Source: Planctomycetes bacterium GWF2_41_51
Lineage (GTDB): Bacteria > Planctomycetota > Phycisphaerae > Sedimentisphaerales > UBA12454
Assembly (NCBI GenBank): GCA_001825665.1
Contig: MHXZ01000031.1
Location: 1-36,853, forward strand
DNA: 36,853 nucleotides
Direction of reading: 5' to 3'
The position numbers and the translations under genes are program-made. The stretch's first letter is position 1, and each line of letters opens with the position of its first letter. The notes below the pieces were generated by a model, which made no database searches, was not told where the DNA came from, and was given only the letters and a program-made list of their open reading frames with translations. Positions 1-36,853 of the stretch are shown here, piece by piece.

Positions 1-262
1 TATTATGACCAGATTAAGAGCTTATAAAAAAATGTGCGAAAGATTCTTGACAGTACCTGAAATACCCTCAAGGGGAGTCGAACTCATTGAAGAAAATAGC
101 CAAGCATTTGCAGGTAAAGAGCTTATGAAAAATGCTACAAGTGTCTTGTCCGATTGCTTGGCCACTAAAAATCAGAACGATTTGAAAAAGATAATAAAGG
201 CATGGCCAAGGTTATCTGAGCATATTCAAAGGACAATTTTAGCATTGGTTGAGATGGATTGA
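1..262 (+). CDS. Tyrosine integrase C-terminal tail, open at the left window edge
   Basis: The frame is open from the window edge to a stop at 260-262. It reads through the tRNA-derived core (residues IPSRGVEL) and then gives about 60 residues ending in KIIKAWPRLSEHIQRTIL plus a short tail. The same layout occurs at 19710-19993, where the tail ends with WPNLPQHIKEAIKSL, so the two are homologous C-terminal modules of tyrosine integrases. I infer that the part after the core belongs to the segment on the right. The part before it could be the end of an integrase whose gene enters from the left, because no stop separates the two. No catalytic residues lie inside the window. It could equally be a stranded fragment started by the ATG at position 5. 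Confidence 0.6.
   Translation, partial: IMTRLRAYKKMCERFLTVPEIPSRGVELIEENSQAFAGKELMKNATSVLSDCLATKNQNDLKKIIKAWPRLSEHIQRTILALVEMD
63..83. repeat. Attachment core, copy 1 (tRNA-Glu 3' end)
   Basis: Twenty-one bases, TACCCTCAAGGGGAGTCGAA plus C, are identical to the 3' end of the tRNA-Glu gene at 35021 and to the copy at 19710. The next base differs (T instead of C), so the identity stops inside the T arm. All three copies lie in the same orientation and in the same reading frame (xPSRGVE). It marks the left boundary of segment A. Confidence 0.85.
140..163. repeat. Arm-like repeat of segment A, left copy
   Basis: A 24-base stretch beginning AGTGTCTTGTCCGATT matches 19598-19620 with one single-base indel and one substitution. 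It starts 77 bases inside the left core, and its partner starts 112 bases before the core at 19710. Segment B has a different repeat pair at almost the same distances (80 and 115 bases). This fits arm-type integrase binding sites on either side of the joined attachment site. The role is inferred from position. Confidence 0.6.
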
Positions 263-585
263 TCACCAGTATTTTCGTGCATTGCTCAAATATTTTGCCC
301 AAGCCTTTAGTGATATAAGACAGCCTAATTTTTCAACACAGGGATTTATCCAAATCTGCTTGATATATGTATTCAATTACCAAATGTTTCAAACTACCAC
401 TCTAACCATGGCCCAACTATTAATTTAATTTTTAAAATAGTACCCAACAACCATTATCGCCCCACTTTTCTTATTATTTTTCGGGTTGTATGACATCATA
501 ATGCTTTAATAAACATAAACTTAATGTCGGATGATTATTTGCCTAGTACGACTAAAATACATGAACGATCACTTTAAGAAAAATG
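263..585. other. Intergenic stretch, no gene seen
   Basis: About 320 AT-rich bases lie between the stop of the integrase tail and the stop of the converging sugar porter gene. I see no convincing reading frame, no GC-rich hairpin followed by a T-run, and no tRNA. Confidence 0.5.
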
Positions 586-1974
586 TTATAATTTGCGTTC
601 TTTCACCCAACTTCTCTCTATTTCTTCAAGGCTCCTGCCCTTTGTTTCGGATACAACGACTAGAACGAAAACGAAAGCTATCGCGCAGATCCCGCCATAG
701 AGCCAGAATACTCCACCCTTAAGTGATTCAAGCAAATAAGGGAAAAATTGCGAAACTAAATAGCATGATATCCACAAACACACCGTCGCCATTGACATCG
801 CCCTGCCTCTTACCTTTGTTGGGAATATCTCACTTATTACCACCCACACCACGGGTCCCATTGCTACTGCAAATGATGCCACATAAGTCAAAACGTAGAT
901 CAGTACCAGTTTTCCTTCAAACTGTTCCAAGCGAAAAGCCCGTCCCAGCAAAAACATTGATATTCCCATTCCGGCACTGGCAAACAACAAAAGAGGCTTG
1001 CGTCCTACCTTATCTACAACTGCTATCGCAACGAATGTAAACGTCAGATTTACAATTCCCACTATGACGGTATCAGATATTGCTGATGTCGTCGCGAGTC
1101 CAGCGCTTTTGAATATTTCAGGAGCATAATACAAAATAATATTTATACCCGTTATCTGCTGCAATATTGCCAGCCCCACCCCTATCAGCATCGCAACTCT
1201 TATTCCAGGTCTGAACAGTTGCCAGAAAGATGAACTTTCCTGAACAATTGTGTTTCTTATTTCGAGAAGCTCTTTTTGGGCGTGCTCACTGCCTCCGATA
1301 CGTTTCAAGATTCTAAGCGCCTCTGATTCTCTGTTCTTTTCCGTAAGCCACCTCGGGCTTTCCGGAACAAAAAACAGAAATATAAAAAACAGCATTGCAG
1401 GAATAGCTTCCGATCCGAACATCCATCGCCAGCCGTAATTAATATTCCATTGCTCAGTGCCTTGGCCTGCGATTATGGAGTTAATGAAATATACCAGCAG
1501 CATACCGCTTATAATGGCGAACTGGTTTAATGACACCAGACGTCCTCGCAATCTAGCAGGCGAAATCTCTGCGATATACATTGGCGAAAGCATTGATGCC
1601 GCTCCTACCCCTAATCCCCCTAATATTCTGGCAATTACGAAATCGAACAACCCATAGGGCACGCCGGACCATACCGCCGATATGAAAAAACATACTGCCG
1701 ACAAGACAAGCACCTTTTTTCTTCCAAATTTATCACTAAGTACCCCTGCGAGCATCGCACCAAAGATACATCCTACCAGTGCCGATGATGCAACCCATCC
1801 TGTCATCATGGTACTAAGCGCGAATTTGGTTTTCATAAACCCGATCGCTCCGCTTATGACTGCCGTATCATAACCAAAAAGCAATCCGCCAAGCGCCGCT
1901 ACAAAACTCAACACAAGTAAGTAACCGACTGAACCTTTGTGATTAACATTTCTGCCTACTGTTTGTATATCCAT
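586..1974 (-). CDS. MFS sugar porter (XylE/GalP/AraE-like)
   Basis: A 12-helix proton-linked or facilitative sugar transporter of the sugar porter family, expected in the inner membrane. Visible signatures in order are GGLLFGYDTAVISGA in helix 1, SDKFGRKK in the first cytoplasmic loop, PESPRWL before the central loop, QQITGINIILYY in helix 7, and SETKGRSLEEIE at the end in place of PETKG. Length (462 aa) is normal. I place the start at 1974 and not at the ATG four codons upstream, because that upstream ATG overlaps the GAGG ribosome binding site six bases before the chosen start. It lies 138 bases downstream of the phosphodiesterase gene in the same direction. I infer that it imports the mono- or oligosaccharide released by the secreted enzymes of the cluster. 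The substrate cannot be read from sequence. Confidence 0.9.
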   Translation of the reverse strand: MDIQTVGRNVNHKGSVGYLLVLSFVAALGGLLFGYDTAVISGAIGFMKTKFALSTMMTGWVASSALVGCIFGAMLAGVLSDKFGRKKVLVLSAVCFFISAVWSGVPYGLFDFVIARILGGLGVGAASMLSPMYIAEISPARLRGRLVSLNQFAIISGMLLVYFINSIIAGQGTEQWNINYGWRWMFGSEAIPAMLFFIFLFFVPESPRWLTEKNRESEALRILKRIGGSEHAQKELLEIRNTIVQESSSFWQLFRPGIRVAMLIGVGLAILQQITGINIILYYAPEIFKSAGLATTSAISDTVIVGIVNLTFTFVAIAVVDKVGRKPLLLFASAGMGISMFLLGRAFRLEQFEGKLVLIYVLTYVASFAVAMGPVVWVVISEIFPTKVRGRAMSMATVCLWISCYLVSQFFPYLLESLKGGVFWLYGGICAIAFVFVLVVVSETKGRSLEEIERSWVKERKL

Positions 1975-2112
1975 ATTTTGCCTCATTTATGTTTAAGTAA
2001 CCGAGCTGCTTGAACATCATACTTTTTTCTATCAATGTTTGCACTAGTATACTTATAATATTGTCCTACCCCAAATCGGAAGAAGGAAGTCCCGAAGGGC
2101 AATGCATCTTAA

Positions 2113-2961
2113 TCAATTTTTGAACGAATTCACATCTGCGGACACGTTTACCGGTCGGATGGCTGAAAGCAGCAAGGCGGGTTTATTAGTTGTAATACCG
2201 CTTACACCAATATTCATCAAATATTTAGCTTCATTGACGTCATCAACGGTGTATACATATATTTTCAGACCAGCAGCATTTGCCTTTTCAACAAGTTGCG
2301 GAGTCATACCAAGCGAATGGGCATTTATTGCATCTATACCGGCATCTTTTGCTATTTGAATAATATTGGGGTCGTAAGGCAACAGCTTTTCGGTAACTGG
2401 ATCTTTTTTGCGGCCGACAAGCCAATAAGCTGGAATTTCGGGCATCATCTTTTTGGCGGCTGTTATCGTGGTCAGATCGAAACCTATAATGGTGAGTTGG
2501 GGCTTTTTGTTATTTTTTTCAATATCCTCCTTGAGAAATGGCAAAATTTCCTGTCCGCACTTAATCTCAATAAATAAGCGTTTGCCCGGCGGTACTGTTT
2601 CGATTACCTCTTCAAGGAATGGAATTTTTTCACCAGTAAAATCTGGGTGTTTCAATTTGCCTGCATCGAGAGTTCTGATTACATCAGAATTTACATCGCT
2701 GACCCTGAGATCTATACCGGTGACATGTTTTGTTGAGATATCGTGTATGACCACAATTCTTTTGTCTTTGGTAAGAAAGACATCACATTCAGCAGCATCG
2801 CTGTTATCTTTCCAGGCTTGGATAAATGCAGCAATCGTATTTTCCGGTGCGACATGGGATGCACCGCGATGCGCAATTATTTCGACTGAACCTGGAAAAG
2901 CGGAGCAGGCAAAATAAAGCAGATAGAGAAATCCAAAAAAATATACTATTAATGTATTCAT
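2113..2961 (-). CDS. Secreted or membrane-anchored glycerophosphodiester phosphodiesterase
   Basis: GDPD-family TIM barrel that hydrolyses glycerophosphodiesters to glycerol-3-phosphate and an alcohol. The core motifs are present: HRG at residue 31 followed by PENT, the metal ligands E58 and D60 (AECDVFLTKD), the catalytic HD at 73-74, and IEIK further on. The first 24 residues are hydrophobic and end in YFACSA, which could be a signal peptide or a weak lipobox (Cys19). I chose the ATG at 2961 (preceded by AAGGA) over an in-frame TTG nine codons upstream, because the signal sequence then begins correctly. It follows the PEP-CTERM gene across a 13-bp hairpin. Its place in a glycan cluster suggests removal of glycerophosphoryl groups from a polymer or lipid, but this is inference. 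Confidence 0.85.
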   Translation of the reverse strand: MNTLIVYFFGFLYLLYFACSAFPGSVEIIAHRGASHVAPENTIAAFIQAWKDNSDAAECDVFLTKDKRIVVIHDISTKHVTGIDLRVSDVNSDVIRTLDAGKLKHPDFTGEKIPFLEEVIETVPPGKRLFIEIKCGQEILPFLKEDIEKNNKKPQLTIIGFDLTTITAAKKMMPEIPAYWLVGRKKDPVTEKLLPYDPNIIQIAKDAGIDAINAHSLGMTPQLVEKANAAGLKIYVYTVDDVNEAKYLMNIGVSGITTNKPALLLSAIRPVNVSADVNSFKN

Positions 2962-2974
2962 TACTTCTGTATCC

Positions 2975-3011
2975 TTAGAAAGGAGCAACTTTAAACGCTG
3001 CTCCTTTCTAA
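2975..3011 (-). terminator. Perfect 13-bp hairpin between the PEP-CTERM and GDPD genes
   Basis: TTAGAAAGGAGCA at 2975-2987 and its exact complement at 2999-3011 enclose an 11-base loop. It starts 15 bases after the PEP-CTERM stop codon and ends 14 bases before the GDPD start codon. There is no long T-run, so it may be a weak terminator or an mRNA-stabilising or processing hairpin that sets different levels of the two genes. Confidence 0.5.
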
Positions 3012-3026
3012 CATAAGCTGTATAAT

Positions 3027-3731
3027 TTATTTTTTTCTAAGCAAAGCAGTACCTATGCCAAGCAAAATTAAAGTCAATGGTTCAGGGACTTGCACTAATT
3101 GGAATCCATTGAACGGCGCATACGAAGCACCTGTTCCCGTTGTCCATGTAATTGTTATCATTCCATCGACCGGAGTAATATTTTTTAATACAACATAGTC
3201 CTCATTTTCCCAAAGCTGCGTTTTGACCGTCGCGGCATTATCCAAAGTAGTTTCTTTATTCTGACTACCAACAATGAATTTTGTAAATTGGCCACCGTTG
3301 CGATTTTGACCATAGAGGTAAATATCAAAAGATGAATTAGTTAATCCATTCAATTTTACATTTCCCGTGTTACTACCAGCAACATAGATATAATCACGCA
3401 TTAAAATCTGCTGTTCTATCGGAAGCGGTGTAGTTCCGCCGAATACAGTTTCTCCAAGCGCCCATCCATAAGAAACATTCAAATTTATGCCGACAGTAGT
3501 ATCATTGCCATACGAATCTTTCAGGGCACGGAATACGCCCGCTGGATCACTATAAATCTTAGAATTCCAGAAAGTACCTGTGTCCGGTGCAACTCCTATA
3601 CCAGCACAGGTATTAATTCCCGGCCACGTAGCCCAGTTATTAGTGTCGAAATCTACATTTACGACAATTGCTTGTGACTGAACGGTAAACAACATCAGAA
3701 ATGCTAAGACTAACAAATAATATTTCTTCAT
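3027..3731 (-). CDS. PEP-CTERM exported protein
   Basis: A 234-aa exported protein. It starts with a Sec signal peptide (MKKYYLLVLAFLMLFTVQSQA) and ends with a PEP-CTERM sorting signal: VPEPLTLILLG, a hydrophobic stretch, then RKK. Such proteins are processed by an exosortase-type system and held at the cell surface or in extracellular matrix. The body is beta-rich with no enzyme motif that I recognise; a carbohydrate-binding fold is possible. The start at 3731 is favoured by GGAGG eight bases upstream over an ATG ten codons earlier. It has its own promoter with a GTGTACGTACAC operator about 100 bases upstream, so it is probably under the LacI regulator and may be among the most strongly induced products. 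Confidence 0.8.
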   Translation of the reverse strand: MKKYYLLVLAFLMLFTVQSQAIVVNVDFDTNNWATWPGINTCAGIGVAPDTGTFWNSKIYSDPAGVFRALKDSYGNDTTVGINLNVSYGWALGETVFGGTTPLPIEQQILMRDYIYVAGSNTGNVKLNGLTNSSFDIYLYGQNRNGGQFTKFIVGSQNKETTLDNAATVKTQLWENEDYVVLKNITPVDGMITITWTTGTGASYAPFNGFQLVQVPEPLTLILLGIGTALLRKK

Positions 3732-3831
3732 TTTCTCGTCCTCCAGAGACTGCCTGACCATTATTAAACGTTCGCACAGTCAGGCAAACATGCGCGACCA
3801 TTAATCACCTGCACATTGCAGAATAATCACC

Positions 3832-3870
3832 GTGTACGTACACTATACTAAAAACAGCTTTAAATGTCAA
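3832..3870 (-). promoter_or_regulatory. Promoter and LacI-type operator before the PEP-CTERM gene
   Basis: On the minus strand TTGACA (3870-3865), a 17-base spacer and TATAGT (3847-3842) form a near-consensus promoter. The palindrome GTGTACGTACAC (3832-3843) starts on the last two bases of the -10 box. The same geometry occurs at 16428-16466 and 17785-17823, so a repressor bound here would block transcription start. Confidence 0.85.
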
Positions 3871-3887
3871 TATTTTTAGTGTTAATT

Positions 3888-6800
3888 TTATTGAACGCAG
3901 TTCTGATTGATACTTGAATTATTTACTATTTGAAATGGGGCACTTTCATTACCAAACCGGTCAACAGCAGTTATCTTATAAAAGCATGTGTCTATGCGGG
4001 TAGAATCAAAATCTAAGCCATTATCTGCAAAACTTGTCGTAAATGCATCTACAAAGGTGAGATAATTTACGCAGCCAATTTCGAAAGAGGCTTTTCTGCT
4101 TCTGTATATTTTGTACCCAAACACATCTCCGGACGAGGCGTTCCATATCAAACGTCCTTTCGAAAACTTCACGTTTTCAGGCACATTCGGTGCAATGTTA
4201 TCAGGCATTACATAAATGATTGCCGATAAACCCTGTTGTGGCGCAGATGGCGGAAAAACACAATTGTTACTTCCATCGCTTGCGCTAACATAATATTCAA
4301 TTCCCTCAGTATCATCTGGTAATTTCACAGTGGAGCAAAAAACAGCTCGGGACCGTCTGGTCATATTTACAGCAGTCCAATCAGGGTTACCAATTGACCT
4401 GTAATACAACACAGCATTTAACAATTCATTTTTCCTATTATCTAAAAGCCGCACTGTAATTTCAAATGGTTGACCTTTAGCCAAAGAACTCTGAGGAGAA
4501 ACCAAAATTATTTTAGGTGCATTAGTGTCTGAACTGCCGGCATAGCAGCTTGGTGAGGAAAATTGAGGACTTTCCATCCCGGATGTATTCACGGCAGTAA
4601 CACTATAGCGGTGTTTGCCTTTTATTGTATCATCCCAACTTATATCATTTTTGCTCAATAATTGGGAAACTTTTATTCCGTTTCGGTATACGTAGAATCC
4701 CTTAATTGCAGGTTCCTCGTTTTTCCAACTTATGAAGGCTCCATTGAGAGTACCTTTTGCCTGGACATGTGATGGCATTTTAACATTCTGAGCCGAACGT
4801 ACCTCAGCTATTTTGTTTACATAGTTGAGCTGTACAAAGCGATTTTGAACGCTCTGAATATTTCCAAGTGAAGAAATATCGACAACACGCTTATTGAAGT
4901 TATTCACCCACTCTGCCATTTTTTCAGTAAATTGAGCCACACTCATTGAAGGAGCACCAGTATCTAATTCAATATGGTTATATTCAGAAGCTATCCTGCA
5001 TCTGAGCAGTTCAAGTCTGGCCTTTCTGGAAGAATCTGTTTCGGCCTCAATGGTGTTATTTATAGCCGTCAATTGAGTAAGAGCTTTTTGTCTATCATCA
5101 ATTTTATGGCCTCTAAACACAAAATATACATCATGCGTGCCGGTTGTGCCTTTAATTGTACAGGAATAATTATCCCATTTTTGCCAGTCCCCGCTGCCAG
5201 ATATAACGCCCTCTCCAATGAGAAGGCCTGAAACAGAATCAAGACGGATTTCAATATTTCCTCCATTGGTTGCACTAGCCGCTCTAACTTGGAAAGTATT
5301 CCAATCTGAATTGAAGTTTATAGAGGAAAACATCACCCAATCCTTATCCTGGATATAAGCTACACATTGGCCGCCTTCATTTGCGCCGGCATTTTGCGTA
5401 CCTGACTGAGACGAATAAGAACTAGCATCAGTAAACTCAGGAATAATTGCATTTGAGTTGTAAAATCTGAACCTATATAAATTAAAAAGAAATCCAGAAT
5501 CAGAATACCGCAAATCACCATCAAAAGGCGGAGTGGCAGTACATTCTCCAAAATCACTTGCGTATGGTTCATTTTGATTTATTATCGACGTAATCAATTT
5601 GCTTGCATTACTTCCATAGCAGCTTTTGACATAGTGATCATAAACAGCTTCTGAATTGGTGAATTTGGCGGAATCATACCACGGTGCATTTGCGATATAC
5701 CACAGCTTTGGATCGATAGCGTCAGTTATGCGCCATGTGAGACAGTACAGTCCTTTAGTGTTTGAAGTACGCAAAGACTGATAGCAACTTATAGTGTCTG
5801 AAAGATGAATGTTATAAGGATAATAATATTCTGAACTAGCCATGTCTCTTTCAAGCCACGGACAGGCCCAGTATTCCCGTTCTCCATATTGGCTGCCGTC
5901 AGGCCATTTTGCCGAATATGGTGCGATAGGCGCGCAAATCACATCTGGTGGCAAAGATTGAATAGACTCCGGCTTAAGCCCCCAGCCAGAAACGGCAAAT
6001 TTAAGCTTGGGATTTGTGGCCTTTAAGCCATTATACCATCCCATGAACATCTTCTGCCAGGCTGTTGAATCACTTCCCATTGTCTCACTTTGAAAACAGA
6101 TCAAGTAATCTAAATTTGGGTAGTCGGTTGCTATTTGCTCGATTCTGGCTTTTATTACATCTGTATCGCTTGCGCTGACATTGTACTCGGCGGGGATTTT
6201 ATCTAAGTCAATGCCCAATCCAATTTTCACTCCTCGTGAATGCGCATAATCAATAACACGTTTGAAAAGATTTGTACCTTTTTTAAATACTTCTTTATTT
6301 GAAAGTTTTTCATTATGAAGGGCGCAATCGGCTCCAAAATCGTAATCATCAAACAAATCTGAACTTCCAAAAAGATATTCATTTACATTCCATTTAGGCC
6401 CTGCCCATCCATGACCACTGCTTGCGGTAGCCATCCAGGATCTTGATATATAACCATTCAATTCGAAATTATGAAACATCTCATTATGTTTGCCTTCACC
6501 ATTATAGTTATGAATATGCAAGAAATTCATCCGCATTTTGGCCATCTGGTCTATTACATATTTCCAGTCTTGCCATGAGTACACAGTGGCTGATTGCGGG
6601 AAATTGGTCCATGGTAAAAAACCACGTATATACATCTGCGGTTTGCGAATTTCATTAACATCAGGCAAAGTGACCAAACTTGTCTGAGGAGGTAAAACAT
6701 CGCCGCTCATATAAAAATTGATACCGTAATAATCTTGAAGCAGCCCGTATACTCCATAAAGCACACCGGTATCCTCCGTCCCAAGTACAGCAATGATATC

Positions 6801-7115
6801 ATGGCCATTTACGCTTAATTTCTTTAACTGATAACTCTGCGGCCCAAGTTCATCTGGCGACAAAAAGCCGCTATCTGCTAAGGATTTCAAAATTGAATTG
6901 CTTGCGGTTGTACCGATAACAAAACCACCATCATACACAGCAGCATCATCGCATACTTTGGGCAGTTCATGGCCAAGCATATACAAGTACCTCTGAAGCT
7001 CTTGACCAGAATATTTCTCCATGGGCGAAGCATTTTTGCCCAAAATAATATGAGCTTGCTGCCCGAATGATATTGATGTAAAAATAATACATATACAGAA
7101 TAAATGTCTAATCAC
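3888..7115 (-). CDS. Secreted multidomain glycoside-hydrolase-like protein with CBM6
   Basis: 1075 aa with a short signal peptide (about 1-18). Residues about 20-150 look like the non-catalytic GH20b/GH67 N-terminal domain: GTTASNS early, then VLGTEDTGVLYGVYGLLQDY, as in alpha-glucuronidase, hexosaminidase and DUF4838-type proteins. A barrel-like region follows (about 155-530), starting IRGFLPWTNFP and WKYVIDQMAKMRMNFLHIH, with a conserved-looking FQSETMG segment. About 555-680 resembles a CBM6 (GGQCVAYIQDKDWVMF, then GDWQKW). After it come a helical segment and two or three fibronectin-III-like domains. Translation starts at GTG, five bases after GAGG. The gene follows the 1760-aa gene by 79 bases, so the two are probably cotranscribed. 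The substrate is not assignable. The glycosidase role is inferred, and I cannot name the catalytic acids with certainty. Confidence 0.7.
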   Translation of the reverse strand: MIRHLFCICIIFTSISFGQQAHIILGKNASPMEKYSGQELQRYLYMLGHELPKVCDDAAVYDGGFVIGTTASNSILKSLADSGFLSPDELGPQSYQLKKLSVNGHDIIAVLGTEDTGVLYGVYGLLQDYYGINFYMSGDVLPPQTSLVTLPDVNEIRKPQMYIRGFLPWTNFPQSATVYSWQDWKYVIDQMAKMRMNFLHIHNYNGEGKHNEMFHNFELNGYISRSWMATASSGHGWAGPKWNVNEYLFGSSDLFDDYDFGADCALHNEKLSNKEVFKKGTNLFKRVIDYAHSRGVKIGLGIDLDKIPAEYNVSASDTDVIKARIEQIATDYPNLDYLICFQSETMGSDSTAWQKMFMGWYNGLKATNPKLKFAVSGWGLKPESIQSLPPDVICAPIAPYSAKWPDGSQYGEREYWACPWLERDMASSEYYYPYNIHLSDTISCYQSLRTSNTKGLYCLTWRITDAIDPKLWYIANAPWYDSAKFTNSEAVYDHYVKSCYGSNASKLITSIINQNEPYASDFGECTATPPFDGDLRYSDSGFLFNLYRFRFYNSNAIIPEFTDASSYSSQSGTQNAGANEGGQCVAYIQDKDWVMFSSINFNSDWNTFQVRAASATNGGNIEIRLDSVSGLLIGEGVISGSGDWQKWDNYSCTIKGTTGTHDVYFVFRGHKIDDRQKALTQLTAINNTIEAETDSSRKARLELLRCRIASEYNHIELDTGAPSMSVAQFTEKMAEWVNNFNKRVVDISSLGNIQSVQNRFVQLNYVNKIAEVRSAQNVKMPSHVQAKGTLNGAFISWKNEEPAIKGFYVYRNGIKVSQLLSKNDISWDDTIKGKHRYSVTAVNTSGMESPQFSSPSCYAGSSDTNAPKIILVSPQSSLAKGQPFEITVRLLDNRKNELLNAVLYYRSIGNPDWTAVNMTRRSRAVFCSTVKLPDDTEGIEYYVSASDGSNNCVFPPSAPQQGLSAIIYVMPDNIAPNVPENVKFSKGRLIWNASSGDVFGYKIYRSRKASFEIGCVNYLTFVDAFTTSFADNGLDFDSTRIDTCFYKITAVDRFGNESAPFQIVNNSSINQNCVQ

Positions 7116-7194
7116 AAAAACCTCACATAATTAATAAAAATAGTCAAATCAAAATCGATGAAACCTTGTTCTCACAGATATAGTAAAATACATT

Positions 7195-10100
7195 TCATAA
7201 TCCAGGCTCGTACTCGCACGGCGGATTTGGATCCGTACACTCGAGCCATTGCGCAGCAAGCACCACAAAATCATTTACTCTTACATTACCGTCATGGCTC
7301 AGGTCCGCCCCATTACACCAGTCAGATGAATCACAACCAGATAGCAGCCACTGCTCTGCAAACATACTGAAGTCTTGCAGGTTAACATAACAATTATTGT
7401 CCAAGTCTCCCTCCGGAAATGGATGATTTACATCACCGCAAACAGGAGAATAAGAATTTTGTAAATTCTCAGTAATACTTACATTATCAAAACTCGCAAG
7501 ACATAACTCTTCGTTCAAATGTGAAGCAACTGCCAAACCGATATATACGGTTGAATTCATATTAATGGTTTTAGAAGTTCCTATTTGGGTCCAACTTGTT
7601 CCATCAGAAGAAGTGTATCCCCTGAAAGTGTTTCCTGTTCGAACCAGCTTAATCCAATAAGGAGCTGCACCACCTGAACTCGAAGTGTGTCCTGTTTGTC
7701 CTCCCGTAGTTGTTCGCCATTGCAGATTTTTACCAATTTGAGGATACATGTTTACCATTATATTTGCAGAATCATGCGAAAGACTATTTCTGATCATAAC
7801 GCCTGCTTTTGCCCAACCACTGGTCATTTCCATATAATTTACCCGGGCCACAATGGTACAGTCTCCCGTCACCTGTTTATATGCGAAGTGGAATTTATCA
7901 GATGTGCCTACAATATCCGAACCTGCTCCATGTATAGCTTTTTCTGTGCCTCTATCGAGAAACTCTCCCGCAATTCCAACTGCTCCTATATCCTGTGACT
8001 GCAATGTATCATTAATCATGGTTCTGATAAACATGTAATCCACGTGCAGCGTGTCTAAATATCTGTTTCCCTGTGTCTTGTCGGTATCCATGGCGCGAAC
8101 GTATATGGTTCCATTTATATCATTTGGTAGTGTGTACGTTTGCCAATTACCATCATCATTAGTTTTGGTTACAGTTAGCATATCAATGTAGTTGACTCCA
8201 TCTGTTGAATACGCAAAAACAAAATTGTCATTCTCCGAATTAGGGCTATGAAACGCCTGAACATTAAATGTTATCGTCAAATCCGATCCGCCAGTAACAT
8301 TGAACTTCCATTTGTGCTCCAAATAACTATATGAGCCATTATCAAGTTCGGTAAGTCGTTCGGAAAAATTATTATTCGCGTTAGTATCGCCATAAGTGCC
8401 CAATCTTGTACTGCTGACATCTATGTCCTGGCTGGCAGTTACGTCAGCAAGGGTTGAATGTACCGAATTCATATACATCTGCTCTATCAACTCTTCTACT
8501 GTAACTTTCCTTATATTTGAGTTCAATTGAGTTCCAAAAGCATTAAGCTGATCAACAGAGTAATCCCACATGCTAACTATGACCACGCTATATGATTCAG
8601 GACTTGAAGGATTTCGAGGCAGGTTGTTCAATTTATATATGACCGTGTTTGGATCATTTGTGACAGCATCCCACAAAGCACAGCGCACGGTTACAAATGG
8701 TCGGCCCCCGAACCAATTGATTCTATGCTTATAAACTGTGGGCCAATCCAGAATACCTCCCCGAAGCGGGTCCATTGCAGCAAATTTTTTCCCTACGGAC
8801 GAATAGGAATCATCATAAGAATTTTGATCAGTTATTAAAATAATTCTTTGATCAATCCTGTCCATATACTCTTCCAATTGCTTATTGTGTTGAGTCAGCA
8901 TAGGAAACTGTGAGGGTCGAAAGAAGCCCATGCCAGAATACGGAGTATAGTAACAATCCTTTGTGGTAGCCAAATCATAAAATCTTGAAATCACAGCCGG
9001 AGCAAGTTTGGTCAAGGCCGGGGAAACACCCCAACTGATAGCCATTTGACCTTTTCTGGGGTTGCTATAAAAACGAGGATCATCAAACTGCTGCCAATCA
9101 TACAATTGCCCCTGCAAACCGTCACCATCAGCATACATGATTGCAACATAATGCACCTTATCTTCTTGTACATACGTCCGATTCACTGTCTGTGAAAACT
9201 CAATCGGAGGTACAGCATTTGAAAAACCATTATGAACAGACAGGTTCAAAACATATGGCGAAGATTCCTGATAAAGATTTTTCGATGCATGAAAATCTAC
9301 CATGCCCTGTTCATTGCGTTTTACCGCTGGATCGTCCCATCCAAAACATGGGGAGCTATCAGTTACAGCATCGAGGATAGCAGAGGCAATTGAATAATCG
9401 GCAGTCCACATGGTCATAATTTTTGTTGCGGGACTCCAGTCTCGAGTCAATAGGTGATTGAGATCATTGGCCACCACTACTATGCCGTTGTGCCTCATAC
9501 TATTCCAGTAGTTATTGAATGCCCATAGGTCATTTTTGCCGCGGCAATCAACCAACAGCGAAAGACCAAGAGCCTGGACGCTTGCTTCCATGCTTGTGTC
9601 AACTGCGACTCCCTTAACAACACCCGCCAACGAAGTAGCAACATTTATTGAATTTGCATCGCTGAGACTATAAAGCACGTATCCATTGAGTCTGCTTTTA
9701 TAATGCTTCAAAAGCCACATACAAGCGCTATCGTCTCCCTGGAGGCGTTCAACCTGAGTATACTTAACCCCGTAATTGTTCACTAAGTACAAGAGGTAGG
9801 TTGGGTCATCATTATCGATATAAATCTCAGGCCTGGTTTGTGCAACTATACCCTGCAAAGATTGTACAAGCACGTACTCAGGGTTTGACAACTTCCATTT
9901 CTGTACCACATAAAGATCTTCAGGCTGTTCAATACCATAATCTAAACTATAAGGCGATACAGTAAACGACCATGTATCACCTTTTATGGTTGAAGAACCA
10001 ACTTCGTCAATTCTCCAGTAGTAAGTAGTTATGTCGCTTGTTAGTGTGGGCAGAGTATATATCGTGGCAGTCTGATTGCCTTTAAATTCGGGCGAATTTA

Positions 10101-12477
10101 TATTGGCATCAGTAACAGCGTTTTTTCCTGTACCAAAATAGACATTATGCGATGTGGCTCCAATGCCTGGTTTCCAGGAAAGAGTTGGAGTGATCATTGA
10201 TACACCATCGGCAAATGGTTTTGGCTCGGGTTCTTTCGCAGCGGCAGCATCCAATTTGACGGTGAAACTCCAAACATCACCTTTATATACTCCACCATCT
10301 CTCTCGTCAATACGCCAATAGTATGTTTGGCCCAATTCAAGCGTACCAGGAGTGTAGCTGCAACTACTTTGATTGCCCTTATATTCTCCAGAAGCTGTAG
10401 TTGCGGCTGCAACTGTGGCTGCATTCGTCCCAAAGTAAATATCGTGCGAAACAGCCGAATCACCAGGCATCCATGTCAAAACAACATTTTTTACTTCGGC
10501 ATGTGCTTTATCGTGCGGCACGGGATTTTGGGCAAGATTAGTCATCTTTGTTTTAAGCAGCTCGGCTCGTTCAAGAAAATATTTACCATCTTTAGCCGAA
10601 TTATGAAACTGCAATTCGTCGATTAAGCCCTGGAAATTCTGACCAATTTTCAATGGTGATGTATTATCACCATGATTTTCAGTCGCAGTCAATTTTCTTG
10701 CAACGCCATTGAGCCAAATAATCCTATTTATTCCATCATAGCTTACACCAACATGCTGCCAGACTCCTCCCTTGATGTCCCATGCCCCGACAAGGTATCC
10801 CGGTGCAATCGTTCCGAATTTTTGATTGAATGATATCGATGAATATACTTTGTCCGTTGGCCCGCCGTAAATTCCGAAAAAATATCCGCCTGAACCGGTC
10901 CAGTGATCGGCTATTAAAAAGTTTTGATTGTTGACTGGCAATTGATCCATTTTTACAAATCCTTCAATAGTGTATGGCCCACCACCACTTAGGAGTTCAA
11001 CGTCTATAGAATCTACTGCTTGCAAAACTTGACTTCCGTTTAGTCTCGCAGCTTTTCCGATTATTCCGTTTTCGTATATGGGCTGCGTGCCGACTGCAAC
11101 GCTAAGAGTATCAGTATTGCGGCCATTAATGGCAGAATCACTCAAATTATTTTCGAAGCTGTATTTTATAATAGCATCGGAATCTTTCGCCAAAGAGGCT
11201 CTTGCTAACATATAGGATGAGTCCATTGCTGCATTATGTAAAATAAGTTCATCTATCAGCACATCTGAAAAATTATTACCAACATACAAGCTATAAATTG
11301 TATCTCCGAGAGTCCCATCATAAGAGACGGATGCCTGTTCTATGCCATTTTTCCAGGTCTTCATAGTCCCTGTCACCGGATCAATCGTAAGGGCAATATG
11401 CTGCCATACTCCTATACTTCCATTTCCTCCCATCACATTTCGTTGGTCGCCATCTGCTTCCATAATATGATTATTAAGCACACCATTATAAAAGCCGGCT
11501 TGATATGCGCCTGATCCTCCCCAGTGATATGCAATATAAGCCCATCCGGTTGGCAGAGTTACTGGTTTTACAAATGCTTCAATCGTATATCCGCTGCCAT
11601 TGCGAAGATCAATATCCACTGAATCACTTGCTCTTAAATAATTGGTTCCGGAAGAACTTATCCTTACAGCATTGCCTACAATTCCAGGCTGGTAAGTTGG
11701 GCTTGTGCCGGCACCCACAGTAAGATCATCATTAACCACCCCCTGACTGGCCCAGTCGTATGTATCCGAATCAAACTTATAATATGCCTGTGCAGTTGCA
11801 TTGCCGAGTTGTGCGGTTCTGGTTTTGAAATACTTTTCTGTTTTGCATTCGTTATGCAAAATCAATTCATCTATTAAGCCTTCGAAATTGCCGCCTATTT
11901 CCAAAGGAACTGAAGCATCTGCTAAAGTGCCGTCAAAAGTCTCCGCAGCACAAAGAACTCCGTTAATCCATAGCCACATATTCCCACCTACAGTATCTAC
12001 GGTTATGGCAATATGATACCATTGGCTTTCAGTTAAAGCGCCACCCATTACCCATGGTGAATTCCCATCCGTTTGGGTGAGTTGATGACTCAATGCACCA
12101 TCATAAAGCCCGAAACTATAAGATGTTGTGCTACCCCAGTGCTTTGCGACATAAGACCATCCGGTTGGAATTACATCCGGTTTGATATATGCTTCGATTG
12201 TATATCCGGCGCCATTGCGCAAGTCCAAATCATTACTATCAGACGCCAGCAAGTATTGTGTCCCTGACTGACTAATCCTGACTGCTGTTCCAAACACACC
12301 CGGCTCATAAGTAGCAGGTGTACCCGCACCCACTGTCAGATTATCAATCGTCAAGCCACTTCCTGAATCTAAAAGATTAGTATCAAAATTATATTTTGAC
12401 ACAATTTTGCATTGGGCTGTGAGGCTGAAGCTTAGAAAATAAAGGGCTGCAATTATAAACATCTTACTTCTGTTCAT
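7195..12477 (-). CDS. Giant secreted LamG / GxGYxYP / dockerin protein
   Basis: 1760 aa with a signal peptide (MNRSKMFIIAALYFLSFS). In order: three LamG/concanavalin-like domains (about 25-225, 230-425, 435-640; each with GYTIEAYIKP- or WQHIALTID-like motifs), two fibronectin-III-like repeats (about 655-850, both with YYWRIDE), and a GxGYxYP domain pair, a putative glycoside hydrolase family (about 845-1330; the eponymous motif appears as GMGFFRP near 1175). After these come a beta-sandwich resembling a binding module, a DUF1349-like concanavalin domain, and a type I dockerin-like pair from about 1680 (GDLDNNCYVNLQDF; ADLSHDGNVRVNDF). The start has AGGA six bases upstream. An imperfect operator lies about 80 bases upstream. 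It is probably an extracellular glycan-binding and degrading protein, attached to partners or the surface through the dockerin. No cohesin is visible in this window. Confidence 0.8.
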   Translation of the reverse strand: MNRSKMFIIAALYFLSFSLTAQCKIVSKYNFDTNLLDSGSGLTIDNLTVGAGTPATYEPGVFGTAVRISQSGTQYLLASDSNDLDLRNGAGYTIEAYIKPDVIPTGWSYVAKHWGSTTSYSFGLYDGALSHQLTQTDGNSPWVMGGALTESQWYHIAITVDTVGGNMWLWINGVLCAAETFDGTLADASVPLEIGGNFEGLIDELILHNECKTEKYFKTRTAQLGNATAQAYYKFDSDTYDWASQGVVNDDLTVGAGTSPTYQPGIVGNAVRISSSGTNYLRASDSVDIDLRNGSGYTIEAFVKPVTLPTGWAYIAYHWGGSGAYQAGFYNGVLNNHIMEADGDQRNVMGGNGSIGVWQHIALTIDPVTGTMKTWKNGIEQASVSYDGTLGDTIYSLYVGNNFSDVLIDELILHNAAMDSSYMLARASLAKDSDAIIKYSFENNLSDSAINGRNTDTLSVAVGTQPIYENGIIGKAARLNGSQVLQAVDSIDVELLSGGGPYTIEGFVKMDQLPVNNQNFLIADHWTGSGGYFFGIYGGPTDKVYSSISFNQKFGTIAPGYLVGAWDIKGGVWQHVGVSYDGINRIIWLNGVARKLTATENHGDNTSPLKIGQNFQGLIDELQFHNSAKDGKYFLERAELLKTKMTNLAQNPVPHDKAHAEVKNVVLTWMPGDSAVSHDIYFGTNAATVAAATTASGEYKGNQSSCSYTPGTLELGQTYYWRIDERDGGVYKGDVWSFTVKLDAAAAKEPEPKPFADGVSMITPTLSWKPGIGATSHNVYFGTGKNAVTDANINSPEFKGNQTATIYTLPTLTSDITTYYWRIDEVGSSTIKGDTWSFTVSPYSLDYGIEQPEDLYVVQKWKLSNPEYVLVQSLQGIVAQTRPEIYIDNDDPTYLLYLVNNYGVKYTQVERLQGDDSACMWLLKHYKSRLNGYVLYSLSDANSINVATSLAGVVKGVAVDTSMEASVQALGLSLLVDCRGKNDLWAFNNYWNSMRHNGIVVVANDLNHLLTRDWSPATKIMTMWTADYSIASAILDAVTDSSPCFGWDDPAVKRNEQGMVDFHASKNLYQESSPYVLNLSVHNGFSNAVPPIEFSQTVNRTYVQEDKVHYVAIMYADGDGLQGQLYDWQQFDDPRFYSNPRKGQMAISWGVSPALTKLAPAVISRFYDLATTKDCYYTPYSGMGFFRPSQFPMLTQHNKQLEEYMDRIDQRIILITDQNSYDDSYSSVGKKFAAMDPLRGGILDWPTVYKHRINWFGGRPFVTVRCALWDAVTNDPNTVIYKLNNLPRNPSSPESYSVVIVSMWDYSVDQLNAFGTQLNSNIRKVTVEELIEQMYMNSVHSTLADVTASQDIDVSSTRLGTYGDTNANNNFSERLTELDNGSYSYLEHKWKFNVTGGSDLTITFNVQAFHSPNSENDNFVFAYSTDGVNYIDMLTVTKTNDDGNWQTYTLPNDINGTIYVRAMDTDKTQGNRYLDTLHVDYMFIRTMINDTLQSQDIGAVGIAGEFLDRGTEKAIHGAGSDIVGTSDKFHFAYKQVTGDCTIVARVNYMEMTSGWAKAGVMIRNSLSHDSANIMVNMYPQIGKNLQWRTTTGGQTGHTSSSGGAAPYWIKLVRTGNTFRGYTSSDGTSWTQIGTSKTINMNSTVYIGLAVASHLNEELCLASFDNVSITENLQNSYSPVCGDVNHPFPEGDLDNNCYVNLQDFSMFAEQWLLSGCDSSDWCNGADLSHDGNVRVNDFVVLAAQWLECTDPNPPCEYEPGL

Positions 12478-12555
12478 CGGGAGTCCTTGGTTAAAATAAC
12501 ATCGTTCTAAGACAATTACTTACCTTAAATTAATCAATTAACTACTTATATTAGT

Positions 12556-12567
12556 TTGTACGTAAAA
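12556..12567 (-). promoter_or_regulatory. Degenerate operator upstream of the giant LamG gene
   Basis: TTGTACGTAAAA matches GTGTACGTACAC in 9 of 12 positions, including the central TGTACGTA. It lies about 80 bases before the start at 12477. Unlike the three perfect copies it does not sit on a clear TTGACA/TATxxT promoter, so it may be a weak site or chance. Confidence 0.4.
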
Positions 12568-12598
12568 ACAGTGCTGCTGCAAAATATCATGTATAATC

Positions 12599-12630
12599 AA
12601 AAAAAGGGCCAGCCTGAACTGGCCCTTTTT
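12599..12630 (-). terminator. Rho-independent terminator of the LamG/dockerin gene
   Basis: GGGCCAG and CTGGCCC (12606-12612 and 12619-12625) pair around a six-base loop, with A-runs and T-runs on either side. Read on the minus strand, the stem is followed by seven T, seven bases after the stop codon at 12637. The symmetric A/T flanks would also let it work in the other direction. It separates the pseudopilin/LamG transcription unit from the giant LamG gene. Confidence 0.9.
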
Positions 12631-12636
12631 ACTGAA

Positions 12637-15453
12637 TTACTCAGTAAGATCAATCAACCAGTTCTGAACAAAAATATTCAGATCAAATAAGTTTATGTCG
12701 CAATCACCATTCAAATCACCTATCAACGTATTGCCGTTGCACGAGGCTTGATCGCCATCACAATTCCATTGAGCTGCCATTTGGCTGAAATCTTCGAAAT
12801 TGACCTTATCATCATTATCAAAATCACCATAAACCACATCATGATATTCTGTCACTTCGTTTTCTGTCCAAGCGCGGTTATAGATTCGGACATTGTCTAC
12901 CAAACCTGCCCATGGCCATGCGCCCGAGGTATTAGCTCTTGCACCAATTGTTAAAGGTAACTGATTATCCGACAAAGAAGTCGCTGATACGGTATTCTGA
13001 TCGCAAATATATCCATCTACATAAACCGTCAATTGAGGTTCAAGATATGTCACGATAATATTGTGCCAATTACCATCAGCAAAACGGGCGGTTTGACCAA
13101 ATGTACCATCAATGCCCTCTAGTGATATAGCATAGCGACTTAATACACCGTCAGTCTGGATATTCCAGGAACCGGTCCCTCTGCTGACCAAATGAACATT
13201 CCATCCCTGTGGATAAACATAAGTAATTTTAGTATCTACCATAACCGTGAAGTTATTCCGCATTGCATATTTTGGACTAAATGGTATCTCTGCATAAGCC
13301 CCATATCCAGTCATGGTCGCCGAGTTGCCGCTCAAGTCAAGAACATTACTATTTTTATCAGGATCAAAGGTAATTACTGCGTCATTTTTTAAAGAACCAT
13401 CAAGTCCGTTAATTGAGGAATCCTCAATAGCTGTATCAAAGTTATAGCTGACTACAAGACCATCGAACCCTTCAGGATAAACCGTGCAAAGTACTGTATC
13501 ACTGCTTGTTTTGTCAGTATCTGAAACAGTAAGCTTAAGTTCATAATCTCCAGCAGAACTAAATGCTGCAGTAGGATTAATAACATTTGCACTTGGCGAA
13601 AAATTCACACTTGCTCCGGCAGGTTTATTGACGACTTCCCATGTATAGCTTAAAGCGGCGCCGGTCGGCAGGTTGTCATCCGTTACAGTTGGGTGCATGA
13701 AAATGGTGTCAACCGGCAATGTGCAGAATTTGTATTCTCCAGCATCGACGCTCGGAGCAAAATTATAACCTGTTATGGTTCGTATTTCCTGCTGAGAAAG
13801 ACTTTTGTTGTATAGTCTGAAATCATCCACTGCGCCTTGCCATGGCCAGCCATTACCACGCGACCCTATGTATAAGGCATCGGTATTGATAAAGAGCTTG
13901 TTTGTTCCGGCAAGCTCGACTTCCAGGTCTCCGTCCATATAAATCTTTGCACTACTCCCGTCATATACAGCCGCTACATGGTGCCAGCCCGTATCGAAAG
14001 GTATTGCCTGATTTACCCAGAAGCTGCCACTTGTACCAAATGAATATTTAAATTCACTTCCTACTGTTAAAATTCTGTAACTATTAGCGGCAGTTCCCTT
14101 GCAAACAAGACCTGTCCAGGCATACGGTATCGCTTCGGCCTTGGCCCAACACATTATTGTTAATTGGTTTGGGATATCCAGCCTGACATCTGGCCCAACC
14201 TTTACATCACAATAATTAAGTCCTGGTAAGGATAATACGTTATTGCCTCTTTCAGAATCATAAACTATAGAAGCAGTCGATCTTAATTGGCCATTGAGTT
14301 GGTTAACTGAACTATCATGAATTACCGGATCGCCTGTATCATTATCAAATGTATAATGGATAACCATCCCATCGGAAAGTGAAACAGTAAGCTGAAGATC
14401 ATCAAATCCTAATTTCCCGTCATCTGCGACATACCTGATTGTATAAATTCCAAGAGCCGTTACAGATAAAGTTGTTGAAGTACTATTTGCATTTGCAAAA
14501 CTGACATTAGCTGCATTAGCTCCTATCGCTTCCCAATAACCGGTATAAGGTCGGGCATCTTGCGTAGCTACGATTGCATCAATCGGTATGTTAAGAGTAC
14601 TTAATTCAGATGGGGATTCTACATGTACACTAATATCATTGCCGATATTTACAACTGGTGGAAGCGATATCGTTGGATCTGGCGATATCCACTTTGTTGT
14701 AAGATAAGCTTCAATATCGGTTCTTTCCTGTTCTGTAAGTGCCTTATTATAAACAAGAATTTCGGCAATGTCGCCATCCCAGCCGGCTTGGCCAAAGCAC
14801 CCTCCAAGCCATGCAGTATCACTGACGCCATTGAGACTTTCCTGAATACCAGTTAATTCACCGACTTTTGAACCATTGACAAACAATTCCGCAATTCCGG
14901 TAGAAGTCTCAGTTCCACCTGCAAACCTCGAAGTTGTAATTGTAAATCCAGCTTCTGAAGCCGGACGAACATAAGTTAGAGGGTAATTCCCGCCTGTGTA
15001 GTTATTATGGCCAAAATTAATATATATAGCATCCTTGTTGATGCCTTGATAAAGGCCAGACCAACCAAAATCATCCCAGGATATAGGCCCCTGCCTTCCA
15101 TAACTCCAGTTTGTGGACCCTGCCATTCTGCCCTTTGAAACAACTATAATGGAAATATCTTGCTCATTTGGATAATAACTGAATCCAAGACGATTAGCCC
15201 AGGCTCCAAAGAAACTTACAACTTCTCTGCCATTTGGTGAATAAGATATTCCATATTGTGGGTATTCGTTCCCAAGTGCAACTGCATCATAACCTTTGCC
15301 TGAAGAATCCGCCCATGTTGTAACATCAGTTCTGGGCGTACCCAACATAGCCGCATCAAATCTAATTTGAAGCTCAGGCAGATCTGGCACTGCAGCATTA
15401 ACCGACGTTGCTAATATAGCTATTGCTGTAATAACAAATGTAACTATTCTCAT
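12637..15453 (-). CDS. Secreted LamG/PKD-like protein with C-terminal dockerin
   Basis: 938 aa with a signal peptide (MRIVTFVITAIAILATSVNA). Three LamG/concanavalin-like domains (about 25-255, 360-565, 665-880) alternate with Ig/PKD-like domains (the second contains LSYTWEVVNKPAGASVNF). A two-repeat dockerin-like end follows (GDFDNDDKVNFEDFSQMAAQW; GDLNGDCDINLFDLNIFVQNW). No catalytic motif is visible, so binding to a polysaccharide or to cell-surface partners is the likely role. AGGAGG lies four bases before the ATG. The gap to the pseudopilin gene upstream is only 38 bases, so both are read from the operator-controlled promoter at 16428-16466, and a strong terminator follows. Confidence 0.8.
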   Translation of the reverse strand: MRIVTFVITAIAILATSVNAAVPDLPELQIRFDAAMLGTPRTDVTTWADSSGKGYDAVALGNEYPQYGISYSPNGREVVSFFGAWANRLGFSYYPNEQDISIIVVSKGRMAGSTNWSYGRQGPISWDDFGWSGLYQGINKDAIYINFGHNNYTGGNYPLTYVRPASEAGFTITTSRFAGGTETSTGIAELFVNGSKVGELTGIQESLNGVSDTAWLGGCFGQAGWDGDIAEILVYNKALTEQERTDIEAYLTTKWISPDPTISLPPVVNIGNDISVHVESPSELSTLNIPIDAIVATQDARPYTGYWEAIGANAANVSFANANSTSTTLSVTALGIYTIRYVADDGKLGFDDLQLTVSLSDGMVIHYTFDNDTGDPVIHDSSVNQLNGQLRSTASIVYDSERGNNVLSLPGLNYCDVKVGPDVRLDIPNQLTIMCWAKAEAIPYAWTGLVCKGTAANSYRILTVGSEFKYSFGTSGSFWVNQAIPFDTGWHHVAAVYDGSSAKIYMDGDLEVELAGTNKLFINTDALYIGSRGNGWPWQGAVDDFRLYNKSLSQQEIRTITGYNFAPSVDAGEYKFCTLPVDTIFMHPTVTDDNLPTGAALSYTWEVVNKPAGASVNFSPSANVINPTAAFSSAGDYELKLTVSDTDKTSSDTVLCTVYPEGFDGLVVSYNFDTAIEDSSINGLDGSLKNDAVITFDPDKNSNVLDLSGNSATMTGYGAYAEIPFSPKYAMRNNFTVMVDTKITYVYPQGWNVHLVSRGTGSWNIQTDGVLSRYAISLEGIDGTFGQTARFADGNWHNIIVTYLEPQLTVYVDGYICDQNTVSATSLSDNQLPLTIGARANTSGAWPWAGLVDNVRIYNRAWTENEVTEYHDVVYGDFDNDDKVNFEDFSQMAAQWNCDGDQASCNGNTLIGDLNGDCDINLFDLNIFVQNWLIDLTE

Positions 15454-15490
15454 AATGCCTCCTGTTTAAAAAATTAAAATTTAATTTCAA

Positions 15491-16408
15491 TCAAAAGAAA
15501 CTATAGTCTTCATGGGGGAATCCACGACTGCTTGTCACATATAACGTTTGACGTAATTTCAGTTTTGTTAAAAGTTCAATCTGAACAGACCCATCTAATG
15601 TACCAAATACATTGCAGGCACCAGGCACCTGTTTAGGGTCAAACTCAGAAGGAAAACCTATTTTTTGGTAAAAGCCGCGAGAAGTATGCGGTATAACTAA
15701 ATAAGTTGATGTTGCCCAACCACTACCAGTACGAGGTACGTATCTAAGCCTGTCTGAACATATCATTGCGTAACCAGGATCCGTGGTCTTCATAGCTGAC
15801 TTCCATGGAGAGGCGCCATATTTGGAGACGCCGCCTAATTGATCCCACTCCCATTTGGAAGTATTAAAGCCTGCTAAAAAATTGTACCCAATCGTAGCGA
15901 CATATTCCCCAGCCGCATGACCATAATAAACTTTATTAATTGATGTTTTTCTCATAAGCAATGTATCTGTTGTCGTGCCTTTGACGCCAGTTGCGAATTC
16001 CGGACACACAAACACTCGACCCATACTGCCATCACTGATTTCAGTCAAACTTTTTTTCATTTGCGCACTGGTCGGCCCTGGATATTTTAAAGGATCATCT
16101 GGTACTTTCAGTTTGGGGAACATATAAGTTGCCATTTTGAGAAAATCACGTAGGCCGAGCCACTCTGCAATATCGGTATCGTTTCCCACCGAATCATGCA
16201 CCCCCCCTCTTGGCAAAGCACCGCGGCTGTCCTCTGCAGCCCATAACAGTGAAGCGGTTACAATTTGTTTTTGCTGTGACGCACACACGGTTTTTCTTGC
16301 AGATTGCCTTGCTTTACTCAAAGCAGGCATAAGGACTGATAACAGAAGTGCGATAATCGATATAACTACAAGCAGCTCAACTAAAGTAAATGCTTTTTTA
16401 GAAGTCAT
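15491..16408 (-). CDS. Prepilin-type N-terminal methylation domain protein (pseudopilin-like)
   Basis: 305 aa. The N-terminus MTSKKAFTLVELLVVISIIALLLSV is a type IV prepilin/type II secretion signal; prepilin peptidase would cut between Ala and Phe, leaving a long hydrophobic helix (about 7-30). The rest is a globular domain ending with NVFGTLDGSV, like the C-terminal motif of the large planctomycete pseudopilin-like families. These proteins are abundant in planctomycetes, and their exact job is unsettled. AAGGA lies eight bases before the start. The promoter with the GTGTACGTACAC operator begins only about 20 bases upstream, and the LacI gene is divergent. Coexpression with the LamG/dockerin gene suggests a surface fibre or secretion part used in glycan capture (inference). 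Confidence 0.8.
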   Translation of the reverse strand: MTSKKAFTLVELLVVISIIALLLSVLMPALSKARQSARKTVCASQQKQIVTASLLWAAEDSRGALPRGGVHDSVGNDTDIAEWLGLRDFLKMATYMFPKLKVPDDPLKYPGPTSAQMKKSLTEISDGSMGRVFVCPEFATGVKGTTTDTLLMRKTSINKVYYGHAAGEYVATIGYNFLAGFNTSKWEWDQLGGVSKYGASPWKSAMKTTDPGYAMICSDRLRYVPRTGSGWATSTYLVIPHTSRGFYQKIGFPSEFDPKQVPGACNVFGTLDGSVQIELLTKLKLRQTLYVTSSRGFPHEDYSFF

Positions 16409-16427
16409 GTTCTTTTCCTTAAATTAC

Positions 16428-16466
16428 GTGTACGTACACAATATCATAATTCCTTTTTCGTGTCAA
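16428..16466 (-). promoter_or_regulatory. Promoter and LacI-type operator before the pseudopilin operon
   Basis: On the minus strand TTGACA (16466-16461), a 17-base spacer and TATTGT (16443-16438) form the promoter. GTGTACGTACAC (16428-16439) covers the end of the -10 box. The spacing is identical to the other two perfect copies. Confidence 0.88.
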
Positions 16467-16495
16467 TATTATTTATTGTGTTTTTTATATCAATA

Positions 16496-16524
16496 TTGCT
16501 GAACAATGTAATTAATGTTACAAT
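16496..16524 (+). promoter_or_regulatory. Candidate promoter of the LacI-family gene
   Basis: TTGCTG (16496-16501), a 17-base spacer and TACAAT (16519-16524) lie 50 bases before the LacI start. There is no GTGTACGTACAC copy over it, so direct autoregulation is not evident. The nearest operator belongs to the divergent pseudopilin promoter about 60 bases away. Confidence 0.5.
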
Positions 16525-16574
16525 ATTACTTATACGGTTGATTATTCTTATCAATAACCCATAACTATATTATT

Positions 16575-17603
16575 ATGAACAATAGAGCTACAATTACCAA
16601 AATTGCTGAATTGGCTAATGTTTCCATCGGAACAGTAGATCGCGCAGTAAATGACCGTCCGGGCATAAATGATGAAACAAAAAGACGCATCCTCGCCATT
16701 GCCAAGGAATACAATTACAAGCCCAATAAATTGAGCAGATATTTGGCACGTCATCGAACAATTCGCATTGGAACTATTTTATTGCCTTTGCAAAGCCATT
16801 TTCAAAAAGATGTACTCGCTTCAGTGCAAAAACAAAGTATAGAATTGAAAGATTTTGGTGTTGAGGTTGATATATATTGCCAGGACCATTTAAGCCCTTT
16901 AGACCAAGTTAAAAAATTGGATTTTTATCGCATGTCCAACTACGATGCTATTGCCATTGAACCAATTGAACACCCTGACGTTGTTTCAGCTATGGCTAAA
17001 CTCCATCAAGCTAAGATTCCAGTTGTAACATTTAATACCGATATCCGTGATTCAAAACGACTGTGTTTTATTGGTCAGGATTTGATCAAAAGCGGCAAAA
17101 TCGCCGCTGAACTGCTAGGCAAGTTTATTGGCAATAGCGGCTCAATTTATGTGCTGCATGGATATAAACATCTTATCGCACATCAGCAGCGACTCAAAGG
17201 ATTTATCAGTGTCATCAAATCCGACTTTCCTGAAATAAAGATTTGCAGAATTGATGAAAGCATGGACAATGAGGATATTGCATACAGCAAAACATTTGAG
17301 ACTCTTCGCGATGATCCTGCTATAAAAGGTATATATGTAGTTGCAACTGGCAGCACAGGCGCTTGCAGAGCTATCGAAACACTTGGAAAATCAAGGCAAA
17401 TTCGAGTAGTTTGCAATGACATAGTTCCTGAAACCGTCAATTTCATTGAACGTGGAATTATAGATGCTACCATTTTGCAAGATCCTCAAACACAGGGTAC
17501 TTTACCACTGAAAATCCTTTTTGATTTAGTTGCCGATGGTGTTCAGCCCACTAAAGAATATTATTATACTTGTACTGATGTCCTTACTAAATATATGCTG
17601 TAG
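16575..17603 (+). CDS. LacI-family transcriptional regulator
   Basis: 342 aa. The N-terminal helix-turn-helix is clear: ITKIAELANVSIGTVDRAVN at residues 7-26, then RPGINDETKRRIL, with a hinge-like segment NKLSRYLARHR. The remainder is a periplasmic-binding-protein-like sugar sensor of the type-4 class (SIYVLHGYKHLIAHQQRLKG and the end domain). Length is standard. No strong ribosome binding site precedes the ATG at 16575, which suggests low expression, as is normal for repressors. It is divergent from the pseudopilin operon and upstream of the URO-D gene. The three perfect GTGTACGTACAC palindromes have the central CG typical of LacI-family operators, so I infer that it represses all three units until a sugar ligand binds. 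Confidence 0.88.
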   Translation: MNNRATITKIAELANVSIGTVDRAVNDRPGINDETKRRILAIAKEYNYKPNKLSRYLARHRTIRIGTILLPLQSHFQKDVLASVQKQSIELKDFGVEVDIYCQDHLSPLDQVKKLDFYRMSNYDAIAIEPIEHPDVVSAMAKLHQAKIPVVTFNTDIRDSKRLCFIGQDLIKSGKIAAELLGKFIGNSGSIYVLHGYKHLIAHQQRLKGFISVIKSDFPEIKICRIDESMDNEDIAYSKTFETLRDDPAIKGIYVVATGSTGACRAIETLGKSRQIRVVCNDIVPETVNFIERGIIDATILQDPQTQGTLPLKILFDLVADGVQPTKEYYYTCTDVLTKYML

Positions 17604-17784
17604 CAGCATAGTGCTTAAATTCGTCAGCCCTGTTTCAATATTTGACTTAATATACAGTGTATAGTTGATAATAAGTCTGATTTCTCAAATACAAAACTCC
17701 CTCCTTCCCAAAATAATCGCGCACAGCATCATCGTAGCAGTTTTTTAAGCCACATGGTTATCACACAATTATAGTCAAATATCC

Positions 17785-17823
17785 TTGACAAGAGTTAATA
17801 GATTTGCTAAAGTGTACGTACAC
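17785..17823 (+). promoter_or_regulatory. Promoter and LacI-type operator before the URO-D-like gene
   Basis: TTGACA (17785-17790), a 17-base spacer and TAAAGT (17808-17813) are followed by GTGTACGTACAC at 17812-17823, overlapping the -10 end exactly as in the two minus-strand promoters. It points at the gene starting at 17853. Confidence 0.88.
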
Positions 17824-17852
17824 GAACAATATAATTCTGAAAGACCATAACT

Positions 17853-19199
17853 ATGCCAGTTGATACTCGCGGAATCAAAACTAAAGCTGTATCCGAAGTT
17901 TCCAGCCTACGTTCCATAAGACACGTTGGGAAAATGACATCAAGGCAAAGAGTTATTAATGCCCTGAACCATAAACCAGTAGACAGAATACCCGTTGACT
18001 TGGGAGGTACGGTCGTCAGCGGCGCCCATGTAAGCGTCATTTCTAAATTACGACAGGCCTTAGGGCTTGATTTACCAGGTTATCCCGTAAAAGTTGTAGA
18101 ACCAGCTCAAATGCTTGGTGAAGTCGCTCCTGATCTTCAGCAAAAGCTCGGAATTGACGTTGTCTATATGTATGGGCCAAAGAATATTTTCGGATTTGCA
18201 AATGAAAATTGGAAACCCTGGCGCACTTTTGATGATACAAATGTGCTTGTACCAGGGTTATTCAATACAACACCCTCTTCGGATGGTAGTTTGCTTATGT
18301 ATCCGGAAGGAGACCAGAGTGTGCCGCCTTCAGCAAAAATGCCCGAGAATGGATTTTATTTTGATGCCATAATCCGTCAGAAACCATTGGATGATTCTAC
18401 ATTGTCTTTTAGAGATAATATAGAAGAATTTATTTTGATCAGTGATGACGATTTAGCATTTTATGAAAATAGGGTGAATGAACTATACAACAATTCTGAT
18501 ATGGCAATAGCCGCTGGGTTCCCTGGCACTGCTTTCGGGGATGTATTCTTAGTTCCTGCCCCATTTTTAAAAGATCCCAAAGGCATCAGAGATATCGAAG
18601 AATGGTACATAAGTACTGTTTCTAGAAAAAATTTGATTAAAGAAATTTTCTGTTACCAAACAGAGATGGCTCTGGCTAATTTTAAGAAAATATACCAGGC
18701 TGTAGGAAATAAAGTACAGATTATATTTATGGATGGTACTGATTTTGCCGCGCAAGATAGACTTTTCTGCAGCACAGATACGTATCGTGAGCTTTACCAG
18801 CCATATCATAAGAAATTAAATCACTGGATACATGCAAATACACAATGGAAAACAATGAAACATTGCTGCGGCGCATGCGACCCTTTAATAGAGGAATTCA
18901 TTGCAGCAGGTTTCGATATTTTGAACCCCATACAATGTTCTGCCATCGGAATGGAACCTCAGGATTTGGCTAATAAATATGGCGGAAGGATTGTTTTTTG
19001 GGGAGGCGGCGTAGATACGCAAAAGGTACTGCCTTTTGGTACTCCCGACCAGGTTTATGATCAGGTACGTGAGCGTCTTAAAACCTTTGGGAAGTATCCT
19101 GGTTTTATATTTAATACAATTCATAATATCCAATGTGGTACACCTCTTGAGAATATAATTGCCATGTTTAAAGCATTAGAACACTGGCCTCCTAAGTAG
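17853..19199 (+). CDS. Uroporphyrinogen decarboxylase-family protein (MtaA/CmuA-like)
   Basis: 448 aa, longer than true HemE (about 350). The fold is recognisable from MTSRQRVINALNHKPVDRIP near residue 28, the DGTDFAAQDRLF segment, and KHCCGACDPLIEEFIAAG with GFDILNPIQ. H337-x-C339 corresponds to a zinc/cobamide-methyltransferase-type ligand region. Members of this branch are usually methyltransferases or are uncharacterised, not heme enzymes. Two starts are possible: the ATG at 17853 (used here) or the ATG at 17934, where the family normally begins; neither has a strong ribosome binding site. It has its own operator-controlled promoter in the glycan regulon. A role in removing O-methyl groups from methylated sugars is a speculative option. 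Confidence 0.8.
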   Translation: MPVDTRGIKTKAVSEVSSLRSIRHVGKMTSRQRVINALNHKPVDRIPVDLGGTVVSGAHVSVISKLRQALGLDLPGYPVKVVEPAQMLGEVAPDLQQKLGIDVVYMYGPKNIFGFANENWKPWRTFDDTNVLVPGLFNTTPSSDGSLLMYPEGDQSVPPSAKMPENGFYFDAIIRQKPLDDSTLSFRDNIEEFILISDDDLAFYENRVNELYNNSDMAIAAGFPGTAFGDVFLVPAPFLKDPKGIRDIEEWYISTVSRKNLIKEIFCYQTEMALANFKKIYQAVGNKVQIIFMDGTDFAAQDRLFCSTDTYRELYQPYHKKLNHWIHANTQWKTMKHCCGACDPLIEEFIAAGFDILNPIQCSAIGMEPQDLANKYGGRIVFWGGGVDTQKVLPFGTPDQVYDQVRERLKTFGKYPGFIFNTIHNIQCGTPLENIIAMFKALEHWPPK

Positions 19200-19709
19200 G
19201 GCTTGCTGAAGAAGTTTCCATTTAAATTTTAACGGCATTGGGCATATTATACGAAATAAATTAAAGTTCATTCTGACAAACTTATTTGAATCATAGATTC
19301 AAATTGTTACCGTTTTTGACTATGAAAACAAAATATATTACAATTATACTTGTCGGGCATATTGCATCAAGTAATTCTAAAAAGCTGATTATATAGCGAT
19401 GTTTTTTTCATAATGATTTTCGCAATCGACTGCCGCATTGATAAATCAGAAGTCTATGAGATTCGCTTGCAATTCATAATTCACCTTTTCGTTTCAATAA
19501 AAATCATTTGCAGTAAATAAAACTGCATAGGGTGATGTATCCCCTTCACGATAAAAAGTAAGCTTCGCATACTAAAGAACTTACGATAAACGATTTTAGT
19601 GTTTGTCCGATTACTTGGCCGTACACAGCAGACAAAGATCTATTGTGAATTTTGATGAAGAAAAAACCTCGATTTAGCTGCAAAAACGCAGATTTATTTT
19701 TTTTGAAAT
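19200..19709. other. Gene-free right end of segment A
   Basis: About 510 bases between the URO-D stop and the second core. I find no reading frame with integrase motifs on either strand and no clear terminator. The frame that runs through the core is closed by a TGA at 19646-19648, so no integrase reads into it from the left. The stretch holds the right arm-like repeat at 19598-19620. In segment B the equivalent place is occupied by the integrase gene. Confidence 0.6.
19598..19620. repeat. Arm-like repeat of segment A, right copy
   Basis: Partner of 140-163: AGTGTTTGTCCGATTACTTG and on to GGCC, with one single-base indel and one substitution between the copies. It starts 112 bases before the core at 19710. 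The segment B pair has the equivalent spacing of 115 bases. Confidence 0.6.
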
Positions 19710-19736
19710 TACCCTCAAGGGGAGTCGAACCCCTGC
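19710..19736. repeat. Attachment core, copy 2
   Basis: Twenty-seven bases, TACCCTCAAGGGGAGTCGAA followed by CCCCTGC, are identical to 35021-35047 inside the tRNA-Glu gene. The first 21 also match 63-83. It separates segment A from segment B. Confidence 0.9.
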
Positions 19737-19789
19737 AAGGAAATGACGAACCAATTGCCAATAAAGGACTTACGGAAAATACAAATGGC

Positions 19790-19812
19790 AGTTTGTGTGC
19801 CAGTTTGTGTAA
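19790..19812. repeat. Arm-like repeat of segment B, left copy
   Basis: A 23-base stretch made of two AGTTTGTGT units (AGTTTGTGTGCC, then AGTTTGTGTAA) is identical to 34906-34928. Both copies lie in coding sequence in the same frame (SLCASLC). On the excised circle they would lie on both sides of the core as direct repeats, as expected for integrase arm sites. Confidence 0.7.
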
Positions 19813-19964
19813 ACCTTTGCAAAATGCCCCCCAAAACCCCGCTTGCAATCCAGCGGAAAATCAAAGCATAGACCCCCTGCTTAACTCACTATATTCAATT
19901 TGGCCAAACTTACCGCAACATATCAAAGAAGCCATAAAATCATTAATCAATACGCATACCGGAA

Positions 19965-20291
19965 ATGAAAATGAAACGATTAAGCCGAAGTGAAATAAAA
20001 ATCTTAATCATAAATTTTATGCTGGCTGTCAGTATTGACAAACGCCGCAAATTTTTGTCGTTTGGTAATGGCAAACGATACACGGATACGCAAAAAAATT
20101 ATGCGTTTGGAATAATAGGAAACTCTGGCATAAGGGCAACAGCAAGGATTTTAAACGTATCCAGACGGACATTGCAGCGTTGGTGCAGGAAATACAATGT
20201 TGATGTTAGGCGGTGTCCTGAATGGGTTTATGAATGGGCTGAAAGACGCAAGAGGCGTAAAGCATTTTGGGCAAGACACGGCTATCAATAA
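19965..20291 (+). CDS. Small helix-turn-helix protein (transposase-type HTH)
   Basis: 108 aa and basic. Residues about 46-75 (NYAFGIIGNSGIRATARILN, then VSRRTLQRWCRKY) form a homeodomain-like HTH as in the N-terminal domains of IS3/IS630-type transposases, but no DDE catalytic domain follows. The C-terminal 25 residues are rich in Arg, Lys and Trp (EWVYEWAERRKRRKAFW). It overlaps the end of the displaced integrase tail by 29 bases, with ATGs at 19965 and 19971. It could be a DNA-binding protein of the element or a relic of an insertion sequence. I cannot choose between them. Confidence 0.55.
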   Translation: MKMKRLSRSEIKILIINFMLAVSIDKRRKFLSFGNGKRYTDTQKNYAFGIIGNSGIRATARILNVSRRTLQRWCRKYNVDVRRCPEWVYEWAERRKRRKAFWARHGYQ

Positions 20292-20824
20292 AATACGCCG
20301 CCAATTTAAGAGCAGCATTCAGGGTATGGGGTGTCGGTATGCTGCAATGCGGGTAAGAGGATATGATAGAGGCCATATATTTTATATCAATGTCGAAAGT
20401 CCTATGAGGCATAGATACAGAGTGAACCAGAGATAAAATATATTTTTCACTTGCTTTTGAATTGTAATTTTGAGTAATATGGTTTTTGCTCTTTAAAGGT
20501 AAATTACAACTAAATACAATAATCGAAATCACTGAGATTTCATACGTTTCTGAGCAAAATCGCAAATTCGTAGCCTTGCGGCTGTGAAAAGTATCAGGAA
20601 GTGTATGAGAGGCTCGGTGCTCTTGTTTATACATACTCCGTATGTGTGGAAAGAGCACCGTTTGCTTTTCACGTTCCTGATGGGCTTTTGCGAGCCTTGC
20701 TCAGACGTGAATAATGCGGCGGTGCTTTTTTCATTTGAGCATTTCTGCATTTTCCCGCCAAAAACGTTGAATTAATAAAAGTGAAGCAGAGATGTTCTAA
20801 GTATTGTTTATAGGAGATAAGAGA
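20292..20824. other. Gene-free region holding a structured leader
   Basis: About 530 bases between the small HTH gene and the membrane protein gene. Overlapping short frames here lack family similarity and ribosome binding sites. The first 250 bases are AT-rich with nothing I can name. The part from 20546 to 20731 is a large imperfect palindrome, annotated separately. Confidence 0.5.
20546..20731 (+). ncRNA. Structured leader RNA with competing terminator hairpin (copy 1)
   Basis: Pairings seen: CTGAGCAA (20550) with TTGCTCAG (20697), TCGCAAA (20560) with TTTGCGA (20687), AGCC/GGCT mini-hairpin (20572-20583), GTGAAAAG (20584) with CTTTTCAC (20665), ATCAGGAA (20593) with TTCCTGAT (20674; mutually exclusive or pseudoknotted with the previous pair), and CGGTGCTCTT (20615) with AAGAGCACCG (20651). 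The last strand can instead pair with CGGTGCT at 20720-20726, which is followed by T-run 20726-20731, like an attenuator. It ends about 94 bases before the start of the membrane protein gene at 20825. A second leader with the same plan is at 30592-30453 on the minus strand. I cannot assign a known riboswitch class. Confidence 0.5.
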
Positions 20825-21496
20825 ATGAAAATTTTAGGAGAGTTGCGTTCAGATGTATTTATTGGATTGTGTGCTGTATTTTGTACGATATGGCTATGCT
20901 TTTTATATTGCCACACTAAAGGCTGCCTATCGAAAATTAAATCACTACCATCAATCTTAGCTCAATGGAAAACACAAAACGGTGTACACCTTAAAATCCT
21001 ATATATTCTTTCAGGACTGATATGCTTAGGCTGGATAATCTTTGGCCTTGTTATGGAAGTAAAACAATCGACCGGCAATCTTACTACGTTTTTAAAATTA
21101 CTAATGTTATCTTTGGCCTGCTTAGTCTGCCTATGGATAATATATTTTGCGGTTTATGGTTTTGTAAAAATCTGCACACTTAAGCCAATTATTTGCGTTT
21201 GGATTGGAATTGGAATTATTGTTTTGACGGGAATTTTCCCGCCTTTTTACTATCAGCGTCCAGTTTTGATAGAAACTGCAGAACAGACTAAAGAATTAAC
21301 CGCCATTGACATACCCGCAATTGAACAGCAATACTATTTTCATCTTTTTGGCTATCACTGTATATTTTTGCCTTATGACAAAAAGGAAGCATTTATTTTA
21401 AAACCTCAAATATATACATCTCTTCTAATCATACAATGGATTATCGCATCTGTCGTAACAAGCGGATTATTTTTAACATTTCAGAAAAATGAATAA
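20825..21496 (+). CDS. Polytopic membrane protein of unknown function
   Basis: 223 aa with about five predicted membrane helices (FIGLCAVFCTIWLCFLY; ILYILSGLICLGWIIFGLV; LLMLSLACLVCLWIIYF; IICVWIGIGIIVLTGIF; LIIQWIIASVVTSGLFL). I do not recognise the family. The start at 20825 has AGGAG eight bases upstream; an earlier in-frame TTG at 20804 is less likely. It is preceded by the structured leader (20546-20731) and followed after 41 bases by a small two-helix membrane protein, so the two probably form one transcription unit. Its location in a defence-carrying element makes an immunity or effector role conceivable, but nothing in the sequence shows it. Confidence 0.65.
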   Translation: MKILGELRSDVFIGLCAVFCTIWLCFLYCHTKGCLSKIKSLPSILAQWKTQNGVHLKILYILSGLICLGWIIFGLVMEVKQSTGNLTTFLKLLMLSLACLVCLWIIYFAVYGFVKICTLKPIICVWIGIGIIVLTGIFPPFYYQRPVLIETAEQTKELTAIDIPAIEQQYYFHLFGYHCIFLPYDKKEAFILKPQIYTSLLIIQWIIASVVTSGLFLTFQKNE

Positions 21497-21537
21497 GCCA
21501 GTGAAAAATAATGGCTGATTATAGACAATGAAGGATT

Positions 21538-21738
21538 ATGACAATGAATACAAAATTGATTTTTAATTTAGCGAGGGTAATAGCGGCAGGAGCTATATTA
21601 TTTGCAGGTATGATGGTGTTCAAGTACAGCCAGGAAGACGACGAAGCCATTACGCGGCATTTAAAAATTATAATCAGTGCCATATATACTGTTGGTGGTG
21701 GCCTTTTGGCATTTTTACCTTATGGAAGAATAAAATAA
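21538..21738 (+). CDS. Small two-helix membrane protein
   Basis: 66 aa, or 64 from the second ATG at 21544, which has AAGG nine bases upstream. Two hydrophobic segments (VIAAGAILFAGMMVF and IIISAIYTVGGGLLAFL) are separated by a charged loop (YSQEDDEAITRHLK). Family unknown. It lies 41 bases after the larger membrane protein and converges with the restriction-modification operon. Confidence 0.6.
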   Translation: MTMNTKLIFNLARVIAAGAILFAGMMVFKYSQEDDEAITRHLKIIISAIYTVGGGLLAFLPYGRIK

Positions 21739-21787
21739 TAATACGTTTTGTAACCCCCCCTTAAAATCAAAATTAGTATCATTATAT

Positions 21788-22100
21788 TTAAAGATTTAAC
21801 GTTATCCAATCAGCAGCAGCCTGAAATATAGTTTCTAATTTAAACTTTTCGCAATTTTCAACATCATCGCCAAGCGGTGCAAGGCATTGCTGCATAAACC
21901 AATTGCGCATCGTCCCAGTTTATTATTGAAGCTAAATCTCCATATTCTTTTGGTACACCTTCAAGTGCATACGCGCCATTGTTTGTTCCTGCTTTGAATG
22001 TTCCTTTTGGAACGAGAAAGCTAATTTGTCCCCAATTACCATCACAAACGAAGTCCCAGTTCAATGGCATAAATTCAATGCCGTTTGAAGTGATTATCAT
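21788..22100 (-). pseudogene. Small gene after hsdM, probably frameshifted
   Basis: The frame starts 14 bases after the hsdM stop and gives MIITSNGIEFMPLNWDFV, GNWGQISFLVPKGTFKAG and so on, up to a stop at 21864. Protein-like sequence then continues in another frame (CLAPLGDDVENCEKFKLETI, then FQAAADWITLNL) to a stop at 21788. Together they would make one protein of about 103 residues with a single-base shift near 21875. The function is unknown. As the last gene of the RM operon it may be dispensable. A 78-aa protein from the first frame alone is the other reading. Confidence 0.45.
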
Positions 22101-22114
22101 TTTAACCCTTTCAA

Positions 22115-23851
22115 CTAAACTATTTTTTCGAGTTCCTTTAATGCTGCATTGACTTCCTGTCCTTTGGCCGATATTATTTTCAGCAGTTCCGCTGGCGGCG
22201 GTGGTGGCGGCGGCGGAGCGATATTTGGATTGACCGCTTTAAGGTCATATACAGCATTTTCAATCTCTTCGGCTTTGGCCGCCAATTCTCTTGCCTCTTT
22301 TGTCAAATTTTTAAACTGCTGTTCGGCTTCCTCAATATCTGTTCGCGGAGCAAATTTGTCTTTCTTCAACGCCTGAATTTTTTCTTTCCATTGTGCTGCC
22401 TGCTGCTGCAATTCATGTGCTTTTTTCTTCAGCGGTTCGGCCTTTTCCTTCGCTTCTTTACTCAACTTTACAATATCAATAGTCCAGCTATATTTTGAAT
22501 CTTCCCGCTTCGGTAGTAACTTGAAAAATTCTTCAAAGTGTTCTGTTGCAAGCGGAATCTTCTTGCGAATTTTCAAATGCGAAAGGTCATAATACCAAAT
22601 TTTCTTTGTCTTTTTGCCCTTTGTGAAAAATAGCAAATCAGTTTTGACACCCGCACCGGCAGCCGTAAACACTCCGCCCGGAAGACTGACTATACACCAC
22701 AAATCACATTCATTAAGCAGTTTTCGTTTTGTCTGAACAAACGCCGTTTCGTTCGTCCTGAAAAGCAAACCTTCATCAAGCACCATTCCGCATCGCCCGC
22801 CATCAGCCAAACTGTTTATGATATGCTGCAAGAAAAGTACCTGCGTCGAGCCGGTCTTATAATCGAACCTTGTTTGCGCGTCCGCGCCTTCCTTGCCTCC
22901 AAATGGCGGATTGGTTAATATTACATCAAACGCATTCGGCACATTTTGAAATAATCCGCTATACGTTTCAGCGTTCGTCAGCGTATTACCATGCCAGATA
23001 TTAGGTTGGTCGATTCCGTGCAAAATAAGATTAGCAAGCGCAATCGGATATATAAGATTTTCCTTTTCCCTGCCGAAAAACGTCTTATGCTTTAATGTAT
23101 CCAAATCAACAGCGGATTTAATTTTTTCATTACTTCTTCCCACTATATATTCATAGCTCTGCGCAAGAAAGCCGCCCGTTCCGCATCCGGGGTCATAAAT
23201 AGTATCGCCTACTTTGGGGTCAATAACTTTAACCATTGCACGGATAACTTCACGCGGCGTAAAGAATTGCCCGCCATCATTTCCCTTTTCACCCATTTTC
23301 AAAAGCAGACCTTCGTAAACCTGCGAAAGCGGGAAGACGTGCGTTTTATCGACGCCCTCGGCGGTTATTTCATTAACCTTGTCCAGCACATCACAAAAAT
23401 TGCGTTCTGTATCAACCCTAACTTTTTCTACCCCCGAAAGTATTTCGCTGATAACTTTTTGCCTCGGCGTTGCATTTGGTTTGTTTTCAAGACCTTTCAG
23501 ATACGGCAAAAGCTCTGCATTTACAAAGCGAAAAAAATCGCCAAGTTTGCCTTCCTGTAATTCCTTTCGCTTCGCACCGTCAGGCGAAGCCCAGTCCCGC
23601 CAGCGATACGGAGCTTCAAAAGAAGGCTTGAATCTTGACTTTACCGCTTTTGCTTCCTGTTCTTCTATAAATTCTTTTTCGTCAAGAATGCGTAAAAATA
23701 AAATCCATGTTAATTCAGGCACATACTGCATCGCGCCAGCGCAATTGCTACGGCGCATAATATCGCATATCGATTTTATTGCTGAATTTACAGACTGCTG
23801 ACCGTTAAGTTTTTTACCATTACCATTTGTTGTTTTAGTTTTTTTTGCCAT
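22115..23851 (-). CDS. hsdM: Type I restriction-modification DNA methyltransferase (M subunit)
   Basis: 578 aa, N6-adenine methyltransferase. An HsdM_N-type helical domain (about 20-160) is followed by GGQFFTPREV (193-202), the SAM motif DPGCGTGGF (220-228) and the catalytic NPPF (314-317). The C-terminal region (about 435-540) is a long charged coiled coil rich in Lys, Glu and Gln, followed by eight consecutive prolines and a short helix. It joins with HsdS to methylate one adenine per half-site, and with HsdR to restrict unmodified DNA. It is the fifth gene of a minus-strand operon (hsdR, nuclease-like gene, hsdS, membrane gene, hsdM), 36 bases after the membrane gene. The ribosome binding site is weak. 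All catalytic motifs are intact. Confidence 0.95.
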   Translation of the reverse strand: MAKKTKTTNGNGKKLNGQQSVNSAIKSICDIMRRSNCAGAMQYVPELTWILFLRILDEKEFIEEQEAKAVKSRFKPSFEAPYRWRDWASPDGAKRKELQEGKLGDFFRFVNAELLPYLKGLENKPNATPRQKVISEILSGVEKVRVDTERNFCDVLDKVNEITAEGVDKTHVFPLSQVYEGLLLKMGEKGNDGGQFFTPREVIRAMVKVIDPKVGDTIYDPGCGTGGFLAQSYEYIVGRSNEKIKSAVDLDTLKHKTFFGREKENLIYPIALANLILHGIDQPNIWHGNTLTNAETYSGLFQNVPNAFDVILTNPPFGGKEGADAQTRFDYKTGSTQVLFLQHIINSLADGGRCGMVLDEGLLFRTNETAFVQTKRKLLNECDLWCIVSLPGGVFTAAGAGVKTDLLFFTKGKKTKKIWYYDLSHLKIRKKIPLATEHFEEFFKLLPKREDSKYSWTIDIVKLSKEAKEKAEPLKKKAHELQQQAAQWKEKIQALKKDKFAPRTDIEEAEQQFKNLTKEARELAAKAEEIENAVYDLKAVNPNIAPPPPPPPPAELLKIISAKGQEVNAALKELEKIV

Positions 23852-23887
23852 ATAATTTTAATTAATATTACCTACAAAGAAGTTATT

Positions 23888-24532
23888 TTAATTGCCACAA
23901 ATTTGATTTTGTAAACAATTTCTCATTTTTTCTATATATAAAATCAATTTAGTTCGTGAATCTATATGATGAGTTATTAAACGCTCGATGTGTCCATCAG
24001 GGAATATCTTTCCCTTTTCCTGTGCTTGCCCTATTTTAATTAATGAATCTTCGCCATTTTGGTAATTTATGAATTCGTTTATTACTTCACGAAGTTCGTT
24101 ATAATGACTCGGTTCAATAAGTATTGCTTTTTGAATCAGCATATCACGAGCCGCTATAAGTTTTTCTTGAAAATCCCATAAATTAGTACTGTTTCCATCA
24201 TCCCAAAGTTTATCCATCGCACTTTTAAGCTGACATAAGTTCAACCATAATTCATTATAAAGCTCAAATTGTTTTTCAGAGTAAAAACTATGTTTAAGTT
24301 TTGCTTTCTCAACTTCAATTTCTACCTTTCCGTTCAATTTTGTTAATTCGGTATCGGTCTCTTTGCGAAGTGTATCTTTATATTTTTCTAATTCCCTGCC
24401 ATACTCGTGTTTAACCGATTCTGTTATGCGTACAATAAACCATTTTTTTACAGTAAAACCAAGTATTGTTAACAGAGAAACACTACTAATAGTTGTTAAT
24501 CCGAACAGTTTTAACCATTCCATCCATCTCAT
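23888..24532 (-). CDS. Membrane-anchored coiled-coil protein embedded in the RM operon
   Basis: 214 aa from the ATG at 24532, one base after the hsdS stop. GAGGGGG lies inside the end of hsdS, so translation is coupled. An N-terminal membrane helix (about 8-26: LFGLTTISSVSLLTILGF) is followed by a basic patch and a long coiled coil (VKHEYGRELEKYKDTLRKET onward). After it comes a helical domain with FYSEKQFELYNELWLNLCQL, a motif seen in uncharacterised proteins often found near defence genes. No enzyme motif. It could tether the RM complex to the membrane, or be a separate effector. Its position between hsdS and hsdM indicates co-expression. Function unknown. Confidence 0.7.
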   Translation of the reverse strand: MRWMEWLKLFGLTTISSVSLLTILGFTVKKWFIVRITESVKHEYGRELEKYKDTLRKETDTELTKLNGKVEIEVEKAKLKHSFYSEKQFELYNELWLNLCQLKSAMDKLWDDGNSTNLWDFQEKLIAARDMLIQKAILIEPSHYNELREVINEFINYQNGEDSLIKIGQAQEKGKIFPDGHIERLITHHIDSRTKLILYIEKMRNCLQNQICGN

Positions 24533-24533
24533 T

Positions 24534-25778
24534 TTAATCCCCCTCAAATGCTTTTTGTAGTAACGATGCAGGCAATTTATTTATTGCCTCTAATTCTTCT
24601 TCGCACTGTTTTAAAACCTTATCCGCTGCATCTAATTGCTTTGATAATTTTTCGACTATTTGTTTTTGCTCGGCTAATGGGGGCAGAGCCAGCTTAATTT
24701 GCTTTACGATTGTTATGCTCAATCCACTACGGTGATTGTCTCCGGTAATATTGCGAATTTGTTGATATATAGATGTTAGAACATAGTATAAATATTCTGA
24801 TACCAGTTTTTCTTTATCAATAGGATACATTGCCAAAAGTGATTGATTGCAAGCGGCTTCGGTTCTTAACAAAGCAACAGTACCGCGTGTTTTCCCTTGA
24901 CCATTTAGTGCTATAAGAACGGAATTAACAGGTAAGTATTTTGCGTTTGAATTATTCAGTCCTTTTTCAGTGATTCTATTGGGACAATCAAATATTTCTT
25001 TTTGATGAATATCTCCCGACACAAGCCATTTGATATTACCATTATCATAATATTCACGAATTGATGAATTTGGTGTTCCACCAGTCATCATCTCGCACAC
25101 ATCACCAAGTGTTACATATTTCCAGCCAGTCGGCAAAATTTCCATTTGCCGAAAAACATTATTAAGCAAAGACTCTCTTAATTTTTTTACGGCTTGTAAC
25201 TTTTCTTCCGCTGATTTTTTTGCCTTTTCAACAAGTTCAAGCTGTTTATGTAATATCTCAACTATCCGCTTTTGCTCTGGTAATGGTGGGAGAGGGATTA
25301 TTAGATTTTCAAGAAAATCTTTCGGCACTCTTTGCTGACCAACCGCACCAGTAAAAGACTCTGTCGCTTTGGATAAAACCTTTTCCTGCCGTATAAAAGA
25401 ATGTACCCACATAGCCAAAACATTATTCAAGGGTCTAATGACGTGAAATTCTGTCGTTCCAAAACCGATGCCATTAATTAGGTTTTCGGCTATTGCGTGC
25501 TTGCCATTTTGCATACAGGGTGTGATTTTGGCAAATAACACATCGCCTTCCATAAAAAAAGTGTAACCTTTTTTTACTTTTTTAAAAGGAACAGTCAAAG
25601 GATTTTCTATTGCGCCTTTAGCCGCACACACTGCGGGCATAGGAACAAACGTGGTTAAATTATCATCTCCGTAGTTTAGGTTTTTAGGTCTTTGCGGGTT
25701 TATGATTGCAATTTCTTTCAACCTTACATTCTTCCAAGTATAAGGAATTTTAACGTCGTTAGTTTGAAGCTTTATCAT
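24534..25778 (-). CDS. hsdS: Type I restriction-modification specificity subunit (S)
   Basis: 414 aa with two target-recognition domains, each followed by a conserved spacer helix: IIPLPPLPEQKRIVEILHKQ (about 165-185), then KLALPPLAEQKQIVEKLSKQ (about 370-390). The second domain starts with LPTGWKYVTLGDVCEMMTGG. This two-half layout reads a bipartite DNA target. It overlaps the upstream nuclease-like gene by 20 bases and is followed one base later by the membrane gene. Length is normal and both halves look complete, so the system should be active. The target sequence cannot be read from the protein. Confidence 0.93.
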   Translation of the reverse strand: MIKLQTNDVKIPYTWKNVRLKEIAIINPQRPKNLNYGDDNLTTFVPMPAVCAAKGAIENPLTVPFKKVKKGYTFFMEGDVLFAKITPCMQNGKHAIAENLINGIGFGTTEFHVIRPLNNVLAMWVHSFIRQEKVLSKATESFTGAVGQQRVPKDFLENLIIPLPPLPEQKRIVEILHKQLELVEKAKKSAEEKLQAVKKLRESLLNNVFRQMEILPTGWKYVTLGDVCEMMTGGTPNSSIREYYDNGNIKWLVSGDIHQKEIFDCPNRITEKGLNNSNAKYLPVNSVLIALNGQGKTRGTVALLRTEAACNQSLLAMYPIDKEKLVSEYLYYVLTSIYQQIRNITGDNHRSGLSITIVKQIKLALPPLAEQKQIVEKLSKQLDAADKVLKQCEEELEAINKLPASLLQKAFEGD

Positions 25779-26655
25779 CCTGCTGTCTTTTATCTTTCAT
25801 TATTTTCTTTTTATTTTCGTAGCTCTCTTTCATAGCTTTATCCTCATTCGTTGGCGGAATTCCATATAAAAGAACAAAACCTAATTTCGTTTTTACTTTA
25901 AGATTGTCTAAAGTACTTTCCCAATCGGATTCTGTATAAAAGCGTTCAGTTTCATAGACTACGAATATAATGTTCTCGTATTCGGTACATTGATAGCCAC
26001 TAATATCAGTAAGAATTCCGTCTAATATTACTTTAGCTTTTTCTCTGGTATCCAAATATTTATATTCAATAAGGGTCTTTAGTGTTAGACTATAGGTATC
26101 CGGTTCAAAATTTTTAATTGGGGTACTTATACTACACCAACGATGAATATCAGGAAAATATACTTGTAATACCGGCTCAATCCTGTTGTGAATGTCATTC
26201 TCTTTGCAAGGCAACCAGGCAAAGATTTCACGATTCGTAACGTACGTTTGACATCTTTTGATAACTGCTTTTAATTCTATAATATTCCTGTTATTTTCAT
26301 TTTCATTATTAGGTATATAAAGTGTTTTAAGTATTTTTATATATTGGTAAATTTTATCTCCCCATACTAAATACGGTTCTTCAGGCCCCATTTTGGTATC
26401 TAACGGGTTTTTTTTGTATTCTTCATAATCATTTAGAACTTGTTTAAGTAAAAAATTATGGTTATTACTTTCAAGTAACGATATAAGACTTGCCCAAGTA
26501 AGTTGAAAATACCTTTCAGCCATAACCTTATCGGTTTCATCGGGGGTATCATAATATTGATAGCTCCATCTATCTCCATAATTGATTGCATTTGTCAAAT
26601 AACCGTCTATTTCCTTTAATAAATCTTTATTTATGTCTCGCATTCCAGAACTCAT
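25759..26655 (-). CDS. Putative PD-(D/E)xK nuclease embedded in the type I RM operon
   Basis: 298 aa. The N-terminal half (about 1-130) is helical. The C-terminal half looks like a restriction-endonuclease fold of DpnII/MboI or similar type: helix with E160 (NRIEPVLQVYFPDI), then F183-E-P-D186, and I196-E197-Y-K199 as the PD-x(10)-ExK core. After it come a helix and strand (ILTDISGYQC and NIIFVVYET). D186, E197 and K199 are the predicted catalytic residues. A very basic tail closes the protein. It starts with an ATGA overlap with the hsdR stop and overlaps hsdS by 20 bases, so it is translated with them. It is not a standard HsdR, M or S subunit. It may be a second nuclease arm or an abortive effector. 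The family is my inference from motifs. Confidence 0.65.
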   Translation of the reverse strand: MSSGMRDINKDLLKEIDGYLTNAINYGDRWSYQYYDTPDETDKVMAERYFQLTWASLISLLESNNHNFLLKQVLNDYEEYKKNPLDTKMGPEEPYLVWGDKIYQYIKILKTLYIPNNENENNRNIIELKAVIKRCQTYVTNREIFAWLPCKENDIHNRIEPVLQVYFPDIHRWCSISTPIKNFEPDTYSLTLKTLIEYKYLDTREKAKVILDGILTDISGYQCTEYENIIFVVYETERFYTESDWESTLDNLKVKTKLGFVLLYGIPPTNEDKAMKESYENKKKIMKDKRQQDDKASN

Positions 26656-29024
26656 ACTGCGAAAATCCTCTCTTTGGTTTGATGCAGAACTTGAGCCGGT
26701 TCGCCAATAATCTTTAATGCTTCAAGACCACCGGCAAGGCGCACTTCTGGAATACGGAATATATTTGGATTTTCAAGTCCTTCCGTTCCGGCTATCGCAA
26801 ACTGATTTGTCATCGCTTTTAGCGTATTGCACGTATTGGCTGGTAAGGCTGAAAGCCATTTATTATTTTTATATACAAAGGCAGAAGCTCTATCGGTTCG
26901 CGTTCTGGGAACAAGGCCATAGCCTAAATACGCAAGGACATCATAGAGGTCATAGCTTATCATATCTTCAAGCCTTTGGACAACCGTTGGCGAATAACCG
27001 CTTTTTACAAGGTCGTCTATCAAAGCGCGTCTGTCTTCGGGTTCTATCCAGCAGTAGATAAATTTATCTAATGACGGTAATTCTTTTACAAGTCTTTGCG
27101 ATAATTTTTCCTTATACTCTTCAACGGTTACAGGCATCGCCTTGCCGTCAACTTCCGTTATGACATATCGCCCTTGGTCGGAAACGTGGACATCGAAACC
27201 ATCAACTATAATTGACGGCGGCTGTTCTGTTCCGCCGCCACCGCCTCCGCTTTCGGTTGTTTGTCTGCGGGTTACGAAATTTTCGCCGAAAAGTTTTGAA
27301 GCATCGGTATAGTCATAAACCGTAAACATCAATTTGCCGGTAGGTTCGTGGATTCTTGTGCCTCTTCCAACCATTTGGTAAAACGAAATTGGCGAACGAA
27401 CGTATTTGAAAAATACAATATTTCGGACACAAGGCACATCTACACCGGTTGTAAGTAAATCGACCGTAGTAGCTACAAAATGGCTTTGGTTTGACGCTTT
27501 AAATTCCGGTAAAAAATCATTGCCATTACTTTCAGCGGTACACTTGAAAGCATAATGGTCTTTTCGTTCTTTGTCGTTATCTCTGCACCATCGGGCATAG
27601 AGATTATTCATTTCTGCGGCAACATCGTCAGCGTGCCGGTCTCTTGCGCAGTATATGATTGTTTTCTGTTCGGGATTGCCGTTGGTAATCAGATATTTAA
27701 ACAAATCGGCGCACATCGCAATAACCCTATCGGGTAACAATATGCGGTCTTCATATTCGGTTTTCTCATATCGGTCTTTGAGTTCTTCAGCGGTTACAGG
27801 TTTGCCGGTTATTGCATCGCGCGGATTACGTTTAAGCAGTTCTTCAATGGTTATGCCGGTTTCATCGAGATTAACCCTGCCTTTTTGTAAATCACAAGCT
27901 GCTAAATAGCCGTCCTCAATACCCTGCATAAGGTCATATTCATAAACCGGCTCGCCAAAATGATTGACATTATCCGCCGTAATTTTTCTGTCTTGTTCGG
28001 CCTCTTGTGTGTTTGCAGTAAGCCGAAGTTGTCTTGGTGTTGCGGTTAATCCAATTTGAATAGCCTTATCGTTTCTGGTGAGAACGGAAGACCATTTACC
28101 CCATGCGCTGCGGTGGCATTCATCTATCACAATATGGCTGAAATAATTTTCGGGATAATGTGTAACTAAAAAATTCGCGTCTGCATCGTCATTGTCAACA
28201 TTAAGGGTTTGATAGGTTGCTACGTGGATACGCGCATTTCGGGCGTGATTCTTGCCGTCTGAATCGAGATATACAGGGGCGGCATCAGAGCCGAAAATAT
28301 TTTGAAATGCGCCAAGTCCCTGTTCCCGAAGTTCTGTCCTATCGCAAACGAATAATGCACGTTTCAATTGTCCAGCATCGGCAATTCTTTTTAAAAGATT
28401 AACTGCGATAAATGTTTTACCTGAACCAGTAGCTAAAGAAAGCAATGCCCTCGTTCCGCCTTGTGCAATTTTTTCCAATACGGCGCGAATAGCAGCATCC
28501 TGATAATAACGCCGTGTCGCTTCGCCGCCGGTATATTTTACCAATAACGGCTTGGCAAGTTCAGAATCCAGCCTGATTCCTTTTGCATCTTCGTAGAATT
28601 GCCTTAATCGCTGCGGTGTCGGAAATTCTGATAATTGTTTGGGCTGTGAAGTAATTCCGGTTTTATTATTAAACTCGACAAATAAATGACCATTTGAAGA
28701 AAATACAAACGGGATATTCAATCTTTTACAGGTTGCGTATGCTTTGGCTTGTTCGAGACCATGAGCGGGAGGAAGATTTTCCTTTTTCGCTTCAATCAGG
28801 GCCACTGCAACCGGCTGCGTATCTGGATTGACTTTGACGCGCAAAAGATAGTCGACACGACCTCTACCCTTGCGTCTTGGCTTCAAATTTCCATCGAATT
28901 GTATGGGCGGAGCGGATTCCTCACGTCTGATTAAATCTTCCGTCCAGCCTTTTGCGTGTATAGCAGGGTCGATAAGCTTAGCGCGTGTATCAGCTTCGTT
29001 GTAATAATCCCTATTTATTGGCAT
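26652..29024 (-). CDS. hsdR: Type I restriction enzyme endonuclease/translocase subunit (R)
   Basis: 790 aa. The N-terminal nuclease domain shows RVDYLL (D58) and IEAKKEN (E78, K80) as PD-(D/E)xK core. The SF2 helicase motor has ATGSGKT (198-204), DECH (301-304) and an LTATPRQ motif. Further on it has DLLTTGVDVP and VGRGTRIHEP, with an EcoEI-like C-terminal region from about 620. A glycine run (GGGGGG, about 600) marks the linker. HsdR translocates DNA and cuts when the HsdS/HsdM core finds an unmethylated target. It is the first gene of the operon, with a near-consensus promoter and a palindrome upstream. The next gene overlaps its stop by ATGA. All motifs look intact. Confidence 0.95.
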   Translation of the reverse strand: MPINRDYYNEADTRAKLIDPAIHAKGWTEDLIRREESAPPIQFDGNLKPRRKGRGRVDYLLRVKVNPDTQPVAVALIEAKKENLPPAHGLEQAKAYATCKRLNIPFVFSSNGHLFVEFNNKTGITSQPKQLSEFPTPQRLRQFYEDAKGIRLDSELAKPLLVKYTGGEATRRYYQDAAIRAVLEKIAQGGTRALLSLATGSGKTFIAVNLLKRIADAGQLKRALFVCDRTELREQGLGAFQNIFGSDAAPVYLDSDGKNHARNARIHVATYQTLNVDNDDADANFLVTHYPENYFSHIVIDECHRSAWGKWSSVLTRNDKAIQIGLTATPRQLRLTANTQEAEQDRKITADNVNHFGEPVYEYDLMQGIEDGYLAACDLQKGRVNLDETGITIEELLKRNPRDAITGKPVTAEELKDRYEKTEYEDRILLPDRVIAMCADLFKYLITNGNPEQKTIIYCARDRHADDVAAEMNNLYARWCRDNDKERKDHYAFKCTAESNGNDFLPEFKASNQSHFVATTVDLLTTGVDVPCVRNIVFFKYVRSPISFYQMVGRGTRIHEPTGKLMFTVYDYTDASKLFGENFVTRRQTTESGGGGGGTEQPPSIIVDGFDVHVSDQGRYVITEVDGKAMPVTVEEYKEKLSQRLVKELPSLDKFIYCWIEPEDRRALIDDLVKSGYSPTVVQRLEDMISYDLYDVLAYLGYGLVPRTRTDRASAFVYKNNKWLSALPANTCNTLKAMTNQFAIAGTEGLENPNIFRIPEVRLAGGLEALKIIGEPAQVLHQTKERIFAV

Positions 29025-29045
29025 TCCTGCGAAAAACCTCCGAGA

Positions 29046-29098
29046 CTCTCATCTATGAGAGAAACAAAGATTTTACTATGTAAGACATTGATTGTCAA
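29046..29098 (-). promoter_or_regulatory. hsdR operon promoter with palindrome at the start site
   Basis: On the minus strand TTGACA (29098-29093), a 17-base spacer and TAAAAT (29075-29070) form a strong promoter. CTCTCAT, CT, ATGAGAG (29046-29061) is a perfect 7-bp inverted repeat just downstream of the -10 box, where a repressor would block initiation or early elongation. The start codon is at 29024. The XRE protein at 33178 is one candidate binder (inference). Confidence 0.75.
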
Positions 29099-29204
29099 CA
29101 ATTTACGACATTTTGCCTTGATTTAGAATGCAAATTTCCGTAATTGCCTGTAAATTCAGAACATAAGACGTACATAACACTATCATAAATACTCTACAAA
29201 GTTT

Positions 29205-29909
29205 TTATAGGCGTTTTTTTCTCAGCATTACCGCACCAAAGCCAAACAATAAAAGTGTTGCCGGTTCGGGGATAAGGATGGTTGCGGTTGGGTCATTATA
29301 CATTATGTTTACTGACCATGTCGTTCCATTTAGCCACTGACCGCTTAGTATGCCCGTTCCCAAAATACGATTGCCATTGAGGGTAAGCCCGCTCCCGCAA
29401 TTGAAATTTTTGCCGTGAAAAGTAGTGGTGCTGAAGTCGTAAAAGTTAGAGAGGAGGCCATTGAAAGTTCCGCCAAAGAAATTCATATTGCTGTAATCAT
29501 TAAGATAGAGGTTGCCGCTAATGTTCCCTCCAGAAATATTAGTGGTGCTGTAACCAAAGGTGTCGATTCTGGCGACTGTACCGCTGGATAAATTGATGGT
29601 GCTGCTGTCGTCGGCAGCGAGAATACTCACTGACCCACTGGAGATATTCACAGTACTGTAGTTATAGGAGTTTATGCGGACTGCGATTCCGCCTGACATA
29701 TTTGCAGTACTGTAATTATAACATCGGAGGTAAGAAATATGACCATTGGGAACAATGAAGACTCGGCTTGTATTATAAAGATACCCATTGATTGTTTGCC
29801 AATTAAATGTAAGCTGTTCATTTCCCCGAAGAGTAAAATCAGCTTTTGTGCTATCCGTTACAATCAAAAATACTAACAGTAAACAATTTGTCATTTTTCC
29901 TGTTTTCAT
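29205..29909 (-). CDS. PEP-CTERM protein with short beta-solenoid-like repeats
   Basis: 234 aa with a signal peptide (about 1-23) and a C-terminal IPEPATLLLFGFGAVML plus RKKRL sorting signal. The middle contains about five imperfect repeats of roughly 20 residues around YSTxNISGG or SSTxNLSSG (NYSTANMSGG; NYSTVNISSG; DSSTINLSSG; GYSTTNISGG; DYSNMNFFGG), typical of a right-handed beta-helix or pentapeptide-like solenoid. AAGGAAG lies just before the start. Upstream there is a perfect TATAAT on the minus strand (29949-29944), but TTGACG is only 12 bases before it, so an activator may be needed. It is probably a surface-exposed adhesin-like or matrix protein. It is unusual as cargo next to an RM system. 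Confidence 0.75.
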   Translation of the reverse strand: MKTGKMTNCLLLVFLIVTDSTKADFTLRGNEQLTFNWQTINGYLYNTSRVFIVPNGHISYLRCYNYSTANMSGGIAVRINSYNYSTVNISSGSVSILAADDSSTINLSSGTVARIDTFGYSTTNISGGNISGNLYLNDYSNMNFFGGTFNGLLSNFYDFSTTTFHGKNFNCGSGLTLNGNRILGTGILSGQWLNGTTWSVNIMYNDPTATILIPEPATLLLFGFGAVMLRKKRL

Positions 29910-30022
29910 TTTCTTCCTTCTCCGTTAATTTAGTAATTTGCACATTATAGACGTTTTTTGCCGTCAAGCGAGGGCTTTTTACAAAGCATTCTTGCCAGTA
30001 TTTAAGCTATCTAATATTTTCA

Positions 30023-30415
30023 CTATTCGATTGAATCAGGCAGAAGGTCGCATAGGTTAGCGAGTCGGATTATTTTTTTGCAAATTTCACACTTATAGAA
30101 ATAAAAAGTGTTGGTTTTTTCTGGTTTCATTTTTTGTTTACACGCAGGACAGCAAGGAGGGTTTAGCGATTTAAACTCCTCCCATTTTAAAAGGTCAACA
30201 AAAAGTTTATTGAAATTCTTACATCTACGGTTTTTACATACTTTTGACACCCACCAGCGGAATTCGGGTGAGGGGTTTTCGTCTCTAAACACTATAGCAG
30301 GAGCACCCTTGCAGTCCATTCTGACTCCCACTTTAGGATTGTGGTATAGCTTTACCTCGTGGTTACATTTTTTGCATAGAATAACGTTCGCATCTAAAAA
30401 ATCTTTATCACACAT
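30023..30415 (-). CDS. Small multi-zinc-ribbon protein
   Basis: 130 aa from the ATG at 30415, with AAGGAG six bases upstream. Cysteine pairs appear in order as CKKC, CKNRRC, CCPAC and CEIC, enough for two or more zinc ribbons. Between them are a basic region and a WWVSK segment. No enzyme motif, and no family name I can give. An upstream extension of the frame to 30538 is rejected because it runs through the structured leader. The gene is controlled by that leader (30592-30453) and by a promoter at 30631-30659. It may bind nucleic acid or act as a regulator of the element. This is inference. Confidence 0.65.
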   Translation of the reverse strand: MCDKDFLDANVILCKKCNHEVKLYHNPKVGVRMDCKGAPAIVFRDENPSPEFRWWVSKVCKNRRCKNFNKLFVDLLKWEEFKSLNPPCCPACKQKMKPEKTNTFYFYKCEICKKIIRLANLCDLLPDSIE

Positions 30416-30452
30416 TTTTGTCTCCTTGCGAATTGGCTTTACGGCGTGCAAT

Positions 30453-30592
30453 AAAAAAAAGGACACCGCAAAACGTGCTCGTCTCAGGCTCGCCAGAGCC
30501 AACGAAAGACACGCAAGCGATGTCCCATATAGGGACACCGACCTTGATGCGTTCTTTCGTTTTTGAACTGGCGATTCGAGACGAAACGCTAA
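30453..30592 (-). ncRNA. Structured leader RNA with competing terminator hairpin (copy 2)
   Basis: Read on the minus strand: GTCTC (30582) pairs with GAGAC (30485); TCGCCAG (30574) with CTGGCGA (30496). AACGAAAGA (30561) pairs with TCTTTCGTT (30509), extended by ACGCA/TGCGT past one bulged base. GGTGTCCC (30539) pairs with GGGACATC (30526). The strand GGACATCGC (30525-30517) can instead pair over nine bases with GCGGTGTCC (30469-30461), which is followed by eight T (30460-30453): a terminator that competes with the hairpin. It shares with 20546-20731 the opening CGTTTC, the AATCGC / GCGAGCCT internal-loop strands, the CGGTG hairpin start and the GCGGxG-plus-U-run end. The ribosome binding site and ATG of the zinc-ribbon gene follow. 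Confidence 0.55.
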
Positions 30593-30630
30593 AAAAATCA
30601 GTATTTTACGTTATTAAATTGTTGCGATTT

Positions 30631-30659
30631 AAAATACACCATTTATGGTTTTTACGCAA
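30631..30659 (-). promoter_or_regulatory. Candidate promoter for the zinc-ribbon leader
   Basis: On the minus strand TTGCGT (30659-30654), a 17-base spacer and TATTTT (30636-30631) lie about 40 bases before the structured leader. The spacer holds a near-palindrome ACCATTTATGGT (30638-30649; arms perfect, centre not), a possible regulator site. Confidence 0.45.
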
Positions 30660-30726
30660 GTTTATTTGCATTGACATTGCATTAAAAATAAGCAAAAATA
30701 TATTATATTTTTAAAGTAAATTATTT

Positions 30727-30834
30727 GTCGGGGACGACCGATTTGCAAACGGTCAAGCGGCCTGAACTACGGTAAGGTCTTTCACTTATCCAACCTGCCG
30801 TTGTTCAGACCGACCCGAAAAAGGATAAGTGAAA
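30727..30834 (+). ncRNA. Pseudoknot leader that can hide the ribosome binding site
   Basis: P1: TCGGG (30728) with CCCGA (30814). P2: GACCG (30736) with CGGTC (30750). P3: CGG-C-CTGAAC-T-ACGG (30758-30772) with CCGT-T-GTTCAG-A-CCG (30798-30812), 13 pairs with two mismatches. The P3 loop contains TTTCACTTATCC (30780-30791), an exact complement of GGATAAGTGAAA (30823-30834), which includes the AAGGA ribosome binding site and touches the ATG at 30835. That pairing crosses P3, so it is a pseudoknot. This is what a translational riboswitch or protein-binding leader looks like. The ligand is unknown and the class is not one I recognise. Confidence 0.55.
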
Positions 30835-31719
30835 ATGGAAGAAAACACGAAATATCGTACAGTTTACGACATTTATGAGTGTGCCGCAAAAATCATTAAA
30901 CATTTCGGCACTGACAATCAAGCTGACGATATAAAATTTTTATTGGTAATATTGGATGTTAAAGAAAAATTAGAAGACCTATTAAAAAAGATTGTTCCGC
31001 AAAAAACAGTATCACAATTGCTTAACATATATTGTAAGTCTCTTGTAAAGAAGAAAATATTCAGCAATGATACTGACATTGCGGTACTGCACGTTAAAAA
31101 CTGGAATAAGGCTCGCAGGATGGCACTTTCTATTTTTAAATACGCTGCCGACAATAATATAAATTTACCGTCTGTCTCCGTTGGTAGCGGCTCACCTTAT
31201 GATTTTGAAAAATTACAAAATTGGGCTGTGGAATCCATTGTTAAAATATCGCAAATCGTAAAAATATGTATTTACAACATTAAACAAATCGAACCTGCTG
31301 AAGCACTAAAAACAGTTGAAGCGGATTTGTTAAAACACGCAAACGGCGCATCTTCACAGGAAAATTTGACCGATACAGAGCAAGGCAGCAACAGCAATCA
31401 GCGAAAAATAAAAGAACCTTCAAGAGAAGCTAATGAGGCTTATAACCTTTATTATACGCTGAGCAGAACTCAGAATGACATAGCTGATATAATGTCCAAA
31501 CAATATAACCGCAAATTCACACAATCGCAGATTTCCCGCTATATAAGACAGGTTAAAGAATGGCGAAAAGAAAACAATCTGCTGTTTGAAACGGTTACTG
31601 TAAAACCGCAAATAATACCAACCGACCCTGCTATCATAGAATCAGGGAAACGGACCGACGGTAAAATCACAGGCGACCCCCGAAATAAAGCCAAATCTGA
31701 ACAAGATGACAACGAATAA
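30835..31719 (+). CDS. Unknown protein with C-terminal helix-turn-helix, under the pseudoknot leader
   Basis: 294 aa from the ATG at 30835; a GTG two codons earlier is also possible. Mostly helical. The first 190 residues match no family I know. Residues about 200-245 (REANEAYNLYYTLSRTQNDI, then ADIMSKQYNRKFTQSQISRY, then IRQVKEW) form a sigma-70-region-4-like or resolvase-like HTH ending in IRQVKEWRKEN, common in planctomycete regulators. The last 45 residues are charged and low-complexity. Its start is buried in the leader's pseudoknot, so synthesis is probably tightly limited. It may be a regulator or replication-initiator-like protein of the element, made only under a particular signal. 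Function unknown. Confidence 0.6.
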   Translation: MEENTKYRTVYDIYECAAKIIKHFGTDNQADDIKFLLVILDVKEKLEDLLKKIVPQKTVSQLLNIYCKSLVKKKIFSNDTDIAVLHVKNWNKARRMALSIFKYAADNNINLPSVSVGSGSPYDFEKLQNWAVESIVKISQIVKICIYNIKQIEPAEALKTVEADLLKHANGASSQENLTDTEQGSNSNQRKIKEPSREANEAYNLYYTLSRTQNDIADIMSKQYNRKFTQSQISRYIRQVKEWRKENNLLFETVTVKPQIIPTDPAIIESGKRTDGKITGDPRNKAKSEQDDNE

Positions 31720-31760
31720 CTAACGGCTCAAACCTGATTTTTTATCATTTTTATAATTTT

Positions 31761-31834
31761 TATGCACGCTGATTCTGTATTATAAGCCAGTTATACGCAA
31801 TTATGCAACATTATGCACTTTTTGAATTGCATAA
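31761..31834. repeat. Cluster of TTATGCA repeats before the excisionase-like genes
   Basis: TTATGCA occurs at 31801-31807 and 31811-31817 and inverted (TGCATAA) at 31828-31834; TATGCAC also occurs at 31761-31767. The cluster ends 48 bases before the first HTH gene and lies in a 163-base gene-free gap. It resembles binding sites for a small recombination-directionality or replication protein. Confidence 0.45.
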
Positions 31835-31882
31835 TTCATAAGTAATGAATGGGGGGCGGGATTGATATTAGGATAGTATGAT

Positions 31883-32071
31883 ATGGGCAATTTATTAACA
31901 GCGGAAGATATGGCTATCTGGTTAAAAGTGAAACCAGAAACAATCCTTAAATGGGCAAGGACAGGCAGAATCCCTTTTTTAAGATTCTCTGGGAAAGTGG
32001 TGCGTTTTGATGTCGTAGCTGTTCAACAGGCACTTGCCGACCTTGCAGCCAAAGGGGGAGACAATGAATAA
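31883..32071 (+). CDS. Excisionase-like HTH_17 protein (first of a pair)
   Basis: 62 aa. LLTAEDMAIWLKVKPETILK, then WARTGRIPFLRFSGKVVRFD, is a MerR/excisionase-type winged HTH in which the WARTGRIP turn and the RF wing are standard. Such proteins bend DNA at attachment sites as recombination directionality factors, or regulate the element. AGGA lies eight bases upstream. It overlaps the next gene by eight bases, and TTATGCA repeats lie upstream. Confidence 0.75.
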   Translation: MGNLLTAEDMAIWLKVKPETILKWARTGRIPFLRFSGKVVRFDVVAVQQALADLAAKGGDNE

Positions 32072-32300
32072 AGATATCAGCACAATTCAGCCGGAACTTT
32101 TGACCATCTCCGATGTTTGTAAAATGCTGAATATATCGAGGGCGGAGTTTTACAAACTGAATGCCAGCGGAAAATTTGCACCGCTGAAAGTCGATCTGTG
32201 TCGAAAGATTTTGTACAACAGAACAGAAATTGAAAACTGGATACGTTCTGGCTGTGTTCACCGCAAACAATGGCAAATATTGAAAGGAAAATACAAATGA
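32064..32300 (+). CDS. Excisionase/AlpA-like HTH protein (second of a pair)
   Basis: 78 aa from the ATG at 32064, preceded by GGGGGAG. LLTISDVCKMLNISRAEFYK, then LNASGKFAPLKVD and RKILYNRTEIENWI, is an AlpA/Xis-type HTH. The start lies inside the end of the previous gene and the stop overlaps the next start as ATGA, so the three genes are translationally linked. One of the two HTH proteins is the likely excisionase for the integrase at 33694, and the other may be a regulator. Confidence 0.75.
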   Translation: MNKDISTIQPELLTISDVCKMLNISRAEFYKLNASGKFAPLKVDLCRKILYNRTEIENWIRSGCVHRKQWQILKGKYK

Positions 32301-33118
32301 AAGTTACCTCAAAAAAATTGGCCACCGCTCCACTTGCGTCAGAGCCGACGGCCAATATCAAACGATTACAGGAAAAATCTTATTTCAAAATTTGTTTACT
32401 GTCAACTAAAACCGAACAGCTTTTAGGCAATTTATTATTTGTTCTCCAATGGCCGTATATTAGCGAGACGGATAACGATACACAAAGGATAATGCTGAAA
32501 GAACGAATTCTTGCGGTAAAACAGGCAAACATCGGAGATATCAAGATAGCCGCATCAGAAAAAATTATAGAGCGGTTCTTAGCCGGAGATAAAGTGCTTA
32601 AGCCAAGGCACACAAGAGATATAGGGCGGTTTATTTCGCTCGTAAAGGTTTTTGCATTGTTGAATCTGTGGTTTCGGGAGAAGTCTGGTTCAGCTATAGT
32701 AGCTAATGATAACGATATTGAAGAAGCATTCAAAGTATGGGATATAATCGCTGATAGTCAGGAGTTAAATTTACCTCCGTATATTTATCAGTTATACAAA
32801 GAAGTGATTTTGCCTGCTTATGCAGAGATGAATGACGGCAGAAACGCAACCATTCAGGACGTAACCGGAAAACTCGGATTAAGCAGGCAGGCAATAATTC
32901 AAAAGCATTATCAGGTCTATGGACGGTATATGCCTGACTGGCAGTTGAGACAGCAGATTATTCCGATGCTGGAGACATCTGGTTTGATCACACAAGAGCC
33001 AGACCCAAATGATAAACGTAAAATACTAACCTACCCCACCACGTTACTCACTATATCACAACAGCACCCAAATACTAATTTTCAAAACAATAGTGAGTTA
33101 GGTGGTATGGTAAAATAA
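32297..33118 (+). CDS. Winged-helix protein, possibly derived from a replication helicase/primase C-terminus
   Basis: 273 aa from the ATG at 32297, with AAAGGA upstream and an ATGA overlap with the previous gene. The middle (RHTRDIGRFISLVKVFALLN, then a DNDIEEAFKVWDIIA segment) resembles the helical region that follows the ATPase domain in element-encoded primase/helicase proteins. Residues about 195-250 (TIQDVTGKLGLSRQAIIQKH; MLETSGLITQEPDPNDKRKI) form a MarR-like winged helix. No Walker or primase motif is present, so it could be a truncated replication protein or an independent regulator. It sits in the xis-to-int operon. Confidence 0.55.
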   Translation: MKVTSKKLATAPLASEPTANIKRLQEKSYFKICLLSTKTEQLLGNLLFVLQWPYISETDNDTQRIMLKERILAVKQANIGDIKIAASEKIIERFLAGDKVLKPRHTRDIGRFISLVKVFALLNLWFREKSGSAIVANDNDIEEAFKVWDIIADSQELNLPPYIYQLYKEVILPAYAEMNDGRNATIQDVTGKLGLSRQAIIQKHYQVYGRYMPDWQLRQQIIPMLETSGLITQEPDPNDKRKILTYPTTLLTISQQHPNTNFQNNSELGGMVK

Positions 33119-33177
33119 TGTGAAAAGTAACTACTTTTCAGTTGCAATGCAGCGGTTAGTTGTTTATAATTTGTAAT

Positions 33178-33393
33178 ATGGCAAAAGATATTGAACAAAA
33201 ATTACGTGAAGCAATAATGAAATCGGAATTGAGCAGATACCGGATTAGCAAGCTGTCAGGTGTAGGTGAAGCTCAGTTATCATTGTTTGTCAATGGCAAG
33301 CGAACCTTAACGCTTCCAGTGGCGGCAAAATTAGCAAATGTACTGGGATTAGAGCTTATCCCAAAAAAAGACAAGAAGGAAAATAAAATATGA
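33178..33393 (+). CDS. XRE-family repressor-like protein
   Basis: 71 aa from the ATG at 33178. A Cro/C1-type HTH covers about 17-55 (YRISKLSGVGEAQLSLFVNG, then KRTLTLPVAAKLANVLGLEL). The basic tail KKDKKENKI closes it. The size fits a small C-protein-like or Cro-like regulator of the element. Its stop overlaps the next start (ATGA). It is a plausible regulator of the integrase region or of the RM promoter palindrome at 29046-29061 (inference). Confidence 0.8.
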   Translation: MAKDIEQKLREAIMKSELSRYRISKLSGVGEAQLSLFVNGKRTLTLPVAAKLANVLGLELIPKKDKKENKI

Positions 33394-33674
33394 AAACAAA
33401 AAAGATTGAATATTTTGTACAAAAGTTATCGGTGATTCAGGAAAAACCATATAATGAACAAAAAGAAGAACTTGCCGCTTTGCAACAAGAAGTAAAACTG
33501 GCAATACCCTCAGATAAATCTGAGTTATACTTTAAAATTCAATCAATACAAAACTTCCTGAATATGAATACAATGTTGAATGCCTGCATTTCAGCTAAGT
33601 GGTCTTGTTTTTGGGCTACAATAGCGGCCATAGCAGCTTTTGTCAGCGTTATTTTAATGTTGTTTGCTGTATAA
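33390..33674 (+). CDS. Small protein with coiled coil and C-terminal membrane helix
   Basis: 94 aa. The first 60 residues are charged and helical. The last 25 (WSCFWATIAAIAAFVSVILM and on) form one membrane helix. It overlaps the XRE gene by ATGA and ends 19 bases before the integrase start. A tail-anchored partner encoded directly with an XRE gene is a common arrangement in mobile elements, but I recognise no family. Confidence 0.55.
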   Translation: MKTKKIEYFVQKLSVIQEKPYNEQKEELAALQQEVKLAIPSDKSELYFKIQSIQNFLNMNTMLNACISAKWSCFWATIAAIAAFVSVILMLFAV

Positions 33675-33693
33675 AAGAAATGAAGGGTAAAAA

Positions 33694-35058
33694 ATGAACA
33701 TTTACAAGCAAAATTACAAAGCTAAGGACGGCAAAACAGCGAAAACCTCAAAGTTTTATATTGAGTTTTTAGACCATAACAAGTTAAGGCACAAATTACC
33801 TGCATTTGCGGATAAGCGGATATCAGAAGCCTTTGGCCGGAACATCGAAAGCCTTGTAAACTGCCGTATATCAGGGCTTGAACACGATGTAAAATTAAAT
33901 CAATGGCTTGAAACTCTGCCGTCAAATATCCTGAAAAAGTTTACATCTTGGGGATTGATAGACGGACAAAGAGCAGAGATAACAAAGCCGCTGTCAGAGC
34001 ATATAAAAGACTATTCAGAGATTTTAAAAGTTAAAGGCTTTTCTGCTGATTATGTAAGACGTATGAAAAACAGGCTTGAAAAGATTGTAAATGATTGTCG
34101 ATTTTTCTATTTCCGTGATATTACAATATCGACGGTTGAACTTTATAAAGGCAAGTTGAAAAACGAAAAAAATACTGATACCACTATCGGCCATTACATT
34201 GATTGCCTGAAAACCTTTTTGAACTGGGCTGAAACAGACGGCAGAATATTACATAATCCGATTGCAAAGATAGAAAAACCCAGCAGAGATTCAAAACCGA
34301 AAGGAATTTTAACCCCTGAACAGTTTGTTAGCTTAATTAAGAACACTTTAGAGAAAAATACCATTATTAACAAAACCACTGGACAGGAAAGAGCAGTTTT
34401 ATATACACTGGCAGGAACAACAGGCATAAGACGAAATGAACTGCTTAACTTGACTTGGGACGATGTAAATCTCTCAGATGATAATGCGTTTGTTCGTGTC
34501 AGGGCTTGCATAGCCAAAAACGGAAAAGAAGCTATGCAACCTATACCAAAAATTACGATTAATCTTTTGATGGCATTGAAACGCAACAGAAAGCCGCAGG
34601 ACGCGGACAGGGTATTTGACGCCTTCGGTATGTCAATTAACACCGCCAGACTTATCAGAAACGATTTAAAAGCCGCTGAAATAGACCTGATAGGCAAAGA
34701 CGGGAATAAGATTTGTTTTCATAGCTTACGAAATTCCTATATTTCTTGGCTTGCCAACAGCCAGACCCCTGCCAAAGTCATACAAAAACTTGCCAGACAT
34801 TCAGACCCCCGCTTAACGTTCAATACTTATGCAAGGGTATTGCCGGAAGCGGAGCAAAAAGCTATTAGTTTTCTGCCCGATTTTGGCAATGTTTTAATAG
34901 GAAAAAGTTTGTGTGCCAGTTTGTGTAATGACGGTAAAAAAGTGGGTACTTCCGTGAACAACCAAAGACACGAAAAATGCTATAATAGCTTAAAAATGCC
35001 ATTTGAAGCGGTTATATCAATACCCTCAAGGGGAGTCGAACCCCTGCTGCCGGCTTGA
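33694..35058 (+). CDS. Tyrosine integrase whose 3' end lies inside the tRNA-Glu gene
   Basis: 454 aa, tyrosine recombinase. An N-terminal SAM-like core-binding domain (about 90-190) is followed by the catalytic domain with R246 (TTGIRRNELLNLTW), Lys near 273 (KNGKEAM), H343-x-x-R346 (CFHSLRNSY), H369 (LARHSDPRLT) and nucleophile Y379 (NTYARVLPEAEQ); the set is complete. The last dozen codons (IPSRGVEPLLPA, stop) are the antisense of the tRNA-Glu gene, so the present C-terminus was created by integration. On the excised circle the frame would continue into the tail at 19737-19993. An arm-like repeat lies within the coding sequence at 34906-34928. A ribosome binding site AAGGG precedes the ATG. 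Confidence 0.92.
   Translation: MNIYKQNYKAKDGKTAKTSKFYIEFLDHNKLRHKLPAFADKRISEAFGRNIESLVNCRISGLEHDVKLNQWLETLPSNILKKFTSWGLIDGQRAEITKPLSEHIKDYSEILKVKGFSADYVRRMKNRLEKIVNDCRFFYFRDITISTVELYKGKLKNEKNTDTTIGHYIDCLKTFLNWAETDGRILHNPIAKIEKPSRDSKPKGILTPEQFVSLIKNTLEKNTIINKTTGQERAVLYTLAGTTGIRRNELLNLTWDDVNLSDDNAFVRVRACIAKNGKEAMQPIPKITINLLMALKRNRKPQDADRVFDAFGMSINTARLIRNDLKAAEIDLIGKDGNKICFHSLRNSYISWLANSQTPAKVIQKLARHSDPRLTFNTYARVLPEAEQKAISFLPDFGNVLIGKSLCASLCNDGKKVGTSVNNQRHEKCYNSLKMPFEAVISIPSRGVEPLLPA
34906..34928. repeat. Arm-like repeat of segment B, right copy
   Basis: Identical over 23 bases to 19790-19812 (two AGTTTGTGT units) and starting 115 bases before the core. It lies inside the integrase gene and encodes SLCASLC in the same frame as the other copy. 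Confidence 0.7.
35021..35047. repeat. Attachment core, copy 3 (inside tRNA-Glu)
   Basis: These are the 27 bases shared with 19710-19736. They cover the acceptor 3' strand and T arm of the tRNA-Glu gene, so integration rebuilds the tRNA on the right side of the element. Confidence 0.9.
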
Positions 35059-35092
35059 GAAGCCGGTGTCCTAACCACTAGACGATGAGGGC
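35021..35092 (-). tRNA. tRNA-Glu (anticodon CTC)
   Basis: 72 bases fold as acceptor GCCCTCA / TGAGGGT with discriminator A, D arm GTC..GGAC, anticodon stem CCGGC/GCCGG with loop TTCTCAA (CTC, glutamate), and T arm AGGGG-TTCGACT-CCCCT. CCA is not encoded. The first pair is G-U instead of G-C; the U side is part of the repeated attachment core and is the same in all three copies. It is the integration target of segments A and B. Confidence 0.93.
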
Positions 35093-35205
35093 CAATGATG
35101 TTCTGCCATTTTTGTACTTGCTTTAATGACTGGCAAACCAAGCGACCAACGGAAGCGAAAATAGCTATCTAACGCTTCCAGAATTTCTTTGCCTAAAGGC
35201 AAAAA

Positions 35206-35279
35206 TGGCGACGGGTGGATTCGAACCGCCGACCCTGGGCTTATGAATCCCATGCTCTAACCAACTGAGCTACGTCGCC
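35206..35279 (-). tRNA. tRNA-Met (anticodon CAT), elongator type
   Basis: 74 bases: acceptor GGCGACG/CGTCGCC with discriminator A, D arm GCTC..GAGC, anticodon loop TTCATAA (CAT), and T arm GGCGG-TTCGAAT-CCACC. Two oddities are an A-G opposition at the base of the anticodon loop stem and a C-A opposition in the T stem. The G1-C72 pair rules out an initiator. A tRNA-Ile read through lysidine modification is a less likely alternative. It lies 113 bases upstream of tRNA-Glu in the same direction, and they are probably cotranscribed. A small TTTGCC/GGCAAA hairpin follows its 3' end. Confidence 0.85.
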
Positions 35280-35345
35280 TTAATCTCTGTAAATAAAGGA
35301 GTTATGCCAATCTAAGCCTTTTGCACAATTAAGTAACATACAACC

Positions 35346-35373
35346 TTGACTACAACCATATTAACGTTATAAT
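35346..35373 (+). promoter_or_regulatory. Promoter of the second integrase
   Basis: TTGACT (35346-35351), a 16-base spacer and a perfect TATAAT (35368-35373) lie 53 bases before the start at 35427. Confidence 0.7.
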
Positions 35374-35426
35374 ATAAACGTAACAAATTTATTTTAAACA
35401 ACTGATTGTAATTAAAGGTTCTAATC

Positions 35427-36548
35427 ATGCTACAAAACATTATAAAAAAACGAAAAACCCGTTCTGATAAATTTCCACTAACTTTACATCCAACAGGCCA
35501 ATTTTGCAAGAAAATTAAGGGTAAGCTTTATTACTTTGGAAAAGACAAAAAAATTGCTCTACAAAGATATTTAGAACAGGCGGCTTTTCTTCATACAGGC
35601 AAGACTATACTAATTGAAAAAGAGGATTCTTTGGCGTTAAAAACTCTTTGCAATTTATATCTTGAATACCAAGAGAAAAAAGTCCAAGCTAATAATCTCA
35701 GTGCAGGTCATTTTCAGGATCAGGTTAAAAGCCTCCGTAAGTTTACAACTTTTTTAGGGCAATATTGTGAAATTGAACAGATAGGAACATTAGATTTGCA
35801 AAATTATAAACAAAAGCTCTTGAAATGTTTTTCTGCACAAAGAGTTAATTTGAATATAGGAATTATGAAGGCAATGTTTCATTGGGCCAAGAAAAATGAT
35901 GTCTTAAAAAACATACCAAATATTGATGCAATAAATAAGGTTAAGATTATAAAAAAAGAAAGAAACGTTTTTATTCCTGAGCATATTCTTAAGTTGCTGC
36001 AATTTTCAGATAATCAAATGAGGGCTATGATTTTATTAGGGTTAAATTGTGGTTTTGGATGTACAGATTGTGCTGAGTTAAAATGGAATGATTTAGATAT
36101 TGATAATAGTCGCGTTAATCTGCCACGCAGCAAAACTGGTATTGGCAGGAATCTTTTGTTGTGGCAGGATACTGTGGATACAATTGCGAAATTACCTAAA
36201 CGTGGTGAGTTAGTTTTTTATACGCGTAATGGAAATCCATGGGTCCGTACAATTAAAAACATAAAAGCAGATGGAACTGTGAAATACGTAAACGATAATG
36301 CAATTAGTAAAAGCTTTTCCAAACTTCTTAAAAAAACAGGCATAAAGGCCGAAAAAGGTGTTGGATTTTATACTTTACGCAGAACCTCGGCAACTATGGC
36401 AGCACGCAGTGGCGATCCTTTTGCAGTTCAGAAACTTCTTGGCCATGCCGATTTGAAGATGGCAACAACTTATGTGCAGGATGTTTCAGAGCAGACGGAC
36501 CAAGTTGTAAATAATATGCGTAAACTTATAATCCCAGATGCTTCTTAA
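35427..36548 (+). CDS. Planctomycete-type tyrosine recombinase with non-canonical active site
   Basis: 373 aa. The N-terminus (FPLTLHPTGQFCKKIKGKLY, then YFGKDKKIALQRYL) and the central INIGIMKAMFHWA-like core-binding domain match a planctomycete family of phage-integrase-like proteins that I know. In the catalytic domain LGLNCGFGCTDCAELKWNDL (about 205-224) stands where TGxRxxEL is expected, so no Arg aligns with catalytic Arg I. RSKTGIGRNLLLW supplies the Lys, Y315-T-L-R318-R has Tyr in place of His, and GH340 and nucleophile Y349 are present. AAAGG lies eight bases before the ATG, with a near-consensus promoter upstream. It may serve the tRNA-3'-end-like fragment 150 bases downstream. It is complete, and activity is uncertain. 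Confidence 0.88.
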   Translation: MLQNIIKKRKTRSDKFPLTLHPTGQFCKKIKGKLYYFGKDKKIALQRYLEQAAFLHTGKTILIEKEDSLALKTLCNLYLEYQEKKVQANNLSAGHFQDQVKSLRKFTTFLGQYCEIEQIGTLDLQNYKQKLLKCFSAQRVNLNIGIMKAMFHWAKKNDVLKNIPNIDAINKVKIIKKERNVFIPEHILKLLQFSDNQMRAMILLGLNCGFGCTDCAELKWNDLDIDNSRVNLPRSKTGIGRNLLLWQDTVDTIAKLPKRGELVFYTRNGNPWVRTIKNIKADGTVKYVNDNAISKSFSKLLKKTGIKAEKGVGFYTLRRTSATMAARSGDPFAVQKLLGHADLKMATTYVQDVSEQTDQVVNNMRKLIIPDAS

Positions 36549-36853
36549 CTCTTTGCGATAAGGGTCAACTCTGATTGAATCCAATTTAATCATGAGCCGA
36601 TTAATAACTTTTCAAAGAATATCGCAAGATTTGGTTGGCCGGAATATCACGAAATAATCAATTTTTTCAAGCTATTTAGATATTTAAATCCGAGTCATAG
36701 GTCCGAGTCCTGTATCGCCCATTGGGTAGCACTTCGCAAATCCTCGCATATCGTCGCATACTCTCGTGATAAGCGACAATTATTCTTACCAACCGGCGAC
36801 AATTAAAAGTTCCGGATATTAGTCGGATACAATAAACTATCCGAATTTCCTTA
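36549..36853. other. Non-coding right edge with short repeats
   Basis: About 305 bases after the second integrase with no convincing gene. It holds a tRNA-3'-end-like fragment (36697-36721), three TCGCA units (within 36730-36765), two GCGACAATTA repeats (36773-36782 and 36796-36805), and a CGGATA / TATCCG inverted pair near the end. The cluster looks like an attachment region with arm-type sites for the neighbouring integrase. Confidence 0.45.
36697..36721 (+). repeat. tRNA 3'-end-like fragment, candidate attachment site of the second integrase
   Basis: ATAGG-TCCGAGT-CCTGT-ATCGCCC-A reads as a T arm (five pairs, with one T-G) followed by an acceptor 3' strand and discriminator. No D arm or anticodon arm precedes it, so it is a fragment. 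Such a fragment next to an integrase commonly marks an attachment site of an element that entered a tRNA gene elsewhere. The parent tRNA would have an acceptor starting GGGCGAT. Confidence 0.45.

What the first reader, a model, noticed from the sequence alone, without database searches (positions are those of the whole stretch)
30727..30834. Pseudoknot leader sequestering the start of an HTH gene
Two nested stems and a 13-pair imperfect stem present a loop whose 12 bases (30780-30791) are perfectly complementary to the ribosome binding site and the bases up to the ATG (30823-30834). A perfect 12-bp tertiary pairing ending exactly at the start codon is hard to explain by chance. It looks like translational control, as in pseudoknot riboswitches or antisense-regulated plasmid replication genes.
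Basis: seen in the sequence. Interest (0 to 1): 0.7.

Follow-up and report, generated by a model that had tools for sequence, protein, structure and literature searches.

The report
Conserved RNA lid on mobile-element genes
A folded RNA at the start of a gene message carries a loop that exactly matches, and so probably covers, the spot where ribosomes must land; close to ninety relatives of this RNA were found at the head of genes of DNA elements that insert themselves into bacterial chromosomes, with most of them keeping the match even where the letters have changed, so it is very probably a real, previously uncatalogued control switch.

Summary
In the 4.83-Mb genome the 12-mer occurs only at these two places. 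A model built from this leader alone, without the pseudoknot, finds full-length relatives in the same order; refined, it matches 43 of 298 genomes of the class. No Rfam family fits. The loop/ribosome-site pairing covaries: 77 of 89 members examined pair well, and among 45 members never used for modelling 41 do, against a mean of 11.3 and a maximum of 19 with swapped loops. The leader heads operons with alpA-type genes and often an integrase. Here it opens the operon of a 15.3-kb tRNA-Glu element carrying a type I restriction system.

Best reading: a cis-acting translational lid over the first gene. It has the architecture and position of int-alpA RNA (RF02996), but membership was tested and not met. 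The trigger is unknown. Unexpectedly, the P2 hairpin loops are self-complementary in a fixed register, which suggests leader homodimers: bold and untested.

The parts
30671..30709 (+). sigma-70-like promoter region (TTGACA-17-AAAAAT at 30671-30699 and TTAAAA-16-TATATT at 30682-30709), placing the transcript start just upstream of P1
   Evidence: Consensus scan. Many relatives have a promoter-like site ending about 10-24 nt upstream of the RNA; the best score exceeds shuffled upstream DNA in 37 of 44.
30727..30834 (+). conserved pseudoknot leader RNA, complete
   Evidence: MFE fold; covariance models R1, R2 and R3.
30728..30732 (+). P1, 5' strand (TCGGG), pairs with 30814-30818
30814..30818 (+). 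P1, 3' strand (CCCGA)
30736..30754 (+). P2 hairpin (stem 30736-30740/30750-30754); its loop 30741-30749 contains the palindrome TTTGCAAA (30742-30749)
   Evidence: Covariation in 5 of 6 alignment pairs; loop self-complementarity.
30758..30812 (+). P3 imperfect hairpin (30758-30778/30793-30812) presenting the anti-Shine-Dalgarno loop
   Evidence: 14 of 18 pairs show changes on both sides.
30780..30791 (+). pseudoknot 5' strand (loop TTTCACTTATCC)
   Evidence: Exact complement; covarying in relatives.
30823..30834 (+). pseudoknot 3' strand (GGATAAGTGAAA), covering the Shine-Dalgarno bases and ending at the start codon
30835..31719 (+). first gene of the operon: 294-aa protein with a C-terminal tri-helical HTH (residues 197-246); an in-frame GTG at 30829 lies inside the pseudoknot
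   Evidence: Clr5, below cut-off; block-mean pLDDT 78-94 over residues 191-250.
31883..32071 (+). AlpA/excisionase-like HTH_17 gene 1
32064..32300 (+). AlpA/excisionase-like HTH_17 gene 2
32270..33118 (+). 282-aa protein with a weak MarR-like match (below cut-off)
33160..33393 (+). small repressor-like HTH protein
33390..33674 (+). 94-aa ORF, no family match, hydrophobic C-terminus
33694..35058 (+). tyrosine integrase whose 3' end overlaps tRNA-Glu
35021..35047 (.). attachment-site repeat (3' end of tRNA-Glu), right end of the element
   Evidence: 27-bp exact direct repeat with 19710-19736.
19710..19736 (.). attachment-site repeat, left end of the element

Best explanation
The sequence is the 5' leader of the integration/excision operon of a tRNA-Glu-integrated element. 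The transcript starts just before P1 and folds into a three-way junction (P1, P2, P3). The large P3 loop reaches past P1 and pairs with the Shine-Dalgarno bases up to the start codon, which keeps the 30S subunit off the first gene, an HTH protein. Disrupting the pseudoknot frees the site and permits translation of the first gene, and probably expression of the operon. Shown by computation: the structure, its conservation, the covariation of all helices except P1, its place at operon heads, and promoter-like sites upstream. Inferred: that the pseudoknot state is OFF, that the target is 30S loading, and that it gates excision/integration functions. Unknown: the trigger. My first guesses are a factor recognising the conserved junction, or leader-leader dimers through P2.
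For: Exact 12-bp pairing ending at the ATG, unique in the genome. Model R1, built without the pseudoknot, matches 25 of 161 genomes of the order at E <= 0.5, about two dozen hits being full-length with E < 1e-5. On a MAFFT alignment of 24 members, 91% of cells pair, 25 of 39 pairs change on both sides (0 of 500 shuffles reach this), and sliding the partner by 1-3 columns drops pairing to 26-44%. The pseudoknot helix alone: 90% of cells paired, 6 of 10 pairs with both-side changes. Held-out members: 15 of 19 (swapped mean 4.2, max 8) and 41 of 45 (swapped mean 11.3, max 19) keep a helix of score 7 or more. Overall 77 of 89, with 59 distinct 3' strands; 68 of the 77 contain AGG or GGA, and 68 of the 77 helices end 0-4 nt before the start codon. 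alpA-type genes lie downstream on the same strand in 28 of 42 placed members and an integrase within 10 kb in 21 of 42; alpA in 25 of 45 fresh members, 0 on the opposite strand. Promoter-like sites upstream. Isolated 12-bp duplex -15.1 kcal/mol. R3, built from two distant members, recovers the window leader at E 1.7e-5.
Against: No expression, probing or binding data. 12 of 89 members fail the pairing score; a few (L096, L122, L139, L238) lack the P3 loop yet keep the tail, and may be decayed or unregulated copies. P1 varies on one side only. In the R1 set the pairing excess over swapped loops is modest (21 of 25 against a mean of 15.6, max 19) because many share ACCTGTC/GACAGGT. With only one unpaired nucleotide on each side of the 12-nt strand, all 12 pairs may not form together with the top of P3 (my geometric inference); melting that top costs about 7 kcal/mol. 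Fourteen of 42 placed members show no alpA-type gene in the DNA held.
Confidence: 0.82

Rival explanations
1. The leader is a divergent int-alpA RNA (RF02996), i.e. one family rather than a separate one.
For: Same topology (P1, P2, P3, with the P3 loop complementary to a strand just 3' of P1) and the same slot: RF02996 hits lie directly upstream of the homologous HTH gene plus alpA genes in L003, L004 and L009. In 62 int-alpA loci the loop matches the downstream strand by 5 nt or more in 50, against a swapped mean of 6.2, max 13. L101 and L103 carry TAG...CGAA junction letters resembling int-alpA (by eye).
Against: No RF02996 hit in the window at E <= 5 or in the whole genome at E <= 1, nor in 5 distant members at E <= 1. 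R3, built from the two most int-alpA-like members, hits none of 55 int-alpA loci at the RNA; R2 gives one weak overlap, L015 at E 0.006. The conserved CGAAAA junction is absent here.
Confidence: 0.2
2. The pseudoknot is a riboswitch expression platform and the three-way junction binds a small molecule.
For: The junction letters and P1 are the most conserved part while P3 and the pseudoknot vary; the regulated first genes are diverse.
Against: No Rfam riboswitch match; the genes are mobile-element genes without a shared metabolic theme.
Confidence: 0.15
3. Antisense or trans-acting RNA control as in IncI-type plasmid replication genes: an RNA binds the loop and sets translation.
For: A large exposed loop complementary to the ribosome site is the usual target anatomy (recalled; loop shown).
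Against: No promoter-like site on the minus strand that would transcribe across the loop in 30400-31000. The exact 12-mer occurs nowhere else in the genome. No Rep domain and no PK-rep Rfam match.
Confidence: 0.08
4. A DNA-level feature: the inverted repeat is an operator or recombination site, and its RNA fold is incidental.
For: The genes encode HTH proteins; inverted repeats in DNA also covary.
Against: P2 and P3 covary independently of the 12-nt repeat, the repeat arms fall in a hairpin loop and on the bases before the start codon in most members, and the P2 loop palindrome sits half a nucleotide off the stem centre in 57 of 65 cases, so P2 is not a DNA dyad.
Confidence: 0.04

Closest known systems
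int-alpA RNA (Rfam RF02996)
   Same: Position at the head of integrase/alpA operons and upstream of a homologous HTH gene; P1-P2-P3 topology; P3 loop complementary to bases 3' of P1, often also to the Shine-Dalgarno.
   Different: Sequence core and covariance model do not match. int-alpA has a short P3, a pairing of about 5-7 bp and usually two complementary copies, the second over the Shine-Dalgarno; this leader has a long P3 and one copy of 7-14 bp, itself the Shine-Dalgarno region.
Rhodopirellula-1 motif (Weinberg et al. 2010, PMC2864571; seen only as a table row)
   Same: A candidate cis-regulatory motif of Planctomycetes and Proteobacteria listed without an Rfam accession.
   Different: Its alignment was not available here, so identity with this family or with int-alpA can be neither shown nor excluded.
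RBS-sequestering pseudoknot leaders (preQ1-II and SAM-II riboswitches, ribosomal protein operators; recalled)
   Same: A pseudoknot covers the Shine-Dalgarno region of the downstream gene.
   Different: No known ligand or protein; longer pairing; associated with mobile-element operons.
Pseudoknots of IncI/IncL plasmid replication genes (PK-repZ type; recalled)
   Same: A hairpin loop pairs with bases just upstream of a start codon.
   Different: There the pseudoknot activates translation and is opposed by an antisense RNA (recalled); here it covers the ribosome site and no antisense RNA was found.

Membership tests
int-alpA RNA (RF02996) | Score at or above the family's gathering cut-off (35.8 bits) | tested here: not met
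   No hit at E <= 5 in 30600-30900; none at E <= 1 in the whole genome.
int-alpA RNA (RF02996) | Conserved core UAG-P2-CGAAAA-P3-CU | tested here: not met
   Consensus compared: the window has GAC and AAG in these junctions.
int-alpA RNA (RF02996) | P1/P2/P3 arrangement with the P3 loop complementary to bases 3' of P1 | tested here: met
   int-alpA side.
int-alpA RNA (RF02996) | Lies in integrase/alpA-type mobile elements | tested here: met
   Window operon; 28 of 42 placed members.
the new leader family itself | Reciprocal recovery by independent models | tested here: met
   R3 from L101+L103 (other families of the phylum) recovers the window at E 1.7e-5 and most of the other members given to it; R2 recovers L101-L105.
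riboswitch | Specific small-molecule binding that changes the fold | not testable with these tools
   No Rfam riboswitch match.
antisense-regulated pseudoknot of plasmid rep genes | Antisense RNA gene opposite the leader | tested here: inconclusive
   No promoter-like site reading across the loop on the minus strand of 30400-31000; a consensus scan can miss promoters.
antisense-regulated pseudoknot of plasmid rep genes | Downstream replication initiator gene | tested here: not met
   The downstream gene has an HTH and no Rep domain.

The most novel reading that the evidence does not exclude
The leader is a self-dimerising RNA switch. P2 loops carry a self-complementary tetra- to octanucleotide (AGCU, UAAUUA, GUAC, UUGCAA, UGAUCA and others; TTTGCAAA in the window) in a fixed register. 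Loop neighbours 4 and 5 are complementary in 15 of 17 distinct 7-nt loops, and adjacent nucleotides cannot pair within one molecule, so two leaders would kiss through P2. Dimerisation, and so the number of element transcripts or copies, would then set whether the pseudoknot closes the ribosome site: RNA-only dose sensing by a mobile element.
Probability: 0.25. Interest if true: 0.88.

Novelty: new variant of a known kind. Interest (0 to 1): 0.72.

Why it matters
It adds an uncatalogued leader RNA family, found in 43 of 298 genomes sampled from one bacterial class, with a pseudoknot that covaries across members, placed at the switch point of chromosomal integrative elements that carry cargo such as restriction systems. 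Two RNA families that do not recognise each other's models, this one and int-alpA, occupy the same slot with the same logic. That suggests RNA lids over the first gene are a general way for such elements to stay quiet in the chromosome, and it offers a cis-acting function for int-alpA, which Rfam types as an sRNA gene. If P2 loops dimerise, it would be a rare case of a natural mRNA leader acting as a homodimer.

Tried and rejected
Protein homologues first: P0001 gave no relatives in genome contigs, viral contigs, plasmids or phages. It gave 5 of 392 phylum genomes including its own and, with a C-terminal profile, 6 of 161 order genomes. Three of these (L003, L004, L009) have int-alpA upstream of the gene, which led to that family.

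Idea that the leader is int-alpA itself: tested three ways and not met. The int-alpA analysis used a crude P3 finder that misplaced P3 in several of the 62 rows; they were kept as misses.

Viral contigs: one pattern hit, not confirmed by R2; a second pattern gave none. Of 13 genome contigs pattern hits, 6 are members by R2; the other 7, including Mycobacterium and Methanolinea, did not pass R2.

Rows dropped before counts. Of 34 rows, the 5 weakest were not fetched. L095 and L097-L100 were left out of the 24-row alignment; L095, L097, L098 and L099 out of the 25-row pairing test (L095 has no usable tail, L097 runs into N, L098 and L099 look unrelated). L106, L107, L108 and L123 were dropped from the 23 new R2 hits, leaving 19. 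L230-L232 look like copies of one element, so independent events are fewer than rows. In one search, 85 of 88 rows yielded a P2.

A first version of the pairing script stopped with an error on L096 and was rerun with a fixed definition; the same definition was applied unchanged to the 45 fresh members.

Structure prediction used the single window protein only; outside the HTH it is below pLDDT 50. The PDB fold search gave no hit at E <= 0.001; the closest sensible one is the KorA HTH.

Literature: searches for int-alpA, Rhodopirellula-1 and combinations of pseudoknot with integrative elements, excisionase, Planctomycetes or kissing loops showed no paper describing this family. In PMC12370729 and PMC2864571 I saw passages only; PMC7357161 was seen as a listing with the start of its abstract. 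The int-alpA source paper is not held.

Full report
WHAT WAS CLAIMED AND WHETHER IT IS THERE. The loop 30780-30791 (TTTCACTTATCC) is the exact reverse complement of 30823-30834 (GGATAAGTGAAA), which is followed at once by ATG. The window has only 3 distinct inverted repeats of 12 nt or more with arms within 150 nt. In the 4,827,106-base genome the 12-mer occurs exactly twice, as these two arms. The nested part of the leader is the MFE fold (-36.7 kcal/mol, z -2.59): P1 30728-30732/30814-30818 closes a three-way junction from which P2 (30736-30740/30750-30754) and the long imperfect P3 (30758-30778/30793-30812) emerge. The loop of P3 is the anti-Shine-Dalgarno strand.

WHERE IT SITS. Promoter-like sites lie at 30671-30709 on the + strand. 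The gene behind the leader (30835-31719) encodes 294 aa with a C-terminal HTH: Clr5 below cut-off, a predicted tri-helical domain at residues 197-246 with block-mean pLDDT 78-94 over residues 191-250, and KorA as the closest sensible, but statistically weak, solved fold. It is followed on the same strand by two AlpA/excisionase-like HTH_17 genes, a weak MarR-like protein, a repressor-like HTH, a small ORF and a tyrosine integrase. The integrase end overlaps tRNA-Glu. A 27-bp exact direct repeat of the tRNA 3' end at 35021-35047 recurs at 19710-19736, which defines a 15.3-kb integrated element whose cargo includes a type I restriction-modification system (HsdM 22115-23851, HsdS 24534-25778, HsdR 26652-29024).

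A FAMILY OF LEADERS. Protein searches were poor, so I built a covariance model from the leader alone, with the nested stems and without the pseudoknot (R1). It matched 25 of 161 genomes of the same order at E <= 0.5, about two dozen of the hits full-length with E below 1e-5. From 24 members aligned by MAFFT the proposed structure scores 91% paired cells. Twenty-five of 39 pairs change on both sides (0 of 500 shuffles), and sliding the partners by 1-3 columns lowers pairing to 26-44%. The pseudoknot helix itself has 90% paired cells with both-side changes in 6 of 10 pairs. The structure was taken from the window and adjusted by eye to the common P1 register, which favours it in the slide control. 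A model from these 24 (R2, again without the pseudoknot) matched 9 of 392 phylum genomes including the window's, 21 of 26 chosen genomes with up to 4 copies each, and 43 of 298 class genomes at E <= 1e-4. No Rfam family was found on the RNA in the window, in 20 member loci or in 7 more. A third model from two members of other families of the phylum recovers the window leader at E 1.7e-5 and most of the other members given to it. Named records confirmed by R2 are six contigs of Phycisphaerales/Planctomycetota MAGs.

THE PSEUDOKNOT ON HELD-OUT MEMBERS. For each member I took a generous P3-loop window and the 20 nt before the start codon, scored the best gap-free helix (Watson-Crick 1, G-U 0.25), and compared with loops swapped between members. 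R1 hits: 21 of 25 score 7 or more (swapped mean 15.6, max 19), a modest excess because many share one pairing. Members found only by R2: 15 of 19 (swapped mean 4.2, max 8). Forty-five further members from the class search, never used or looked at before: 41 of 45 (swapped mean 11.3, max 19 of 300). Together 77 of 89 score 7 or more, helices are 7-14 bp, there are 59 distinct 3' strands, 68 of 77 contain AGG or GGA, and most helices end 2-4 nt before the start codon. Examples of wholesale compensation are GGATAAGTGAAA here, AAAGGTAATC in L134, GATAGCAGGCAAG in L135, CGATGGACGAGTGA in L226, CCGAAAGGAAAG in L225 and GGATGGTGC in L217. Twelve of 89 do not reach the score; some of these have lost the P3 loop (L096, L122, L139, L238).

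GENE CONTEXT. With up to 20 kb around 42 placed members (window included), an alpA-type gene follows on the same strand within 0.65-4.4 kb in 28, and an integrase on the same strand within 10 kb in 21; 14 show no alpA-type gene in the DNA held. In the 45 fresh members, alpA-type genes follow on the same strand in 25 and on the opposite strand in 0, with limited flanks. The first gene differs greatly between members: several with C-terminal HTHs, one TIR protein (L100), one with an RNA polymerase alpha C-terminal domain (L083), one Schlafen AlbA_2 protein (L129), many without a family. Best promoter-like sites upstream exceed shuffled sequence in 37 of 44. The leader is therefore the 5' end of a mobile-element operon rather than an attribute of one protein family.

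HOW IT PROBABLY WORKS. Shown by comparison: the junction, P2, P3 and pseudoknot exist and are selected as RNA. Inferred: pseudoknot formed means the 30S subunit cannot bind, hence low expression of the first gene; opened means on. The duplex alone is worth -15.1 kcal/mol for 12 bp or -8.7 for 8 bp. Opening the top of P3, which the full 12 bp may require because only C30779 and A30792 link the helices, costs about 7 kcal/mol. The conserved junction and the variability of everything else suggest a shared trigger acting on the junction. What it is remains open.

RELATION TO int-alpA. In three genomes the homologue of the window's HTH gene is preceded by int-alpA RNA (39.1-40.8 bits, cut-off 35.8). 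int-alpA matches 50 of 392 phylum genomes at E <= 0.1, 36 above the cut-off. In 62 such loci the P3 loop has a 5-nt or longer exact complement just 3' of P1 in 50 (swapped mean 6.2, max 13 of 300) and in the next 57 nt, which include the Shine-Dalgarno, in 43 (swapped mean 15.3, max 26). By eye the second copy often sits in the loop of a small hairpin holding the Shine-Dalgarno. So int-alpA appears to be a cousin in logic, with two competing partners for one loop. Membership of the window leader in int-alpA was tested and is not met. It works like int-alpA; it is not shown to be one.

AN UNEXPECTED FEATURE. P2 loops are self-complementary more often than shuffled loops: 33 of 47 distinct loops hold a palindrome of 4 nt or more (shuffled mean 13.8, max 22 of 2000) and 17 hold 6 or more (mean 2.4, max 8); 65 of 85 members do. 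The palindrome centre is half a nucleotide 3' of the stem centre in 57 of 65, so P2 is not a DNA dyad. In distinct 7-nt loops, positions 4 and 5 are complementary in 15 of 17 and positions 3 and 6 in 14 of 17, against 8 or fewer in shifted registers. Adjacent loop nucleotides cannot pair with each other in one molecule, so intermolecular kissing is the simplest structural reason. Against this: GACG loops (7 members) are not self-complementary, loops share ancestry, only 6 of 17 distinct 7-nt loops also pair positions 2 and 7, and GACG is the commonest int-alpA P2 loop (15 of 39).

NOVELTY AND LIMITS. Rfam release 15 lacks the family. A 2010 survey lists a planctomycete/proteobacterial motif, Rhodopirellula-1, without an Rfam accession (PMC2864571, passages only), and I cannot exclude that it overlaps. 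The literature searches I made found nothing on this leader. No phylum outside the window's own was sampled with the models, beyond the pattern scans of named genomes and viral contigs.

Noticed in passing
19710-35047: Complete 15.3-kb integrative element between 27-bp repeats of the tRNA-Glu 3' end, with type I restriction-modification cargo (22115-29024).
   Followed up: partly
30742-30749 and P2 loops of 85 members: P2 hairpin loops are palindromic in a fixed register, suggesting kissing homodimers of the leader.
   Followed up: partly
L012-L071 (62 int-alpA loci): int-alpA RNAs have a P3 loop complementary to a strand 3' of P1 and often also to the Shine-Dalgarno of the next gene, as if two partners compete for one loop.
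   Followed up: partly
L048 (G051:C35) and L050/L027/L061 (G051:C100): Several int-alpA copies close together on one contig of one genome (8 hits in G051, 8 in G089).
   Followed up: no
35206-36548: A second integrase gene (35427-36548) stands next to a tRNA-Met (35206-35279, minus strand), possibly the end of a neighbouring element.
   Followed up: no
30455-30600: A second region of inverted repeats (for example CGTCTC 30480-30485 with GAGACG 30578-30583) upstream of the zinc-ribbon gene on the minus strand; no Rfam family reported there by the window scan.
   Followed up: no
33390-33674; L088:1558-2007; L096:1583-1858: A small ORF of the window with a hydrophobic C-terminus resembles, by eye, the proteins directly behind this leader in L088 and L096.
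   Followed up: no
L182 (G415:C29, leaders at 6369 and 15400): Two copies of the leader on the same strand 9 kb apart, in front of different genes.
   Followed up: no
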